Source: Cerasicoccus frondis
GTDB lineage: Bacteria > Verrucomicrobiota > Verrucomicrobiia > Opitutales > Cerasicoccaceae
Reading direction: 5' to 3'
DNA: 64,000 nt
NCBI GenBank assembly: GCA_031296915.1
Contig: JAVDPC010000022.1
Location: forward strand, 48,822 to 112,821
This document shows, in pieces, positions 1 through 64,000 of this stretch. Both the position numbers and the translations under genes were made by a program. Under the pieces are notes generated by a model, which saw only the letters and a list, made by a program, of their open reading frames with translations, searched no databases and had not been told where the DNA came from. Each line of letters opens with the position of its first letter. Positions within the stretch are counted from its first letter, which is position 1.

Positions 1-2
1 TG

Positions 3-491
3 AACCCACAGCCTTACCCTGAAGCGCACTTTGCCACGTTTCCAGAGGCGCTGGTATTGCCCTGTATACTGGCAGGGACATCCGCCAAAGGCTGTTGTCC
101 AGAATGTGGCGCCCCTTGGGAGCGTGTAGTAGTGAAAGGTGAAGTAGACAAAGAACACCAACGCGCCTGTGGTGGAGATGAAAATGGCGAATACCATGGC
201 AAGGCAACCAAGGATTACGGCAAAGCACGCGCCGAAGACCCAAGCGCCGTAAAGGCCCGAATTTTAGCCGGTATGCGAGAGCGTAAAACCGTTGGTTGGG
301 AACCAACCTGCGATTGTGGCGAGCATGACCCGATTCCATGCACCGTGCTTGATCCTTTTGGTGGTAGTGGGACTACCGGACGTGTTGCGCTCGAGGAAGG
401 GCGGAGCGTGGTGCTGTGTGAACTGAATCCCGAATACAAGCCACTGATTCAACGCCGGTGCATGGTAACCCCGAAATTTCAATTCTGCTGA
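3..491 (+). CDS. DNA methyltransferase (N4-cytosine/N6-adenine type), C-terminal part
   Basis: The frame is open from the window edge, so the true start is upstream. The visible part reads HFATFPEALVLPCILAGTS, then a CPEC zinc-like pair, then the SAM-binding motif DPFGGSGTTG followed by the GRSVVLCELNPEY segment. This order (target domain first, FxGxG motif late) is that of phage DNA methylases of the N6_N4_Mtase family. It would methylate phage DNA in the host cytoplasm, which may protect it from restriction. The target sequence cannot be read from here. Its TGA overlaps the ATG of the helicase gene by one base, so the two are translationally coupled. Confidence 0.85.
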   Translation, partial: NPQPYPEAHFATFPEALVLPCILAGTSAKGCCPECGAPWERVVVKGEVDKEHQRACGGDENGEYHGKATKDYGKARAEDPSAVKARILAGMRERKTVGWEPTCDCGEHDPIPCTVLDPFGGSGTTGRVALEEGRSVVLCELNPEYKPLIQRRCMVTPKFQFC

Positions 492-2383
492 TGAGTGACT
501 TTGTAGATATAGATTTTCCAGGCATTGAGGAGGTTTCAAGCGAAGGCGCAACAGCGCAAAGCGTGGAGGCGACGTCATGCGCTGCACCCAAGGTAGCAAA
601 GGACACAAAGCCTGTGGGCCGCGCGTTTGATGATGGGGAGTGGGAGCGCAGTGCGACGGTGGCATCTGATGAATTTGGCCAACGGGGTGAAACACGACGA
701 AACATTAAAAGTAAGGGCCAGAAGGACGCCCTGCCCTATGATGAGCGAACCGTTCCACACAGTTTGCAGACAGAACAAGCGGTGTTGGCCTGTGTGCTGC
801 TTCTGGGGACACCCGAATCTTTGGCCCTTTGCCAAAATGAAGGAGTAAGCGACCAGTCGTTCTACTCGCCCAAGCATCAGTTCATGTGGGAGGCCCTGGT
901 GAGGACCATGAACCAACAAGGCCAATGCGATGAAGTGCTGCTACGTGATGAGCTGCTGCGTAGTGGGCGGTATGAAGAGATTGGCGGAGACTCCTATCTG
1001 TTTGAAGTTTCCGATAAAGTGAGCTCAACGGCGATGCTTCAAAACTACTGTGAGAGCATTGTTGAACTGCATAGTCGGCGGGAATGTATCCGCATGGGCA
1101 AGAGGCTGATAGCTGGCGCCCACGATGCCCAAGACCGCCATGCCGTGCAGACACTGGGGCAGGACTTTGAGCGGAATATTGTGAAGCTGATCCAGAATGT
1201 GGGCGGCCGGGTGAATAAGCTTCGTTCGCTGACGGAGTTCGCCATTCCCAAGATGGACAGTGATCAGCTACTCCTCGGCAAGAATCGGTATATTTCGCGG
1301 GGGGATGGCGTGATCGTGTTCGGCAATGCTGGCGTGGGAAAGAGCTCGTGGCAGACGCTGGCGGCGATGTATTTTGCCTGTGGCATGGACTTTTTGGGCA
1401 TCCCCTGCCCCCGCCCGCTCAAGAGCCTGATTGTGCAAAAGGAGGACAACGACGGCGACGTGGCTGAAGCCATTGAAAGCTTTTTCCACCTGATGCTGAA
1501 AGAGCATGGCGAAACGGTGGCCAAGGAATGCGTGGAGCTCGTAAAGCAGAATGTGCGAATCGTGCGCGACCGCGAGCATGTGGGCGATACGCTGATTGCG
1601 GCACTCTCGGGCTACACCGCACAGTTCAAGCCCGACCTGCTGTGGCTGAATCCTCTGGTATCCTATGCGGGGTGCTCGGTGACTGACGAGACGTCGATGG
1701 CGCAATTTCTGGCCAGCCTCGATCGCGTGAACCGGGATAGCCACTGGGCGACGATCGTGCTCCACCACACACCGAAACCACCTGCCGATAAGGAAGCGAA
1801 GAACCGCTCATGGAATGAAGAAATGTATGCCATGAGTGGTAGCCACCTGCTGCCTGACTGGGCGCGCGCCATTATCAGCCTGAAGGCCACGGGTGAGCGT
1901 GGACGCTTTAAGCTCATTCTGGCGAAGCGGGGCACGCGTTGTGGGATTCGCCGCCCCAAGCGGATCGGGGCAGACGCCGATGGCAACCCGATCACTGAGT
2001 TGACGGAAGTTGTGACCGAAGTGCCCGTACGCCACGGGCAAGGGACTTTCTACAGCCACACCGCAGAGCGTGATGTGCCCCTGATTGCCTGGGAGATTGA
2101 GCGGGCTTGGCTGGCTGGAGAACGTGAGGCGGAAGACGAGTCTGCGAACAAGGGTGGGCGCGCGGCCAAGCATGATCCGAGGGAAGTGCTGCGCTGCATC
2201 GGACTGGCTTATGAAGAAAACAAGGGCAACGGCATGAGCATGAACCAGTATCACAAATTTGTCGAAGAGCACATGGATATACCACGGGCGTCCTTTGTGC
2301 GTGTGTGGCAAGCGCTAATCTCGGCTGGGGATCTGACGCAGGATGGCTTGGGGAAATACTTCGTGCCAGCGGGGGCGGGCTAA
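491..2383 (+). CDS. Replicative helicase, DnaB-N domain plus RecA-like ATPase
   Basis: I place the start at the ATG at 491, which overlaps the preceding stop (TGATG). An in-frame ATG at 458 would add 11 residues but overlaps the methylase more. The 630-residue product has a polar N-terminus and a DnaB N-terminal-like helical domain at about residues 85-190. A RecA/RepA-like ATPase follows, with Walker A GNAGVGKS at about residue 278. A Walker B-like segment (DLLWLNPL) and a LHHTPK motif follow, as in RepA/AAA_25 helicases. The C-terminus looks like a small winged-helix region. It is expected to unwind phage DNA at replication forks. The nearby SSB-like gene supports a replication module. Confidence 0.82.
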   Translation: MSDFVDIDFPGIEEVSSEGATAQSVEATSCAAPKVAKDTKPVGRAFDDGEWERSATVASDEFGQRGETRRNIKSKGQKDALPYDERTVPHSLQTEQAVLACVLLLGTPESLALCQNEGVSDQSFYSPKHQFMWEALVRTMNQQGQCDEVLLRDELLRSGRYEEIGGDSYLFEVSDKVSSTAMLQNYCESIVELHSRRECIRMGKRLIAGAHDAQDRHAVQTLGQDFERNIVKLIQNVGGRVNKLRSLTEFAIPKMDSDQLLLGKNRYISRGDGVIVFGNAGVGKSSWQTLAAMYFACGMDFLGIPCPRPLKSLIVQKEDNDGDVAEAIESFFHLMLKEHGETVAKECVELVKQNVRIVRDREHVGDTLIAALSGYTAQFKPDLLWLNPLVSYAGCSVTDETSMAQFLASLDRVNRDSHWATIVLHHTPKPPADKEAKNRSWNEEMYAMSGSHLLPDWARAIISLKATGERGRFKLILAKRGTRCGIRRPKRIGADADGNPITELTEVVTEVPVRHGQGTFYSHTAERDVPLIAWEIERAWLAGEREAEDESANKGGRAAKHDPREVLRCIGLAYEENKGNGMSMNQYHKFVEEHMDIPRASFVRVWQALISAGDLTQDGLGKYFVPAGAG

Positions 2384-2490
2384 GCAGCAGGACTTTTTTC
2401 TTTAACTACGGATAGCGCAGATGGGCGCGGATATTTTTTTTGAACAAAAGTGAAGGAAGGGAAGGAAGCTGGGAGGCAGGCGTGGGGGGG

Positions 2491-2522
2491 ACCGCAGCGA
2501 GCGCAGAGGACGCAGAGAGAAT
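2491..2522 (+). repeat. Purine-rich intergenic micro-repeat
   Basis: Short CGCAGAG-type units repeat at a 9-10 base step. Similar units occur at 3232-3260 and 3473-3501. The rest of the gap 2384-2606 also has a CGGAT-AGCGCAGAT-type stretch near 2407-2431 and no convincing gene. Confidence 0.5.
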
Positions 2523-2606
2523 TAACGATTAAACGGGACGTTTATTGAACAGAGGGTAGCGGAGGAAGCAAAGGCTGAGAGGCAGGTTTTTTTTAAATAG
2601 GAGATA

Positions 2607-2759
2607 ATGATGAAGACACTTTTGGAATGGATAGAGCGGCATAAGGACCGCGTGCAGCAATGGACGCTGCTACTGATTATCATGGCGGCGTTGCTAGCGT
2701 GCATGGCGCGTGATGCATCAAGCCTTTGGGCATTTTTGAAATTTCTGACGTCAAACTAG
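2607..2759 (+). CDS. Small single-pass membrane protein (50 aa)
   Basis: ATGATG is preceded by a good ribosome site (AGGAG at 2599-2603). The product has a charged N-terminus (MMKTLLEWIERHKDRVQQ), then a hydrophobic helix LLLIIMAALLACMA, and a short tail. It is not recognised. It lies between the helicase and the SSB-like gene. Small membrane proteins in early phage regions often act on host functions, but nothing here shows which. Confidence 0.5.
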   Translation: MMKTLLEWIERHKDRVQQWTLLLIIMAALLACMARDASSLWAFLKFLTSN

Positions 2760-2792
2760 GTGACGTTTTGAGTTAGTGACGTAATGTATAAA
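2746..2792 (+). promoter_or_regulatory. TGACG direct repeats before the SSB-like gene
   Basis: TGACG occurs at 2746, 2761 and 2777, then a TATAAA at 2787. The spacer between the last two copies (TTTTGAGTTAG) closely resembles that of the element before the portal gene (TTTTAACTTAGT), but it is one base shorter. It is probably a variant of the phage-wide direct-repeat element described under 10,585, 13,241, 28,100 and 36,909. It may drive the gene at 2806. Confidence 0.45.
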
Positions 2793-2805
2793 CGATAGGA
2801 AAAAT

Positions 2806-3165
2806 ATGAATCAGCACTATGAATACACCGGACAGGTCATTGAAGTGAAGGAGCGCGAGGACTTCTCCAGCTTCTCCAAACGCACGGTGGTCGTGAGCGA
2901 CCAGGAAGAAAAGTATCCGCAGAAGGTGCCGTTTATTTTCAGCGGCAAGTATGTGGATATGCCCGACGAAAAGGAAATCCTGCGTGGCCAGAAAGTGAAG
3001 GTGCGCTTCTCCCTGCGAGGACGTGAGTGGCAAGGCAAGCACTATGCGGAAAACTTCGCGTTCGCCATCAGCAAGCTTGAGGAAGCGCCAGCGCCCCCAC
3101 CCCAGCAAGACACCTTTGCCGGAGTAGATGACGACAACGACGACGAAGAGGACGTCCCTTTTTAA
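2806..3165 (+). CDS. SSB-like OB-fold protein (DUF3127 family)
   Basis: The 119-residue product starts NQHYEYTGQVIEVKERE and continues with alternating beta strands typical of DUF3127 OB-fold proteins. The C-terminal third is flexible and acidic and ends DDEEDVPF. This matches the acidic SSB tail (DDDIPF type) that recruits host replication and repair proteins. I infer that it coats single-stranded phage DNA and partners with the upstream helicase. Its weak ribosome site (AGGAAAAAT) stands just before ATG. It could instead be an accessory OB-fold factor without SSB function. Confidence 0.75.
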   Translation: MNQHYEYTGQVIEVKEREDFSSFSKRTVVVSDQEEKYPQKVPFIFSGKYVDMPDEKEILRGQKVKVRFSLRGREWQGKHYAENFAFAISKLEEAPAPPPQQDTFAGVDDDNDDEEDVPF

Positions 3166-3231
3166 ACCTCCGGTTTAATCGGAGAGGCTGGAGGCAAAGC
3201 CACCAGCGGGGCAGTGAGGCAATGGGATTTT

Positions 3232-3260
3232 AACCACAGAGGACACTGAGGAACGGAGAC
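3232..3260 (+). repeat. Purine-rich intergenic micro-repeat
   Basis: AACCACAGAGGACACTGAGG-type sequence stands directly before the ATG at 3262. It resembles the 'ACCACAGAG' repeats common between genes in Verrucomicrobiota (from memory) and the copies at 2491 and 3473. The GGAGAC at its end could double as ribosome site. Confidence 0.45.
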
Positions 3261-3261
3261 T

Positions 3262-3468
3262 ATGAACGGCAACTGGATATTCTTAAGTGAGGCGACGCCA
3301 CCAGATGACTTGCAGACGGTGACTGTTGCCCGGGCCGATGGTGGCGTGTGCGAAATGCGCCGCTACTGGAAGACATGGCAAGCGCGCTTTGAAGGCCTGC
3401 AAGGCAATGGGAAGGTAATCGCATGGCAACGCCTGCCCCTGCATCCACGGGACTGCCCAAGGATTTGA
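3262..3468 (+). CDS. Small DUF551-like protein
   Basis: The 68-residue product begins NGNWIFLSEATPPDDLQTVTVA and ends with VIAWQRLPLHP. This matches the pattern of the phage DUF551 family: a W-I-x-x-x-E-x-x-P start and a final WxPLP-like strand. The function of DUF551 is unknown. It is a typical short gene of the early region of temperate phages. Confidence 0.6.
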   Translation: MNGNWIFLSEATPPDDLQTVTVARADGGVCEMRRYWKTWQARFEGLQGNGKVIAWQRLPLHPRDCPRI

Positions 3469-3472
3469 ATTT

Positions 3473-3501
3473 AACCGCCGAGAACGCAGAGAACGCGGAG
3501 G
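3473..3501 (+). repeat. Purine-rich intergenic micro-repeat
   Basis: Third copy of the AACC(A/G)C-CGAGAACGCAGAG type within 1 kb. It fills most of the gap between the genes at 3262 and 3543. Confidence 0.45.
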
Positions 3502-3542
3502 CGGACCACGAACTAAGATAACCAACAACAACAACGACGACT

Positions 3543-4031
3543 ATGGAAAAATCATCATCATCACGAAAATTAACCGACCACAAAGTGCCTGGGCTGAATG
3601 AAGCAATCGAAATCGAAGTGCTTGATCAGCCTGGGCCTGGTGGGGCGAATCACATCTACCGAATTAGCGGATATTCACACCCCGTGGAGGTGGTCGCAAA
3701 TTCTGAAACAGGAGAGACGGAAATCATAGGCTCAGTCGCTACTGAAATTAACTTCCAGAACGGGCCGATCCGGGAGGCTGGGTTCAACGGTCTGAGCAAT
3801 GAGGCGCTGCTAGCTGTCGTGATCGACCGCCTGCGCGGGTTTCAACACGGGCGCAAAGAGTCGCTGACTGCTGATGGCCCAGTGGAGGAGTTCGATTTCT
3901 CATCACGAGGCCGGTTTGCCTGCCGTGAGAATGCGCTGGCGCTGACGCACATCGAGGAAGCCATGATGTGGCTGCAAAAGCGGACGACCGACCGCATGAA
4001 GCGCGGCGTGGAGGGCACACACCAACGGTAA
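3543..4031 (+). CDS. Candidate Acb2/Tad1-type anti-defence protein (helical hairpin)
   Basis: 162 residues in two parts. Residues 15-70 look like a small beta-rich domain (GPGGANHIYRISGY). Residues 70-160 read INFQNGPIREAG, then NGLSNEALLAVVIDRL, then CRENALALTHIEEAMMWL, then RTTDRMKRGVEGTH. From memory, this pattern is that of phage proteins now grouped as the Acb2/Tad1 hairpin domain, which sequester cyclic nucleotide and gcADPR immune signals (CBASS, Thoeris). I cannot run a profile search, so the family assignment is moderate. The N-terminal beta domain is extra. If the assignment fails, this is a conserved phage protein of unknown function. Genome position (early, near the SSB) fits an anti-defence role. 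Confidence 0.5.
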   Translation: MEKSSSSRKLTDHKVPGLNEAIEIEVLDQPGPGGANHIYRISGYSHPVEVVANSETGETEIIGSVATEINFQNGPIREAGFNGLSNEALLAVVIDRLRGFQHGRKESLTADGPVEEFDFSSRGRFACRENALALTHIEEAMMWLQKRTTDRMKRGVEGTHQR

Positions 4032-4038
4032 TTTTCAG

Positions 4039-4111
4039 CGTCCGTAGCCTAGAGACGGACGTCGGCAGCGCGCTGGCATGCCGCGTGGGAACGCATGCTA
4101 CAATTTTTTAA
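4039..4111 (+). terminator. Double hairpin followed by a T-run
   Basis: A stem CGTCCGT/ACGGACG (4039-4045 with 4055-4061) is followed by a second stem CGGCA/TGCCG (4063-4067 with 4079-4083), and TTTTTTA follows at 4104. The T-run is not directly after the second stem, so termination strength is uncertain. Confidence 0.45.
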
Positions 4112-4123
4112 AAACACCAGACT

Positions 4124-4225
4124 ATGGACATCGTATTACTCGCAACCACATGGGCAGACGTTGCCAACGATGTGGGATGCCTCTTCGGATTGGCTGCTGT
4201 TTTTTGGGCCATTTCTAAAATTTAA
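4124..4225 (+). CDS. Possible 33-residue hydrophobic peptide
   Basis: ATG-initiated frame MDIVLLATTWADVANDV followed by CLFGLAAVFWAISKI. It is hydrophobic throughout and fits a single membrane helix. It lies between a terminator-like structure and the gene at 4238. No clear ribosome site is seen, so it may not be expressed. Confidence 0.3.
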   Translation: MDIVLLATTWADVANDVGCLFGLAAVFWAISKI

Positions 4226-4237
4226 CTTTAATCCAAA

Positions 4238-4813
4238 ATGAACAACGACGCACGCAATGACCACTACCTGATTATTTCAGGGAAAGTCCTCGAACTATAT
4301 CAACGCATCGTGGAAGCGCATGACGCATTTCACGTCCAGGCGGTCGCAGCCTGTAACGAGCTTGGCGGGTGTAGTCCGGTTGAGGTAGGTGGGCCCTTTG
4401 ACTGGATGCAATGCCCAGAGCTGAGTGCAATCGCGTTTAAAGCAGAGAAGCCGCCGGCAGACTGGCGCCTCTACAAGCAACCAGTGCAAGGGCTGAACGA
4501 TGGCGAGATAGCCTGCCGACCGATTAAGGGACGCGCTGCGGGCAAAGCCGCGCTGGCCGTGATGGAGCGCGCAAGCTTCAAAGCTCCGGTGATGGACTTT
4601 TACGCGCAGTTTGCCTACACGCAGATGCTACACATCGGCAAACGCTACTACTGGCCCGTGGCTGGTGACCTGGGTGGCCAGAAAATCGCGATCATCCCCC
4701 GTGAAGCGATCATCCCGCCCAAGGATGCGCCCGAGGGCTGCCAGCGCATTGAGCACTGGGAGTTTCTGCAAATGCAGCGGGACGTGCGCCAGGCAAAAGC
4801 GGCAACGCACTAG
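4238..4813 (+). CDS. Conserved-looking phage protein of unknown function (191 aa)
   Basis: Not recognised. The product begins NNDARNDHYLIISGKVLELY and has a helical first part, a central segment FDWMQCPELSAIAF, and a C-terminal half with several aromatic strands (KRYYWPVAGDLGGQKIAIIP). No signal peptide or membrane segment is seen. Base composition matches its neighbours. It heads the run of early genes of unknown role. The product is soluble and could be DNA-metabolism related, but that is only position. Confidence 0.6.
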   Translation: MNNDARNDHYLIISGKVLELYQRIVEAHDAFHVQAVAACNELGGCSPVEVGGPFDWMQCPELSAIAFKAEKPPADWRLYKQPVQGLNDGEIACRPIKGRAAGKAALAVMERASFKAPVMDFYAQFAYTQMLHIGKRYYWPVAGDLGGQKIAIIPREAIIPPKDAPEGCQRIEHWEFLQMQRDVRQAKAATH

Positions 4814-4832
4814 CAACCTCAGCGAAAGGTAA

Positions 4833-5960
4833 ATGATGAGTATCGAAAAAGCATTATCCACCGTGAAGGGCAACCTGCTTGGTCATGCCCAAAAAGACCT
4901 AAGCCCCCTGCTCCAAGCGATCTTGGAGGCATTGGACGCGGCACCCAAGACTAGCAAGGATTTCTCCGGTGCACGCCATATGACGGTTTTCGCAGACCGG
5001 ATAGCCTTGCGCAAGGCTGTCCGCTTCGGCGCGTATGCTGCGCTACACTATGCAGAATGGACTGGCGAGTGGGAGATAACGCAACGTGACTTACGCCACT
5101 GGGACTACTTCTGCATGTGGGCCAGCCGTTCGGAGCAAGCGGAAGAACTCAGCTATTACACAGGCCCGGTTACCAAGGCGCTGGCATGCAAACGCATGCA
5201 GCAGGCCTTTGACCGCTACCAAAACAGCGGACTGCGCCCAGAACACTGCAAACTACTTAGCAAACTAAGCTGGGAAGTGGACACCACTCGTGGTGATTGG
5301 GTATCGCTCTTTGTGCAAGGTAAGCGGCCACTGGGCGACAGCGGAATTGCGCTTAGCATTTATGCTGCCGTGGGTTGGGAATACCCGAACGACGAAGGCA
5401 AAGCCTACGATGAATATGCGCAACTGGAGCGAGAGGCTGAAGAACGCGCCTGGGATCTATTCGACGAATTGGCATTTGCCGCGCCAGATGTTGCCAAACT
5501 CGCGGGCGAACACTTGCCCGACCAATCTGTTGACGCCAACAAAATGGTGGATGACCAATCTCCCGACGCCGGGAAAATGGTTCCTGACTGGTTGCAAGGC
5601 GAATACACCGAGGAGAAGGGGCAGGCATTGGTTAAGTCTCTTAAGGACTTAGAAGCAGATTATGGATGCTTCGGAAGCACTTCTTATCAAGATGATGCAC
5701 GTAAGCAGATCGGTTTCCCGCCCAAACCCGACACCCTACCGCCAGTGCCAGAGAACGGGGTGTATTTGGGCACGGGACCACTCTCTAATGAAGACGACAG
5801 ATTTGTCGGATGGGTCATAGTGGATGGCCGCTGGGATTTTGCCAATTTTCTCGGTGGAGTCCATGATGATTGTTACTACTGCGCCGACCTCTCCACTAAA
5901 TCCGGCATCCGCGCAGCTTGGCACTGCCTCAAGCGCATCAAGGAAGGGGGCGAACGGTGA
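4833..5960 (+). CDS. Early phage protein of unknown function with a short tandem repeat (375 aa)
   Basis: The start is the first of two consecutive ATGs at 4833, after AAAGG. The first half is helical and rich in aromatic residues. Around residues 225-250 the units DQSVDANKMV and DQSPDAGKMV form an 11-12-residue tandem repeat of polar linker type. The C-terminal part (from about 295) looks like a separate small domain ending WHCLKRIKEGGER. It is not recognised. Its stop overlaps the GTG start at 5957 by four bases, so the next gene is coupled to it. Confidence 0.65.
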   Translation: MMSIEKALSTVKGNLLGHAQKDLSPLLQAILEALDAAPKTSKDFSGARHMTVFADRIALRKAVRFGAYAALHYAEWTGEWEITQRDLRHWDYFCMWASRSEQAEELSYYTGPVTKALACKRMQQAFDRYQNSGLRPEHCKLLSKLSWEVDTTRGDWVSLFVQGKRPLGDSGIALSIYAAVGWEYPNDEGKAYDEYAQLEREAEERAWDLFDELAFAAPDVAKLAGEHLPDQSVDANKMVDDQSPDAGKMVPDWLQGEYTEEKGQALVKSLKDLEADYGCFGSTSYQDDARKQIGFPPKPDTLPPVPENGVYLGTGPLSNEDDRFVGWVIVDGRWDFANFLGGVHDDCYYCADLSTKSGIRAAWHCLKRIKEGGER

Positions 5961-6457
5961 AGGAAGTAACTTTTATTGAGAAAAAAGTAGTTCCGATAGC
6001 TGACTGCGACGGCCAGCCGATACGCTTGGGCGACGTTCTCAGGTGCATCGACGAAGGCAGCAAGGATGTAGGCGTAGTCTTCGGAATCGTGAACAAAGAC
6101 GACAAGTCCTCTTACGGTCGTCATGCAGTCGGACCAATCGCCCACGGAGACCTTATTCTCAGGACTAGCCACTGCAGTACTCGGGTAACGAATCGATACG
6201 CTCAATGGAAACACGTCGAGCGTAATGACCAGACCTACTGGCAGCGCAGGCAATCATGGCTGGCGAAGCCATTCCAGTTCGACGAATACGGACCATCCAA
6301 CACAGAACTAGAGCAATATGCTATCGAAGCAATCATGGCTCTGCTTCCAGAGGATACGGTGAATTACGAATACGACAGCGGGCCCAATAACGTAGACGAC
6401 GCCATCTATTACTTAGCTGAACACCTTGGCGAATTGAAAGGAGAGACCTCCCAATGA
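5957..6457 (+). CDS. Small early protein, unknown (166 aa)
   Basis: I choose the GTG at 5957 (GTGA overlap with the preceding stop) over the longer frame from 5918, because all following genes are joined by the same four-base overlap. The product has a beta-rich start, where GQPIRLGDVLRCIDEGS resembles the start of small phage domains that describe 'property of the gene' loops. A helical C-terminus with LEQYAIEAIMALLPED follows. The function is unknown. Confidence 0.6.
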   Translation: MKEVTFIEKKVVPIADCDGQPIRLGDVLRCIDEGSKDVGVVFGIVNKDDKSSYGRHAVGPIAHGDLILRTSHCSTRVTNRYAQWKHVERNDQTYWQRRQSWLAKPFQFDEYGPSNTELEQYAIEAIMALLPEDTVNYEYDSGPNNVDDAIYYLAEHLGELKGETSQ

Positions 6458-6825
6458 GCCCCGAAGAACAACGAATCGCGCTAGCCGAGTGGGCGGGGTG
6501 GAAATACGTAGAGAACAACCCCAGCGACAAGTTTTGGCAGCAACCAGACGGATCAACTAATGGTGTCAAATTCTGGGCGAACAAAGACCACCCAAACATA
6601 ATCAGCTATCTCCCCGACTACCTGCACGACCTCAACGCCGTGCACGCTCTTGAGAAGCGGCTCAAAGGCTTTGCTGTTAATATCTATGGCAAGGAGTTAC
6701 GAAAGATAGTCGAGCGAGATACCACCGACGAATTAGGGTCGGAAGCAGAACTATGGCATGCCACCGCCGCCCAACGCTGCGAGGCCCTGCTCAAGACACT
6801 TAACCTATGGAAAGGCGACCAATGA
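6454..6825 (+). CDS. Phage ABA-sandwich-like protein (123 aa)
   Basis: ATGA overlap start. The product reads RIALAEWAGWKYV, PDYLHDLNAVHALEKRL and WHATAAQRCEALLKTLNLW. This arrangement is typical of the Phage_ABA_S family, a structural domain common in early phage mini-genes with no assigned biochemical role. The match is by eye. Confidence 0.6.
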   Translation: MSPEEQRIALAEWAGWKYVENNPSDKFWQQPDGSTNGVKFWANKDHPNIISYLPDYLHDLNAVHALEKRLKGFAVNIYGKELRKIVERDTTDELGSEAELWHATAAQRCEALLKTLNLWKGDQ

Positions 6826-7037
6826 CCTATACTTTCGATGAAGTGACGCCAGGAGATTACATGGCGCACATGCCCGCTCTCGACATTGGAGACACAAAAG
6901 TTTCCGTGCATGTCGAGGAATGGACTAAGTTTGGCACTGACCAGAAAGAGAAGTTTGTGAGCTTCAATCACGGTACGTGCAAGGGGCAATATGCCTCCAA
7001 CCACCAACTTAAAAACGCAAAATTTTACGACCAATGA
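6822..7037 (+). CDS. Early mini-gene, unknown (71 aa)
   Basis: ATG at 6822 overlaps the preceding stop (ATGA). The product MTYTFDEVTPGDYMAHM continues with alternating strands (TKVSVHVEEWTKFG) and looks like a small beta-rich cytoplasmic protein. It is not recognised. It belongs to the overlapped chain 5957-7946. Confidence 0.5.
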   Translation: MTYTFDEVTPGDYMAHMPALDIGDTKVSVHVEEWTKFGTDQKEKFVSFNHGTCKGQYASNHQLKNAKFYDQ

Positions 7038-7252
7038 ACCTTGGTGAAGCATTAATTATTGTCCGCAATTGTTCGCTGTCTTCTCCCCAGATGAAACACC
7101 CACAGGGGCAGAAAGCGCTTAAGGTTGTGGACAAGAAAATCCAATCGTTAATGCGCAAGCAATCATGGCGAACGGGCAATGGAGCAACGCCCATTCATAT
7201 GGGCAGAGATGGATTTCTGTATCCAATACCCGAAACGAAAGGCGACCGATGA
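7034..7252 (+). CDS. Early mini-gene, unknown basic protein (72 aa)
   Basis: ATGA overlap start. The product is basic and helical at first (KHPQGQKALKVVDKKIQSLMRKQSW), then GNGATPIHMGRDGFLYPIPE. A nucleic-acid or protein-binding role is possible but not shown. It is coupled to both neighbours. Confidence 0.5.
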   Translation: MNLGEALIIVRNCSLSSPQMKHPQGQKALKVVDKKIQSLMRKQSWRTGNGATPIHMGRDGFLYPIPETKGDR

Positions 7253-7452
7253 TCATCGTGGCATATAAAACGGACGGGAGGCAGTACATGGAACGACATC
7301 GCTTCTTCAGCAAGGAATCAGCACGCCAAGCAGAATTAACCGATCTGGATTTGTTTGATTTTCACCCAGAAGACGAGCGAACCAAGTGGGATGAAGCTTA
7401 TGACGAATTCAAAAAATCAGCCAATAAAACAGCACAGAAAGGCGACCAATGA
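7249..7452 (+). CDS. Early mini-gene, unknown (67 aa)
   Basis: ATG at 7249 (ATGA overlap) is preferred over the longer frame from 7165, which would sit deep inside the upstream gene. The product starts MIIVAYKTDGRQYMERHRF and then has a helical acidic-basic tail. The function is unknown. Confidence 0.5.
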   Translation: MIIVAYKTDGRQYMERHRFFSKESARQAELTDLDLFDFHPEDERTKWDEAYDEFKKSANKTAQKGDQ

Positions 7453-7946
7453 GCGACACACCGACACCGAGAACGGACAGAGAAGAAGTTGAGCGGCTTC
7501 AAGAGATACTTGCAACTGCTCGGCGCGACTATGCCGAACTCGAAACCGAGCTGGCTGAGGCCAAAGCACACGCTTACCGGTTATTTGATTTGGTTCGATA
7601 CGCCCGCAGTGAACTTCACGAGGCAGGACTTTTGTCAGATAGGGAGTATGCAGACTTGGCAGACGATGGAGTGTCACTAGAGCGTCTTGAAAGATACACT
7701 CAACTCCGTGCCCGCGTCGAGGAACTGGAGAGAGACAGGGACTTGCAGGCGGTTCTTTATGAACAAGAGCGGGATCGAGCGGCGGGACTGCGTGAATGCT
7801 TGGACGATGCTCGAGGAGAGAGAAATCGATTACGCACTGCGTTGAATGCCGTATTGGGCATTGCGCAAAAAGGCGGATACAACCCTGGACACCGTGGACT
7901 GCTCAAGCAGGTGAAAGGCAAGTGTATGGAGGCGCTAAATAAATGA
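7449..7946 (+). CDS. Coiled-coil early protein (165 aa)
   Basis: ATGA overlap start. Most of the chain is heptad-like helix: EEVERLQEILATARRDYAEL, and later LRARVEELERDRDLQAVLYE. A short globular tail, GIAQKGGYNPGHRGLLKQ, follows. This format (MSDTPTPRTD start, long coiled coil) is common among phage proteins of unknown role, often called phage-associated coiled-coil proteins. A 14-codon frame overlaps its stop at 7943 but is too short to call. Confidence 0.6.
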   Translation: MSDTPTPRTDREEVERLQEILATARRDYAELETELAEAKAHAYRLFDLVRYARSELHEAGLLSDREYADLADDGVSLERLERYTQLRARVEELERDRDLQAVLYEQERDRAAGLRECLDDARGERNRLRTALNAVLGIAQKGGYNPGHRGLLKQVKGKCMEALNK

Positions 7947-8000
7947 GACACACCAGCCGCATGCAAAAGCTGAAATGTCGGGCTTGATGCGTGGGGCCAT

Positions 8001-8312
8001 GTGCTTTCGAATAACGGCATGGCTACCAAGCGCAAAACCATTGCAGATTATCGGAAAGAGAATGATGAACTACGCGCCAAGGTGCAGGAGCTCGAGGACG
8101 CCATGGAGAAGACAAATGCCCAGGCCAAGGACACCCAGGGTGACAACACTGCCCTGCTCTACCTGCTGGCTGACATACGGAAGGCGGCGGGCGATCCGCT
8201 GGGGAAGCTCTGCCAAGATCAGCTGGTGGAGCACATTGCTGATATCCGGGCGAGGGCTGAGGGCGGCGGGGAACTCAAGCCCCTGATGGGCCGCTATCCA
8301 AAAAACGCCTGA
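8001..8312 (+). CDS. Coiled-coil protein, unknown (103 aa)
   Basis: Starts with GTG at 8001 (GTGGGG lies upstream) or ATG at 8019. The first half is coiled coil (ADYRKENDELRAKVQELEDAM). The second is a compact helical segment (LADIRKAAGDPLGKL). Its 3' end overlaps tail-to-tail by 38 bases with the minus-strand gene at 8275. It is the last gene of the left plus-strand early run. Confidence 0.5.
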   Translation: MLSNNGMATKRKTIADYRKENDELRAKVQELEDAMEKTNAQAKDTQGDNTALLYLLADIRKAAGDPLGKLCQDQLVEHIADIRARAEGGGELKPLMGRYPKNA

Positions 8313-8736
8313 GGGGTTTCAACGTTTTGCGGATCGCTGCAGCTTGGGCATTGGTCAGGGAGCCGGTAGGAACTCGGGATTTGTAGGAGAGTGTTGTGGG
8401 CGCCATGCCAATTTCACGGGCAATCGCCGCCAGTTGAAGCAGCGGCGCGGCATCGCGAAAGTCGGCCATTTCTTCATCCGAGATCACGCTGTCGGGTGGG
8501 ATGCGGTGGCCGTTCTGCTTGCGGCCTGCTGTCCCACGCTGGTCGACGCGGAATCCGTTCCACAACTCTCGTTTGGAGAGTTGGCGGGCGGCGCGGATTT
8601 CGACGGGGATTTTGCCGCCGTGAGAATCGTGGGCGGCAAAGACTTCCCGGTGGTCCCGGCAGAGCGCTTCGAGGGACCCGCCCCGCAGTCGCTTGTTTTC
8701 GGGCGTCAGAATTACCCAGTCAGTGTCTTTGCTCAT
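8275..8736 (-). CDS. Putative HTH-containing regulator (153 aa)
   Basis: The N-terminal two thirds is not recognised (MSKDTDWVILTPENKRLRGG). Residues about 100-140 read LAAIAREIGMAPTTLSYKSR, then SLTNAQAAAIRKTLKPL. This resembles a helix-turn-helix of the MerR or Cro kind (AREIG as helix 1, PTTLS at the turn). It is the last gene of the short minus-strand operon 9873-8275, and its ATG overlaps the preceding stop. A role in phage gene control is plausible but unproven. Confidence 0.5.
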   Translation of the reverse strand: MSKDTDWVILTPENKRLRGGSLEALCRDHREVFAAHDSHGGKIPVEIRAARQLSKRELWNGFRVDQRGTAGRKQNGHRIPPDSVISDEEMADFRDAAPLLQLAAIAREIGMAPTTLSYKSRVPTGSLTNAQAAAIRKTLKPLRRFLDSGPSGA

Positions 8737-9026
8737 TGCTTTTTAATTAGGAGGTTAGCCGCTTCCAATTGGTGGACTATCTCGGTGGGGACTATGGCCG
8801 AAAAGTTCACCCCGTCGCGGGTGGCAAAGTTCTGGCCATAAAGACGAGGAAGGCCTGTCGCCGCCACGTCATTTCCCCAGGCAAAGTAGACGGCGTTTCC
8901 CCCGTCGTCTTCGCCCACGCCGATGTCAGCCGAAGCCAAGGAAAGGGCGAACGTAGGAGTGGCGTAATGGCGCATGTTATTGAGGAAAATTGCGCTGTGG
9001 GTTGCGAATTCTGGATCGTTTTCCAT
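8733..9026 (-). CDS. Hypothetical protein (97 aa)
   Basis: Not recognised. The product starts MENDPEFATHSAIFLNNMRH and contains a glycine-rich beta segment (IGVGEDDGGNAVYFAWG). It sits between the RNase H-like gene and the HTH gene in one minus-strand unit, with an ATGA overlap to the latter. Confidence 0.5.
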   Translation of the reverse strand: MENDPEFATHSAIFLNNMRHYATPTFALSLASADIGVGEDDGGNAVYFAWGNDVAATGLPRLYGQNFATRDGVNFSAIVPTEIVHQLEAANLLIKKQ

Positions 9027-9048
9027 GGTTATTTACTTTGGTTGAGTT

Positions 9049-9873
9049 TTACCGCATTGCAGCCAAATCGGCCTTGGTGAACAGTTGATTCAGATTAAAA
9101 TCGCTCCAGCGCAGGAAGCCCTTGCCGCGCGTGTTTTTGTCGGCGGGATTCTCCGCACCTGGGATGATGACCGCTTCGACCGCATCGATATGATTCCGCC
9201 GCGCAGATTCGCGGAGATCGCCGAGGGCGGTCTGGGCGACGCGGGTCGAGTCGGTTTTGATGATCACCTTCAGGGAGGGCAGGCAGAGCTCATCTTTGGC
9301 TTTGCTGGCGAGCCAAATGGCCTTTTTTGCCGCTTCTAGTTCGCCCCGGAATTCATCCGTCACGCGGTCCTCAGCGAAGAAATTGCCAAACCAGACCGGG
9401 GTGCCGTCGTGGCTGCAAACACAATAGCGCTTAGGGGTGGCGTCCACGATCAGGGTCATCGTGTGCTCGGGCTCGGACTGGGGCTCCTCGGCTTCGGCCT
9501 CAACAGGTTCATGAACCTCGTGATCACCGAGGATGGCTTGTGCCAAGACCCAATCCGGGGGCGTGATTGCATTGCCGTCGAAGTCTGCGAAGGCTAGTTT
9601 GCCATCGATCAGTGAAATCCGCGCCCAGAGCTTGACCGGCTCAAAGCCGCCGATTTCATAATGAACGAAGCGCACATCGACCGGCAATCCGCCCTCGCGG
9701 ATGTCGGTCAGCTCGACGCGCCAGCTGTAGCTGCCGCCAGTGAATTTTTTACGGTCGATAAACCCGGTGCTGGCTTTGACGTAGCCCTTGGTGCCTAGCT
9801 TATCCTGGGCCTTCTTCATGGCTACGATGACTATTGTCTTGCTGGCGGCGGTGGTCTGTGTTTCGTTTTTCAT
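9049..9873 (-). CDS. RNase H-fold protein with a novel N-terminal domain
   Basis: 274 residues. Residues 1-115 form an unrecognised domain, followed by an acidic linker (EPVEAEAEEPQSEPEH, about 122-137). Residues 139-250 read as an RNase HI/RVT_3-like fold. The first strand has D144 (LIVDATPKRY) and is followed by WFGNFFAED. The helix GELEAAKKAIWLASK offers E178 or E180. D208 lies in KTDS, and D245 in NPADKNTRG. These are the four carboxylates expected for a metal-dependent RNase H. It probably removes RNA from RNA-DNA hybrids during phage replication. It is the first gene of the minus-strand operon, with its promoter presumably in 9874-10,070. Confidence 0.7.
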   Translation of the reverse strand: MKNETQTTAASKTIVIVAMKKAQDKLGTKGYVKASTGFIDRKKFTGGSYSWRVELTDIREGGLPVDVRFVHYEIGGFEPVKLWARISLIDGKLAFADFDGNAITPPDWVLAQAILGDHEVHEPVEAEAEEPQSEPEHTMTLIVDATPKRYCVCSHDGTPVWFGNFFAEDRVTDEFRGELEAAKKAIWLASKAKDELCLPSLKVIIKTDSTRVAQTALGDLRESARRNHIDAVEAVIIPGAENPADKNTRGKGFLRWSDFNLNQLFTKADLAAMR

Positions 9874-9915
9874 GTTCTTGAATCCTAGTTATTAGCTTTG
9901 TGTTTCTTGAATCCA

Positions 9916-9947
9916 GAGGGCCAGGTTGTTTCGAGCAGCTGGCCCTC
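9916..9947. promoter_or_regulatory. Perfect 9-bp hairpin in the leader of the RNase H gene
   Basis: GAGGGCCAG at 9916-9924 pairs with CTGGCCCTC at 9939-9947 around a 14-base loop. On the minus strand it lies 43-74 bases before the start at 9873. It has no T-run on the minus-strand downstream side. It could be an operator or leader structure. Confidence 0.45.
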
Positions 9948-9984
9948 GTTTGTTGTAAGTGCCACTCTTGCTCACTTAGGCAAC

Positions 9985-10455
9985 CTAGTCAAGGCATATA
10001 TTGTAATTTATTGGATTTTTTTTGAATCCGAAGCTGGACTGCATAGTTGATGTAGCCGAATTTAAGCAGCATTGAAGGTCGCGATCACCGCGCCTCCTAT
10101 GATCGTGAAAGACCGTGGCGTCGGGGGATTCTGGCACACTCGACGGACGCACCTCCCAGCACTTTTCAAGGTAATTCCACTCCCGGTTCATCCGAACAAA
10201 CCGGCCATTGGGCAACTGAACACATTGACGCATGAGCACTACCCAACCACTGGCGACCAACCCGCGCAAGCACCCACGGCAATAGACAGCCGATTGAAAA
10301 ATAGGCAGGTATTGGCGGGTATAATAAACGGGGTCGGTGTATTTGTGAAGGCAGGAATCGAGGTGCGAAATGAAGGGAGTCCAAAACCAGTCCAAAACCC
10401 AGTCCACGGAGGTTATGGACTCCCCATGGCGGAGGGCGGTTCTCAGGTGGTCCAA
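9985..10455 (-). CDS. Doubtful ORF, possible small protein (up to 156 aa)
   Basis: The frame opens with TTG and no ATG. The middle segment (GCLRGLVASGWVVLMRQC, then LPNGRFVRMNREW) looks more protein-like than either other frame or the opposite strand. Its first 25 codons lie inside the TCCA/TGGA repeat cluster. It may be a genuine small gene with a later start, a decayed gene, or noncoding. Confidence 0.25.
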   Translation of the reverse strand: MDHLRTALRHGESITSVDWVLDWFWTPFISHLDSCLHKYTDPVYYTRQYLPIFQSAVYCRGCLRGLVASGWVVLMRQCVQLPNGRFVRMNREWNYLEKCWEVRPSSVPESPDATVFHDHRRRGDRDLQCCLNSATSTMQSSFGFKKNPINYNICLD

Positions 10456-10550
10456 AACCCCTACCCCCTTAAGGGGGGTATAGGGGTATTATGGACTACC
10501 CTGAGCAAACACGCCTCCCGGCTGCGCCGTAACCAGTCCAATGGACTACC
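10378..10550. repeat. Cluster of TCCA/TGGA iteron-like repeats
   Basis: AGTCCAAAACC occurs twice in direct tandem (10,378 and 10,389, an 11-base step). Further copies of the core are at 10,401, 10,416 (inverted), 10,450, 10,492 (inverted) and the perfect palindrome AGTCCAATGGACT at 10,535-10,547. About eight half-sites fall within 170 bases, which is far above chance. A protein-binding array (initiator or repressor) is the natural reading. Confidence 0.6.
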
Positions 10551-10584
10551 TCGGGTAATGAAGATGAAAAAGGTGTTTTGTGAA

Positions 10585-10612
10585 GGTGACAATTTAACGT
10601 GGTTGACAATTT
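10585..10612 (+). promoter_or_regulatory. Direct-repeat element A (TGACA-N12-TGACA)
   Basis: GGTGACAATTT at 10,585 and GTTGACAATTT at 10,602 are repeated at exactly 17 bases. It lies about 110 bases before the first packaging gene. See elements B, C and D for the conserved spacer. Confidence 0.6.
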
Positions 10613-10724
10613 CGCAATTCAAACCGAAAAAGCGGAGGACGGAGGATCGTGTGCGCGTGCGCGAATCGGGCCAGCAAATGTCCGAGGAAAAACCTAATCG
10701 ATAACCCAGTATCAAATTAACACG

Positions 10725-11135
10725 ATGGCGAAACAACAGGCAGCAGTAGCGAAGCGGGGGAAGCGGCAGGACTTGATTAAGCAGGCGTTGGCGGAGGCGA
10801 TGGACGCGGAAGCGATGGCCCAGGCAGTTATCGACGGGCTGAAGGCGATGAAGTTTTTCCAGCAGGACGGCAAAATCGTTGAGGCGCCGGATTTTCTGAC
10901 GCGGCTGAAGTATTTGGAATTTTTGCGGGACACGGTCGAAGGGACGCCGGTGAAGCGGCAGGAGATCATTCATGGGACGGCGCCAGACCCGGAAGCGTTG
11001 CGGACCAAGCTCGAAGGCAGCGCGGCGATGCGGGCCAGCTTGCGGCGACTGCTTGACGATGTGGAGAAGCGGCAGGCTTCACAAGAAGGGGTGGCGGCGG
11101 AGAGCTCGGGAACCCCCGAATTCGTGGATATCTAA
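10725..11135 (+). CDS. Candidate small terminase subunit (136 aa)
   Basis: The product is basic at the N-terminus (AKQQAAVAKRGKRQDL), then helical (KQALAEAMDAEAMAQAVIDGL, FLTRLKYLEFLRDTVEGTPV) and ends with a charged helix. Size, helix content, and its position as the first gene of the unit that leads to TerL fit a small terminase subunit. I see no certain helix-turn-helix, so the call is by context. The C-terminus GTPEFVDI is flexible and could contact TerL. Confidence 0.45.
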   Translation: MAKQQAAVAKRGKRQDLIKQALAEAMDAEAMAQAVIDGLKAMKFFQQDGKIVEAPDFLTRLKYLEFLRDTVEGTPVKRQEIIHGTAPDPEALRTKLEGSAAMRASLRRLLDDVEKRQASQEGVAAESSGTPEFVDI

Positions 11136-11175
11136 TCAGGCTTCAAAATATTTTCCTTTTTTGAAGGTAAATCCG

Positions 11176-11703
11176 GTGACGATTGAAAACTCGAACGTAA
11201 TGTTGGACATGAAAACAAACGTTGATTTTGAAACTACGAATAACGCGAATGCGCGCGAATGCCATGAGGCAGGCGTGGATCTTGGACCGAAGGCTGTGGG
11301 GCAGCTGGTGAAGGTTTGGAAATTCGTTTATGACGTGGACTCGTGGCATGGATGCCGGTTGTTCACGGATTACGAACAGGCGTTGGAGGCGCTTTACGAG
11401 TCGCGGCAAAGCTTTGGCTACCGTGGGGCAAAAGATCGGGACGTCATGGATGCGTGGTGGGAGTCGGATGAGGCCAAACGTGATACCTGCGACATGGCTT
11501 ACCTCGAAGAAGACAAAATCTTCATCGATCAGTCGGCAGTCCTGGCGGCGCTGAAGCAGTTGCTGCCCGAGGTGCAGGAGGAAATTGAAATGCGGCGACT
11601 GGGGGGCGATGATCCGGAGTATCTGCGGCTGTTCAAGCCGATGCAGGATGCCTACGACCATTGTGTGGCTGTCGTGAAGGAAGCGGAAGGCGGTGAGCGA
11701 TGA
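11176..11703 (+). CDS. Hypothetical phage protein (about 175 aa)
   Basis: I choose the GTG at 11,176, eight bases after GAAGG. An ATG at 11,200 is the alternative. The product contains WKFVYDVDSWHGCRLFTDYE and a helical second half (AVLAALKQLLPEVQEEIEMR). It is not recognised. It overlaps the next start by four bases (ATGA). Confidence 0.55.
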   Translation: MTIENSNVMLDMKTNVDFETTNNANARECHEAGVDLGPKAVGQLVKVWKFVYDVDSWHGCRLFTDYEQALEALYESRQSFGYRGAKDRDVMDAWWESDEAKRDTCDMAYLEEDKIFIDQSAVLAALKQLLPEVQEEIEMRRLGGDDPEYLRLFKPMQDAYDHCVAVVKEAEGGER

Positions 11704-11972
11704 GCGACAAGGAACGATTTTTTCTACTATTGGCGCAGTATCCGTTTGCCCAGAGGTTCTGGGACGATGAGGGACTGAATGTGCCAGCGCTCAAGCGTGC
11801 TGCGGGGCGTATGAGTCATGGCGAGCAAGTTATCGCTCGCTGCCTCTACGCAATTTGGACGCGCTCGGATGACGCCTTTGCACGAATCAATCTCACCGAT
11901 CTCGCTGGGGTGGTGGATGCGCATAACCGCAAACCTCTGGTTGAGTGGCTTGCAAACCCCTGTTGGCCATGA
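11700..11972 (+). CDS. Hypothetical protein (90 aa)
   Basis: ATGA overlap start. The product SDKERFFLLLAQYPFAQRFW is helical with the pattern RAAGRMSHGEQVIARCLYAI and ends with LVEWLANPCWP. It resembles small phage proteins of unknown role that accompany packaging genes. It is coupled to the recombinase gene that follows. Confidence 0.55.
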   Translation: MSDKERFFLLLAQYPFAQRFWDDEGLNVPALKRAAGRMSHGEQVIARCLYAIWTRSDDAFARINLTDLAGVVDAHNRKPLVEWLANPCWP

Positions 11973-12592
11973 GTAAGCGACGGGTGGCGGTTTACTTGCG
12001 GGTGTCCACGGGCGAACAGTCGGTGGAATCCCAGCGGCGGGAGCTGATGATGTATCTGGCGCGGCGTGGTTGGGCGCAGTTTCGGGAGTTTGTTGACACA
12101 TGCTCGGGGGCAAAGTCGTCGCGGCAGTCGTTGGATGAGTTGATGACCGAAGTGCGCGCCGGCCGGGTGGACGTGGTGGTGTGCTACAAGCTGGACCGGC
12201 TGGGGCGCAGCCTGACGCACTTGGCGCAGGTGTTTGGCGAGCTTGAGCGTTCGCGCGTGGGCCTGGTTGTGCCAAGCCAGGGCATTGACACCAGCGAGGA
12301 CAACCCAAGTGCGCGGCTGCAGTTGCACATTCTCAGTGCGGTGGCGGAGTTTGAGCGCTCGATCATTCGGGACCGGACGCGCACGGGACTCGCCAATGCG
12401 CGGGCCAAGGGCAAGCTGCTCGGCAAGCCCCGTGCGCTGGCCAAGCGCCAAAAGTTGATCGATGCGCTGGAGCGCAACCCGGAGGCGAAGCTGCCCGAAC
12501 TGCAAAAGGCCAGTGGCTTGTCGGCGGGCTCGTGTTCGCAGATCCGCAAGCAGTGGCGACTGGAGCAGAAAGGGGAATTTGTGGACGTATGA
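11969..12592 (+). CDS. Serine recombinase (resolvase/invertase family)
   Basis: 207 residues from ATG at 11,969 (ATGA overlap). The catalytic domain reads VAVYLRVSTGEQSVESQRRE, with nucleophile candidate Ser13. Then come the conserved YKLDRLGRS and the helix E segment AEFERSIIRDRTRTGLANAR. A short C-terminal helix-turn-helix follows (LPELQKASGLSAGSCSQIRK). Small serine recombinases invert or resolve DNA between short sites. Its place inside the packaging operon, not at an attachment site, is unusual. It may act on the phage genome or on concatemers, or be a passenger. Confidence 0.85.
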   Translation: MSKRRVAVYLRVSTGEQSVESQRRELMMYLARRGWAQFREFVDTCSGAKSSRQSLDELMTEVRAGRVDVVVCYKLDRLGRSLTHLAQVFGELERSRVGLVVPSQGIDTSEDNPSARLQLHILSAVAEFERSIIRDRTRTGLANARAKGKLLGKPRALAKRQKLIDALERNPEAKLPELQKASGLSAGSCSQIRKQWRLEQKGEFVDV

Positions 12593-12849
12593 AATCGATT
12601 CAGGACAATTATGTGGAGCTCATGCTTCAGCATTTCAAGCCGCCAAGCGAAGTTAAGCCGGTGGAGGAATTAACGAAGTCAGAGAAAATAGGCATTATGC
12701 TGGCTGTCGGTGTGCCAATGGAATGGGACATTGATCCGAAAACACATGGCCACGTCCTTCGCACTTGCTATCCGGTGGGAATCGTGGTGGTGCAAGAGCA
12801 GGGACGCGACGTTTACTGCGTGGTTGATTCGGCCCAGTTGATACGATGA
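12589..12849 (+). CDS. Hypothetical protein (86 aa)
   Basis: ATG at 12,589 overlaps the recombinase stop. The product KSIQDNYVELMLQHFKPPSE is followed by a beta-rich part (CYPVGIVVVQEQGRDVYCVV). It is not recognised. It is linked by four-base overlaps to both neighbours. Confidence 0.55.
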   Translation: MKSIQDNYVELMLQHFKPPSEVKPVEELTKSEKIGIMLAVGVPMEWDIDPKTHGHVLRTCYPVGIVVVQEQGRDVYCVVDSAQLIR

Positions 12850-13253
12850 AGCGGAAGCGAAAAGGTAAGTTTGGCGGCAAGAAGGTGGACGTCGACGGGG
12901 TGCTGTTCGACTCAGCGCATGAGGCGGAGTGCTGGTTGCGGGTGCGCGATGCGATGGCTCGTGACAAGCGGCTAAAGTGCGACCTTCAACGCGAATATGA
13001 GCTATTGCCCAAGCAGGTGACGCCCGCCGGTCAGAATGTGCGCGCGGTGAAATACACGGCTGACTTCGTGCTGACGCTCGACGGTCTGGACTTCCCTCCC
13101 CTCGTGATCGATGTGAAGACCGACGGCAGCGCCCTTGCCCGCGATTGGCCGTTGCGCAAGAAGCTGATGCTTTTCCGGCATGGCATCGACGTCGTGGAGA
13201 TTAAGAGCGTTCGTGCGATTGAGGAATTGCTGGAATCTGTGTTGACAATTTGA
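12846..13253 (+). CDS. DUF1064 endonuclease-like protein
   Basis: The product opens KRKRKGKFGGKKVDVDGVLF, then DSAHEAECWLRVRDA, and a core with YTADFVL and VIDVKTDG. It ends with the helix LRKKLMLFRHGIDVVE. This is the pattern of DUF1064, a PD-(D/E)XK nuclease family of phages, with acidic residues in ADF and the D-V-K motif as the likely active site. It may resolve or trim branched DNA before packaging. It is placed just before the terminase large subunit. Confidence 0.8.
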   Translation: MKRKRKGKFGGKKVDVDGVLFDSAHEAECWLRVRDAMARDKRLKCDLQREYELLPKQVTPAGQNVRAVKYTADFVLTLDGLDFPPLVIDVKTDGSALARDWPLRKKLMLFRHGIDVVEIKSVRAIEELLESVLTI

Positions 13254-13268
13254 CGGTGTTGACGATTA
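13241..13268 (+). promoter_or_regulatory. Direct-repeat element B before terL
   Basis: GTTGACAATTT at 13,241 and GTTGACGATTA at 13,258 are spaced 17 bases apart. They stand at the end of the DUF1064 gene and 19 bases before the terL start codon. The spacer ATTTGACGGTGT fits the common pattern of the four elements. Confidence 0.6.
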
Positions 13269-13286
13269 GAGTTCTCCATTGAGAAC

Positions 13287-15158
13287 ATGGACGAATTGGA
13301 CTTTGAACTGGACGACATTGACCTTTCGGATCTGAGCGAAGAGGAGCTGCGTGGTTTGGAGGCGGCTGCGGTTGCGGGTGACTGGGCTTCGTGGTTTGAG
13401 GTGCATGGTGAGATTGACGATGCGGGCGGCAACCGGGTGAAGCCGATGGCCAATTACTTGCAACGGGCGATCTCCGAGGCCGTCCGGTGGTTCAAGGAAA
13501 CGGGCCTTCCAATTCGGATACTCGTGCTCAAACCTCGCCAACGCGGATGCTCCACGTTCTCGACGGCGGGTCTTTACGTGGAGGCGAACAACAACCCGAT
13601 CAACTGCACGATCATTGGGGCCAAGGGCGACCAGTCGAAGAACCTGTATTCCAAGGTTGGCGTTTACTCAGGGTGTGATGGTTTCGACTGGGGCACAAAG
13701 CGCGACCTACAGACCGAGACGGGCAAGATCACTTTCCCCGATGGCAGGGAGTCATTGATTGGCCAGCTTTCGGCGCGTGAGTATGACCCAGGACGTTCGG
13801 GCACTTATCAGTTTGTATTGGCGACGGAAGTGGCGCGTTGGGCAGAGGACGGCGTGGCGAATGCGGCCAAGGTTCTATCCGGCCTGGTGAAGTGCGTAGC
13901 GACCAAGCCAGGGACATGCATCCTGATGGAAACGACGGCGGCCGGCGCAAGTGGCGACTTCTATGAGCGCTGGGGCAAGGCCTACGACATAGACGAGTTC
14001 CAGCGCCGTCATGCGGCAGGCGAAATGATGGCCGGTAAATACATCCGGGTTTTCGCTCCGTGGTTCGCCTTTGAGGAGCTATGCCATGATCTGACGCCAG
14101 CGCAGGCGGCCGAGGTGGAACGGACCTTGGGCACGAATCCGCGTTACACGTCCCCGGAGTTTGGCGACGAGCGTGAAATGATGGCGCGCTTCAGCCTGAG
14201 TCTGGGGCAAATCAGTTGGCGGCGTTATGCGATCGAGGAAGAATGCGAACGTGATGCCCGGATTTTCGAGCAGGATTACCCATCGACTTGGGAAACGGCG
14301 TTCCTCACTTCCGGGAACAAGCGGTTTAACTCGGTGGGCATTCGGCATTTGAAGCGACTGAGCCAGCAGCGAACTCCGGATTTGGGGTATTTGGAGTGGC
14401 AGAAGGGCGGCCGTGAAACTGGGCGTGTGGTCTGGCGCCCGACTGACGAATATGAGGGCATCATTTATCGTTGGGAGCAACCGACCGAGGGGATGCGGTA
14501 TTCGCTTGCGGTGGATACGATGCGTGGCGAAAGCCAGGATGCTGGGAAAGACCCAGACGCGCACTCGTTGCTGGTGCTCCGCGCTGGATATTTTGGGACT
14601 CGTGGTTGGCAGCCTCCAGCGGTGGTATGCCGGGTGAAGCCGCCGTGTCGCTGGGACATTGATTTGGTCGACGAATGGTGTCACCGGCTCTGGGCCTACT
14701 ACAACTGTTTGATCGTGCCCGAGGTCAACGGCCCGGGCTTGGCGTTGATTGAGCTGCTGAAGTTGTGGGGCGCTCCGATCTACCAACGAGAGATTTTTAA
14801 TCAGCGTGAAATGCGCCGAGAAAACGTTTATGGTTGGGAGACTACCACCAGAACGCGACCGATACTGGTGGAGGGACTTGCACGGGCAATTCGCGAGTAT
14901 GACCGCGCGGGCGACGGCATTGAACTTTGGTGTTCGCATATCGTCGACGAACTGAACGCATTTGTACGCAAGCCCAATGGTCGAGAGGAAGCAATGGACG
15001 GATCCCACGATGACGACGTGATTGGATTGGCCATTGGGCTGGCAACCATTGAGGGCGCGCAGGCCTATTATCCGAAAAATGATTTAGTCAGACTTCCCCC
15101 AGATGTTCAGCGATTGTTGGACGAGGATCGAGGTGGTCGCCGGGGGGCATGGAGTTGA
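13287..15158 (+). CDS. terL: Terminase large subunit
   Basis: 623 residues. The ATPase half has the Walker A-like KPRQRGCST at about residues 82-90 and a Walker B-like VLATEVARW. The nuclease half has an RNase H-like set: AVDTMRG, VPEVNGPG, and DGSHDDDVIGLAIGLA near the end. This is the motor that packs DNA into procapsids and cuts it. An acidic N-terminal tail (FELDDIDLSDLSEEE) may bind the small subunit. It is preceded by element B. Confidence 0.92.
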   Translation: MDELDFELDDIDLSDLSEEELRGLEAAAVAGDWASWFEVHGEIDDAGGNRVKPMANYLQRAISEAVRWFKETGLPIRILVLKPRQRGCSTFSTAGLYVEANNNPINCTIIGAKGDQSKNLYSKVGVYSGCDGFDWGTKRDLQTETGKITFPDGRESLIGQLSAREYDPGRSGTYQFVLATEVARWAEDGVANAAKVLSGLVKCVATKPGTCILMETTAAGASGDFYERWGKAYDIDEFQRRHAAGEMMAGKYIRVFAPWFAFEELCHDLTPAQAAEVERTLGTNPRYTSPEFGDEREMMARFSLSLGQISWRRYAIEEECERDARIFEQDYPSTWETAFLTSGNKRFNSVGIRHLKRLSQQRTPDLGYLEWQKGGRETGRVVWRPTDEYEGIIYRWEQPTEGMRYSLAVDTMRGESQDAGKDPDAHSLLVLRAGYFGTRGWQPPAVVCRVKPPCRWDIDLVDEWCHRLWAYYNCLIVPEVNGPGLALIELLKLWGAPIYQREIFNQREMRRENVYGWETTTRTRPILVEGLARAIREYDRAGDGIELWCSHIVDELNAFVRKPNGREEAMDGSHDDDVIGLAIGLATIEGAQAYYPKNDLVRLPPDVQRLLDEDRGGRRGAWS

Positions 15159-15160
15159 TC

Positions 15161-15340
15161 ATGAAAAAGAAAGCAAAAACCAAACTAAAACCAGGCACTA
15201 CCTACCTGCGCGACCGCGCAGATAAGTGGCGTTGGCGGGTGGTATCCAACAACAACGAAATCATTGGGGCGTCCAGCCAGGGATTCACCAGAAAGGCAGA
15301 TGCAGAACGTAATCTAGCCCTTCTCAGAGCATCACAATAA
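15161..15340 (+). CDS. DUF1508 (YegP-like) small protein
   Basis: 59 residues from ATG at 15,161, which follows GGAG by six bases. A start at 15,149 is less likely. The product has the DUF1508 pattern: KWRWRVVSNNNEIIGASSQG, then FTRKADAERNLALL. In bacteria such proteins often occur as tandem domains. This phage copy has one. The function is unknown. Confidence 0.7.
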   Translation: MKKKAKTKLKPGTTYLRDRADKWRWRVVSNNNEIIGASSQGFTRKADAERNLALLRASQ

Positions 15341-15342
15341 TA

Positions 15343-15370
15343 TTGACACTACGTGATACAGTAGCATTAT
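15343..15370 (+). promoter_or_regulatory. Candidate promoter
   Basis: TTGACA at 15,343-15,348 and CATTAT at 15,365-15,370 are 16 bases apart. Transcription would start right at the ATG at 15,379, so a leaderless message or a later start codon would be needed. Confidence 0.35.
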
Positions 15371-15378
15371 TCGTGACT

Positions 15379-15750
15379 ATGCGGATAATGCTATTTTTCC
15401 TCCTGCTGACTGTAAGCCTTCACGCAAAACGTGATAACCCCGAATCCTGGTATGTGGACCTCGTCCAGATGAGCTTGGGAGGCGATCAGAATGTCCGCAT
15501 GTCCAATGGGACCTACTGCGATCTCTTAACCGCAGATTGTGCTTGGGAGGTGGACTTTGCTGATAAATGGGCGGAGTCCATTGGCCAAAGCCTAAACTAC
15601 TCTACACAAAGTGGGCGGCCTGCGGGTATTATCCTGATCATGGAATCTGACAAGGATCAGCGGTTTGTTGATCGGTTGAAGTCTGTAATCGAAAGCCATA
15701 GGCTACCGATCACGCTTAGAGTTTGGCGCAGCGGCGAAAGTAGGGATTAA
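15379..15750 (+). CDS. Secreted PD-(D/E)XK-like protein
   Basis: I choose ATG at 15,379, which gives a signal peptide (MRIMLFFLLLTVSLHA). A TTG at 15,343 would add 12 residues. The mature part reads VRMSNGTYCDLLTADCAWEV, then DFADKWAESIGQSLNYS, then GRPAGIILIMESDKDQ. The DxL-(x)n-ExD-xxxKW arrangement resembles a family of small restriction-like nucleases found with or without signal peptides in bacteria. A periplasmic nuclease encoded by the phage would be odd. It might have been acquired as a host-benefit gene, or the signal peptide may be misread. Confidence 0.5.
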   Translation: MRIMLFFLLLTVSLHAKRDNPESWYVDLVQMSLGGDQNVRMSNGTYCDLLTADCAWEVDFADKWAESIGQSLNYSTQSGRPAGIILIMESDKDQRFVDRLKSVIESHRLPITLRVWRSGESRD

Positions 15751-15812
15751 AGGCCTCGATTCTTGCATGTTAAATATTTCAACCTCAATTGAGGATCATA
15801 GAATTAACATAT

Positions 15813-15834
15813 TGACGTTTCGTCACTTTTGTCT
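15813..15834 (+). promoter_or_regulatory. Degenerate direct-repeat element before the giant gene unit
   Basis: TGACG at 15,813 and TGTCT 17 bases later, with an internal CGTCAC that makes TTGACG-TTT-CGTCAC partly palindromic. It is weaker than elements A-D. It lies 15 bases before the gene at 15,849. Confidence 0.3.
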
Positions 15835-15848
15835 TTTTGAATTACTAA

Positions 15849-16148
15849 ATGCAAGGGGCCAAAGTTACTGGATTAAGCAAACTGAAGAAGCCAAACCAAG
15901 GTTCGGTTGGTGATCAGATCGTTGCAAGCAGTGACAATTCAGCATTTCGCACGGCATTGAAACGACCGGGCGAGAGTCAAAGTATGGCAGGCGCAAGCCG
16001 CGATACCAACGTAGAAAAGGCCTCTGGCAGTGAAGACGTTGGAAAATTCGCGACCCGCCTAAAGAAGCGCCCACTTGGATTGTTTACGCCACCGGCGGGG
16101 ACACCAGGCGCGGATAAGCAGAAATCGGGTCGCAGTGATGCGATCTGA
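15849..16148 (+). CDS. Small disordered protein before the polyvalent gene (99 aa)
   Basis: The product is polar, basic and low in hydrophobics (QGAKVTGLSKLKKPNQGSVG), with no domain recognised. The N-terminus of the following giant protein has similar polar composition and a similar 'VLKKGKRPVV' type segment. The gap between them is two bases. It may be an accessory ejection protein or a partial duplicate. Confidence 0.5.
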   Translation: MQGAKVTGLSKLKKPNQGSVGDQIVASSDNSAFRTALKRPGESQSMAGASRDTNVEKASGSEDVGKFATRLKKRPLGLFTPPAGTPGADKQKSGRSDAI

Positions 16149-16150
16149 TA

Positions 16151-19100
16151 ATGAATGAATTCCGCACTGTTCTCAAAAAAGGTAAACGCCCGGTAGTAGC
16201 CCGTGATGACAAGCCAGTCATCCCTGGACACTTTGACAAAACTGCGCCCGAAGGAGGCACCCAAGGCAGTCCACGTGTTCGGGCCGTAGATACGGCAGAT
16301 CAAGAAACACAACGACCTGCAAAGCTTAATCCTGCGTTTGAACCGACAGGTGGGGTAACAAAAACTGAAGACTCAGAAGGACGTCCAGTTCTGATAGGGT
16401 CTAAGGCGAATGCAGATAATAACGTCCGAGTAGAACAAGATCAGAACGGTCGGCCCATTCTTCGTGGTAAAAACTCAACTGCCCAAACACTCAACGGTCC
16501 ATCGATAAGCGAGGTCCCAGGAGACAGTGTGCGTCATGCAGAGGCTGAAAAGCAAATCAAGCAGACACAGCCAAAGACCAGCGAAGATTTTCTTCCAGAG
16601 AAAACGGCACAGGACTCCCCTACTTCGGCTATTGCACCATCTCCGACGCCCTCAGAGATCAGTGAGCATGAACGTCGCATGCGAAACACCTTTTGGTCGG
16701 CACGGATGGACGACGCTGGGCGACAACGCGCGATGGGGCTTGCTCCAGGTGAACGTAGCGTGGTGAATCGCGGGGTGCGCGATGCGGCGCCGAATGCGCA
16801 GAAGCTCGCCAAGACCCAGTTTGAAATTTGGGCGAACACCGTAGGCGCGAAGACCTACACGACGGCCGATGGCGTAATGCGTCAATCAGTCGACGAAACG
16901 GGGCGGCCATTATTCACAGAAAAGGATATGGGCGTGATGCGCGACGGGGACGGCAAGCCGTTCCTCGCCCACCGCAACCAGTATGGCGAAACGGAATTTG
17001 AGCGGCCGAAGATTGTGGCGGCTGATGACCCGAATGACCCGCATTTCTACTATGACCTACCGGACGGCACGCGCGAACGGGCATTCCACGGCGATGATGC
17101 GCTGAACCACGAGAACCCCAAGGTACGCGTGGCGGCTGAAAAGGCCCGTGCTTCCCGCGAGAAACAGGTGGAGGGATCTGCGCTTGAGGTTGTGGATCGC
17201 CAAATAGCGGAAGTCGACCGTGAAGTCAGTGGTATGGAACTCGAATCTGCGGAAATAGCTAAGAAGCGAAATCGTGCAGAACGCGAACTACAGTTGTTTG
17301 GCAATTTGCCAGATAGCCCGAAGAAGGCTGCACGCGTCCCCCAAGTTCAAGCTGAGTTGGAGTCACTGAACGCCCGAGATCAGGAGATCATTCAGAGGAC
17401 AATGGAAGGTGGCGATCTTCATGCGCGGCAGCAGCAACTGAGGGCGGCGCGCAATGTCGTCAAAGCGGAAATTGAACTGGCAGCCTACGACGAAATCCAA
17501 GGGCGCATCGAAACCAACTCCAATCTGCCAAAGGCGTTAAAAGCCGAAATGCTGGCGAATATCGCAGAACAGCGACAGAAGCTAGGAATTGGAATGACTG
17601 AAGCCGTTGCAGAACAAGAACGGTTGAATGCGCTGGTGGAGCAAGGACGAAACACTGCAACATCCAGACTAAAAGCTGATTCCACCGATGCAGAATTTGA
17701 CCGTGAAGCAGACACCATAGCCAGCGCAGTTGCAATTTATGAGGATGAGAGCACACGCTTGGATGGCTTACTGAATGAACTCGAAGGCGGCGTTTTAACA
17801 CCAGAAGCCCATAACGCAAAGGTAGCAGAAGCACGCGAACTCCGGGATAGCCTACTTCGATTGCGAGGCTATATCGAATCCAAGGGCGCAAATTACAGCG
17901 ACGCAGCAAAAGCTGCAGGGGAAAAACACCTTTCAGATATGGTGGCCCAACTCGAAGCAGACATTGAAGCGGACCCTGGTTTTCTGGGGAGTTATGGCAC
18001 TGGAGCTATCGAGCAGGCTGGAAGCCGAATTGAATCAGGAAAAGAGCGCGTCGCACAGAGTTTTCAAAGCGAAGACAGTATCTGGAAATTTGGACTGACC
18101 AACCTTGGACATGGATCGGAGTCGATTGGCGCCGTGTTCGATATGTTCAAGGGAATGACAGCAGAAGATATTGAAAAACGTTCGAATGCGGCTCGAGCAC
18201 GGATGCTCATTGGAGATTTACGGGGCGAACAAGCTAAAACTGCGATGCGCAAAACGATTGAGTATGCGCAAAAACTTGAGGAGGGAGGGAACCTCGTAGA
18301 CCCCGTAAAGCTGGATTGGTCCAAGCCCCAGGACGCCCGAGAATTGCCTGTGCTCCAAGCCTTGGTCAATCAACTAAGGGATGCTGATACTAACAACGCA
18401 GATCGCGGGAACGTTGCGAGCAATGAGTTCCAAAAAACGCTATTTTCGACACTGAACCTCGTAAATCTAGTTCCAGGCGTTGACTACAGTTATGAGCAAT
18501 CGCAGATCGATCGGACTAACCCGGAAGAACTGGCAAAGTTCAATGCACTCCAACAGGAATATGCGCGGATAATCGAAGAGAAGTATCCGAATACCGCGCT
18601 TGCTGGCATGGTCGCTGGTTCACTGGGTCAATTCATGATGACCCGAAGAATGGGCAATGTCGCAGTCGGCAATCTGGCAAAGGTCAGTAAGATTGGAGAA
18701 GTGCTCAACCAAGGAAAACGACTTGAGCGCATTTCAGCAGGCTTGGGTTATGCGCAAATGGGCGTAGCACAAAGTTATTCAGAGAATCCGAATCAAATGA
18801 GTTTTCTGGATCGCTTCGCGGATGTGGGCTTGAAGGCAGCTACGTTGGCAGCGGCAGAAGGGTTGGGCAACAAAGCCGAGGCAAAATTTGGAAAACTGGC
18901 AGGCGCCCAAGCAACAACCAGCAACCTTCTACTACGTCAGGGAACCAATACTCTGGGCGCCTTCATCGGAGAAAATATTTCTGAATTCTCAGAAGCCTGG
19001 ATCAAGGGCGAGAACCCGATGGACCAGCTTGATCAGATTCTGAAGGGAAATGCTGGCGCCGTGCTTGGTATGGGACTGCTACACACACGTGGTGCAATTC

Positions 19101-22100
19101 GGACTCAAAAGGAATACCAAAACCTGAGCCGTCAACACGGTCAGGCAACGGCAGAAATGGCGAATCGGATCGCGGACATCAACACGCTAGCTTCGACTGC
19201 CCAAGGAAGTGATGCTCGCGCGATCCAAGCGCAGCGAGCTCTCTCAATGATACAACCAGGCGAAATTGAAGCTTTCAACCAGTTTGCCGCAACTGTGCTG
19301 GAAGGCTCCCCAGAACTGAAGGGACATAGCCTGGAAGAACGGGCGGTGAATTTGCAGGACCGCCACGAACGGGTGCTTTATGTCGGTCAGGTGGCCGAAT
19401 CCCTCCAACATCGGATGGCCCTGGGGCAGAATGTGTCTGAGGAGATAGCGGAAATTGAAAGCTATCAGCCAGCGGATGTGACCGGCGTTCAGGACTCCAC
19501 GCACGTGGACGCCTATCGTGATGGCGCCCGGGCGTTGATTCGTGCGGCCAATGGCGTGACCGGGGACCAGATGACCGAAGGCGAACAAGTTGGCCTGGGC
19601 ATCGTGGGCCAAGAACTCGGAACCTCGGCTATTCGGATGGTGGGCGGCAAGGCCGTGATCACCGATAAAGCGCGCGACTGGCTGCTAGAGCGCGTGCCTA
19701 GCGCGCAAGCCTTGCTTCCCCGTAGTGAGCAAGCGCAGTTGGAACGGATTCAGGAAGCGAGTTCGGTGACCACAGAGAGTGCGGAACAACCGAAAGCAAA
19801 GACCAAAGCCAAAGCAGGGCTGACAGTAAGCTTTACCGGGGATGATGGACAGGCAGACGAAACTCAAATCCCAAGCGGCGCCACACTGGCCAATGGCGAT
19901 CCGGTGACGGCGCGTAATGCAGCGCAATGGTTGGCGGAGGAAGGCATTGAAGCCCGCGATGTTGAAATACAGACGTCCGTGCCCAAGACGCCTAAACACG
20001 CCCCGGTGAAAATCGAAGGTAACCGAGTAAAGGCCTCCGACCTACTTCGGGAAATTGTCAACAATGCCCGCGTGGATGGCATTGAAATAGACGGCGGACG
20101 GGCCGTTGCCGTTGCACGAAACGTTGCACGCGATGTCAATGCAGCAATAGACAAGTATGCTCCTCTGTTTTCGGGCATTAGCATTCAACAAGGTGCTAAA
20201 GGGACTGGAGGCGTACAAACTGATTTGGGGCAGCGTTTGCTAGTGAATGTGACAGACCTCGTGTCTCCAGATAACGCTCAAAATCTAATCGATCCTGAGC
20301 GTCTTGAACTGCTAATTCAGGAAGAGGCAATCCATGCAGTCGCAACCTTGATAGTGCCTAAGCTAGAAGCTGCGCAAATATGGATTAAATTGCCAGACGC
20401 CACACAAGAGGTCGTCAGGAAGGTATACGAAGAAGGAGGGAGTCCTGCACAGGACTGGCAGCTTGGGCATGAGTTTCTACGGATGGTGGTGCAAGGTCGG
20501 ATCAATCTAGCGCAGGGCAAAGATAAGGTGACCAGTGAAGAACGTTTGTCGCCAAGCCTATTGCAGCGGATCGGCAAAGCCCTGGCACGTTTGCGCGATT
20601 ACTTCCGCGATCTACGTGGCAGCCTGAGCGCAGACGGCGCGGCGCCGGAAGTGGTGGACCTCGTGGAATCCACCGTGACGCAGATTGAAGAAAAGTTGCT
20701 GGAAATCGAAAAACCCGGTGACGTTTCCAATCTCGAACGTAAGGTAGTTGATGGACAATCCGATGGGATACAGCGAGGACGATCAACTGTTGCCGAGTCA
20801 ACCAGCACAAAAGCCGAAGACAATGCACCATCTAGTGGCCGAGATCCCGCCAGGAATGGCAATGGACTCTCAGACCCTCAAACTGTTCGGAGCCCTGATC
20901 GTGGAACTGAGCGATCAGATTCCAGCAAGGAACTAGAGCAGCGTCCCGCTGGACCGAAGAAGGCCAAGCCGAAGCGGAATGTGAATCGCAAGAATGTGCG
21001 GCCTGCTTTCCCGTTTACCACAGATGCCGATTCCTTTGACGTGATTGACCTATTGCAATCCGAAGGCGGACTGTTGGGCAAGACCCATGCCATCAAAGCG
21101 CAGAAGCAAGCAGGCAAATCCGCCAAGCTTCCGCCAGAGTATGACGGCTACGATGAAGCCTTTGGTAGCCGTAATCTGCACAAAGACCTGCTGCCACTCT
21201 ATCGCTACGATAGCCTAGTGACGTCTACCGGGCAGGCGCCAGACCAACTGACAGCATTGGCTGTGGAGCGCAACCTGCTGAATGAAGGCGCGGGTACGAG
21301 TGAATTCTTTGAGCTGGTGGCCAGCACGGCCAAGCGTCGCGCCACCGGACAGACCGAAGACGCTAAGGACCGCGATCAGGATTTTATTGAATCCGTGACC
21401 GAGGATCGCCCCGGTGGTGAAACCGTGAGCCCGGAGCAGTTGGCGATTGGCGACCGTTTCGAAGTCGAGGGTGAGGAGTTCGAGGTAACGGACATCGACC
21501 CGGATACGGGTGAAGTGGAAGTGAAAGACGGCCCACGCTTTGGCGTGCAGGACTTGCCTCCAGAAATGCCGCTGGTGATCGATGCCGGAAGCCTGGAAAC
21601 TGACACCGATGACGCCCCCGTCGAATTCCTGACGGATGAGGACTTTGAACTGGCTGGCCAGACCGAGGAGGAATTGGTTAGCGACCGTGAGCGCGAAGCT
21701 GAAAGCACCCGGAAAGAACAACAGCGCCAAGAGCTCGAAGAACGGCAAGCCAAACGCTTGGTGGGTGATGCGGGCGACGCCGCACAAGGCTCCCTATTTG
21801 ATGAGCCGGGAGAAACCGGCGAACTCTTTGCGCCGCCAACACCGAAACAAGTCAGTGAAAATCTGAAAGGAATATCCCGAGAAGCAAACCAGGCTTTGGA
21901 TAACGCTTTTGAGGGTCTATTCTCCCGCGCTAGCGACCAGCAAATGCGTGATTTCCTACTTGGTAAACCAATAATTGAACTGACTGGCGAGGAGTTCCAA
22001 CGTGATGGCAGCGGGATTTCGATCTTCAACAAGGTGGCAGCCTTTTTTGAAGGCATGGATGGCAAGTCCACGCATCCACAATTGGGCGACGTGATCCTAA

Positions 22101-25100
22101 ACCGCAACTCGGTGAAAAGCTCGTGGGCGCATGGCGCCGGAAGCTTGAAGGCTGCGGCGTTTGCCGCCGTGCCCGACGTTATCCAAAACGGCCGCATCAT
22201 TCACCAAAGCAAAAACTGGCGAGGTCGTGGTGAAGCCCGTGTGGTGCTGGCAGCTCCGGTGAAGATCGGAAGCGAAGACGTAATATTGGTTGTCGTGACT
22301 CGGCGCCAACAAGGACAGACCCGATTTTACCTACACGAGGCCTATACAAAAGAACGAATCCGAGGTGCGTTTAAGACTGGTTCCAGTGCCTCGGGTGAGG
22401 TTGAGATTTCCAGCGCTTCCTCGGATTCTGTATCTAATATACTCTCCCGCATTCTTTTCGTCAACCAAGATAAGGACGATGTGCTGGGAGCACGTACGGC
22501 AGACATGACGCAGAAGGGACTGCCCCCGGAGAAAATCGGGGCCTTCGTGCAAGCTGCGCAGGCTTTGATTGGCTCAGGCGTCAACACGCCAGAAGCCATG
22601 GCGCAAGTGCTGGAAACCAAGTTCCAAGGAAAAGCCGCCGCCTACTCTCAAGCATTGTGGGATGCATTTGGCATGGTGAACCCCGAACTACGGGGAACTC
22701 ATGACTGGAATAAAGCTCAAACAAAAAGCAGTGACAAAAACGAGCTTCAGCGTATAGTAGTCGAAAAGAAACCAACACTCAAATCGCGCAAATCGGATTC
22801 CAAAAATGAAAAAGGAACTCAGCCCCGAAGCTCTGAAGCAAAAGCAGTTGATCTCCAAGACGATGGGCGAACAGCCTACCGTATCGCTCAAGGAAGCCCA
22901 AGCCCAGACGCTCAAATTCAAGCACTCCGTGACGCCGGATACGAAGCCCAAGAGCCCGACAAAGAAAGCTATTTAGACGAGGGCTCGGAAGTCAGCGTTT
23001 ATCTTGACGGCAACCGAGTCTATAAGGTAACGCATGCAGGTGATTGGGGCATCTATCCCAAGGCAGAACGCGCCGCAGATGGGTCAGTATTCTTTGATAT
23101 TGGCGGGGAGTCAACCCCGGCACGCTTCCTAGAGCGCATTGCACTGCAGAATCACTATTTCGACGACAACAAAACGGTTTTTGAAGGTGTTCTCGCAGAT
23201 GGCCGGATGGTTGCATCCCAACCATACATTGTCGGGCGTCCAGCCACGTTTTACGAAATTGGGCAGACATTGCAGCGAGCGGGATTCACTCCCCTGCCTG
23301 GCCATCCAATTGATTGGGCACACCCAACGGACCATGTGATTTTGATGGACGCCCATGAGGGCAACTTTATCAGCACACCCCAAGGCGTGGTCGTGCCGAT
23401 TGACGTGGCCATTCACCAACTGCGGGGACGGCAAGTCAGCGCGCTGAAAACCCTGCTGGATGAAAACGAAACACTAGGGGCTCGAACGGATGGAAGTCAT
23501 CAAATAGATTTCTTCAAGGCTTTAGACGGTCGCACAAAGGCAAAATTGCCCAAGACGCCAAGCGGCAAACTGAACCGTTTGCAACTGGTGCAAGACAACC
23601 TGGGCTTGGCCACTGACATTGCGGTACGCTACTTCACCGTGAACAACAGCGCGCAGCATGACGACATCGTGCAGGAAGCACGGCGCGCCCTGATGAAGGC
23701 AGGACAGAAATTTGACGATACGGCAGGCACTCCATTTGCAGGCTACGCCGGGCGGGTAATTCGCAACCGCCTAAATGATCTCTACCGCAAGCAGAGCACG
23801 CAAAACAAGCGGGAAGGCTCCAGCTTGGACACACCGATTAACGAGGCTGGCGACACACTGGGCTCATTGATCGAAGGCGACGGACCCACCCCCTACGACC
23901 GAGAACAACGCGCCGAGCGCAAGCGCCTGCTGGGCAGTGCGCTGGCCAGCCTGAACGATGACGAACGCAAGTTGGCCTTTGCCTTTATGGCTGGCAGTTC
24001 GCTGGCCGAGATTGGGCGTCGTGAAGGTTTGAGCCGTGAGGGTATGCGCAAACGGATGAATAAAATCCTGGGAAAACTGAAAAACCAGATGACAGAGCAA
24101 GGGGTAGCACGTAATGATGTACTGAGCGCACGCGGCGACCTGCGACGTGCGTTGAAGAGTCCAGCATTGCAAAAAACGCCATCCGAATACACATTTGAAC
24201 CAACAGAGGCACCCAATGAGCAAATCCAAGCAGCCATCAACCCCCAGAAAATCCGACCAGTCGATTCGGCGCATTTACGTGCCCGACACCTCCCAGATGA
24301 AGAAACAACTGGCGCATCTATCCAATTCTACCAACGTGAAGGCAGTGACACCGAAGAAGGCTTCGTAATCCCTTCAATGCCCACGGTCATTTTCGTCAAT
24401 GCGAAGAGTGACCGCGCTCCCCTCGCCTGGACTTTGGCGCATGAATTTGCGCACATTGCCGAGAAGGATCCAAATTCAGGTTATGCCGAACTTGAGCAAA
24501 CGCTGCTGAATCTGATCATTCCCGAAGAGCGTGCTATTATTGTCGGGATGTTTGCCAAGCACTATGGGGAAACATCCCATGAGAAGGAAATCACCCCTTA
24601 TCTAATTGGGGATGTGATCAGCGGCTTCGATGTCATGGGTGTGGACCTACTGAAAAAAGCTGAGCAGATCAAAAGCGCGATCAATGACTACATTGAGTCG
24701 GCAGGGCCATTTAACCCACAGACATTAGCTGAAGGCAGCGATGATGATCTATCCACCTTGCTTTCCCGCCGAGACGATGCGGCGGCGATCAATGACTTCC
24801 TGCAGGCGTTGAATCTCCAAATCCCGAGTCAGTCCGACATCGATGAAATGTACCGGCAAGCCGGTCTGGAGGCTCCAGGCGCGCAGAGTATCGGGCGCCC
24901 TGATCTCGCGAATCCCGCCGAAGAAGAAACCGCGCGGCGTTTGGTCGACGCAGTGGACGAAGCGCGCAAAATGGAAGCTGAGCGCCAGACGCACGCGGAT
25001 TGGGCGGAGCAGGCGCGCGAACGCATTGCGCAGGACCGCGACGGCGTGAAGCGCAACCTGCTGGAAATGGCTGCTACTGGTCAAGGCATCAGCGACCCGA

Positions 25101-28100
25101 TAGACGTGAAGGCGGCGCAAATCCTCGTCAATGACCTGATCAAGCAGGCCACGGCTTCGGGAGACGCCCTGCAAATGCGGGAGGCGCAACAACTGACCTG
25201 GGCTTACCGCGAATCCGGCAGCGAACAAGCACGTGCATTTGCCGCCCGCCGAGATCCATTTAAAAAGCCTGCTGATCGCTACCGGGAGTTCCTAGCCAGT
25301 GTGATCTTCCACCCCAACGCCACGACTAAGGAACGTGTCAGTAAGGCCCTGAGTCCTTTGGAAAAATCCCGACTGATTGATGACCTGAAGGGGCAAATCA
25401 AAAGGGCTAAGGCACGAGGTGAAAACAAAACGCTAAAACGCCTGAATAAGGAACTGGCAGAAACTGAGGCCACGAAAGACAAAATGCAGCTCATGGCCGA
25501 CGAGAACAGCGGACGCCTGAAGCGCATTGAGCAGGCTCTAGCCAACATGGGCGTAACCCTGAATCATGTTTTTAACGGTGAAGCCTATCTGCGCCTGCGA
25601 GGCTCCAAGATGATTGGCAACGTAGTAAAGACACTGAACTACGATCAGGTGAAGCGCCAAGTGGTGAAGCTGAACCAGAAGCGTCTAAAATCCGAGGAGA
25701 TTGCCACGCGCCTGAATATCCCGCTGGATGAGGTGAAGCGCATCAAGCAGGACATGGAGCGTGCGATGCGGGAGAAGCTGGCCAAACTCGGTGACGCGGC
25801 GCTAGACTTGGAATCCTTTGACGATGAGGCCCTGATGGCGCGTGGTGACGAAGGCCTGAGTAAGGCGCAGCGCAAAGCCAAGATCGACGCAATCATCGCC
25901 GCCATGGGGCTGGATGACGCTGATACCGACACGCTGGCGCAGACGCGCCGGAAGCAACTGAAGCGCAGCCGTGTGAAGACTGGCAGGGGACGCAACAAAC
26001 GCACGGCTACCAGCCTGCAACGCTCCTTTGAAGATTATGATTGGGAGATCGACAAACCGCGCGCCAAGGACCGCCATCATGCGAAGCCCGCGCAGCGGGA
26101 TTTAACGGACCCAGATGGCCCGCCGATGTTCGACGTCAGTGACCCGGTGCAGGTGGCGCAGGTCGCACGGACACTACAATCTATAGATGGAGGGGGCTTT
26201 GATATGGCCTTTGAATTCTGGGTAAACTCCGTGCTCAGTGGGCCACTGACGCAAGGTCGCAATATTCTAGGTAATGCGTTGAACGCAGCATGGGATTTGG
26301 GATTCGAACGCTTGGGTGAAGCCATGCTGAATGCGACTTTGGCTAAATTCGGAATGGGTTCAGAAAATGCCCCTCAACTTGGTGAGTTCAGACATATGGC
26401 TCGTGGAATGTTACCAGGCATGGCAAGGGGAATTCGTAATGCACTGAACTCTTGGGCCGCAGAGACACCATTGTTTGCAAATGACGTCTTAAATCAACAA
26501 TTGGAAATATTGCCTGAATATTTCGACAAACAGGGAAGTATCCGGGCATCTATCCCTGGAAAAACTGGGAAGACTATCCGCATTCCTGGGCGTTTGCTTT
26601 TGTTCGCGGATGAGTTTTCGAAAAGTCTAATAGCGCAAGTGGAAGCTGGCGCCGTGGCCTACCGGATTGCCAAGGGTGAAGGCTTGGAAGGTGAAGCGCT
26701 CGAGCGACGTATAACCGGGCTGATCAACATGCCGGGCTCTGTGGCGTGGCACCAAGCCGCCGAGAAGGCAATAGAACTGACATATCAGGATACGCACGAA
26801 GAACGTAAGCAGGGATCATTTTTTAGCGTTTTTGAGGTATTTGGAAGAAGCTTCAACCTGATTAGTGCAAAAAAGAAAGGAGCTAATTGGGGCGATGTAT
26901 TAACAGGTATTAATTGGGGAAGAAGTAAAGTCCCCGGGGCGCGCTACATTGTACCATTTGTGACTTCGCCATTCAATATCCTCCTACAAGGAATAGGGAA
27001 GTCACCTATAGGAACCATGGGAGTGATCGCAAAGCTAAGCATGGCTTCTATGGTCAAGTGGAAAGACGGGGTTCCAATTGGACAGACATACCCCAAACCC
27101 AAGCTTGTACGTGATTTTACTCAACAAGTGATGGCATGGGCTGGGACTGCGTTGCTATGGGGAATTTCAGAGGGAGACGATGATGATGAGGATAAGTTCA
27201 TTTTAGTCACTGGTGGTCATTCAAGGACAAGTCAGGGAGCGAACGAATTAAAACAACGAACAGGAATGACTTCCTACACCATTCGCATTGGGAACAATAG
27301 CTTCAAATATGGCGGAATCGAGCCGTTTGCTACTACCATAGGCACTACGGTCGATCTCATTCGGTCGGTTAAGGCAGGTGTCCGCTCTGAAGACTCAGCT
27401 GGGATCATCGCATCAAGATTACCTATCGCGATGCTACAAAGTATCGCAAGCCAGTCCACCGAGAAAACCTTTTTGAAAGGCATTGGCGACATCGTTGAAT
27501 CAATGCAAGACGTAAACATAAATGAAAAAGGCGAAATCGACACAGGATATAAATTAGAAAATTTCGCTATTAATTTTCTGGCTTCTTGGGTGCCGAATAT
27601 AATCAAACAACCATTACGTGAAATCGATTCAAAATACAGGGAGACAGATGCTGATAGTCTTGGAGAATCTGTTCTACTGAGAATGTTTCCGATGCTGGCA
27701 CCACCATCGGTGAACGTATATGGCGAAGAAGAAATCAAGCAAGGCAGTAGCATTCTCAGGCCGATTTTCCCAGTAACAATTGGTGAGGCTCCAAAGATAA
27801 GAAAAGTAGATGCTATGCTTCTTCGATATAATCGTAATCTACCTGATGGAGCAAAGGCTTGGGCGCCAGCACCAACCCAGCGCTACGTAACAATCAATGG
27901 CGAGCGGATTGACCTGAATCCCAAGCAACTGCAAGCATACCGGGAACGCTCGGGGCAACTGTTTACAAACCTGCTCAAGGGCATGAGCTTTAACTATGAA
28001 AACCCGACCGAGGGTGACATTGAGAAAGTCCAACGAGCACTACGGCTAGCTCGGGAAACCACCAAACGGCAAATGCGATCTTCTTTGCTTGCCGAAAAGT

Positions 28101-28102
28101 GA
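16151..28102 (+). CDS. Giant polyvalent protein (3,983 aa): nuclease, kinase, sigma70-like and zincin domains
   Basis: One frame of 11,952 bases. Order by residue: disordered basic N-terminus (1-170). Coiled coils (about 330-620). Hydrophobic, glycine-rich segment (about 815-980). Degenerate zincin-like EEAIH at 1391-1395. PBECR-type nuclease-like domain (about 1940-2110, SSWAHG with H1994, then AAVPDVIQNGRII). Polyvalent-protein kinase (about 2265-2440, Lys2292, D2400-A-H-E-G-N2405, D2418). Sigma70-like segment (2477-2650). HEFAH zincin (2764-2768). HTH-like EEIATRLNIPLDEV (about 3180). Conserved C-terminal region (about 3345-3760). Such polyvalent proteins (described by Iyer and Aravind) are thought to enter the cell with phage DNA. 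Its place between terL and portal fits an ejected virion protein. Confidence 0.85.
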   Translation: MNEFRTVLKKGKRPVVARDDKPVIPGHFDKTAPEGGTQGSPRVRAVDTADQETQRPAKLNPAFEPTGGVTKTEDSEGRPVLIGSKANADNNVRVEQDQNGRPILRGKNSTAQTLNGPSISEVPGDSVRHAEAEKQIKQTQPKTSEDFLPEKTAQDSPTSAIAPSPTPSEISEHERRMRNTFWSARMDDAGRQRAMGLAPGERSVVNRGVRDAAPNAQKLAKTQFEIWANTVGAKTYTTADGVMRQSVDETGRPLFTEKDMGVMRDGDGKPFLAHRNQYGETEFERPKIVAADDPNDPHFYYDLPDGTRERAFHGDDALNHENPKVRVAAEKARASREKQVEGSALEVVDRQIAEVDREVSGMELESAEIAKKRNRAERELQLFGNLPDSPKKAARVPQVQAELESLNARDQEIIQRTMEGGDLHARQQQLRAARNVVKAEIELAAYDEIQGRIETNSNLPKALKAEMLANIAEQRQKLGIGMTEAVAEQERLNALVEQGRNTATSRLKADSTDAEFDREADTIASAVAIYEDESTRLDGLLNELEGGVLTPEAHNAKVAEARELRDSLLRLRGYIESKGANYSDAAKAAGEKHLSDMVAQLEADIEADPGFLGSYGTGAIEQAGSRIESGKERVAQSFQSEDSIWKFGLTNLGHGSESIGAVFDMFKGMTAEDIEKRSNAARARMLIGDLRGEQAKTAMRKTIEYAQKLEEGGNLVDPVKLDWSKPQDARELPVLQALVNQLRDADTNNADRGNVASNEFQKTLFSTLNLVNLVPGVDYSYEQSQIDRTNPEELAKFNALQQEYARIIEEKYPNTALAGMVAGSLGQFMMTRRMGNVAVGNLAKVSKIGEVLNQGKRLERISAGLGYAQMGVAQSYSENPNQMSFLDRFADVGLKAATLAAAEGLGNKAEAKFGKLAGAQATTSNLLLRQGTNTLGAFIGENISEFSEAWIKGENPMDQLDQILKGNAGAVLGMGLLHTRGAIRTQKEYQNLSRQHGQATAEMANRIADINTLASTAQGSDARAIQAQRALSMIQPGEIEAFNQFAATVLEGSPELKGHSLEERAVNLQDRHERVLYVGQVAESLQHRMALGQNVSEEIAEIESYQPADVTGVQDSTHVDAYRDGARALIRAANGVTGDQMTEGEQVGLGIVGQELGTSAIRMVGGKAVITDKARDWLLERVPSAQALLPRSEQAQLERIQEASSVTTESAEQPKAKTKAKAGLTVSFTGDDGQADETQIPSGATLANGDPVTARNAAQWLAEEGIEARDVEIQTSVPKTPKHAPVKIEGNRVKASDLLREIVNNARVDGIEIDGGRAVAVARNVARDVNAAIDKYAPLFSGISIQQGAKGTGGVQTDLGQRLLVNVTDLVSPDNAQNLIDPERLELLIQEEAIHAVATLIVPKLEAAQIWIKLPDATQEVVRKVYEEGGSPAQDWQLGHEFLRMVVQGRINLAQGKDKVTSEERLSPSLLQRIGKALARLRDYFRDLRGSLSADGAAPEVVDLVESTVTQIEEKLLEIEKPGDVSNLERKVVDGQSDGIQRGRSTVAESTSTKAEDNAPSSGRDPARNGNGLSDPQTVRSPDRGTERSDSSKELEQRPAGPKKAKPKRNVNRKNVRPAFPFTTDADSFDVIDLLQSEGGLLGKTHAIKAQKQAGKSAKLPPEYDGYDEAFGSRNLHKDLLPLYRYDSLVTSTGQAPDQLTALAVERNLLNEGAGTSEFFELVASTAKRRATGQTEDAKDRDQDFIESVTEDRPGGETVSPEQLAIGDRFEVEGEEFEVTDIDPDTGEVEVKDGPRFGVQDLPPEMPLVIDAGSLETDTDDAPVEFLTDEDFELAGQTEEELVSDREREAESTRKEQQRQELEERQAKRLVGDAGDAAQGSLFDEPGETGELFAPPTPKQVSENLKGISREANQALDNAFEGLFSRASDQQMRDFLLGKPIIELTGEEFQRDGSGISIFNKVAAFFEGMDGKSTHPQLGDVILNRNSVKSSWAHGAGSLKAAAFAAVPDVIQNGRIIHQSKNWRGRGEARVVLAAPVKIGSEDVILVVVTRRQQGQTRFYLHEAYTKERIRGAFKTGSSASGEVEISSASSDSVSNILSRILFVNQDKDDVLGARTADMTQKGLPPEKIGAFVQAAQALIGSGVNTPEAMAQVLETKFQGKAAAYSQALWDAFGMVNPELRGTHDWNKAQTKSSDKNELQRIVVEKKPTLKSRKSDSKNEKGTQPRSSEAKAVDLQDDGRTAYRIAQGSPSPDAQIQALRDAGYEAQEPDKESYLDEGSEVSVYLDGNRVYKVTHAGDWGIYPKAERAADGSVFFDIGGESTPARFLERIALQNHYFDDNKTVFEGVLADGRMVASQPYIVGRPATFYEIGQTLQRAGFTPLPGHPIDWAHPTDHVILMDAHEGNFISTPQGVVVPIDVAIHQLRGRQVSALKTLLDENETLGARTDGSHQIDFFKALDGRTKAKLPKTPSGKLNRLQLVQDNLGLATDIAVRYFTVNNSAQHDDIVQEARRALMKAGQKFDDTAGTPFAGYAGRVIRNRLNDLYRKQSTQNKREGSSLDTPINEAGDTLGSLIEGDGPTPYDREQRAERKRLLGSALASLNDDERKLAFAFMAGSSLAEIGRREGLSREGMRKRMNKILGKLKNQMTEQGVARNDVLSARGDLRRALKSPALQKTPSEYTFEPTEAPNEQIQAAINPQKIRPVDSAHLRARHLPDEETTGASIQFYQREGSDTEEGFVIPSMPTVIFVNAKSDRAPLAWTLAHEFAHIAEKDPNSGYAELEQTLLNLIIPEERAIIVGMFAKHYGETSHEKEITPYLIGDVISGFDVMGVDLLKKAEQIKSAINDYIESAGPFNPQTLAEGSDDDLSTLLSRRDDAAAINDFLQALNLQIPSQSDIDEMYRQAGLEAPGAQSIGRPDLANPAEEETARRLVDAVDEARKMEAERQTHADWAEQARERIAQDRDGVKRNLLEMAATGQGISDPIDVKAAQILVNDLIKQATASGDALQMREAQQLTWAYRESGSEQARAFAARRDPFKKPADRYREFLASVIFHPNATTKERVSKALSPLEKSRLIDDLKGQIKRAKARGENKTLKRLNKELAETEATKDKMQLMADENSGRLKRIEQALANMGVTLNHVFNGEAYLRLRGSKMIGNVVKTLNYDQVKRQVVKLNQKRLKSEEIATRLNIPLDEVKRIKQDMERAMREKLAKLGDAALDLESFDDEALMARGDEGLSKAQRKAKIDAIIAAMGLDDADTDTLAQTRRKQLKRSRVKTGRGRNKRTATSLQRSFEDYDWEIDKPRAKDRHHAKPAQRDLTDPDGPPMFDVSDPVQVAQVARTLQSIDGGGFDMAFEFWVNSVLSGPLTQGRNILGNALNAAWDLGFERLGEAMLNATLAKFGMGSENAPQLGEFRHMARGMLPGMARGIRNALNSWAAETPLFANDVLNQQLEILPEYFDKQGSIRASIPGKTGKTIRIPGRLLLFADEFSKSLIAQVEAGAVAYRIAKGEGLEGEALERRITGLINMPGSVAWHQAAEKAIELTYQDTHEERKQGSFFSVFEVFGRSFNLISAKKKGANWGDVLTGINWGRSKVPGARYIVPFVTSPFNILLQGIGKSPIGTMGVIAKLSMASMVKWKDGVPIGQTYPKPKLVRDFTQQVMAWAGTALLWGISEGDDDDEDKFILVTGGHSRTSQGANELKQRTGMTSYTIRIGNNSFKYGGIEPFATTIGTTVDLIRSVKAGVRSEDSAGIIASRLPIAMLQSIASQSTEKTFLKGIGDIVESMQDVNINEKGEIDTGYKLENFAINFLASWVPNIIKQPLREIDSKYRETDADSLGESVLLRMFPMLAPPSVNVYGEEEIKQGSSILRPIFPVTIGEAPKIRKVDAMLLRYNRNLPDGAKAWAPAPTQRYVTINGERIDLNPKQLQAYRERSGQLFTNLLKGMSFNYENPTEGDIEKVQRALRLARETTKRQMRSSLLAEK

Positions 28103-28124
28103 CATTTTAACTTAGTTGACATAA
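28098..28124 (+). promoter_or_regulatory. Direct-repeat element C before the portal gene
   Basis: AGTGACATTTT at 28,098 and AGTTGACATAA at 28,114 have TGACA cores exactly 17 bases apart (28,100 and 28,117). The element overlaps the stop of the giant gene and ends four bases before the portal ATG, so it cannot be an ordinary sigma70 -35 box for that start. Confidence 0.6.
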
Positions 28125-28128
28125 AGAC

Positions 28129-30315
28129 ATGCACAACGGAACGCACGAAGGAAAAAGACAACTTGAGCGAGCAGTAGAGCGCGCCGACAAGACCGTGGGG
28201 GAAAGCAAACCTGATCCTAATGGGCCGTTGATGCCATTTCCCACCAACTACCGATTAACCCAAGAGCAAGAGTCTGAACTGCTGGAACACGTGTTTGAGC
28301 AGATTGACACGCTAGAGCAAGACTTGGGACGCAACGAGGTGCTGGATGAGAACTGGCACCACAATGCGAACATTGACAATAAGAGTAAATTGACACGGAC
28401 CTTTATGGGAAAGCGTCGACTCTTTGAAGAAGTCTACCACAACCGGGTAGACTGGCGCTCAACCGTGATCGGGGGAATTTTTGCTGAATCGAATTTCGTT
28501 GTGCCTATTTCCCGCCGCATTTGCCGACAGGCATGGGCGCGCGCCAATAACTACTTTTTCGCCACCGACCCGTGGTTTGAAGCTAAGCCACGCGATATAC
28601 CAGACCAAGACCTGGCAGAGCGAATTGAGAGCTTTTGCAAATACAAGCTGCGCGAGGCTGGGTCGAAGCACTCCAAGGAGCAGGCGGTCGAGATCGCGGC
28701 CTATCGAAATGAGTGTGTTATCAAAACAACGCATGCCAGCAAGTGGGACTACTACCAGGTCGAAGATAAGGTGCTGGTTGATGAAGATGGTAAGCCGATT
28801 ATCGCCAAGGATGGCGACTACATAACGGAATCCGATGTGTGGGTAGAGATCACGCCACCCAGTGAGGTAGATGACGTGACACCAGCCGCAATCACTGTGC
28901 TACAGCGCGACCAAGTAACCCTGCGTCCAAAAGCGCTGGTCTACGTCAAAAAGTTGGTCACACGAAGGCTCAAAAGATACCACGGACCCAAGAGCAAACC
29001 AGTGTTCTTCACTGACTTCCTGTGTGCAGAAGACGCAGAGAGCATCCAGGACGCAGCATTCTGCGCCCACCTCTATGACGTGCCAGTGATGGATATGGTG
29101 GAAGAGTTTCAAGAGGCATTCGGAGGTGAATCGCCCGAAGACACTCAAGAACGCATTGCCCAAGGCGTCGAACTACTGCGCGAGCTAGCAAGCAACGACT
29201 CCAAGCCGAAATCTGGCGTCAACCGAATAGGAGATGAAGGCGAAGAGGTGGAGCATACAGCAGATGACGCCAACAACAACCCCGTGGCAGAGATAGCCGA
29301 GTGTTATCTGCGCTATGACGCCAACGGAGACGGGTTAACCGAGGAGATCATGGTAATCGTCGACCGGCATACCAGGCGGCCCATCTACTATGAATACACG
29401 GCGAACGTCACCGTGGATGGCGAGCGCCCCTTCGACACCGTGCGCTGGATCGAAGTAGAAGGCAAATGGCATGGCGTGGGCATGATGGAGCTCTTTGAGA
29501 CACACCAGAGCGTCATCGACCTGCAAGTAAACCGCTGGAACTTCGCACAAGGTGGTTCTGGCCGTGTCGATTTCTGGAATCCAAATGCCGTAGAGGAAGG
29601 CGATCGGGAGCGAAACCTACAGCTCAACTGGGGGGGGACCTATACCTTAAAGCCAGGCAAAAAAGCGGAAGACGCTCTGCAATCTGTTTACCTCAATGAC
29701 ATCAAGCATGAGCAGGTGCAGGCAATCTTCGAACTGTTCCTGCAAATGGCAATGAATGAAAGCGGGGTACAGAACGCCAACGACGCCAACATGGCGGGAT
29801 TGGAACAATCGAAATTGGCAACCGGAATCCGCAATATTGAAAAGAGCGGGATGGAAATATTTGGGGCATTTCTGTCCGCCCTCGAGCCTGGATTGGAATC
29901 GGCACTGAACCGAGAGCTACAAGTAGCGTTGGCGAACATCGACGAAGAGGAGGCATTTATGTCGCCAGCCGAGGATGATGACCGTCTGCTAACACTGACA
30001 CGTGAAGAGGTGGCAAACATCAACCTGCGTGTGAGTTTGCTTCTGACTCGTTACAAGGGCGAGCAACAGATACAGCAGGCTCTGCAGGCAACGGAGATCG
30101 TTGAGCGTTACTATGCCCTGCACCCTCTTGTGCAACGTCAGGTTGCCCCTCTTTACCGACAAATGCTAAAGGCGTTGGATATGAAGATCGACGCAGATGA
30201 GCTGATACAACCCATCGACATCCCCGTGGCCCCAGGGTCTGGACCAAACCTAGACGCTAATCAAGCCACAGCGGCTACAGCTCCCAAACCATCCACCCCA
30301 GCACTAAACTACTAG
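28129..30315 (+). CDS. Portal protein
   Basis: 728 residues, the size of P22-like portals. Portal-type features include FMGKRRLFEEVYHNRVDWRS, a central domain EIAECYLRYDANGDGLTEE followed by IMVIVDRHTRRPIYYEY, and KWHGVGMMELFETHQSVIDL with the wing-to-crown helices after it. The C-terminus is a helical, glutamine-rich barrel-like region and a proline/alanine tail. It forms the dodecameric DNA gate at one capsid vertex. Element C overlaps its leader, and the 91-residue gene follows at 2 bases. Confidence 0.85.
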   Translation: MHNGTHEGKRQLERAVERADKTVGESKPDPNGPLMPFPTNYRLTQEQESELLEHVFEQIDTLEQDLGRNEVLDENWHHNANIDNKSKLTRTFMGKRRLFEEVYHNRVDWRSTVIGGIFAESNFVVPISRRICRQAWARANNYFFATDPWFEAKPRDIPDQDLAERIESFCKYKLREAGSKHSKEQAVEIAAYRNECVIKTTHASKWDYYQVEDKVLVDEDGKPIIAKDGDYITESDVWVEITPPSEVDDVTPAAITVLQRDQVTLRPKALVYVKKLVTRRLKRYHGPKSKPVFFTDFLCAEDAESIQDAAFCAHLYDVPVMDMVEEFQEAFGGESPEDTQERIAQGVELLRELASNDSKPKSGVNRIGDEGEEVEHTADDANNNPVAEIAECYLRYDANGDGLTEEIMVIVDRHTRRPIYYEYTANVTVDGERPFDTVRWIEVEGKWHGVGMMELFETHQSVIDLQVNRWNFAQGGSGRVDFWNPNAVEEGDRERNLQLNWGGTYTLKPGKKAEDALQSVYLNDIKHEQVQAIFELFLQMAMNESGVQNANDANMAGLEQSKLATGIRNIEKSGMEIFGAFLSALEPGLESALNRELQVALANIDEEEAFMSPAEDDDRLLTLTREEVANINLRVSLLLTRYKGEQQIQQALQATEIVERYYALHPLVQRQVAPLYRQMLKALDMKIDADELIQPIDIPVAPGSGPNLDANQATAATAPKPSTPALNY

Positions 30316-30317
30316 CC

Positions 30318-30593
30318 ATGCGTGACGCATTTCAACAAGAGCAAGTCATCGAAAGAGCGAAGCGCGATTGCGAAGACATTGATGCTTTGCGAAAATGTGA
30401 GGGACTGGAGCGGTATCTGCTACGGCGACTCAGGGAAAAGCAAACAGCCATCGCACAGGAGATTCTAGCGGACGAAGAACTCACAGCGTCGGAACGAGAA
30501 GCCAAGCGTCAGGTGTGGCTGGAATACAGCAAACTACTGGTAATGATCGACCGGGATTTTGACGCTGCCTTGAAGTTGCTGGAGCAGAAGTAG
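30318..30593 (+). CDS. Small helical protein after portal (91 aa)
   Basis: Almost entirely helical and charged (RDAFQQEQVIERAKRDCEDI, REKQTAIAQEILADEELTA). It is not recognised. Position just after portal suggests a capsid-assembly or portal-associated role. It ends a few bases before the converging minus-strand block. Confidence 0.5.
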   Translation: MRDAFQQEQVIERAKRDCEDIDALRKCEGLERYLLRRLREKQTAIAQEILADEELTASEREAKRQVWLEYSKLLVMIDRDFDAALKLLEQK

Positions 30594-30597
30594 AAGA

Positions 30598-30963
30598 CTA
30601 CCACTTATTTAAAGGGCATTTTTCGGTGGCAAGGTAGTGCTTGATGATGGTGCAGCCACATTTTGAATGCTTACATTTGCCGAGGCCTTTACGGGCTTTC
30701 TCGTCCCAGAATTCACATGAACGGCAGACAGCAAGGCGGGAATGTGCAGTAGGCTCGTCGACGGTCTTGAAGCCGCTTTTGGCAAAGCGCAGCATGGCGC
30801 CCGCAAAGTTCGAGGTCATTTCCAAAATGGTGGGGGGCGCAATGGGTGGAGGCACTGCAGGAGCAGTGGGGGCCTTTCCAGAATTCACGGTCGATGTGAC
30901 AGGCGCGTAGCGATCGAGGGGCATATCGACCCCGTTGCGAGTGCGTTTAATGATTTTGGCCAT
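30598..30963 (-). CDS. Zinc-ribbon-like phage protein (DUF6171-like, 121 aa)
   Basis: The N-terminal 75 residues are proline/alanine-rich linker and a helix (EMTSNFAGAMLRFAKSG). Residues 76-121 carry six cysteines: C80 and C83 (CRSC), C97, C102, C104 (CGC) and C116 (CPLNKW). This is a compact metal-binding module seen next to structural genes of several phages, of unknown role. It is the last gene of the inverted block, with a 1-base gap to the large Cys-rich gene. Confidence 0.6.
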   Translation of the reverse strand: MAKIIKRTRNGVDMPLDRYAPVTSTVNSGKAPTAPAVPPPIAPPTILEMTSNFAGAMLRFAKSGFKTVDEPTAHSRLAVCRSCEFWDEKARKGLGKCKHSKCGCTIIKHYLATEKCPLNKW

Positions 30964-30964
30964 G

Positions 30965-33900
30965 CTATGAGTCTATTTCGATGATGACACCAATGACCTT
31001 GCGGGTTTTGCCCAATGGGGGCATCTCCACGAGGTGAGTAATTTCTTCAGTCGTATCTTCTGCAACAAAAGTGATCGTGTCCTCCTCATCAACTGGGGGC
31101 AGTCCAGATTCGGAACAATCCCCTTCCCCATCCAACAGGCCTCCCGAGACATCCCCAGTTAGATTGGTTGCGATTTCACATACCGCATAAAGTATCGTAA
31201 TTTGGTAGGTGACGCCAACATAGAGATTGGAAGCGTCAATCGTGAGCTCGATGCTCTGGCCAATGATGGTCGCAGACAAAAGCACCATTTCACCGCCTTG
31301 AGTAAATTGGTCGCCCTCGGCTATATTTGTAACGCCAGCGATGCAATTCTCGTCAACTCCACTGCTGAAAGTCTGGATGCTAGAGCCGTCGATGTGGAAG
31401 TCTTGCGCCCCACTCAGCACCAGTTGAAATCCATCGTTGGGCGAATTGTAGATGATGGAACCACAGGCAACATAATCACAATAGTCATGCCCCGTGTTAT
31501 CCTGACAGTCTCCAGAACTACAGGCGAGCTCCTGACCGTCCAACAACCCCTCTTCGATTGTGACCGAGGCAAGGACAGCCGAGTCTGTCACCAGGTTATA
31601 GCCAGAGGGCTCAAACAGGAATGATGCAAAGGTTTCCTCCCCATTCTGAACCAAATCACATGATGCGCCAGAGGTCGGATAAGGCGTTGCTTGATGACTG
31701 ACGTAAGCAATAGTCTCACCCAATGCTGGCTCGGGCAGTTCAAGGTAGTGACCGCTACTGAGATTCACCGAAGGATAAGCCACACCACCATTAACGATGC
31801 CAGATAATTGATGCTCACTTGAACTACCATCCTGATTCCGGGTATAACGAACGACTACATAATAACTCGAAGCGGCTCCACTGAGGTAAAAGAACACACG
31901 GCGGCGTCTGGCGCGGGTGACTAAACCAGTTGGATAATTCGGGTGATACCGCAACTCCACATCGCCTTGGAACTCACTGACAAGGGAATATAGGCTCATG
32001 AAGTCACGGACATGACTTGGCACGAAATCCAGGTCTACGCCTTGACCATAGTCGGCGGGGGAAGCGAGTGTGATATCAAAATCAGAGGAGCCTGCTTGCT
32101 CAAGCTCCCAATCGTCGCACTCTCCGCAATCGAACGTGGTGTCCTCAAGCAAGGCAGCACCTAAAGTAAGCTTACGCGAAATAGCAGACTCTATTTCGGC
32201 ACTGTAACCTGCAACGCTACCAGTCGGCTTGAACGACAAAGTTGATGTGTCCTGCTCCTCTTCGAAGCAACCGTCGGGAACGGATACTGGGGCGATATCA
32301 ACACCCGTGACTTTAAACGTGTAGCCTTCCGCTTGAAGACTTGGAGAGTGGCTGATCAACTCAGTTGCAGACTCTGCTTCGAATGTTATCGTTTCCGTTG
32401 AGATCACGGGCGCGTCACCAGACTCAGAACACAGGCCCCCGGAAACATCGCCACCTGACACATCACCTGAGCCATTGGGGGTGATTTCACAACCCTGGTA
32501 TGTAATCGTTATCTCATAGGTTTCACCTGGAATCAAAGCAGTTGCCTCGATATCCAATTCGATTGTCTGTGCAGATACATCTATCTGGCAGGCGCCCGCG
32601 CCACAACAGTTTCCACCACCTTGAACAATCTGTGTGATTCCAAAAGTGCAATCTGCCAGCACTCCCAAGTCCGTAACTGTCCCTGCCCCATCGGCCCATT
32701 CCCGGCGGTTGGACAGCTCAAGCTCAATGTCTGAGCTCGAACCATATGGCACAACCAACCCAGAGCAATCTCCAGAACAGGCATAGTTCGCACTACCCTG
32801 CTTATTTGACAACAACAGTGTTCCACTTGTCGGGCCCGAAGCAGTGATGCCACTGAAGTCCGAAGGTAGATCATCCAAGCAAAAGTTATCAACACCCTCA
32901 GACTCGTATTCTTTGAGCGTCTCGCAGCATGTCTCTGTACCCAGGTTCTCGATTCGGAATGAGTAGGACCCACCTCCTAGATCCACGCCAAAAACACGAA
33001 ATTCTACACCATCACCACGTAAGAAGGTAGTGGACCCGTCCCTCGTAATGGTCGCAACGGTGATACCATCAATTTCCAACGTAAACTCTATCTCGCATTC
33101 GCCATCATCGTCTTCACTGGCGCTGGCCATTGACTCAATATTGCCTTCGGAAGGCCAACTCCAATTAAAGCTACTGACACTATCAGCACACTCAATTGAT
33201 GTGTTCCTTGTCCAAGGTCCAGTGGGGTTCCCTTGGCAATTGTTCAGGCACGACATAGTGACCAATTGCTTCTCTATGGAAAGATCACCAGACTTTTCAC
33301 AGGTTCCCATATTGAGGTCGAACGAAACCGAGCCTCCACCTGCCTGGTGACGATAAGCCTTATCCGCAGAAACATGAGTAGACCATGCAGTGCCTGCAAG
33401 GCTGATCGCGCCATAGAGCACACCAGGCTCTGACCCATCCAAGGAAGGCACACCACAAATAGTTCGTGTGCCCCGCTTTCCGGTGCAGGTGTAAGTCACT
33501 GCACCCTGTCCACAAGCGATAGCAATGGCCTGAGTCTCAATTTGAAGAAACTGAACTCCATTAGTGCAACTGAAAGAGTCTGATCCATTCTCCACCGTAA
33601 GTGCAGCGCCAGCAGTTGATACCTTAATTTCGTGACGGGTAAAATCATGATCGACGCTCGCGGTGTATTTCGTCGCACCTGTGATATTGGCCAGAGCATA
33701 GCGAGGAAAGACCGTAGGTCCCTCAAAATTCCAACCACACAGCAGTTTGGCAGACTCAAAGAATAGCGTTTCATTTACCGCATGCGTGTCATAATCGGTG
33801 TCGCCCGGGTCACAGATAGCCTGCCAACCAGAGAACTCAAGCGAAAGAGAGGCACCAGGCGTACAGACACCCTCAGACTCAGAAACCTCCCGAACTGCGT

Positions 33901-34480
33901 TTCCCTCACTATGCTTGAGCACATCCCACTCGGCACTGGCAACCCCGAGTTCAAACGCAGTCATGGACAAGGTGGTGAATCGCAACTGAGGCTCGCCAAA
34001 ACCAGGCCAGCCACACAACTTCTTTTCCGCTCGCAGATGCTCACAGGCAAAGGTAAGCGACGGGGGACTCATGCAACAACGGCATGGATGCTCAGTGCGC
34101 ATCGTGTGGATACCATCACACTCTTCTTCCGTTTCACCCGATGGCGGATCAGTGGAAACGGACAGACTTAAAATGCCAGTGCCCTCCGCACAATCACCCT
34201 CGATGTGCAGACAATTCAAATCTGTTGCTGCCTCACTAATTGCACTGAGAAGCGCCGCCGTTTCGTCCAGAAGTGATGCAACTTGTGCTTGGGCAGCATC
34301 AATGGCGGCAGCAAGCGCAGACTCGTCCACCTCAACAACGTCGCCGGACTCAGCCAGCGGGTCCTGATCATCCAGTGGCCCGAGGCCATCACCTTGAGTA
34401 TGGTCGATGCCCCGCTGATTAATGTCGTCACCAATTGTGAGGCGACGTTCTTTTAATGGATCATCCTGATGTACACTCAT
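30965..34480 (-). CDS. Large cysteine-rich virion/spike-like protein (1,171 aa)
   Basis: Not recognised by family. The first 50 residues are polar linker (DDINQRGIDHTQGDG), then a coiled coil (AAAIDAAQAQVASLLDETAALL). A long beta-rich, glycine- and cysteine-rich body with many CxxC-like pairs follows. Two modules are repeated near the C-terminus: IPGETYEITITYQGCEIT with DVSGG, and YVGVTYQITILYAVCEIA with DVSGG, each followed by a TITFxAE and a final V(T/I)GV strand. There is no signal peptide or membrane helix. It is most likely a fibre or decoration protein exposed on the virion. It overlaps the upstream gene by 20 bases. Confidence 0.6.
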   Translation of the reverse strand: MSVHQDDPLKERRLTIGDDINQRGIDHTQGDGLGPLDDQDPLAESGDVVEVDESALAAAIDAAQAQVASLLDETAALLSAISEAATDLNCLHIEGDCAEGTGILSLSVSTDPPSGETEEECDGIHTMRTEHPCRCCMSPPSLTFACEHLRAEKKLCGWPGFGEPQLRFTTLSMTAFELGVASAEWDVLKHSEGNAVREVSESEGVCTPGASLSLEFSGWQAICDPGDTDYDTHAVNETLFFESAKLLCGWNFEGPTVFPRYALANITGATKYTASVDHDFTRHEIKVSTAGAALTVENGSDSFSCTNGVQFLQIETQAIAIACGQGAVTYTCTGKRGTRTICGVPSLDGSEPGVLYGAISLAGTAWSTHVSADKAYRHQAGGGSVSFDLNMGTCEKSGDLSIEKQLVTMSCLNNCQGNPTGPWTRNTSIECADSVSSFNWSWPSEGNIESMASASEDDDGECEIEFTLEIDGITVATITRDGSTTFLRGDGVEFRVFGVDLGGGSYSFRIENLGTETCCETLKEYESEGVDNFCLDDLPSDFSGITASGPTSGTLLLSNKQGSANYACSGDCSGLVVPYGSSSDIELELSNRREWADGAGTVTDLGVLADCTFGITQIVQGGGNCCGAGACQIDVSAQTIELDIEATALIPGETYEITITYQGCEITPNGSGDVSGGDVSGGLCSESGDAPVISTETITFEAESATELISHSPSLQAEGYTFKVTGVDIAPVSVPDGCFEEEQDTSTLSFKPTGSVAGYSAEIESAISRKLTLGAALLEDTTFDCGECDDWELEQAGSSDFDITLASPADYGQGVDLDFVPSHVRDFMSLYSLVSEFQGDVELRYHPNYPTGLVTRARRRRVFFYLSGAASSYYVVVRYTRNQDGSSSEHQLSGIVNGGVAYPSVNLSSGHYLELPEPALGETIAYVSHQATPYPTSGASCDLVQNGEETFASFLFEPSGYNLVTDSAVLASVTIEEGLLDGQELACSSGDCQDNTGHDYCDYVACGSIIYNSPNDGFQLVLSGAQDFHIDGSSIQTFSSGVDENCIAGVTNIAEGDQFTQGGEMVLLSATIIGQSIELTIDASNLYVGVTYQITILYAVCEIATNLTGDVSGGLLDGEGDCSESGLPPVDEEDTITFVAEDTTEEITHLVEMPPLGKTRKVIGVIIEIDS

Positions 34481-34952
34481 GGCCGTCGGTTCTGAGAGTT
34501 ATACTGAGGGTCCCGTCACTTTCACACTGCCAGTCGACACAGGCATTGGCCAAGCGCTCGGCAAGACCACCATCGTCTCCTCCCGGCTCACCATCTTCGC
34601 CATAAAGCAGCTCTTTGAGGGCAGCCACATCAGCCGCCAATTCATCAAGCAAATCCTGAAGGCTTTCCAACTCTTCCTCCAATTCGGAGGAGGGTGCGGC
34701 ATCACTGAGTCGGGCAATGTCATCGACACCACGTTGGTTCACATCCTCATGCGCGCCCTGCTGATTGCCTGGTGGCTGATACTCGGGGATCTCAATATTT
34801 TGAACAAACGCACTACCAGTCTTATACCCCTTTACAGTGTTTTCCCCAAATTGATCAAATGAGCTCTGTAATCGCTCGGCAAAGCCTGGACGCCGTGCTT
34901 CCATGGCCCGCATGATGTGAGGAGAAATAGACTGTTTTATCGGATCTGGCAT
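34461..34952 (-). CDS. Small virion-type protein resembling the N-terminus of the spike protein (163 aa)
   Basis: The product has a polar first half with HEDVNQRGVDDIARLSD, then a coiled coil (LEEELESLQDLLDELAADVA) and a beta tail (DWQCESDGTLSITLRTDG). The same order (EDVNQRG-type motif, coiled coil, ILSLSVSTD-type strand) occurs in the first 130 residues of the 1,171-residue protein. It looks like a paralogue of that N-terminal attachment region. It starts inside the upstream stop (TGATG). Confidence 0.55.
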   Translation of the reverse strand: MPDPIKQSISPHIMRAMEARRPGFAERLQSSFDQFGENTVKGYKTGSAFVQNIEIPEYQPPGNQQGAHEDVNQRGVDDIARLSDAAPSSELEEELESLQDLLDELAADVAALKELLYGEDGEPGGDDGGLAERLANACVDWQCESDGTLSITLRTDGHECTSG

Positions 34953-36898
34953 CAGGGGATTGAGTCGGTTAGCACAATTGCCTTACGGAACCACTGGGAG
35001 CCGTCTTCAGCCTGGAAGGCCTCAGCAATCTCCACGTCGACCACGTATCGATTGCCAACAGGGTCTTCCGGGCCGCCCGATATGGTGATGGAAAACGGCT
35101 CATCCTGATAAGTTCGCCGACCAAAAACGATCTTGGCACCGGTTGATCCGTCTCCCGTGCCGGAAACAGTATCGTTGGTCGTATGGGCGCGAACGCCGCG
35201 CAGCCCCATCTTCTTAAGAATTGGTGTGTAACTGTGGCCAACGCCCTTGACCTTGGCATTGGCCCAAGAGCTGGGGCTCCAAAAACCACTTGAAGACGAG
35301 TAGGTGTAGTCGGACGATTCGATCTTATCCATGTCGTGCAACGCCGTACCAAAGAATATATAGATCGTGGCTGGGACCAACATCGTAACCGGTGAAGTAA
35401 TATCGATGTCGTACAGTGTCTTTGTCCCCACGGTTTCTTCCGATGCCTCCGCGACGCCAGGCTTCGTGAAGTTAACGTGCGTCCCAATGCTAAAGACAGG
35501 TGAACTGTGGGAAAAAGCAACATCATCCGCACGGGCAACCCAAGTGACAGTGTAAGTCTTCAGCCCCTCGTAGTCTGCGGTATCGCGATTGACTATAGCC
35601 AATTTACCAGTAACTGCACCAAAGTCCGCAGCAGAACTATCAACCCCAAGGTAAACACGGGTCACCTCGATTAAACCATATCGCTGCGGCCTACGCACTT
35701 CACTCAGCACACCAGGTTGAACCCAAGAAGTTTCGATACGATCAAGTGTGCGGTTGATCGGAATTCGGCGATAAGCTCCACGATAGCAAGTGACGCTATT
35801 AAAGCTCGAATCATCAGATCCAATGCTGATAGCTCCATCATCAAATGCCTTTCGAACAACCCAAACCTGGTCAACCCGCAGTAGACCGTCCTTCAGGTAA
35901 CTGATTTGATCACCCCCAATGACTACTTTTTGACCTGCTGGGACTTCTTCATAGAAGCGTGTGATGAAAACCCGATCATCAATTTTTCGCCAATATGACC
36001 GCACTTGAATAATGTCGCCATCTTCATAGGACTCATCCGCAGTATCGAAGGTCTTGGCGCCATTGCGTGCTTCTTCCTCGTCTTCATCAAAATTAGCCAA
36101 TGTATCAAAAAGCGACTCTTTGATTAGCTTCTTATTGCGCTCGGGGTCGGTTGTTACCTCGATGTTGCCATTTTTAAGGAAATCATAGGAGACGGTTTGA
36201 AGCCCTTGATAATTACCTTTGCCAGTGTCAAAGAGCACATAGTTTTCCAACTCGTCCTCAGTTTCAACACCACGAAGTTCGTTCTCGGTTAAGCCAATGA
36301 CTTGGTAGGACAATCGCGCGTAGTCTCCATAGCCGCGACTTTTATTGAGGATGCCCTTTTGAACGTAAACGAAAGTGACAACCTTAGCCACGCGATTCGG
36401 GGTGTCTTCTTCAACTGCCGAAAGGTAAACATCGACCGTCTTGTCGTCACCTTCCTCTATTGTCTTGGTGGTGACAGTCTCATGGTCCGCGCCAACATCT
36501 GGATCAACCTCCGTAGAATGGAGCGTTATAAATCGGCGTCGCAGCTCCAACAACCCATCATCACGCCAGCGCAGGGCATCTTGGCCAATTTGACGTAGGG
36601 TATCGTCCAATTCCTCAAAGACCCGAACAAAGTGATATTTGTTATCTGCGGGCTCGGTGTACTGATCGATGAGAACCGTGGTGGCAAAGACTTTATCTGG
36701 GCGGGGAATGAACTGCTTAGCATCACCCGAAAATTCGCCATCAGGTGTTCCAGGATCTTGCCAACAATACTTTTCCAGCATGCCCGGCGTGAGCATCGTA
36801 TCCGGTTCGATTCGATAACGTCGAACGACTTGGAGGCGCTGGTCTGCCTCGATCCGACGGACAATCGGCGCCAGCTCTTGGAAAATAGTTTGGTTCAT
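34952..36898 (-). CDS. Large structural protein of unknown class (648 aa)
   Basis: I choose ATG at 36,898 (MNQTIFQELAPIVRRIEAD). A GTG at 36,934 would add 12 hydrophobic residues and run into the divergent promoter region. The chain is mostly beta strand with segments such as KTYTVTWVARADDVAFSHSS and TYIFFGTALHDMDKI. No enzyme motif is seen. First gene of the inverted block, it probably codes for a baseplate-, head- or fibre-linked virion protein. Confidence 0.6.
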   Translation of the reverse strand: MNQTIFQELAPIVRRIEADQRLQVVRRYRIEPDTMLTPGMLEKYCWQDPGTPDGEFSGDAKQFIPRPDKVFATTVLIDQYTEPADNKYHFVRVFEELDDTLRQIGQDALRWRDDGLLELRRRFITLHSTEVDPDVGADHETVTTKTIEEGDDKTVDVYLSAVEEDTPNRVAKVVTFVYVQKGILNKSRGYGDYARLSYQVIGLTENELRGVETEDELENYVLFDTGKGNYQGLQTVSYDFLKNGNIEVTTDPERNKKLIKESLFDTLANFDEDEEEARNGAKTFDTADESYEDGDIIQVRSYWRKIDDRVFITRFYEEVPAGQKVVIGGDQISYLKDGLLRVDQVWVVRKAFDDGAISIGSDDSSFNSVTCYRGAYRRIPINRTLDRIETSWVQPGVLSEVRRPQRYGLIEVTRVYLGVDSSAADFGAVTGKLAIVNRDTADYEGLKTYTVTWVARADDVAFSHSSPVFSIGTHVNFTKPGVAEASEETVGTKTLYDIDITSPVTMLVPATIYIFFGTALHDMDKIESSDYTYSSSSGFWSPSSWANAKVKGVGHSYTPILKKMGLRGVRAHTTNDTVSGTGDGSTGAKIVFGRRTYQDEPFSITISGGPEDPVGNRYVVDVEIAEAFQAEDGSQWFRKAIVLTDSIP

Positions 36899-36906
36899 TT
36901 CTAAAA

Positions 36907-36955
36907 AGTGACATAATAGCGGTATTGACAACACGGCGCACTTTCAATGTTAATA
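36907..36955 (+). promoter_or_regulatory. Direct-repeat element D and promoter-like site before scaffold/capsid genes
   Basis: TGACA occurs at 36,909 and 36,926 (17 bases apart, AAAAGTGACATAAT and TATTGACAACAC). An 18-base spacer after the TTGACA leads to GTTAAT (36,949-36,954), a fair -10. It sits in the divergent gap between the inverted block and the capsid operon. A start at 36,961 would be almost leaderless. Confidence 0.6.
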
Positions 36956-36960
36956 TGCAC

Positions 36961-38085
36961 ATGAGCGCATTCAATCAGGCGAAAGCCGATACAACGCCAG
37001 ACGAAACCGGTGCAGAGATTGCCCCGGAAGATACGAACGCACCACAGAATGGCACAGAGTTTGACGCTCTGACTACGCCGGAAGAAATAGAGGCTTATCT
37101 GGAGAATGCCCGACAGCCCGCGCCTGAAGAGGACGAGCTAACGGACGAAGATGAGGCAGAATTTACCGATGAGGGCGATGACGATGAGGAATCTGAACCT
37201 GACGATCTAGGCGAAGAGCCAGACGACGAAGAGGATGAAACCGAGGAAGCTGAACCCGACGAAGACGAAGAGGAAGCAGAAGAGGAAGAGGACGACGAGT
37301 CTGAACCCGAAGCTGAGGCAGAGAACACCAGTGTTCGCATGCGCTTCCGACCCAAGTCTGACATCGATAAGCGCGCCTTGGAACTGATGAAGCGCAACCG
37401 AGATTGGGGTCTTGAAGAATGCCTTGACTACGCCCGAAAGGAACTTGGTCAGGACGATTCCAAAGACGACGATTTGCCGGATGACAACTCGCAAAAGTTT
37501 GAATCCAGCGAAAGCATTTCGCAGAAAATCCAGGAGCTAAAAGCAGAGAAGAAGCGAGTCTTGACGGAAGACCTGGACGTGTCTCGTGGATTGGAGATCG
37601 ATGACGAACTGGACGCCCTGCGTGACCAACTCACCGAAGCCAAGAACCACGAATCCCATGCCCAGCAAAGTAAGCAGGAGAAGGCTAAGCGCGAGTTTGA
37701 CACGCAATGGAGTGAGTCGGAGGCGAAAGCCCTGGGACTTTACGACTTCGTGAATGACCCAAACAGCGAAGGCAGCAAGTTGATGTCAAAAATCGATGCT
37801 GACTTGGAAGCCAATGACGATCCCCTGTTCAACTCCGCCGACAAGCCGCTGAAACTGGCGCAAATGGCAGCAGCAGAATTAAATATTCCGCCAAAGTCCA
37901 AGCGCCCAAAGCCTGCAAGCAAGCCCAAGCCTTCCGCCAAACGCCAAGCTGTGGCGCCCCTCGCGCGCGGCAATGCCCGCACGCAACGCAAAGGAAAAAA
38001 AGCAGGGTTGGATCAGCAAATCGATGGCGTGAAATCTATGCATGACCTAGAGCGACTTAATGAGTCGCTTGGAATCGACTACTAA
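36961..38085 (+). CDS. Scaffold-like acidic protein (about 374 aa)
   Basis: Start at ATG 36,961 (MSAFNQAKADTTPD); 36,955 is an alternative. Residues about 35-125 are a run of Glu/Asp with few other residues (DDDEESEPDDLGEEPDDEED). Then comes a central helical, charged part (SQKIQELKAEKKRVLTEDLD) and a basic C-terminus (KKAGLDQQIDGVKSMHDLER) that could bind capsid. Location directly before the major capsid gene, the charged coiled-coil make-up and the basic tail fit an assembly scaffold. The acidic stretch is unusually long and may mimic DNA. Confidence 0.7.
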   Translation: MSAFNQAKADTTPDETGAEIAPEDTNAPQNGTEFDALTTPEEIEAYLENARQPAPEEDELTDEDEAEFTDEGDDDEESEPDDLGEEPDDEEDETEEAEPDEDEEEAEEEEDDESEPEAEAENTSVRMRFRPKSDIDKRALELMKRNRDWGLEECLDYARKELGQDDSKDDDLPDDNSQKFESSESISQKIQELKAEKKRVLTEDLDVSRGLEIDDELDALRDQLTEAKNHESHAQQSKQEKAKREFDTQWSESEAKALGLYDFVNDPNSEGSKLMSKIDADLEANDDPLFNSADKPLKLAQMAAAELNIPPKSKRPKPASKPKPSAKRQAVAPLARGNARTQRKGKKAGLDQQIDGVKSMHDLERLNESLGIDY

Positions 38086-38143
38086 GCATATCACGCAATC
38101 GGAGGCGCTGTGAGTGACCCTGCACTAAGCAGGAACACACACA

Positions 38144-39622
38144 ATGGCATACGAAATTGCACCTCCTAATACCGGCTCGGCTCTAGCCAATATGAGTCCG
38201 GAAAGTGTCCGCCAGCTTTGGCAAAAGACGGTGGACATGCACGACCAGAACGAAGACTGGTGGGCTAAGTTTGAAGGCCCCTCCCGCGATGCACCCATCG
38301 CTACCCGTACCGATCTCAGCAAAGGCGCAGGCCAAAAGGTAACCATCACCAATATGGCGGGCTTCTATGGCCCTGGCAAACAAGGTGATGAGCACTTTGA
38401 AGCCGCTACTGACTTCGAAAAGCTCCTGATCAACGCCTACAGTGTTGAAGTCGATTGGTTGCGCAATGCGTATGCCGTAACCGAGCGCATGGAAGAAGTC
38501 ATGGGTATGCGTGGTGAACTCAACGGTGGCGCTGCTGCGGAACTCGGCAAATGGATGGGCCGTCAGAAGTCCCACCGCGTGTTCATGACCTTCCGCGAGA
38601 AGGGCGATGCGCAGAACCTCGTGATTGCTGGCGGCAAATCTGGCGTGGACGAACTGCTTTCGGCCGATGTCCTCAACTACGACGAAGTCATTGGCCTTGG
38701 CGCTATCATCAAGCCGAATGGCGGACGCCCGGCACTGATGGGCCGCGCGAATGGACAGCCGGTGAAGAAATACAACATCGTCAGCACGGTCCCCGGCATG
38801 TTCAGCATGAAGCATGACGACGACTACCGTGAAGCGTTGAAGGAAGCCGGTGCCCGCGGCGATGCCAATCACCTGTTTAAGGGTGGCTACCCGGACATCG
38901 ATGGCCACGTGTTCCACGAATACGAAGCCATCGATCATGACGGCTTTGGCCCGGTTGGTTGCCCGATGGCTCCGAAGGCCTTCCTCGGTGAAGCAATTGC
39001 CGCTGGCACTGCAGTCTTCACGGTGAAGGGTGGTGGCAGTGCAGCAGCCGCAGCCCTGACCAACATCCTCTACTTCCAAGACTTCGCAGGCTACGCCTAC
39101 AAGTTCTTGGCAGGCGATGTTTTGGCCCCGGAAAATGAAACGCGCTACTTCCTAATTGTTAATCCGTCGAATGCCGCTGTCGATCCGAACAAGATCGGCA
39201 TGTATTCCTACACCGTGGGCAACGACGGCAACACGATCACCATCGTGAACCGCCTTGGTCCGGCTGACAGTGTCGCTCAAGTGGATTCGCTTGGCGACGT
39301 CACTTGGAATACTGGCGTGTGGGCGAACAAGCACACCCAAGTCCACCCAATTGGCGCGACGATCATCCCGTGCAACGCCAAGGGCGTGCCGATTGGTGAA
39401 ACCCTGATGCTTGGCGCCAGTGCCATGATCCGTGGTTACGGCAAATACAAGAACAAGCGCTCCAAGGAAAAGGCTGACGGTGGCCACGTGGAACGCCGCT
39501 ACATCACCTCGGTCTTCGGTCAAGCGCTTCGTCGAGACGCCCAAAGCCGCGCCCGTGGCTATGTGCGCCTGAAGCATGCGATTCAGTATCCCGAGCTGAA
39601 TTCTCTCCCGATTGTTGTCTAA
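38144..39622 (+). CDS. Major capsid protein (N4-gp56/DUF4043-like)
   Basis: 492 residues. It has the family-like segment DLSKGAGQKVTITNMAGFYG, then PGKQGDEHFEAATDFEKLL. The C-terminal RRDAQSRARGYVRLKHAIQY is also consistent. These are features of the N4-gp56/DUF4043 type of HK97-fold major capsid proteins of podoviruses. The local codon use is smooth and GC-rich, as expected for a highly expressed gene. A GGAG ribosome site stands some way before ATG. A hairpin follows the stop. Confidence 0.82.
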   Translation: MAYEIAPPNTGSALANMSPESVRQLWQKTVDMHDQNEDWWAKFEGPSRDAPIATRTDLSKGAGQKVTITNMAGFYGPGKQGDEHFEAATDFEKLLINAYSVEVDWLRNAYAVTERMEEVMGMRGELNGGAAAELGKWMGRQKSHRVFMTFREKGDAQNLVIAGGKSGVDELLSADVLNYDEVIGLGAIIKPNGGRPALMGRANGQPVKKYNIVSTVPGMFSMKHDDDYREALKEAGARGDANHLFKGGYPDIDGHVFHEYEAIDHDGFGPVGCPMAPKAFLGEAIAAGTAVFTVKGGGSAAAAALTNILYFQDFAGYAYKFLAGDVLAPENETRYFLIVNPSNAAVDPNKIGMYSYTVGNDGNTITIVNRLGPADSVAQVDSLGDVTWNTGVWANKHTQVHPIGATIIPCNAKGVPIGETLMLGASAMIRGYGKYKNKRSKEKADGGHVERRYITSVFGQALRRDAQSRARGYVRLKHAIQYPELNSLPIVV

Positions 39623-39640
39623 CAATCGTTGTTGTTGAAC

Positions 39641-39666
39641 GGCGGCCGCCCTCGTGGGCGGTCGCC
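39641..39666 (+). terminator. Strong hairpin after the capsid gene
   Basis: GGCGGCCGCCC (39,641-39,651) pairs with GGGCGGTCGCC (39,656-39,666) with one G-T wobble and a TCGT loop. A T-run comes only at 39,681, so it may be a partial terminator or an RNA-stability element between capsid and the downstream genes. Confidence 0.55.
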
Positions 39667-39688
39667 TCCAACCCACCCACTTTTTGAA

Positions 39689-40312
39689 ATGAAATTCTTA
39701 ATCATTCTTGAGCGCAAATCGCGGTTTGTGCTGCCCAAAGACCCAACGGGGAAATTCCGACACGCCATTATCGAAGGCTTCCCCCAAGGCGTGCTCGCCT
39801 ACCTTGGCCGCTTCCTGACAGCACAGGAATTTGTCCAGGCGATTAACGAGGTGTTGAAGAACGCCAAGATCAAGAACGCCTACCTGAAGTTTCTCGCGGT
39901 CGAAGTCGAGAACCCGGAAATCGAATCGCTACGCAACGAACTCGAACGCTTGCAAGGCGAGCTCGACGAACTGCGCGCGATCACCGAAGGCGCCACAATG
40001 GAGCCTTTTGACGACTCGCTGGTGGACTATCAGGACGATCATGCCGAGGAGCCGGAAGAACCAGAACCGCCTGAAGAGGCTGATAGCGAAGAATCAGAGC
40101 CAACTGGCTTCAATGATCCAGCGTTCTGGAAAGAGCTCTCCAAGGATGAGGTAAGCCAGTATGTGCAGGCATTTGAGCCCACGCAGTTGCGCGAAGTCGT
40201 GCAAGCGGTGACAGGCCAGAAGATCGACGGCCGCAAGTCCATCGAAAAGCAACAAACTGACGCCGTGGACCTCCTCTGCCAGAACGGGGCACCTGAAGAA
40301 CTGGACCTCTAA
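39689..40312 (+). CDS. Phage structural-region protein, unknown (207 aa)
   Basis: Start ATG 39,689 is preferred to the longer frame from 39,629, which runs through the hairpin. The product begins KFLIILERKSRFVLPKDPTG and continues with a coiled coil (IESLRNELERLQGELDELR) and an acidic proline-rich linker (EEPEEPEPPEEADSEESE). A helical C-terminus (FEPTQLREVVQAVTGQKIDG) follows. It may be a head or decoration factor. The family is not recognised. Confidence 0.55.
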   Translation: MKFLIILERKSRFVLPKDPTGKFRHAIIEGFPQGVLAYLGRFLTAQEFVQAINEVLKNAKIKNAYLKFLAVEVENPEIESLRNELERLQGELDELRAITEGATMEPFDDSLVDYQDDHAEEPEEPEPPEEADSEESEPTGFNDPAFWKELSKDEVSQYVQAFEPTQLREVVQAVTGQKIDGRKSIEKQQTDAVDLLCQNGAPEELDL

Positions 40313-40317
40313 GCATC

Positions 40318-41022
40318 ATGGGACTGACGGTAACTGGTATTTGCGCCGATCTCTTTAGCAGCATCGGCATTGAGGACACAGAAGACGTGCCCTCTAACCT
40401 GGTGCAAGAGGCAATCAACGCGCTCAACTTGGCCGTGCAAACGATTTGGAGCACGCCACTCACCTATTTCATTCGTGAGAGCGAAACGATTGTCGCTGAA
40501 GCAGACACCAGCGAATACCAGCTACCGCAGACCGTGCGCAAGGTGATTGGGCCCGTGTTGAATCTGGCGACTAATAAGCCGCTGATGTTGCTGACCAACG
40601 AAGTGCAGGCGCTCAACTACGAGCAACTGTTTCTCGACGAGCCGGAAACACCGATCAACAACAACGCGACACAGGCCTACTACGTGAAGCGCGAAAAAGG
40701 AGAGAGCTACGACAACGCCGTCGCCATCATCCTACTGAAGCCGACACCGCAGGCAGGTGATCAGTTTCGCATCGACGTGGTGAATGAACCGGAGTCCTAC
40801 GGACCAGGCGACTACGACGGCGAAACAAAGATCGAAATGCCGCATGACTTCACAGAGTCCCTGCTGCTGCCAATTGCCCGCCGCGAGTTTAGTCGGAGCA
40901 AATACCACAACGATCCGTTTAAGTCCGGTCAGTATGATCAGGACTACGCGCGTGCGATGATCTCCCTTGGTTTGCAAGACCCACAACTTAACCCTGACAC
41001 CTCGGAGGGCATTGGACGATGA
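40318..41022 (+). CDS. Head-tail adaptor (gp4-like connector) candidate
   Basis: 234 residues. The product starts GLTVTGICADLFSSIGIED and has VQEAINALNLAVQTIWS, PQTVRKVIGPVLN and a C-terminal ARREFSRSKYHND. Helical N-terminus, central beta core, and an ordered C-terminal helix fit the adaptor proteins that dock under podovirus portals (P22 gp4 or T7 gp11-type). The similarity is structural, not by an exact motif. It overlaps the next gene by four bases. Confidence 0.55.
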   Translation: MGLTVTGICADLFSSIGIEDTEDVPSNLVQEAINALNLAVQTIWSTPLTYFIRESETIVAEADTSEYQLPQTVRKVIGPVLNLATNKPLMLLTNEVQALNYEQLFLDEPETPINNNATQAYYVKREKGESYDNAVAIILLKPTPQAGDQFRIDVVNEPESYGPGDYDGETKIEMPHDFTESLLLPIARREFSRSKYHNDPFKSGQYDQDYARAMISLGLQDPQLNPDTSEGIGR

Positions 41023-41921
41023 CCAGCCTCGGACTAGCGCAGCGCATCTTACGCCACCTGATCTACAAAGACTGGGGCGAAATGCCGATTGAGGCGCATC
41101 TGGAAATTCTGGATGCGATCAACGTGGCGTTGGCCACCTACTTTTCCGCAGCCCCGGAGAACTACCGGCGCATTAGCAAAAGCTACCTGCTCTCGGCCCC
41201 GCAAACCGTGACCATTACCACCACCAACGGCAGCACCGCCTTGGCCGATACGCCGTTTGCCAACCAAACGCGCGGCGCCATGGTTCGCGTGGATGGCGAT
41301 GACCAGTGGAACCGGGTGGATGGCGACAGCGCCTTGCAATCTCCCTATCTCGGTCAAAGCGGCGACCACCAAGCCACGATCTACAGCGACGTGGTGGAGC
41401 TCGAGTTTAACGACATCGAGCGGTTCATTACCTACCCGGTTTTGAATAATGGCCGCGTGCTGGCGCCAGATAACAGTATGCGTGAGCACCCCGGCCGCTT
41501 CTTCCGCGATCTTGGCGATCTGGCCAGTGGCATTGATTACGACATTGGAAGCCCACGCTGGCACATGATCGATTACTTCAACGACCTTACCGCTGGCCGT
41601 GAATCGCAAGCCGGGCTGCTCCGCGTTTATCCCCTGCCCGACCAAGCCTACACGCTGCGCGTTGAGGCAATTGTGGCCCCGTTCCGCATCAACCTGAGTG
41701 CGCTGACGACCTCCATAGATTTACCAGTGCGCAACACACATGCCGAACGCTTCCTGCTGCCCCTGGTACTAGGCGAATTGGCCAATGGCGCCCTGTGGAA
41801 AGACCCAAGCACCAAGAGCGCCAACATCGAACGCGGCTACCAAGCGGAGCGCAATCTGGATACGCTGCAAAACAACCTAATCCCGTCCAATAACCGAGTG
41901 GGCACGCCTGAAGGATACTAA
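41019..41921 (+). CDS. Second head-tail connector-type protein (300 aa)
   Basis: ATGA overlap start. The order is the same as in the preceding gene: a helical start (LAQRILRHLIYKDWGE), a beta-rich core (LRVYPLPDQAYTLRVEAIVA), and a C-terminal helix (NIERGYQAERNLDTLQNN). It may be a tail-tube or nozzle-type adaptor. Two adjacent adaptors are typical of podoviruses. The exact role of each is inferred. Confidence 0.55.
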   Translation: MTSLGLAQRILRHLIYKDWGEMPIEAHLEILDAINVALATYFSAAPENYRRISKSYLLSAPQTVTITTTNGSTALADTPFANQTRGAMVRVDGDDQWNRVDGDSALQSPYLGQSGDHQATIYSDVVELEFNDIERFITYPVLNNGRVLAPDNSMREHPGRFFRDLGDLASGIDYDIGSPRWHMIDYFNDLTAGRESQAGLLRVYPLPDQAYTLRVEAIVAPFRINLSALTTSIDLPVRNTHAERFLLPLVLGELANGALWKDPSTKSANIERGYQAERNLDTLQNNLIPSNNRVGTPEGY

Positions 41922-42284
41922 ATGTTTATCGCCCAAAAGTTAGACCTGCCAGCTCACCCCACGCAATCGTGGTGGGGAGGCTTCGACGAGATTCAAATCT
42001 TTGAAGATGAATCCGGCGGGCTGGCTTATGACCTGAGTGGCGCGACCATCGTGCTCGAGGTGAAGGAAAGCCAGGCACAGGACGCGGTAGCCGTGGCCAC
42101 GTGGACCACCGCAGATAGCAGCATCACGATTTCCGAAGCCGTAAACGGCAAGTTCAAGGTGGTTGGACGCAACATCACCCTGCCGGCCAAGCGCTACTAT
42201 TACGGGATCAAAATCACGCCTGCCAATGGGGAATCTTTCGTCGTGGTGTATGGCGAGTGGCGCATCACGAACCTGCCAATCTAA
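41922..42284 (+). CDS. Small beta-rich tail protein (120 aa)
   Basis: It starts directly after the preceding stop with no gap. The product has the beta pattern FIAQKLDLPAHPTQSWWGGF, IVLEVKESQAQDAVAVAT, RNITLPAKRYYYGIKIT. The layout resembles the N-terminal baseplate-type domains (BppU-like), which contact neighbouring fibres. It is probably a fibre-attachment protein for the genes that follow. Confidence 0.5.
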   Translation: MFIAQKLDLPAHPTQSWWGGFDEIQIFEDESGGLAYDLSGATIVLEVKESQAQDAVAVATWTTADSSITISEAVNGKFKVVGRNITLPAKRYYYGIKITPANGESFVVVYGEWRITNLPI

Positions 42285-42286
42285 TC

Positions 42287-43138
42287 ATGTCTGACTCAAT
42301 CCAATCGCCCAAGCCCAGCGTGAAGCTCTACGTCACGCAAAAGCGCATGTCCGTAAACATGGGAATCATGCGCGGAAAGAGCGCGTACGAAGTGGCCGTG
42401 CAAAATGGATTTGTGGGCAGTGAAGTGGATTGGCTGGCGTCGCTTGAGGGGTCTGGTGGAGGTGGTGGAGGCGCTGATGAACTTAACAATATTGGCGTTA
42501 CCGGATTTACCGCAGGTTACATTCTCATCATCAACGGAGGTGGAACTGGCGTGGGCCAAGTGCAGACGCTGGGCCAAGATAAAATAAATGGCTTGGTAGC
42601 CGCACTGGCAGCTAAACAGAGCGCCCACGTGAATCTAACGGCGCTGGCAGGTTTGGCAGGCGAAGCAAACAAACTGGCCTACTTTACAGGGACCGGCGCC
42701 ATGACAAAGGCGGACATCACAGCATTTGGTCGAACCTTGATTGCATTGGCTGATGCTGAAGCTGGCCGCACAGCACTTGAAGCTGCCAAGAACACCGTGA
42801 TCACTGAATACCTACAAGGCACGGAATTAACGAGCGCTGCCTCTATTGCCTGGGATCTGTCAACCGGTGTAAAAAAGGAACTAACCCTCAGCCACAATGC
42901 AGACATCGTACTAAGCAATTGGACTGGCAACATGAGTGGGAGCATTGATGCGACACAGCATGACACTGTCCAGTATGGCATAAGCTCGATCACGGCAGCA
43001 GGCCTGACGCCAGTTCAAATGGGCCACATCTCACTTGAGGACATCTCCAGCCTACCGACTGGGAGCGCCTTCACAATCAGCATACAAATCGTAACCGGCA
43101 AAGGCGAACTGCGCTATGCCATAATCAGCGAAGGATGA
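42287..43138 (+). CDS. Tail fibre protein with a GKSAYE motif (283 aa)
   Basis: ATG at 42,287 (MSDSIQSPKP); the longer frame from 42,257 overlaps the previous gene. After a short N-terminus comes GKSAYEVAVQNGFVGS with DWLASLEG and a glycine linker. This is the common phage-fibre motif that precedes a trimeric shaft. The rest is beta-rich with alanine-rich repeats (LAGLAGEANKLAYFTGTGAM). It probably binds the cell surface or carries the LamG proteins. Confidence 0.65.
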   Translation: MSDSIQSPKPSVKLYVTQKRMSVNMGIMRGKSAYEVAVQNGFVGSEVDWLASLEGSGGGGGGADELNNIGVTGFTAGYILIINGGGTGVGQVQTLGQDKINGLVAALAAKQSAHVNLTALAGLAGEANKLAYFTGTGAMTKADITAFGRTLIALADAEAGRTALEAAKNTVITEYLQGTELTSAASIAWDLSTGVKKELTLSHNADIVLSNWTGNMSGSIDATQHDTVQYGISSITAAGLTPVQMGHISLEDISSLPTGSAFTISIQIVTGKGELRYAIISEG

Positions 43139-44466
43139 GCGCCGGACTAGCCATACAACCATTCTTCGCATCACAGCGCGACCTACTGAAGGAAGCTGTC
43201 TATTTATTTCGACAGCATGTAAACGTGCGTCGCGAGGATGACGATAGCGAGGCGACTTTCACGACTCAGGAGGTACAAGACGGCCAGCTTTCAAACTTCG
43301 TTAGCAGGATGGACTTTGCAGGAAATGACTATGTGCAGATTCCGAATTCCACTCATTGGCATCCGGACCAGTATTTTGTGATAGAATTCGACGTTTACTT
43401 CGACAGCTTGGGCGATGTTCAACCACTGATATGCAAGGACATAAATAGCGACACTGGGGATTTTGCGATCTACACAACCAACAGTGGAAAGCTACGTTGG
43501 CACATCTACGGGCTATCTTCGATTGATCGCATTGGCATCATCACCGACAACATTGCCTTTAGCTTAAACACGCTGCATCATGTGAAGGTAATCGCGGATG
43601 GCTCCGGCGAAGCCACTGGCATGTATATCTTTGTCGACGACGTGCAGTTGCCAACCTCTGACGATAGCCGAGAAACCTTCACCTACCAATACCACGCAGC
43701 ACCGATCCACGTTGGTAAACGCAATATATGGGCTACCAAATACCTTGATGGCTATATTGCTAATCTGAGTGTTTACCGAGACATCAGTGGACCGACTCCA
43801 ACACTGAGACATCAACTTATTGGCGCCGGTGGCCAAGACGCAAATTGGGTGGACCAGATAGGCGATGCTGATGGCTCAGTGATTGGGGCTCCAGACGCTC
43901 GAGGCAAGGGCTTCGTAAAGGAATGGTTCAACGAGAACGATGCTTCGGAAAAAGCAAGCCAATCAACAGCGGGAAGCCAACCAATGATCGTGGTAAACGG
44001 AGTGCTGGCTGACGGGCCGCAAGGCGATGGCAGCCGATCCTTAACGCATGCACTCTCCGGATTCACAACTGGAGATGATATTTCGGTATTCTTGCGATTT
44101 AACGCCACCAGCACTGATAAGACCATTTTGGCTTTAGATGACGCATTGATCATCGGCATTGGCGCTGGCGGTGGCCTGTATTTTTATCCCGCAGATGCTG
44201 AGTATGGAAGCAACCTTGCTGATGGTAATGACCATACGATTTCCTTGTTCCTGGATACGGTTGCAGAGACCGGAACGCTTTATGTGGATGATGTATTGGT
44301 GAGTTCGACGATTCCCTACACTCCAGTTGCTTTGTCTACAATTACCACCCTGTCACTGCTGGCCAACGACGATGGCAGCAACGGACTAACTGGCGAAATC
44401 CTAAGCCTCGCACTCTTCAATAGTGACCGGATTGAAAGTCGCGCGTCCATCGAGGCGCTTCTCTAA
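43135..44466 (+). CDS. LamG-like receptor-binding protein (443 aa)
   Basis: ATGA overlap start. Two concanavalin/LamG-type sandwiches can be seen. The first is at about residues 60-220 (VQIPNSTHWHPDQYFVIEFD with YLDGYIANLSVYRDI) and the second at about 280-440 (ALSGFTTGDDISVFLRFNAT with SLALFNSDRIES). These domains bind glycans. It is probably the tip of the fibre or a host-recognition protein. Confidence 0.65.
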   Translation: MSAGLAIQPFFASQRDLLKEAVYLFRQHVNVRREDDDSEATFTTQEVQDGQLSNFVSRMDFAGNDYVQIPNSTHWHPDQYFVIEFDVYFDSLGDVQPLICKDINSDTGDFAIYTTNSGKLRWHIYGLSSIDRIGIITDNIAFSLNTLHHVKVIADGSGEATGMYIFVDDVQLPTSDDSRETFTYQYHAAPIHVGKRNIWATKYLDGYIANLSVYRDISGPTPTLRHQLIGAGGQDANWVDQIGDADGSVIGAPDARGKGFVKEWFNENDASEKASQSTAGSQPMIVVNGVLADGPQGDGSRSLTHALSGFTTGDDISVFLRFNATSTDKTILALDDALIIGIGAGGGLYFYPADAEYGSNLADGNDHTISLFLDTVAETGTLYVDDVLVSSTIPYTPVALSTITTLSLLANDDGSNGLTGEILSLALFNSDRIESRASIEALL

Positions 44467-44547
44467 CCATAAATCTCAAACTGATCTAAACATAATAACA
44501 ACCAATTTATCGTCCGCGATATTGCGGTAACGTAACCAAGGAAAATC

Positions 44548-45027
44548 ATGGACACATTCACATCATTTGGAGTCGGCACCGGAGTTGGCGCTGCAACACA
44601 GATCGCCAGCGAACTGTTTAAAATTAAAATGTCTGCCGACAAGCAGAGGCATGAATTTCAAATGGCTAATAGCAAGGAGGGCCGGGCATGGTTTAAATTG
44701 CGAGCTGCAGATGCCAATGATGCCGCCAAACGAGGAAGCGGAGTAAAGCTGCTAAGCTTCACTTCTATTCTCGGTTATATCGTTGTAGGCACCTTATTCC
44801 TGCTGGCATGGTATGCAGGCTGGCTTGAAATTCCAACAGCGTATATCACCGAGCAGGCTGGTGACTCCTTTCTGTGGGGATTGATTGAATTCGCCCCAAG
44901 CGTCTCAGTTGAAAATGTGACGGGCTTTGTGAACTTCCCTGAAATGCGCAATGCCCTGTCGGCTTTCATTGGATTCATCTGCGGCATCAAGGGCGTGTCG
45001 ACTGGTGCTAACAATCTGACTCGATAA
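44548..45027 (+). CDS. Two-helix membrane protein, holin-like (159 aa)
   Basis: The N-terminus is GxG-rich (FGVGTGVGAATQIASELFK), then comes a charged amphipathic segment. Two hydrophobic helices follow: FTSILGYIVVGTLFLLAWYA and ALSAFIGFICGIKGVS. It starts a run of three short genes with membrane segments between fibres and the phage end, the place where lysis genes usually lie. It is probably a holin or related lysis protein. Confidence 0.5.
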   Translation: MDTFTSFGVGTGVGAATQIASELFKIKMSADKQRHEFQMANSKEGRAWFKLRAADANDAAKRGSGVKLLSFTSILGYIVVGTLFLLAWYAGWLEIPTAYITEQAGDSFLWGLIEFAPSVSVENVTGFVNFPEMRNALSAFIGFICGIKGVSTGANNLTR

Positions 45028-45029
45028 AA

Positions 45030-45494
45030 ATGGATTGGTGGCAGTCAGCACAAGATACACTGAAGGCGATTCTCGTGGCGATCTGCCTCGGATTGCTTGT
45101 GCTCGTGCTGACTGCCTGCGCCGCCAAGCCCAATAAGCCCCCGCCTGGTATCGCAATATGGACAGTGGGTCATTACCCGGCGGGCAACGGTGTATGGAAA
45201 AGGGGCCCGTGGGTAGAGGACGGCATCAGCTATAGCAACTCAATGGCGCCAACCATGATGCCCGGTGACCCACTGGCCGTGGATTTTTCCTTTCCTTATA
45301 CCCTACTCCAAGAGGGAGACATTATAGTCTTCTATCATGGAGAAGATGAGCCAGCCGCAGTCCACAGACTGATACACCAAGTAGGTCAAGAGTGGCAGAC
45401 GAAAGGAGACAACAACACTTACCCTGACAGCAAATTAATCAACGCCGATGACTACATAGGGAAGGTCGTGGCGTATGGAAGAATTTTAAAATGA
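45030..45494 (+). CDS. Lipoprotein with S26-type signal peptidase fold
   Basis: The N-terminus has a membrane segment ending in a lipobox (VLTAC, C30). The following domain is S26-like: nucleophile Ser71 in SYSNSMAPTMMPGD, the strand GDIIVFYHG, His112 in VHRLI, and KGDNNTYPD (Asp127, Asp133). The His in place of the bacterial Lys and the GDNN pattern are those of the S26B type found in archaea and the ER. A phage lipoprotein with this fold in a lysis-type gene block is unusual. It may process fibre or lysis proteins at the membrane. Confidence 0.6.
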   Translation: MDWWQSAQDTLKAILVAICLGLLVLVLTACAAKPNKPPPGIAIWTVGHYPAGNGVWKRGPWVEDGISYSNSMAPTMMPGDPLAVDFSFPYTLLQEGDIIVFYHGEDEPAAVHRLIHQVGQEWQTKGDNNTYPDSKLINADDYIGKVVAYGRILK

Positions 45495-45706
45495 ATTGGC
45501 TAATACACATCGCAGCACTTCTTGAACGCAAACCCGCCCTCGGCTGGCTCGCCGCAGCAGTGCCAACGGCTACAGGCGCCTTAAATCTAATGCAGCATGT
45601 TCAAGCAGCCTTGGGGATAATTTCCATGCTCATCGGCATCGCAGTTGGGCTGACGACACTGATTCTGCAGATAAGGAAGCTTAGAAAAGTTGAGCGAGCA
45701 AAATAG
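45491..45706 (+). CDS. Small membrane protein, second holin-like candidate (71 aa)
   Basis: ATGA overlap with the preceding stop. One hydrophobic helix (AALGIISMLIGIAVGLTTLI) is followed by a basic tail (LQIRKLRKVERAK). It looks like a class II holin or pinholin by size. No endolysin lies beside it. Confidence 0.5.
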   Translation: MNWLIHIAALLERKPALGWLAAAVPTATGALNLMQHVQAALGIISMLIGIAVGLTTLILQIRKLRKVERAK

Positions 45707-46162
45707 CTACTCTTCGACCTTGTTCCCAAACGTCTCGTGCAGTTTGGGGATGATATCTTGTATATCTCGGTTTCCCAATGCTTCGGCAAAAATCTCATAC
45801 TTGGATGGGGGCAGGTCCTTGAGGGCAATCGCCACATCGCTGATAAAGCGATTAAACTTGGCATTGGTGGAGACTTTGACCCCAGTCGCGAGCTTGGATG
45901 CATCTGCAGCAGAATCAAATGCGCCACGATTGACACTCCATAGCGCCATCAATTTTCGAAATTCCTTCGAATTCTCATCCAGTCCAAGACCTTTTTTCGC
46001 CACTGCCTTCAAGCTGTCAACCTTCACGGGCTTATCAATTTCTATCTTAGTGATAATCCATTGGCTGAAGCCAGCACGCTCTGCGCAATCCTTTTGTGTC
46101 AGTTTCTTGTCCTGACGCAGTTGGATGAAATATCGGGCGAGATCACTTTTGTCTCTGTTCAT
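45707..46162 (-). CDS. XRE-family transcriptional regulator (prophage repressor candidate)
   Basis: Residues 10-60 form an HTH_3 domain (QLRQDKKLTQKDCAERAGFS, IITKIEIDKPVKVDSL). The C-terminal part is helical and unrecognised, and there is no S24 peptidase part. It ends one base after the converging lysis genes and overlaps the integrase stop by four bases (ATGA). It could repress lytic genes or set integrase levels. No operator can be assigned. Confidence 0.75.
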   Translation of the reverse strand: MNRDKSDLARYFIQLRQDKKLTQKDCAERAGFSQWIITKIEIDKPVKVDSLKAVAKKGLGLDENSKEFRKLMALWSVNRGAFDSAADASKLATGVKVSTNAKFNRFISDVAIALKDLPPSKYEIFAEALGNRDIQDIIPKLHETFGNKVEE

Positions 46163-47331
46163 GGTTTAGTCGGTTTAATATTATTGAAGAATGCCACGGC
46201 TTGATCTTTTGGGACCATCCTTGCAAGGTAGTTTTTTAACAGACGTCTAGGATTTTGGTGGCGTAGCACCAGGGCTGTACGTGGGGCGTCGCGGTAAAGA
46301 GAAATGTGGTTAGTTGTGTAAGTGCGACGTAACGCATTCGAAGGCCATTTATTGATAATCCCTTTGTCTGCTAATGCATGGCGTATTCGATTCGTCGCCT
46401 TATTTCGTGCAAAAGCATACTCTGGATAGGCATTAGCCCATTCCCAAAAAACGGGCTCAACGTCGTAAATAACCCAATCATCCTGAGTTTTGCTGCCCTG
46501 CTGGACCTTATCACCAACTAAAGCCCATCCTGGAATTATTACCCGACGCTGTTCGTAGTCGATCCAATCTACCTTGAAGCGCTCAGCCTCTGCGTTTCGA
46601 ATCCCTAAGAACAATTGGACTACACTCCACAGCACATAGCGAGGTTCATGTGCCTCAATATGGGCCATATATCCCTTGGCCTCATCAAGAGTCAACGCCC
46701 GCTTCATCACATTAGGTACGGTTGGCAAATCATCTTCCGCTATATCACTGATTGGATTTTCCCGAGTCCATCTCCATCGGGTAAGCGAATTAAAAAAATT
46801 GCTCAGCGTGATGAAATAGTTCCGAATCGTACGTGGGCTGAGGTTCAACCCAAGCAACCATTCTTCGATCTCACTGCGGGTCAGACTGCTCAATTGACGA
46901 TTACCAAACTGCGCAGAAAATTGATTTAGCCGACTTTTGAGATCCTTCACGTGACGTGTCGATCGATTAAGATTCTCCTTCCGTTCCAAGAACAACCGGG
47001 CCGCTTCAATGACTGTCTTCGGCGCACCATCAGCAGTCTGATGATGCTGAATATAAAATTGGGTGACATCGGGTAGTGTAGCGACTATCCCAGCAGCCCT
47101 GAGTAAATTCATGGACGTCTCGTATTCAGCATGCGCATGACGCGAATACTGAATCGACTCTGTGCCGTGTTTGACCTCCAGGCCCTTGAGTCGCTTCTTC
47201 TCCGTAATCGCCTCTTCTGCAGTAGCAAAATAGCTGCGCTTTCCACGGTGCTCAACCTGAAAGGGTTTAGCATCGTGCTTGCCATCACGGATTTCACGAA
47301 TCCCGCGAGGTAGCTTGGAATTACACGGCAT
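46159..47331 (-). CDS. int: Tyrosine recombinase (integrase)
   Basis: 390 residues. The N-terminus has a short arm-binding type domain (AKPFQVEHRGKRSYFATAEE), then a SAM-like core-binding domain (AARLFLERKENLNRSTRHVK). The catalytic domain carries the first Arg in LGIRNAEAERF, the box II SNALRRTYTTNHI with the HxxR changed to NxxRR, and LRHQNPRRLLKNYLA with the Tyr nucleophile. It catalyses integration and excision at the ssrA attachment site just to its right. Confidence 0.9.
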   Translation of the reverse strand: MPCNSKLPRGIREIRDGKHDAKPFQVEHRGKRSYFATAEEAITEKKRLKGLEVKHGTESIQYSRHAHAEYETSMNLLRAAGIVATLPDVTQFYIQHHQTADGAPKTVIEAARLFLERKENLNRSTRHVKDLKSRLNQFSAQFGNRQLSSLTRSEIEEWLLGLNLSPRTIRNYFITLSNFFNSLTRWRWTRENPISDIAEDDLPTVPNVMKRALTLDEAKGYMAHIEAHEPRYVLWSVVQLFLGIRNAEAERFKVDWIDYEQRRVIIPGWALVGDKVQQGSKTQDDWVIYDVEPVFWEWANAYPEYAFARNKATNRIRHALADKGIINKWPSNALRRTYTTNHISLYRDAPRTALVLRHQNPRRLLKNYLARMVPKDQAVAFFNNIKPTKP

Positions 47332-47530
<199 letters not shown>

Positions 47531-47705
47531 AGCGTCTACAGAAATAGTCAGTCTTTTGGTTTCAAAGCTTCGGCGCGGACAGACACGCTACGAAGCCCCA
47601 ATTAACCTGTTAGATACGGCGTGCACCCGGTTACCCGATGCAAACTATACTCGCTAGCTGACGCCTCATTCCCTTAACGAGCATCCGGGGTGAGACGAGG
47701 CCGAC

Positions 47706-47759
47706 TTAAGCAGCCATAAGTTCGCCCTGAGGAGCGAACTCGACGATTTTATTTTCGCC
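47706..47759 (-). other. tmRNA proteolysis-tag reading frame
   Basis: Resume codon GGC, then a 17-codon tag ending LMAA and TAA. The C-terminal AA is the degradation signal recognised by ClpXP-type proteases. Confidence 0.85.
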
Positions 47760-48046
47760 AATTATAGTGCGATGGATTTGATACGGAGCCAACCATCATC
47801 TCCGTCCTGCAGCCATAACCTACAGCTCCGGGTCGAATCCGGAACACCCCCATTGCATATTGGGGAGGCATGGGCATGAAATGCCTCTCAAAGATCAAGG
47901 TAGAATAATCGCTCATGTTTTGTGCTTTGTCAAGCAGCACTCCAATGAGCTCCGGGGGTAAGTTCACCCGGATGTCCTCACTCCCAGGGGGCTTTTAGCG
48001 GTAGTTTACGCTTTCGCGAGGCAGGCAATTTAGCTAAGCTCTCCTC

Positions 48047-48829
48047 ATGAAAGCACCACTTTGTTTTTCCTTACTGCTCACTGGCCTGACGGCCTCTCTG
48101 CCAATGCTCAATGCTGATACGCTGGAGCTTCGTAACGGCTCGACTCTACAGGGCGCCTACGAGGGGGGGACTCCTGATGTCGTGCGCTTCTATTTCAATG
48201 GCTCCAGCCAGGAATATAACCGGGGGGACATTGCCAGCCTGACGTTCTCGAAAGAGGCGCCGGGCAGGCCCATCGAAGCAGCTTCAGCATCGACCGTTGC
48301 TGAGTCAGCCGCAGCCCCTGCCACGAGCGCAGTGGCGGAAATTCCGGCTGGCGCCACGCTGGTGGCCTCGTTGCAGACGTCGATTAATTCCGGCAGCGTC
48401 AAGGCGGGTTCCAGTTTTCCGGCAATCCTGGTGTCAGACCTCCGCATCGGCAATGAAGTTGTCCTGCCAGCGGGAACCACCCTGCAGGGGCAGGTAGTCA
48501 GCGCGCAGTCGGCTGGGCGTTTTCGCAAGGGCGCTGACCTCACGCTAACCATCGACGCCATCAACTACCAAGGGCAACTGATCGCCGTGCGAACCAGCCC
48601 CCAGCAGGAGACCCAACAGGGTCACGGCGGTCGTGACATTCTCGGGGGCGCCGCCAAAGGCGCCGCGCTGGGAGCCATTGTCGGCGCAATCGATGGAGAC
48701 GCGGGAGATGCGGCGGCCGCGGGTGCGGCGGCTGGCAGCGCCAGTGGCTTGCTGCGCAAGGGGGACAACGTCGAATACCAATCCGGATCGGTGTTGGCCT
48801 TCACCCTCGAAAGCTCGGTGCGTCTGTAG
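48047..48829 (+). CDS. Secreted glycine-zipper protein (260 aa)
   Basis: The first host gene after ssrA. The signal peptide (MKAPLCFSLLLTGLTASLP) is cleaved probably near ADT. Residues 25-70 form a short beta domain (TLELRNGSTLQGAYEG). An alanine-rich linker follows, then a beta domain (VSDLRIGNEVVLPAGTTLQG) and a glycine zipper (AKGAALGAIVGAIDGDAGDA). This is the structure of outer-surface proteins that insert in or coat membranes. The function is unknown. Confidence 0.65.
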   Translation: MKAPLCFSLLLTGLTASLPMLNADTLELRNGSTLQGAYEGGTPDVVRFYFNGSSQEYNRGDIASLTFSKEAPGRPIEAASASTVAESAAAPATSAVAEIPAGATLVASLQTSINSGSVKAGSSFPAILVSDLRIGNEVVLPAGTTLQGQVVSAQSAGRFRKGADLTLTIDAINYQGQLIAVRTSPQQETQQGHGGRDILGGAAKGAALGAIVGAIDGDAGDAAAAGAAAGSASGLLRKGDNVEYQSGSVLAFTLESSVRL

Positions 48830-48889
48830 GCTGGTCATGCAGATTTGAGCGGCGGTTGGCTAGACAAGTTCGATTGATCTAAAAGATGT

Positions 48890-48911
48890 AGCCCGGCGTC
48901 CCGCCCGGGCT
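48890..48911. repeat. Short GC hairpin downstream of the glycine-zipper gene
   Basis: AGCCCGG (48,890-48,896) pairs with CCGGGCT (48,905-48,911). There is no T-run, so it may be a REP-like element or weak terminator. Confidence 0.4.
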
Positions 48912-48984
48912 GCTTCATCCTGTTTACTGTGTCACAATAGAGCTTGATAGGGACACCAGGCTCCACCTTGAAACAGGAAGAATA

Positions 48985-49206
48985 ATGAACCAAACTCCGC
49001 TGACCACACATTAGGAGTTTTTTCGATTCTTCGAATTCGTTATCCTCAATCCGAAAAACCACCCGGAGTTTCACCCAACACCAGCAACTGCGCAGCACGA
49101 GTGGTTTAGGTTTCAGTTAAAAATTTCCGGCCCCAGAATCGAATCAATCGATCGGATCAATGAATGGCATGCATCAAAAATCGCTGAAGCAGAAATTTTT
49201 GATTAA
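48985..49206 (+). pseudogene. Small gene broken by an in-frame amber codon
   Basis: A good ribosome site (AGGAAG) precedes ATG at 48,985. After nine codons an in-frame TAG occurs at 49,012, and the same frame then runs 63 further codons with protein-like sequence (FVILNPKNHPEFHPTPA, RINEWHASKIAEAEIFD). No alternative start is present after the TAG. It is probably a decayed gene; the product is not recognised. Confidence 0.35.
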
Positions 49207-49283
49207 TTTTTACTTTCATACGCCGTTCAATTGACCTACACTCTAACGTCTGAACCCCACAAATAGACTACCGTATTACCCCT

Positions 49284-49646
49284 ATGGATAGTTATCGCCC
49301 CACCAATTCTCGTTTACCCAGTTTATATCAACAGCTGCTTGATATCTATGAAAAAACGGATTACGCGTTCCACAGCGAGGTGCTCGCACACCACCAAAAA
49401 ATCCGCCAGCTTCATCAGACCCCCGAAAATTACCTGCTTTATCATGTGTTGATCGGCGGCTCTCCCCCCGAGCAATGCAAACAGTTTGATTTTCCTGGCG
49501 AGTGCTCGGTCGAGCGTTTTCTCCAAGAGAATCTGAACAAGGTTTCGAGCACGCTTCCCAAGCCAGTAAGACCAAGCGAGCAATCGCTTTCCTTACAGCG
49601 CTCCCCCAAGCGTGCGTCGCTCAGCATGAGCGCTCTAAGCGCGTGA
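49284..49646 (+). CDS. Hypothetical protein, member of a tandem pair (120 aa)
   Basis: Not recognised. The product DSYRPTNSRLPSLYQQLLDI contains HHQKIRQLHQTPENYLLYHV and FDFPGECSVERFL, then a serine-rich tail. The segments align with the next gene (D-AF, H-x3-I/L, HVLIGG/DVLLG, FD-x2-G-x2-S-I/V-E). It is probably a paralogue of the 49,735 gene. The function is unknown. Confidence 0.5.
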   Translation: MDSYRPTNSRLPSLYQQLLDIYEKTDYAFHSEVLAHHQKIRQLHQTPENYLLYHVLIGGSPPEQCKQFDFPGECSVERFLQENLNKVSSTLPKPVRPSEQSLSLQRSPKRASLSMSALSA

Positions 49647-49734
49647 CTGATGCTCAGTGCTGTGGTCCCTCAAGTCGGCCCTGCAGAACTGCTAAACCCC
49701 TCCCCCAACATCCATTTGTTCCCTGAATCCTGCT

Positions 49735-50100
49735 ATGAATATTTCCCTCTTTTTTGAGCCTAATTCTCCCCACATGATCTGCCGCATACAGCGCATTCGC
49801 AAGATGCTTGATGCCCTCCACGAAACGGCAAATGACGCCTTCGTTGTCGACATCGCCGGGCACTTGGCCGAGCTGGATCAAAAGTACGGCAACGTTCGTC
49901 AATGCGCGATGCACGATGTGCTGCTCGGCAAGCCATTGTCCGATGAATACAGTTTTTTTGACTATGACGGCCTCGACTCAATCGAATACGCCATCGAGTT
50001 TCATTACCTCATGCATTTTGACGACCCCGACTCCCTGCAACCATCTGGAGACTGCTCTAGCTGCGATCAAGTCGGATCGATGGACTGCGCCTATCATTAA
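49735..50100 (+). CDS. Hypothetical protein, member of a tandem pair (121 aa)
   Basis: Not recognised. The product NISLFFEPNSPHMICRIQRI contains AFVVDIAGHLAELDQKYG, HDVLLGKPLSDEYSFFDYD and SIEYAIEFHYLMHFDD. It has the same pattern as its upstream neighbour. Both are short, acidic and cytoplasmic by sequence. Confidence 0.5.
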   Translation: MNISLFFEPNSPHMICRIQRIRKMLDALHETANDAFVVDIAGHLAELDQKYGNVRQCAMHDVLLGKPLSDEYSFFDYDGLDSIEYAIEFHYLMHFDDPDSLQPSGDCSSCDQVGSMDCAYH

Positions 50101-50170
50101 GACGCGACCGGAAAAGAATTTCTGACTTTTGCCCCATCCACTAAAACTGGACAAATGAGGGCAAGCGCCC

Positions 50171-50950
50171 CTACCCGACCTCAAACTCCAGCAACACTGG
50201 TTTGTGGTCGGAGAGGAAGCCCGGCAGCACCTCGCAAGCCGTCATGCGATAAGGCTCGGGCAGGAAAATGAAGTCGATGATCTTGCTCGGCAAGTGCGAT
50301 GGAAAGGTGCGCTTGTCTCGTGGATAAAGCTGGTATTCACGGTGTTTAAGAATGTGCTGAAACAAGTGATTGACCGCGTCGGCCTTGGGCCGCGAACGGC
50401 TGTTGAAATCACCGCAAATGATCGGCGCCAAGGGCCGTTCGTCGGGTCCGCGGTGGGCGTTCTCAATGATGTAATCCACGATCTGCTCGACCTGCTCCAC
50501 ACGCCGTTTGCGCGAACGGAAATCCAGGTGAGCATTGAGGAGCGGCACCACCCTGCCCTGGTAATTGATTTCCGCGTAGAGAAAACCCTTCTCGCCCAGC
50601 GTCGCCTGCCCAAATGCCTGGTTATGCCAGTGCTCCAGCGGGTAGCGCGAGAGGATGGCGTTGCCATAGGCGAGCGGGTGCTTGCCCTCCCGGCGATTCG
50701 TCACGCCAAGCTCCGCGTATTCGAAGCCAGTGGCGGCCTGAATTTCCTTGAGCAAATTGATGCTCCAGTTCCAGTGCGAATCCTCGTCGACCTCTTGCAT
50801 GGCGACGATGTCGGCGTTGACCTTGGTCATCAGCTCGCCGATGGCGCGCAGGTTTTTGCGGATGCGCACCGGCGAGGTAAATTTCTGATACAGCGACAGC
50901 CCGCGCCCATGCGCGATGTTAAAGGTGACGAGTCGTAGTTTGTCAGGCAC
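50171..50950 (-). CDS. Endonuclease/exonuclease/phosphatase-family protein
   Basis: 259 residues with the EEP set: RLVTFNIAHGRG, ADIVAMQEVDED, NAHLDFRSRKRR, ICGDFNSRSRP and FLSDHKPVLLEF. These give the metal and phosphate ligands (Asn, Glu, Asp-His pairs). It probably hydrolyses a phosphodiester or phospholipid bond. The substrate cannot be told from the sequence. It is the last gene of a leftward run. Confidence 0.8.
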   Translation of the reverse strand: MPDKLRLVTFNIAHGRGLSLYQKFTSPVRIRKNLRAIGELMTKVNADIVAMQEVDEDSHWNWSINLLKEIQAATGFEYAELGVTNRREGKHPLAYGNAILSRYPLEHWHNQAFGQATLGEKGFLYAEINYQGRVVPLLNAHLDFRSRKRRVEQVEQIVDYIIENAHRGPDERPLAPIICGDFNSRSRPKADAVNHLFQHILKHREYQLYPRDKRTFPSHLPSKIIDFIFLPEPYRMTACEVLPGFLSDHKPVLLEFEVG

Positions 50951-50989
50951 GTCGGTAAAGGTGCGTAAATCTACCCATCGCGCAAGCGG

Positions 50990-51412
50990 TTACTGCGATC
51001 CACTCCGTGTTCGCGGCGCGACTTTCTCTTCACTAGGCAGCGTGTAGTAATCGCCATTTCTAAAACGGTGCTTTTCAGCAAAGCCCTCAACCCGGCGACC
51101 ATTTTCAGTTTGCTTGAAATGGACCTCATACCAAACCGAGGTGTCTGGCTCGTAATACACCTCGATCATTGAATTCGTGATAAATCGAATTGCTGGCCTG
51201 TAGTTTTCTTCAGTGTAGTAGTGCCCCTGCACTTCGGCCATGGATAGTGGCCTCTCCACCACACCATGACTCGCATGGTAAAAGTAGGCTTGGTAAACCT
51301 TTTTGCGGTGCTCTTCTGAAACCCCACCGCATGTTCCACGCTTCATGCCAAAAATGAGGCCTGCCAGTATCAAAACCAGCAGGCCAAAAGTTATCAGACG
51401 CGCCAACTTCAT
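50990..51412 (-). CDS. Small membrane-anchored protein (140 aa)
   Basis: The N-terminal hydrophobic segment (ARLITFGLLVLILAGLIFG) could be a signal anchor. The remainder is a beta-type domain with AIRFITNSMIEVYYEPDTSV and EVHFKQTENGRRVEG. It is not recognised. It stands between the EEP and HAD genes. Confidence 0.5.
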   Translation of the reverse strand: MKLARLITFGLLVLILAGLIFGMKRGTCGGVSEEHRKKVYQAYFYHASHGVVERPLSMAEVQGHYYTEENYRPAIRFITNSMIEVYYEPDTSVWYEVHFKQTENGRRVEGFAEKHRFRNGDYYTLPSEEKVAPRTRSGSQ

Positions 51413-51436
51413 CTTAGTTGGCTATATCACCTACGG

Positions 51437-52339
51437 CTATCCCAAGCACTCGGGGATCTGCTCAAGCTCGGTGACAATCACGTCGGGCTTGATGTCCTTG
51501 CAGTCCGGATCGTCCTCCCGCAGGCGCAGGGAGCGGTCATCACCGGCAAAGAGTGCGGTCTTAAAGCCGAGTTGCTGAGCGGGCCAGACGTCGTTGCGCA
51601 GGTCGTTGCCGATGAAGAGCGTTTCGGCGGGGGAAATGCCATCAAGCGCTTGCAAGCGTTCCTGGGCAATCTCATACAGGGCGAGGCCGGGCTTGGCGAC
51701 GTTGTGCTCGTAAGAGTAGATGCAAAGCAGTTCCTCTAAGCCGAGGTCGTGCGGACTGTCTTCGAAAAACGCTTCGAACAGCAGTGGCGTGAAGGCCTGC
51801 GCGTTGGAAATCAGGCCAATGCTCTTGCCCTTGTCCAGGCAGCTTTCGAACACATCGAGCACGCCTGGCATCGGATAAACAGGATTCACGCGGACCTCGA
51901 ACAGCGTCGCAAGCTGCATGAGGTTGTTGCGTGTGGTGCGGCCGCGGATCAACTCGTAAGCTTCGAGCTGGCCAATCAAGTCCTCCCACACGCCGATGAT
52001 ATCCACCTCAGGATGCGGCGTTCCCTGATCGCGGCGGATGTCCTGCTCGGCCTTGATGGTGTCGAGAAACAGCTCATTGATCGGCGTTTTCTCGTCCTGC
52101 AGCATGAAGCCGACCTCTTCAATCGACTGGCGGATCAGCTTCTCGCGGGATTTGGATTTGTCGTTGGCGACGAGCGAAATATCGCCCACACCGCTCTGGA
52201 AGAGCGTGCCATAAATATCAAACAACACCGCGCGGATGCCCTTCAGCTTCTTGAGCTTGGGCTTCTGGCCGGTCGGAACCGGTTCCATTTCCGGGGAATT
52301 GTTACGTATGATGTCAACGGGTTTCAGCTTAAGTGCCAT
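51437..52339 (-). CDS. HAD-family hydrolase
   Basis: 300 residues. Motif I is VLFDIYGTLF (Asp nucleophile, second position Tyr as in many HADs). Motif II is GLISNAQ, and motifs III-IV lie in LFIGNDLRNDVWPAQQ. A cap domain lies between. It is probably a phosphatase of small metabolites. It is followed by the DUF3095 gene in the same direction. Confidence 0.8.
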   Translation of the reverse strand: MALKLKPVDIIRNNSPEMEPVPTGQKPKLKKLKGIRAVLFDIYGTLFQSGVGDISLVANDKSKSREKLIRQSIEEVGFMLQDEKTPINELFLDTIKAEQDIRRDQGTPHPEVDIIGVWEDLIGQLEAYELIRGRTTRNNLMQLATLFEVRVNPVYPMPGVLDVFESCLDKGKSIGLISNAQAFTPLLFEAFFEDSPHDLGLEELLCIYSYEHNVAKPGLALYEIAQERLQALDGISPAETLFIGNDLRNDVWPAQQLGFKTALFAGDDRSLRLREDDPDCKDIKPDVIVTELEQIPECLG

Positions 52340-52407
52340 GATGGGAATATTGCGTGGCGATCCACCGGCGGCAATTTGAAACTGCTCCTAAATTTACCTT
52401 CCAGCCA

Positions 52408-53592
52408 TCAGGCAGGTTGCAGGGCCCTCAGGGCGGCCTTCATTTGCTTGGCGGCCAGCGCGTATCCACCGTCTGCGCCATCAACGAAATGCAGGTGCTC
52501 GTGTTGGTAGTTGTCGATGACGCAGGTCATGATTGCAGATTTCGCCACATGGCTCCCGTAAACAAGCTCCTGTGGCTTGAACAACTCCTGCACACGGGCC
52601 AGTAACTGCTCACGCTGAGCCTGGTTGCCGGAGAGGACGAAACGTAGGCAGTCGTCGATTTTGCGGAAATCAGCGTTGGCAATGAGGTCCTGCTGGTAGC
52701 GACTCCAGTCTGCCCCAGCGAACTTCAGCCCGTATTTCATGATGATGCGGCCGGCAAAAATTTGCAGTTGGAGATATTTACTATAACTCCACCGCTTCAC
52801 CCAGTTGTGCGCAAAAGTCCGCACACGATGCTCCACCCGCAGCAAGGCCGGTTGGCTGCTTAGTTTGAGACCGCCCAAATGCAGAGGATTGGATTGCTCG
52901 GCGTCGCCATAGCATTCCTCGACCAAGCTGATCAACTGACGAAAAATCGAGGCTCGCTGATGCTCCGTGCCCATGGCTCGGAAAATATAAGCCACCGTCT
53001 CGCCATGACGGCTGGGAACGTTTTCCCAGCGACACTCCAGCCCGGAAAAATCGGCGCGCTGCGGACCGTTTTCCGACAACCGGTAGGGGTTGTCCGGTCG
53101 CGGGTCTTTGACCAGTTCGTCCGCTTTTTCCAGGCCGCCGCCCATGAACATCGTCTGCGTGACCCAGTCGCTTAGCTGAAGCCGGGCGACCCGCACCTCC
53201 CTGCCCTGCGCCATGATGTCCGCATGCGGCACAATGCCAATGCGCAACGTGAGCCCAAACTCCTCCCGCGCCATGCGCGAACTCGCGCGCAGCACGGCCT
53301 CGACGTCCGACCGGCGCTCCGGCGGCAGGCAGAACGTTGCTCCGTCTCCACCAAAGACAAACGGAATTTCCTCCGGCTTATGCAGGTTGCGCACCGCAGC
53401 AATCGCAGCCACGCCCACGCCGCTTACTTCCTTGTAGCGCCCTTTGCTTAGGTTCTCTGTCGAGCCTTGCACATCCGTCAGCGCAATGAGCCAGTCTTGC
53501 GGCAGACGGCGATAAACGCCTGGGTCCACCGCTTCACGAAGCGATTTAATCAGGGGCAGCCGTTCGACAAAGCTCTCAGAGGAATTTGACAT
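52408..53592 (-). CDS. DUF3095 protein with a nucleotide-cyclase-like core
   Basis: 394 residues. The N-terminal half reads ALTDVQGSTENLSKGRYKEV, then FVFGGDGATFCLP, then LTLRIGIVPHAD. These are the D-x3-ST and GGDG segments that relate DUF3095 to class III cyclases. The C-terminal half is specific to the family (HRVRTFAHNWVKRWSYSKYL). The enzymatic activity of DUF3095 is not known to me. It is encoded beside a HAD hydrolase, with ahcY upstream across a terminator. Confidence 0.75.
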   Translation of the reverse strand: MSNSSESFVERLPLIKSLREAVDPGVYRRLPQDWLIALTDVQGSTENLSKGRYKEVSGVGVAAIAAVRNLHKPEEIPFVFGGDGATFCLPPERRSDVEAVLRASSRMAREEFGLTLRIGIVPHADIMAQGREVRVARLQLSDWVTQTMFMGGGLEKADELVKDPRPDNPYRLSENGPQRADFSGLECRWENVPSRHGETVAYIFRAMGTEHQRASIFRQLISLVEECYGDAEQSNPLHLGGLKLSSQPALLRVEHRVRTFAHNWVKRWSYSKYLQLQIFAGRIIMKYGLKFAGADWSRYQQDLIANADFRKIDDCLRFVLSGNQAQREQLLARVQELFKPQELVYGSHVAKSAIMTCVIDNYQHEHLHFVDGADGGYALAAKQMKAALRALQPA

Positions 53593-53660
53593 GGGCTCTG
53601 AAACCCACTCGATTCTAGACGAAATGGCGAGCGGATTCGAAATCTCTGACTAACTCATGC

Positions 53661-53692
53661 AAAAAAACGGCCACTCACATGAGCAGCCGTTT
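53661..53692 (-). terminator. Rho-independent terminator of ahcY
   Basis: On the minus strand AAACGGC (53,692-53,686) pairs with GCCGTTT (53,671-53,665) and a T-run follows. It separates the ahcY-metK unit from the DUF3095 gene. Confidence 0.8.
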
Positions 53693-53720
53693 GAAAGGGA
53701 TTTGTTGAAAGCGGCTCCGC

Positions 53721-55160
53721 TTAGTAGCGGTAGTGCTCGGGCTTGTAAGGGCCTTCGACCGTTACGCCGATGTATTCAGCCTGCTCAGGCGAGAGCTTGG
53801 TCAGCTTGCAGCCGATCTTCTGCAGGTGCAGGCGAGCAACTTCTTCGTCGAGGTGCTTCGGCAGGATGTAAACACCCGGCTTGTAGGTTTCGACGTTCTT
53901 CCAGAGCTCGACTTGCGCGAGAACCTGGTTGGTGAAGCTGTTCGACATCACGAAGGACGGGTGACCCGTTGCGCAACCGAGGTTGACGAGGCGGCCCTTG
54001 GCCAGCAGGTAAATGCAGTTGCCGGTCGGGAAGGTGTACTTGTCCACCGCCCCTTGATTGTCGGGCTTGATTTCCTCGTGATCGACGCCGGGCATGTCGT
54101 TGAGCTTGTCGACTTCGATTTCGTTGTCGAAGTGGCCGATGTTGCAGACGATCGCCTGGTCCTTCATCTTGGACATCTGGGCGGCGCTGATGATGCCGAA
54201 GTTACCCGTGGTGGTGACGTAGATGTCGCCCCAGCCAAGAGTGTCTTCAACGGTCAATACACGGAAGCCTTCCATCGCAGCTTGCAGTGCGCAAATCGGG
54301 TCAACTTCAGTAACCACGACCTGGGCGCCTTGAGCGCGCATGGCTTGAGCGCAGCCCTTACCCACGTCGCCGTAACCGCAGATCACGGCAACCTTGCCAG
54401 AGATCATCACGTCGGTGGCGCGCTTGATGCCGTCCACGAGGGACTCGCGGCAGCCGTAAAGATTGTCGAACTTGCTCTTGGTGACGGAGTCATTGACGTT
54501 GATCGCCGGCACGAGGAGCTTGCCCTTCTTGTGCATTTCGTAGAGGCGGTGAACACCGGTCGTCGTTTCTTCGGAAACGCCCTTCCAGTCTTCCATCACG
54601 CTGTGCCAGTGGTTCGGCTTGTCAGCGTTGATCTTCTTGAGCAGCTTCTTAATGACCTGCTCTTCGAGGCTGCTGGAATCGCTGTCGACCCACTTGTCGC
54701 CGTTTTCGAGTTCGAAGCCCTTGTGGATGAGAAGTGTGGCGTCGCCGCCGTCGTCAACGATGAGCTGCGGGCCCGTGCCGTCCGGCCATGTGAGGGCCTG
54801 CTCGGTGCACCACCAGTATTCCTCGAGGGTTTCGCCCTTCCAGGCAAAGACCGGCACACCGAGGTTTTTTGCGACGTAAGCCGCCGCGTGGTCCTGGGTG
54901 GAGTAAATGTTGCAGGAGCACCAGCGCACGTCAGCGCCGAGTGCCTTCAGGGTTTCGATCAGAACAGCGGTCTGAATCGTCATGTGCAGCGAGCCCATGA
55001 TACGGACGCCCTTCAGGGGCTGCTCGCCGGCATACTTTTCGCGCGTGGCCATGAGGCCCGGCATTTCGAATTGAGCGATCTCGACTTCCTTGCGGCCAAA
55101 GTCGGCCAGCGTGATGTCGCGAACTTTATAGTCAGTGGTTGTTTCTGTTGCGGTGCTCAT
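53721..55160 (-). CDS. ahcY: Adenosylhomocysteinase
   Basis: 479 residues, full length. It has the HxTxQT-type start ([20 protein letters not shown]), [16 protein letters not shown]-like [20 protein letters not shown] (active-site Lys), the NAD-binding [20 protein letters not shown], and the tail PYKPEHYRY. It splits S-adenosylhomocysteine to adenosine and homocysteine and so drives methyl transfer. It is directly downstream of metK, which makes the methyl donor. A palindromic repeat lies between. Confidence 0.96.
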
Positions 55161-55162
55161 GA

Positions 55163-55250
55163 ATGTGTAATTTTGAATGATGAAGTATGAATGATGAAAA
55201 GATGCTGAACTACGTAATTTTCATAATTCAGCATTCATCATTCATAATTT
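55163..55250. repeat. GAATGATGAA repeats and imperfect palindrome between metK and ahcY
   Basis: GAATGATGAA occurs in two direct copies (55,175 and 55,189). The second copy plus TGCTGAA pairs with TTCAGCATTCATCATTC at 55,227-55,243 to make a long stem with a small bulge. It looks like a mobile or REP-like intergenic repeat. Confidence 0.55.
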
Positions 55251-56426
55251 CTAGCTGCCAACGGCGGCTTTGAGTTCTTCGGCCTTGGCGGTGCATTCCC
55301 ACGGCAAACCTTCCTTGGCGAAGTGGCCGTAGTGCGTGGTTTCGCGGTAAATCGGACGCAACAGGTCAAGCTGCTTGACGATGTCTGCCGGCTTGAAGCT
55401 GAAGACCTTCTTCACGGCGCTAACGATGTCTTCGAGCGGAGCCTTTTCGGTGCCGAAGGCGTCGATGTGGATCGAAGTCGGGTGCGGGTAGCCAATTGCG
55501 TAAGCGACCTGCAGCTCAACCTTGTCGGCCAGGCCGGCGGCCACGATATTTTTTGCTACCCAGCGGCACATGTATGCGGCCGAGCGGTCGACCTTCGACG
55601 GGTCCTTACCGGAGAAAGCGCCACCACCGTGACGGCCATAGCCACCGTAAGTGTCGACGATGATCTTGCGGCCGGTGAGGCCTGCGTCGCCTTGAGGTCC
55701 GCCAATGACGAAACGGCCGGTCGGGTTGATCAGGAACTGGGTGTCCTCGTCGATCATGTCGGCGGGCAGCTCAGGCTTGATGACGTTTTCAATCAGGAAT
55801 TCCTTGATTTCGGCCAGCGTGACGGCTTCGGCGTGTTGGGTGGAAATAACGACGTTGTTGATCTTAACCGGCTTGCCGTCTTCGTAAGCAACGGCGACCT
55901 GGCTCTTGCAGTCGGGGCGGAGCCATGGCGCAGGGCTGTTCTCGGCCTTGCGGATTTCCGCCATTTTGCGGAGCAAACGGTGCGCATACATGACCGGCGC
56001 GGGCATGAGCTCGGGTGTCTCATTGCAGGCAATGCCGAACATGATGCCTTGGTCGCCAGCGCCCTGCTCTTCCGTGTCCTTACCTTCGGCGCCTGCGGCG
56101 TCCACGCCCTGAGCGATGTCGCCAGACTGCTTGGTCAGGATGTTGTTGATGAAAACTTCGTCGGCGTGGAATACGTCGTCGTTGTTAATGTAGCCGATGT
56201 CGCGAATCGCTTCGCGGATGACGGCGTTGTAGTCAAATTTGGCGTTGGTGGTGATTTCACCAGCCACGGTCACGACGTTGCTCTTAACGAGCGTCTCGCA
56301 AGCCACGCGGCTCTTGGGGTCCTGCGCCAAGCAGGCGTCCAAGATGCTGTCCGAGATGTAATCGGCAACTTTATCGGGGTGACCTTCACCCACGGATTCC
56401 GAAGAAAAGTGGTAAGATTTACTCAT
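55251..56426 (-). CDS. metK: S-adenosylmethionine synthetase
   Basis: The start is ATG at 56,426 ([20 protein letters not shown]); the longer frame adds a non-conserved leader. The ATP/Met binding motifs are clear: [15 protein letters not shown] and [16 protein letters not shown]. It makes SAM from methionine and ATP. It lies upstream of ahcY in one direction, so both ends of the SAM cycle are probably co-expressed. Confidence 0.96.
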
Positions 56427-56473
56427 AAGGGTCCAACAAAGTGCGCAGCCTTTGAGGAAAATCAAGCCATTAA

Positions 56474-56497
56474 ATCAATACATCTAGATTTATTGAT
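56474..56497. promoter_or_regulatory. 24-bp near-perfect palindrome upstream of metK (operator candidate)
   Basis: Arms ATCAATA and TATTGAT frame a centre CATCTAGATT, with a single mismatched pair. It lies 48 bases before the metK start and about 100 bases before the divergent gene at 56,600. It may bind a SAM-cycle regulator (for example an ArsR-type SahR-like factor); this is inference. Confidence 0.5.
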
Positions 56498-56599
56498 GTG
56501 AAGTTGCCAACAATAAGAGTTCGCCGAGCCAATGCTTCACTGTTTGCCTAAAACACCCCAAGGCTATGCCCGTCCGGCCAGCCCAACCACGCAGACCTC

Positions 56600-57292
56600 A
56601 TGTTTAGACGCATTCTCAGCTTTAGCTGCTTACTAATGTTCTGCATCCCAGCTTCAGCAGCACAGTATTATGGCTTTATCACCGAGAAAACTTACGTGCT
56701 GAAAACGGAGAAAATTCTGTTTTTCATTAAATTCCTGTCTCCCGAGCCCAAGGTTCGCTATCACGGCAACGAGACCTTCTGGGAGTACCGGCAAACAGCT
56801 GCGATCCGTTACCAAATAAATGGTCAACCGCTTTCGCCTGTCGAAGAATATACCTTCGCAACGCAGTATACGCGCGTCGCCAAGGGGCGAACCAAAGGCA
56901 GTCACACTCCCTACGAATTACCACATTACATGCGCCTGTCGTGGAGCACAGGATCGGATAAAAAAGGCAACTACGAGAGTTGGCTGCATGGCCCCATCGT
57001 TGATTACTGTCATGAAATCAGCACGGACATCGCCAACCTGAAAGGTGAAAATTTAACCCGAGTCATCTTTCAAGAAGCCGGCTACCAGGCCCAACAGCGC
57101 CTCTGGCAGCATCAGGAGCAGCAGACTTTCATCGAGGGGAAATATTTGGGCCAGGGAAATTCATTTGTCCGCATACGCGGTTTCGACGGCAAGGAATATG
57201 AGATGCAAAAGGCCGATCTAAGCTCAGCCGACCTTCATTTCCTGCAACAAATTGAAAGCGGCGATCGGTCTTTTGAAATGCGCAAATATTAA
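56600..57292 (+). CDS. Secreted protein with an SHD1-like C-terminus (230 aa)
   Basis: The signal peptide (MFRRILSFSCLLMFCIPASA) is followed by an N-terminal beta domain. The last 60 residues read IEGKYLGQGNSFVRIRGFDG, then KEYEMQKADLSSADLHFL. This resembles the SHD1 domain often seen in Planctomycetes and Verrucomicrobia secreted proteins. It binds peptide or surface partners in other proteins. The role here is unknown. Confidence 0.6.
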   Translation: MFRRILSFSCLLMFCIPASAAQYYGFITEKTYVLKTEKILFFIKFLSPEPKVRYHGNETFWEYRQTAAIRYQINGQPLSPVEEYTFATQYTRVAKGRTKGSHTPYELPHYMRLSWSTGSDKKGNYESWLHGPIVDYCHEISTDIANLKGENLTRVIFQEAGYQAQQRLWQHQEQQTFIEGKYLGQGNSFVRIRGFDGKEYEMQKADLSSADLHFLQQIESGDRSFEMRKY

Positions 57293-57306
57293 AATCCAAC
57301 CGGCAT

Positions 57307-58659
57307 TCAGGCAGCGCGGCTCGCGGCCTGCGCCGACCACATTGCCAGCAGAGACTGTAGCTTGGGGAACCAAAAGCAGCCCGCTTGCGTCAGCGGTATT
57401 CCATCGGTTTCGGGCGCCCCGACCAGCCCCGCATCACGCCAGTTGGCAATGAGGGACACAGCGGCGGCGTGATCAGGCCATTGCGCCAACGGTGGCAGCA
57501 TCCGGCGTTGAATGTGTTCGACTATCGCGTCCGTGAAGGCCTGCCCTGGCTTTGGTTTGCCCAAGTTGCAGCGCGCCCCGACTTCACCGCCGTCAATGGC
57601 GCTCTCGTAGTCACTCAATGTGCGGAATCCGCTGATGCTGACATCGCCCAACCGCCCGCCAGCCGAGGAGCCAAAGGGCAGGATATCGGCGCTTGTTTTG
57701 GCCAGCTGATTATAGATGGAGCGTTCGCGCTCGTTGCGGCGCCAGTGCTGCGGCGTGAAGTGTTCAAAGCCGTGGCGATCCAGCTCCGCTGAGGCCGCCG
57801 TGAACATGGCGGCGCGCAGGTGAATGTCGGCGGGCGACTTCATCCTGCCCTGCTCCACCGCTTTGGCCAAGGGGCTGCCCGGGAATTGTTTCAGCGCATA
57901 CAGGTCGAGCCCATCGATCCCGGTTTCCTCGCCTAGGAAGCGTACGTCTTCCACCACCGATGCAACGTCCTGACCAGGCAGACCGTAAATAAGGTCCACA
58001 ATGGTCACAAAATCGAGATCCACAAAATTTTGCAGCGTTTGGCGGATCTGCCCACGGTCAGCGAGACGCCCCATCGACCGGCGAATGCGGGTATTCGTGC
58101 TCTGCAGGCCGATCGAAATGCGATTCGCGCCAGCCTCACGCCAGGCGGCGGCCTTTGCTTGAGTAAAGCCCCAGATGCGGCCCTCGACGGTAATCTCTGT
58201 TTCGCTGTCGATGGGGTACAGTCGGCGCAAAGTGCGGATGACGCGGGCCAGATCTTCGGCCTCCAAATCACTCGGCGTGCCCCCGCCAAAAAAGACTGAG
58301 CTGATGCGTCGTGTATTCAGCGAGTCTCCCAGCCATTCCGCTTTTTGCTCCAAATCACGGATCAGCCGATCGGCATATGCCGGGCTGAATCCGGGCTTGG
58401 TGGTGTTCTGAAAAAACGGGCAAAACGCACAGCGATGATGGCAAAAAGGCGTGTGCAGATAGAGGTTCAGCGGGACATCACGCCGCTGCGAATTAAGCTC
58501 CGGCGCCCACTCACAAAACGGTTCGCCAACTTCGCTTCCACCTCCCATCGCACCATGCCCATGTCCACCAGGACGCTTGGACGGAGGAAAAATTTCGGAC
58601 AATGGCGCCCCAACGCGCGCATAGGCTGGATTGGTAGGTGTAGTCGCAGGCTCGTTCAT
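57307..58659 (-). CDS. Radical SAM protein, HutW/HemN-like
   Basis: 450 residues. The [4Fe-4S] cysteines are in HTPFCHHRCAFCPFFQN (CxxxCxxC). They are followed by SVFFGGGTPSD, GANRISIGLQSTN and LIYGLPGQD. Near the end, ILPFGSSAGGRLGDVSISGF resembles the heme-related HutW/ChuW branch. These enzymes use SAM to open or change porphyrins. No heme-transport genes adjoin it, so a HemN-type function is an alternative. Confidence 0.72.
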   Translation of the reverse strand: MNEPATTPTNPAYARVGAPLSEIFPPSKRPGGHGHGAMGGGSEVGEPFCEWAPELNSQRRDVPLNLYLHTPFCHHRCAFCPFFQNTTKPGFSPAYADRLIRDLEQKAEWLGDSLNTRRISSVFFGGGTPSDLEAEDLARVIRTLRRLYPIDSETEITVEGRIWGFTQAKAAAWREAGANRISIGLQSTNTRIRRSMGRLADRGQIRQTLQNFVDLDFVTIVDLIYGLPGQDVASVVEDVRFLGEETGIDGLDLYALKQFPGSPLAKAVEQGRMKSPADIHLRAAMFTAASAELDRHGFEHFTPQHWRRNERERSIYNQLAKTSADILPFGSSAGGRLGDVSISGFRTLSDYESAIDGGEVGARCNLGKPKPGQAFTDAIVEHIQRRMLPPLAQWPDHAAAVSLIANWRDAGLVGAPETDGIPLTQAGCFWFPKLQSLLAMWSAQAASRAA

Positions 58660-58838
58660 GCCAAACAGATTAGCATTGCTGATTTATTGCGCAACTCAAA
58701 TAAGATAACGTGTCTCATTTGCAGCGCAAATCAACGGCGGCTTTAGCTGCGCTAATACCCCAAGCTGGCTATTCCGAGGTTACATACAGGATGGGGCAAC
58801 ATGCTTGCATCCCCCAGGTCACGGAGTAGCGTAACAGC

Positions 58839-59456
58839 ATGCTCATCCGTCATTGCCTGTCTCAAAGTTTGCTTCTGTTCGCTTCCGTGCTCGCGGTGAT
58901 CGCCGATACGCCGGAGACCTCTCCTGCCAAGCAAGAGGTCATCATACTGGAGGAAACTCCCCCCGCCGAGGACGCCAGCGAGGAGGAAAAGGCGAGCTAT
59001 TGGGAGCGCGTTCGCACTCAGTATGAGGACGCCAAAGAGGCCACAGGCGATTATTACGACAAGGCCAAAAACAAGACCGGCGCCTACTACGACAAAGCCA
59101 AAGGCGCCACCAGCGACGCCTACGATAAGGCCAAGGAAACGACCTCCGGTTGGTATGAAGACGCGCGAGACTGGACTCAGGAAGATATTAAAAAGGCCGG
59201 TTCCTGGCATTACCGCGTGGTGGTAGTCGAACAGGCTGACATCCGGGAAAACCCGGCTGCCATCGAAACCATGCTCAATGATCTTGGGCAGGAGCGTTTC
59301 GAATGCTTTTGGGTGGAGCCACTCGATGCAGGCAACTCGCGCATTGCCTTCTTTTTCAAAAAATCGGGCTTCAGCTACCTGAAATCGATTCCCGCCAAGG
59401 AATTTTGGCGCTTCATGCCCAAAGGAAGTGACGGCTCCGAAACCAGTGAACCATAA
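58839..59456 (+). CDS. Secreted LEA-like 11-mer repeat protein (205 aa)
   Basis: A signal-like hydrophobic start (LLLFASVLAVIADT) and acidic linker are followed by five exact 11-residue repeats from residue 62 (YEDAKEATGDY, YDKAKNKTGAY, YDKAKGATSDA, YDKAKETTSGW, YEDARDWTQED). A globular C-terminal domain (WHYRVVVVEQADIRENPAAI) follows. Late-embryogenesis-abundant type repeats form amphipathic helices that protect membranes or proteins under drying. Whether this one does so is inferred. Confidence 0.65.
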   Translation: MLIRHCLSQSLLLFASVLAVIADTPETSPAKQEVIILEETPPAEDASEEEKASYWERVRTQYEDAKEATGDYYDKAKNKTGAYYDKAKGATSDAYDKAKETTSGWYEDARDWTQEDIKKAGSWHYRVVVVEQADIRENPAAIETMLNDLGQERFECFWVEPLDAGNSRIAFFFKKSGFSYLKSIPAKEFWRFMPKGSDGSETSEP

Positions 59457-59540
59457 ATATTTCCACCTGAATTGCCGTGGCTGACGGTTGAGTTTTAGGC
59501 TCGCGCCGGGTCTGAAAATACTGAGACTGATAGGGACATT

Positions 59541-60350
59541 ATGATCAAAAAGATTCTCATCGCTTTCCTTCTGCTCATCATCATTGGCTTGGTCGCCGTT
59601 TACTTTTCCATCAACTCGATTGTTGGCGGCGCTGTGACCAAGGGCTTCAACCGCTTTGGACCAGAAGTCACTGGCACTAAAACCTTCATCGAAAGCACCG
59701 GGGTAAATGTGTTCGATGGCGACATCGGCATCAACGGCCTGTTCATCGGCAATCCCGATGGCTTCGAAAAACCCAGCGCCGTCGAATGCGGTGAGATCTA
59801 CGTGGATATCGAGCCGAGCAGCCTTTTCTCCGACACCATTGTGGTGAACGAAATCCGCATTGTGAAGCCCCTCTTCACCTACGATCAGAATTTAGCCACC
59901 AACAACCTCACCAAACTGCAAAAGCAGATTGATGAGAACATGAAGAAATTTAAGAAGGCGGGCGACAAGCCTTCCGATCAACCCGCAGAAGCTCCCGCTG
60001 AAGAGCAGCCATCCAAAACGCTTATTTTGCACAAACTGGTGGTGCAGGAAGCCAAGGTCGACCTCTCGCTCAATCTCGCCGTGATGAAGACAGGCCGCGA
60101 AATTGCCCTGCCAGAGATCAATAAAGACTTTGGCGGTCAGGGTGTTACGCCCGCCGAGGCAGCCGACTACGTCTTGAGCGTAGTGCTGGAGAAGGTCGTT
60201 GAGCAAGCCGCCGTTCTGGTGCGTGAGATCACCAACGACCCCAACGCCGTGCTCGAAAGCGTGACCGGCGGTGAAGGCGCACAAGCCCTCGAAAATGCAG
60301 GCGATGCCGTGGACAAGGCTGGCAAGGCGATCAAGGGCCTGTTCGATTAA
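59541..60350 (+). CDS. AsmA-like membrane-anchored protein (269 aa)
   Basis: An N-terminal anchor (KKILIAFLLLIIIGLVAVYF) is followed by the AsmA-type start GVNVFDGDIGINGLFIGNP and VDIEPSSLFSDTIVVNEIR. A coiled, alanine-rich tail ends EAGDAVDKAGKAIKGL-like. AsmA proteins act at the inner membrane in outer-membrane lipid transport. The family match is weak and partial. Confidence 0.5.
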   Translation: MIKKILIAFLLLIIIGLVAVYFSINSIVGGAVTKGFNRFGPEVTGTKTFIESTGVNVFDGDIGINGLFIGNPDGFEKPSAVECGEIYVDIEPSSLFSDTIVVNEIRIVKPLFTYDQNLATNNLTKLQKQIDENMKKFKKAGDKPSDQPAEAPAEEQPSKTLILHKLVVQEAKVDLSLNLAVMKTGREIALPEINKDFGGQGVTPAEAADYVLSVVLEKVVEQAAVLVREITNDPNAVLESVTGGEGAQALENAGDAVDKAGKAIKGLFD

Positions 60351-60365
60351 TCCGGGTGGCTGATC

Positions 60366-60509
60366 ATGGGCCCGTTTCGCCTCACGCCCCAGGAAGCGCG
60401 GACGCTAACGGTGCTCTTGCTCATCCTGCTTGCAGGCTTGATGGGACTCATGATCTGGGGCAATGAAAAAGAGCCAGAGGACAACATGGCCATTCACCAG
60501 GCGGAATGA
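60366..60509 (+). CDS. Small membrane protein (47 aa)
   Basis: The ATG at 60,366 gives a polar start (GPFRLTPQEARTLT), one helix (VLLLILLAGLMGLMIWG) and an acidic tail. It stands 15 bases after the AsmA-like gene and in the same direction. The function is unknown. Confidence 0.45.
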   Translation: MGPFRLTPQEARTLTVLLLILLAGLMGLMIWGNEKEPEDNMAIHQAE

Positions 60510-60597
60510 CTGCCTTGTGTTACGAGTCTGTGACCGCGCGGACGAAGATTGACCTACAGCGACAGAACCACGACTTTGTGCTCGGCTTTATACACGC

Positions 60598-61656
60598 ATG
60601 CAGGAAATTTTCATGATCGTCGGGTTTCTTTTGGCTTCGTATTCCATCGTTGCCAATGACGCCATCCAAACCCTGGGCACGTTTCTCTCCTCCAATGAGA
60701 AGCGCCCTTGGTGGGTCCTCTGGCTGTTTGCCTGCGGCATTCTGACAGTGGTTATGTGCTATGGCTTTTTCGTCGTCGGCGACGTCGCGTATGGCCGTTT
60801 GAACAAATTTCCCCTCCCCCCTGGCGGCATCACCTGGGTGCAGATCGTTCCGCCGATTTTCATTTTGGTCCTCACGCGTTTTGGCGTGCCCGTCAGCACC
60901 ACCTTTCTGGTCCTCACCGTTTTTGCAGCGACCAATCTCCCCAAAATGCTTGAGAAAAGCCTCTTGGGCTATGGAGTGGCGTTCGCCTCGGCATTCATCA
61001 TTGCTCGCTTTGTTTTACTGTTCCTCGAAAAGCGTTTCCTGGCCAGCAACAAGGCAGACAGGCCCGTCGAAGGCTATTGGGTGTTCTTGCAATGGTGCGC
61101 CACCGGCTGGCTCTGGAGTCAATGGTTGATCCAGGACTTAGCCAACATATTTGCTTTCCTTCCGCGCGAGCTGACACTGGTCCACTTCATTCTGGCAATG
61201 GCGGTCATGTATATACTCCATGCCTGGATTTTCTACAAGCGAGGCGGCGCCATCCAGAACATTGTCGCGTCCAAAACCAACATGACCGACATCCGCGCCG
61301 CAACGATCATTGATTTCCAATACGGCCTAGTCCTTTACTTCTTCAAGGAGCTTAACAACGTGCCCATGAGCACCACCTGGGTGTTCCTGGGGCTGTTGGC
61401 TGGCCGTGAATTCGCGCTCACCATGGGCCTGAATCACCAGAAAATGAAGAAAGCTTACGCCAAATGCGGACGCGACGCCATCAAGGCGCTTATTGGCTTG
61501 GCCATCAGCATCGCCCTCGCCTTCGCCCTGCCGGCAATCGATAAATTCATCACGGGCGAAACACCTGCAGAGCATGCGGCGCACCAAAAGGACCAAACCG
61601 ACGAAGCCACAGACGAGTCCTCGCGAGCTTCATCCGAAGAGCTCATCGAAGATTAG
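60598..61656 (+). CDS. PiT-like inorganic phosphate or anion permease (352 aa)
   Basis: Eight or more hydrophobic helices. The first repeat carries VANDAIQTLGTFLSS, where PiT proteins have GANDxAN. The loop VPVSTTFLVLTVFAATN matches PVSTT, and NNVPMSTTWVFLG repeats it. The C-terminal tail is acidic. It is a distant relative of the PiT sodium/phosphate transporters. The substrate is inferred. Confidence 0.7.
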   Translation: MQEIFMIVGFLLASYSIVANDAIQTLGTFLSSNEKRPWWVLWLFACGILTVVMCYGFFVVGDVAYGRLNKFPLPPGGITWVQIVPPIFILVLTRFGVPVSTTFLVLTVFAATNLPKMLEKSLLGYGVAFASAFIIARFVLLFLEKRFLASNKADRPVEGYWVFLQWCATGWLWSQWLIQDLANIFAFLPRELTLVHFILAMAVMYILHAWIFYKRGGAIQNIVASKTNMTDIRAATIIDFQYGLVLYFFKELNNVPMSTTWVFLGLLAGREFALTMGLNHQKMKKAYAKCGRDAIKALIGLAISIALAFALPAIDKFITGETPAEHAAHQKDQTDEATDESSRASSEELIED

Positions 61657-62150
61657 CGCATTTCTCATCTGACTTGGCTGAATCAGGTAGGAATAATATT
61701 GGATACAGCGCAAGGTTCATTGATTGAGCAGGCTGCAAGTCTGTGATTGAAATGTCAACGTAGCGAACTTCCAAACCGGCCCAAAGCCATTACCGAGCGC
61801 TTACGTCCAACGTTGATAGCGAGCTGCCATGCGGATGCTTCGCATGATGAGCATCCGCTCGTGGATCTATTTCCACCGAAGGCCCTAACAACTGCCTTAC
61901 ATTCGTTGAGATTGAGCAAATTGCTCTAAGATCTGCTGCAGCTGAACCAGCCAAACACATTCCCGGCTTACAGGGTGAGCGGATAGAATTAATAGTTAAT
62001 TAAGCGATGGAATGTTTTTCCGTAATTGTGAATAACTTTTAATTGCACTTATAAAATGATACTGAAAACTACAGCACCTAATTGCCTTCTCTCCCATACC
62101 TGAACTGATCACTTGGCATAAAATCTAGGGCAATTCTGTTAGTTTTAATC
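61657..62150. other. Intergenic stretch
   Basis: No convincing gene. One hairpin, GCGGATGC (61,831-61,838) with GCATCCGC (61,851-61,858), is seen. The part from 61,980 on is AT-rich and probably holds the promoter of the following surface-protein gene. Confidence 0.6.
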
Positions 62151-64000
62151 GTGAACACATTCAAGCATTTAAAATCTAAGCCGTATTTATTCTGCTTAAT
62201 CGCCTTACTGGCTCTTATTGCTCCAGCATCGGCATCACAAGTTGCGGTTCAGGTCTACCATGCGCCATCCTTGAGCGCCGGGCTGATTCAGGGTGACTTA
62301 TGGCAGCTCAACGGCGAGGGCGGTAGCGTCAATAGCGGCTTCACACTGCAAGGCGATTGGCGCTTTCCCGGCGAACCAGACTTTCGGCTCAACGGCTCGC
62401 CAACTTACAGTGGCGTTGAACCGGGCGACGGCAGCGCCTCGCCCAGTGGCTATCGCTGGTACTTAAACAGTGGCACAACGATGGGTTACCTGCGCACGCG
62501 AACGGACCCTCTCCCACTCCTCACGGCAAATCCAGTCGAGAGCCCAACCGGCGCCCGAACCGTCCACCTAAACTCCGCATCCGACTCTGCCGGGGATTTC
62601 ACGACGCTGCTCAATCTAACGATACAGAATCAGGTGGGAACTGTCGCCGTGCCGCCGGGCGCCTACGGCAATTTTACGATCAACGCGAACAATGGGCTAG
62701 AACTTGGCGTTGCTGGCGCGACCGAACCAGTCGTCTATCATTTTCAACGCCTCAACCTGAATGGCACAGGCCGCATCAATGCGGTCGGCCCAGTAGAAAT
62801 TCGGGTTGCAAACAGTTGGTATCCCAACGGCCAAATCGGCAACCAAGATCATCCTGAATGGCTCGAACTACACCTGCCAACGGGCAGCTTTACCCTGAAC
62901 AGCGGCAGCCGGCTCGACGGACTCGTGATTGCCCCCAATGGCCGCGTCACGGTCAACGGAAACACCACGCTACAAGGCGGCAGCTCCAGCAAGTATTTTA
63001 CCCTGAATAGCGGCGGAGTCGTCATTGGAGCAAACTTAGTTTCACCTGAAAATGATAGCGGGGAAAACCAGGCGCCAATCGCAACTTCAGCGAGCTTTAC
63101 ACTGGCGGAGGACACCGAGCTGTCCAACTTACTTTCGGGCACAGATCCCGACGGGGATACATTGACATTCAGCTTGGCCAGTCAACCGAGCCACGGCGTT
63201 CTTTCACTCGCAGCGGATGGCGCCTTCACCTACACCCCGCCCTTGAACTACAATGGCGCCGATGCCTTTAGTTTTCAGGTCGATGACGGCCAAGCAGTAT
63301 CTGCGCCTTCAACCGTTTCCTTAACCATAACGCCCGTCAATGATGCCCCAACGGCTTCAATTACTGCATTTGCGATAAGCGAAGACACACCAACCGCCAT
63401 TGACATTACGGCAAATGACATCGACGGCGACACGCTAAGCATTGCCGTAGAAAACACTGCAGGCGGCGACCTGACCGGGGCATTGGACACCGGGTTTATT
63501 TTTTCTCCGGACGCCAATTATTCCGGCCCCGCTAGTTTCACCATCTCAGTCAGCGATGGAATCGCCGAACCCGTTGAGCTAACGGAGACTTTCACCATTA
63601 CTGCCGTCAACGACGCGCCCAGCATCACCAGCGCGCCAATCACCGCCGTTGATGAAGATGCACTCTACAGCTACGCAGTCTCGACCAACGATCCAGACCT
63701 AGACGACGTCGTCACCTTGACCACCAGCGATCTGCCCACTTGGCTGACCTTCGACGGGGCCACGCTATCCGGCACGCCCACCAATGACGACGTCGGGAGC
63801 TACGACATCACCCTCAACGCCACAGACCTCGAAGGCGCTACTGACACGCAAGCATTCACCATCACCGTCAGCAACGTCAACGACGCACCCAGCATCACCA
63901 GCGCGCCGATCACCGCCATCGACGAAGATGCACTCTACAGCTACGTAGTTACGACCAGCGATCCTGACCTAGGCGACGTCATCACCGTTACCACCAGCGA
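62151..64000 (+). CDS. Large secreted cadherin/Ig-like repeat protein, start only
   Basis: GTG at 62,151 begins a signal peptide (LFCLIALLALIAPASA). A passenger part follows: LWQLNGEGGSVNSGF, then KYFTLNSGGVVIGAN. From about residue 305 come tandem cadherin-like domains, each with NDAP and EDT or DED motifs (DEDALYSY, SGTPTNDDVGSYDI). The last repeats have a 90-residue period. It is a surface or secreted protein that runs off the window. The C-terminus, perhaps a sorting signal, is not visible. Confidence 0.8.
   Translation, partial: MNTFKHLKSKPYLFCLIALLALIAPASASQVAVQVYHAPSLSAGLIQGDLWQLNGEGGSVNSGFTLQGDWRFPGEPDFRLNGSPTYSGVEPGDGSASPSGYRWYLNSGTTMGYLRTRTDPLPLLTANPVESPTGARTVHLNSASDSAGDFTTLLNLTIQNQVGTVAVPPGAYGNFTINANNGLELGVAGATEPVVYHFQRLNLNGTGRINAVGPVEIRVANSWYPNGQIGNQDHPEWLELHLPTGSFTLNSGSRLDGLVIAPNGRVTVNGNTTLQGGSSSKYFTLNSGGVVIGANLVSPENDSGENQAPIATSASFTLAEDTELSNLLSGTDPDGDTLTFSLASQPSHGVLSLAADGAFTYTPPLNYNGADAFSFQVDDGQAVSAPSTVSLTITPVNDAPTASITAFAISEDTPTAIDITANDIDGDTLSIAVENTAGGDLTGALDTGFIFSPDANYSGPASFTISVSDGIAEPVELTETFTITAVNDAPSITSAPITAVDEDALYSYAVSTNDPDLDDVVTLTTSDLPTWLTFDGATLSGTPTNDDVGSYDITLNATDLEGATDTQAFTITVSNVNDAPSITSAPITAIDEDALYSYVVTTSDPDLGDVITVTTS
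63621..64000 (+). repeat. 270-base tandem repeats in the surface-protein gene
   Basis: The segment AGCATCACCAGCGCGCC recurs at 63,621 and 63,891, an exact 270-base (90-codon) step, with over 85% identity over 60 bases as judged by eye. Each repeat is one cadherin-like domain. Confidence 0.75.

What the first reader, a model, noticed from the sequence alone, without database searches (positions are those of the whole stretch)
23579..24100. A sigma70-type segment is buried inside a giant polyvalent phage protein
Residues 2477-2650 of the 3,983-residue protein read like a sigma70-family factor in order. Region 2 is LVQDNLGLATDIAVRYF, then DDIVQEARRALMKAGQKFD, then PFAGYAGRVIRNRL. The region 3-like linker is SLDTPINEAGDTLGSLIEG. 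Region 4 is LNDDERKLAFAFMAG, SLAEIGRREGLSREGMRKR. Polyvalent proteins are thought to enter the cell with phage DNA. If the segment is a working sigma factor, this phage would inject a transcription factor and capture host RNA polymerase at once, in contrast to N4, which injects a whole polymerase. I do not know of a described case.
Basis: partly seen in the sequence, partly recalled or inferred. Interest (0 to 1): 0.9.

Follow-up and report, generated by a model that had tools for sequence, protein, structure and literature searches.

The report
Sigma factor inside giant phage protein
A virus hidden in a bacterial chromosome carries, inside one enormous protein of a kind thought to be injected along with viral DNA, a recognisable sigma factor, the part that tells the cell's RNA polymerase where to start, and a few other very large proteins carry one too.

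Summary
Residues 2479-2549 and 2597-2644 of the 3,983-aa ORF match Pfam Sigma70_r2 and Sigma70_r4 above cut-off, with a 3.2-finger-like stretch between and domain 3 missing. The ORF lies between terminase and portal in a 63-kb prophage bounded by 29-bp repeats of the tmRNA 3' end. Kinase-PolyVal and LPD3 mark it as a polyvalent protein.

It is not unique. Three other long ORFs (1,954, 4,188 and 896 aa, the last cut by its contig) hold an embedded sigma domain of the same family; a fourth shows region 4 at a contig edge. Sister prophages share the C-terminal scaffold with other cargo, so the sigma looks like a swappable module. Free-standing relatives lie near Ser/Thr-kinase genes in 7 of 11 contexts; here the sigma follows a kinase domain.

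Packaging, injection, polymerase binding and promoter use were not tested; no promoter motif was found. The main text of the paper defining polyvalent proteins has no 'sigma'.

The parts
16151..28102 (+). Giant polyvalent protein, 3,983 aa, ATG start, single open frame
   Evidence: GC 0.45-0.58 in 250-codon blocks, 0.53-0.55 around the sigma domain
23579..24100 (+). Embedded sigma70-type domain, residues 2477-2650
23585..23797 (+). Sigma region 2 (residues 2479-2549); motif DDIVQEARRALMKA
   Evidence: PF04542 E 3.8e-12; aligned with the host's own RpoD
23819..23896 (+). Region 3.2-finger-like stretch SLDTPINEAGDTLGSLIEGDGPTPYD
   Evidence: aligns with the SLETPI..lGdfIE stretch of SigA and SLQSPV..GDFIED of the host RpoD
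23939..24082 (+). Sigma region 4 helix-turn-helix (residues 2597-2644)
   Evidence: PF04545 E 6.6e-7
22946..23413 (+). Kinase-PolyVal domain, residues 2266-2421, just before the sigma domain
   Evidence: PF18762 E 1.6e-9, 38.4 bits, cut-off 27
22040..22330 (+). LPD3 (large polyvalent protein-associated domain 3), residues 1964-2060
   Evidence: PF18798 E 9.5e-9, 35.9 bits, cut-off 27
24377..24460 (+). Possible zincin-like metallopeptidase motif AHEFAHIAE (residues 2743-2770), just after the sigma domain
   Evidence: PF06114 E 0.11, 12.7 bits, below cut-off 22; similar HEFGH protein encoded next to a sigma gene in G409; fold model of the region unusable (pLDDT 42)
24785..28099 (+). C-terminal scaffold (from about residue 2879) shared with sister prophages
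13287..15158 (+). Terminase large subunit
   Evidence: phrog_2 E 1.8e-12
28129..30315 (+). Portal protein
   Evidence: phrog_1216 E 2.6e-12
38144..39622 (+). Major capsid protein
   Evidence: phrog_334 E 1.1e-15
46159..47331 (-). Integrase
   Evidence: phrog_1 E 1.6e-24
47480..47508 (.). Right attachment repeat, 29 bp, at the 3' end of the tmRNA gene; identical copy at G000:C22:33271-33299, about 15.5 kb before the window

Best explanation
This is a sigma70-family domain (sigma2, 3.2 finger, sigma4; no sigma1 or sigma3) carried as one exchangeable cargo module of a phage polyvalent protein. Most likely the giant protein is made late, packaged and delivered with the DNA. The sigma module, alone or after cleavage near it by the neighbouring zincin-like stretch, then binds host RNA polymerase core through region 2 and directs it to promoters that the housekeeping sigma does not read, so early phage genes start at once, while the adjacent kinase-like domain modifies host proteins or the sigma itself. 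Shown: the domain, the polyvalent domains, the prophage setting, the recurrence, the different cargo of sister proteins, the nearness of many relatives to kinase genes. Inferred: packaging, injection, cleavage, core binding, promoter choice, the kinase's role.
For: Sigma70_r2 and r4 above Pfam cut-offs; PDB sequence and fold matches to sigma factors. Region 2.2 keeps D..QE and LMKA of the host's own RpoD, while the WW of region 2.3 is replaced by RV; that these are core-binding and -10-melting residues is recalled, not from a call. Embedded sigma domains in three further ORFs found with the window segment alone: G302 (1,954 aa, E 2.1e-19), G474 (4,188 aa, E 2.9e-11), G345 (896 aa, contig edge, E 3.0e-10); Sigma70_r2 above cut-off in all three. 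Region 4 at the contig edge in G447, beside a portal and capsid 46% and 48% identical to the window's. The surrounding proteins differ: tblastn of the whole window protein matches G345 only in the sigma part, G302 in the sigma part and one scaffold stretch, and G474 not at all. Terminase-polyvalent-portal order in a sister prophage (G428) whose protein carries RadC. Kinase-PolyVal directly before the sigma; in G395 a free-standing sigma gene, an FHA-kinase gene and a Kinase-PolyVal gene follow one another. Injection of phage polyvalent proteins, zincin processing and 'jump-start transcription' are the published proposal for the class (PMC5512222, abstract and passages).
Against: No virion or expression data. 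No shared promoter-like dyad in 23 stretches upstream of simple ORF calls in the prophage: the most frequent dyad occurs in 2, as in each of 30 shuffles (low power). The prophage could be defective. In the three other embedded domains region 4 stays below its Pfam cut-offs (24.5 and 23.8 bits against 25.7 in G474 and G302, no region 4 match in G345, where Sigma70_ECF is above cut-off); the profile scores are partly circular because these sequences were in the profile. The E of the DxxQE motif is lost in two of them (DLQQK in G302, DRRQI in G345). The zincin match is below its cut-off. G302 and G345 lie on short contigs without phage genes seen, and the G474 protein has no polyvalent-specific Pfam domain. 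No embedded case in the viral contigs scanned or in the phage records measured. The embedded domains do not form a supported clade.
Confidence: 0.5

Rival explanations
1. The sigma domain is a decoy or competitor: it binds host core RNA polymerase after injection and takes it away from host promoters without starting phage transcription, a host shut-off module.
For: The region 2.2 motif is partly kept, while the aromatic pair of region 2.3 is missing (meaning of the residues recalled). No promoter motif found. Domains in the sister proteins include RadC, a ResIII/SNF2-like helicase and, weakly, a phosphoribosyltransferase.
Against: The region 4 helix-turn-helix and the 3.2 finger are kept too, which a pure decoy would not need. 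Loss of the aromatic pair is usual in alternative sigmas (recalled).
Confidence: 0.2
2. The module acts after phage gene expression has begun or in the lysogen: the giant protein is not injected but made in the cell, and its sigma serves late or lysogenic transcription.
For: The gene is in the structural-gene block, so the protein is presumably made late; presence in the virion is untested.
Against: A sigma inside a 3,983-aa protein is a costly way to do what a small separate sigma does; in 8 phage records measured the sigma-like match lies in an open frame of 192-564 aa. The place between terminase and portal, with Kinase-PolyVal and LPD3, fits the class proposed to be injected (PMC5512222).
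Confidence: 0.17
3. The sigma segment is a vestigial, non-functional insert captured from a host gene.
For: Free-standing sigmas of the same family exist in related hosts; the prophage may be defective.
Against: sigma2-linker-sigma4 without stops or frame breaks in four long ORFs, the other three about 30% identical to the window's, over about the same domain limits; a dead insert would hardly stay recognisable at such divergence.
Confidence: 0.1
4. The helix-turn-helix and region 2 serve only to bind phage DNA or to hold the giant protein on it during packaging or entry.
For: A second, weak sigma-region-like helix-turn-helix lies at residues 3166-3201 in the scaffold, and weak matches of the sigma profile occur downstream in sister proteins.
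Against: Region 2 is known as a core-binding and strand-separating domain (recalled); simple DNA binding would not need it together with a 3.2 finger.
Confidence: 0.05

Closest known systems
Polyvalent proteins of phages and conjugative elements (Iyer et al. 2017, PMC5512222; abstract and passages seen)
   Same: Giant multidomain protein of a prophage with Kinase-PolyVal, LPD3 and a possible zincin; different domains on related scaffolds; [quoted passage not shown]
   Different: No sigma domain there: 'sigma' occurs 0 times in the main text. Its figures and supplementary files were not seen
Phage N4 virion RNA polymerase and N4-like polymerases in polyvalent proteins
   Same: Giant virion protein that carries transcription machinery into the cell (start of the abstract of PMC4496689 in the listing; passages of PMC5512222)
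   Different: N4 brings a complete polymerase; here only an initiation factor that would need host core polymerase
T4 Alt, injected modifier of host RNA polymerase
   Same: Injected protein that redirects host polymerase (passages of PMC5512222)
   Different: Covalent modification, not a sigma factor
Small free-standing sigma70 factors of the same class of hosts
   Same: Same sigma2-linker-sigma4 family, 25-33% identity to the window domain; Ser/Thr-kinase gene near in 7 of 11
   Different: Separate genes in open frames of 203-418 aa
Phage-encoded free-standing sigma factors (jumbo phages group 2; PMC7824862, passages seen)
   Same: Thought to recruit host polymerase
   Different: Separate proteins, not part of a giant protein

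Membership tests
Sigma70 family (domain level) | Region 2 profile match above curated cut-off | tested here: met
   46.3 bits against 24
Sigma70 family (domain level) | Region 4 profile match above curated cut-off | tested here: met
   29.2 bits against 24.1; not met in the three other embedded domains
Sigma70 family (domain level) | Predicted fold resembles solved sigma factors | tested here: met
   37 chains at E <= 0.001; by title the 50 rows shown are sigma factors or sigma-containing complexes; pTM only 0.41
Sigma70 family (domain level) | Binds RNA polymerase core and directs promoter-specific initiation | not testable with these tools
   Needs biochemistry; motif kept in part
Group 1/2 sigma factor (RpoD-like) | sigma3 domain present between regions 2 and 3.2 | tested here: not met
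   Long gap against the host's RpoD between 2.4 and 3.2; the only r3 match is weak and at 3166-3201
Polyvalent proteins | Several unrelated domains in one very large protein, some of them specific to the class | tested here: met
   Kinase-PolyVal and LPD3 above cut-off, plus sigma r2/r4
Polyvalent proteins | Encoded by a phage, plasmid or conjugative element | tested here: met
   Prophage genes and 29-bp attachment repeats
Polyvalent proteins | Delivered into the host with the element's DNA | not testable with these tools
   Position beside terminase and portal is consistent only
Polyvalent proteins | Zincin-like metallopeptidase (frequent, not universal) | tested here: inconclusive
   HEFAH motif, PF06114 E 0.11 below cut-off; fold model unusable
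N4-like virion RNA polymerase | T7-type polymerase domain | tested here: not met
   No such Pfam or PHROG match in the protein at E <= 1

The most novel reading that the evidence does not exclude
Phages of this bacterial class deliver a ready-made sigma factor, fused behind a kinase, with their DNA. It captures host RNA polymerase before any phage gene is expressed, a third way of starting infection beside injecting a whole polymerase (N4) and relying on host promoters. The module was drawn from the hosts' own kinase-associated sigma family, so phage and host compete for polymerase with related factors, and the kinase may switch the sigma or block the host's own version.
Probability: 0.4. Interest if true: 0.87.

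Novelty: new variant of a known kind. Interest (0 to 1): 0.7.

Why it matters
How a phage without its own polymerase starts transcription at once is usually answered with host-type promoters. A virion-borne sigma factor would be a new answer, compact and testable with a fragment of about 190 residues. The recurrence in several long ORFs, the different cargo of sister prophages, and the shared ancestry with sigmas encoded near kinase genes turn a single odd ORF into a pattern with ready comparisons.

Tried and rejected
PHROG 351 first looked like evidence for other embedded sigmas (its profile is 928 long), but one search found it in 381 of 384 genomes at E <= 1e-10: it is the general RpoD-type family. 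Chance or mis-assembly: rejected, since the frame is open throughout, composition around the domain is like its neighbourhood, and embedded domains recur in other genomes. A separate internal sigma gene: no Shine-Dalgarno-like site with an in-frame start in the 400 bases around the domain's start. Promoter motif: none above shuffles. Viral contigs: the scans rest on short peptide patterns and found no embedded case (in one search, 6 loci, all ordinary sigma genes in frames of 193-297 aa); portal and terminase queries found no relatives there. Phage records: 4 records, best places in frames or genes of about 190-550 aa; records, of which I looked at 6 in all, open frames 196-564 aa. Five phages with a related terminase (5 of the 56 records) show no sigma-family match in the stretches fetched (for frames over 700 aa). 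Plasmids: none. Genome contigs: 2 loci, one of them the G302 contig already found, the other a short partial match. Order sample with the sigma segment at E <= 1e-6: 4 of 273, only G000 in a giant frame; with the C-terminal scaffold: 2 of 273, G000 and a weak G205 match. Family sample: 1 of 10, G000. Phylum sample with the family profile at E <= 1e-28: 2 of 259 genomes, G000 and G395, both in the same class (at most 12 candidates per genome were scored, so a lower bound). The tree does not decide whether embedded domains have one or several origins. Zincin fold model: pLDDT 42, not used. The host class is not named by any search; genome sizes and the kinase's published distribution suggest Verrucomicrobia, which I treat as a guess.

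Full report
What is there. Window 23579-24100 is residues 2477-2650 of an unbroken 3,983-aa ORF, 16151-28102. Pfam places Sigma70_r2 at 2479-2549 (E 3.8e-12) and Sigma70_r4 at 2597-2644 (E 6.6e-7), both above the curated cut-offs, with Kinase-PolyVal at 2266-2421 and LPD3 at 1964-2060 in the same protein. Sequence matches to solved SigA/RpoD chains cover region 2 in one piece and the 3.2 finger plus region 4 in another. An alignment with the RpoD of the same genome shows the sigma3 domain missing, region 2.2 similar (HDDIVQEARRALMKA against FLDLIQEGNMGLMKA) and region 2.3 changed (FAGYAGRVIRN against FSTYATWWIRQ). From general knowledge, the first is a main core-binding surface and the lost WW pair helps housekeeping sigmas to open the -10 element, so the factor would be of an alternative type. 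The AlphaFold2 model has confident helices on both sides and a low-confidence linker (mean pLDDT 75, pTM 0.41); in Foldseek against the PDB 37 chains reach E <= 0.001, and by title the 50 rows shown are sigma factors or sigma-containing complexes, with whole-model TM of 0.30-0.38.

Where it is. The gene lies between a terminase large subunit and a portal gene; major capsid, tail-fibre-like, repressor-like and integrase genes follow, and replication, recombination and methyltransferase genes precede. The integrase is next to a tmRNA gene. A 29-bp perfect copy of the tmRNA 3' end lies at G000:C22:33271-33299, which gives a prophage of about 63 kb whose left end is about 15.5 kb before the window.

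It recurs. In 384 genomes of the same class, the window's sigma segment matched 15 places in 13 genomes at E <= 1e-7. Four of the 15 lie in frames of 896 aa or more: the window (3,987 aa stop to stop), G302 (1,954), G474 (4,188) and G345 (896, contig edge). Pfam finds Sigma70_r2 above cut-off in the three others (29.6, 38.7 and 24.4 bits against 24), while region 4 stays just below cut-off in G302 and G474 and is not matched in G345, where Sigma70_ECF is above cut-off. The G302 protein also has LPD1, LPD3, LPD5 and ART-PolyVal, on a 6.3-kb contig without other phage genes seen. The G474 gene has a DnaB-type helicase gene upstream and tail-like genes downstream, but no polyvalent-specific Pfam domain. 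The G345 frame has only a sub-threshold DUF3560 match besides. A fifth, G447, starts at its contig edge inside region 4, followed by LPD3; its portal and capsid are 46% and 48% identical to the window's. The three full embedded domains are 30-31% identical to the window's.

It looks like exchangeable cargo. A stretch from about residue 2880 onward marks the scaffold; it occurs in 9 of 384 class genomes. Of these 9, sigma is seen in three (window, G302, G447 in part). In the other six neither the family profile (frames over 700 aa) nor tblastn of the window's sigma shows the domain, apart from weak helix-turn-helix-like matches; G519 has one sub-threshold 19-residue Sigma70_r4_2 match. What they carry: G428 RadC and LPD3, G425 a ResIII/SNF2-type helicase and a weak small-methyltransferase match, G519 a weak phosphoribosyltransferase match, G307 no Pfam match, G414 ART-PolyVal and MuF_C; G561 (432-aa frame) was not scanned. 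G428 keeps terminase, polyvalent gene and portal in order, with about 4.6 kb between the last two; in G307 and G519 the terminase lies upstream of the giant gene, and in G425 and G447 the portal follows it directly. G307 has only a weak portal match (E 1.4e-7).

Relatives. Eleven free-standing family members with surroundings were looked at (L050-L056, L083-L086). In 7 of 11 (L051, L052, L053, L055, L083, L084, L085) a Ser/Thr protein kinase gene lies on the same strand, in six of them within about 1.4 kb and in L052 about 5.5 kb away; in L050, L054, L056 and L086 none was found in the stretch fetched. L050 has a phage-type integrase gene nearby, so not every free-standing member need be a host gene. 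In G395 the order is sigma, FHA-kinase, Kinase-PolyVal, and the last is similar to the kinase domain of the window protein (E 4e-11; a weaker match in G504, E 1e-6). In G409 a protein with an HEFGH motif, similar to the zincin-like stretch after the window's sigma (E 2.6e-5), is encoded directly before the sigma gene. So kinase, sigma and zincin also occur together as separate genes. The tree leaves the number of captures open.

How it may work. The published view is that phage polyvalent proteins enter with the DNA, that zincin domains may process them and that some jump-start transcription, N4-like polymerases being the example; the same paper calls establishing transcription the primary challenge of phages on entry (PMC5512222: abstract and passages). 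A sigma module fits that need more cheaply than a polymerase. This chain is inference from position and domain content; nothing here shows packaging, cleavage or activity. The decoy reading (rival 1) is the main alternative, because the core-binding motif is partly kept while the melting residues are not, and because I found no promoter motif.

In print. Searches on polyvalent proteins with sigma, on injected or virion sigma factors, and on sigma with virion proteomes (listings only, with passages of PMC5512222, PMC7824862, PMC6102473 and PMC10892097) gave no report of a sigma domain in a polyvalent protein. In PMC5512222 'sigma' occurs 0 times in the main text; its supplementary files and figures were not seen. 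In PMC7824862 the passages shown concern separate phage sigma factors. The library lacks most subscription papers, so this is not proof of absence.

Noticed in passing
G000:C22:793-819 and 33271-33299: A third copy (27 bp) of the tmRNA end suggests a second integrated element in tandem to the left of this prophage.
   Followed up: no
30965-36934, minus strand: Three genes (1171, 163, 660 aa) run against the structural block between portal and capsid genes and match nothing in PHROGs (E <= 0.001) or Pfam (E <= 0.01); perhaps a cargo cassette.
   Followed up: partly
25646-25753 (residues 3166-3201): A second weak sigma-like helix-turn-helix in the scaffold (PF04539 E 0.0073, below cut-off); weak sigma-profile matches also occur in sister proteins.
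   Followed up: partly
L055:3561-6292 (G395) and L083 (G504): Operon-like order of sigma, FHA-kinase and Kinase-PolyVal-like gene.
   Followed up: partly
L056:3635-5390 (G409): Neighbouring zincin-like (HEFGH) and sigma genes, the same pair as inside the window protein.
   Followed up: partly
11945-12592: DNA-invertase/serine-recombinase-like gene (phrog_125) in the prophage.
   Followed up: no
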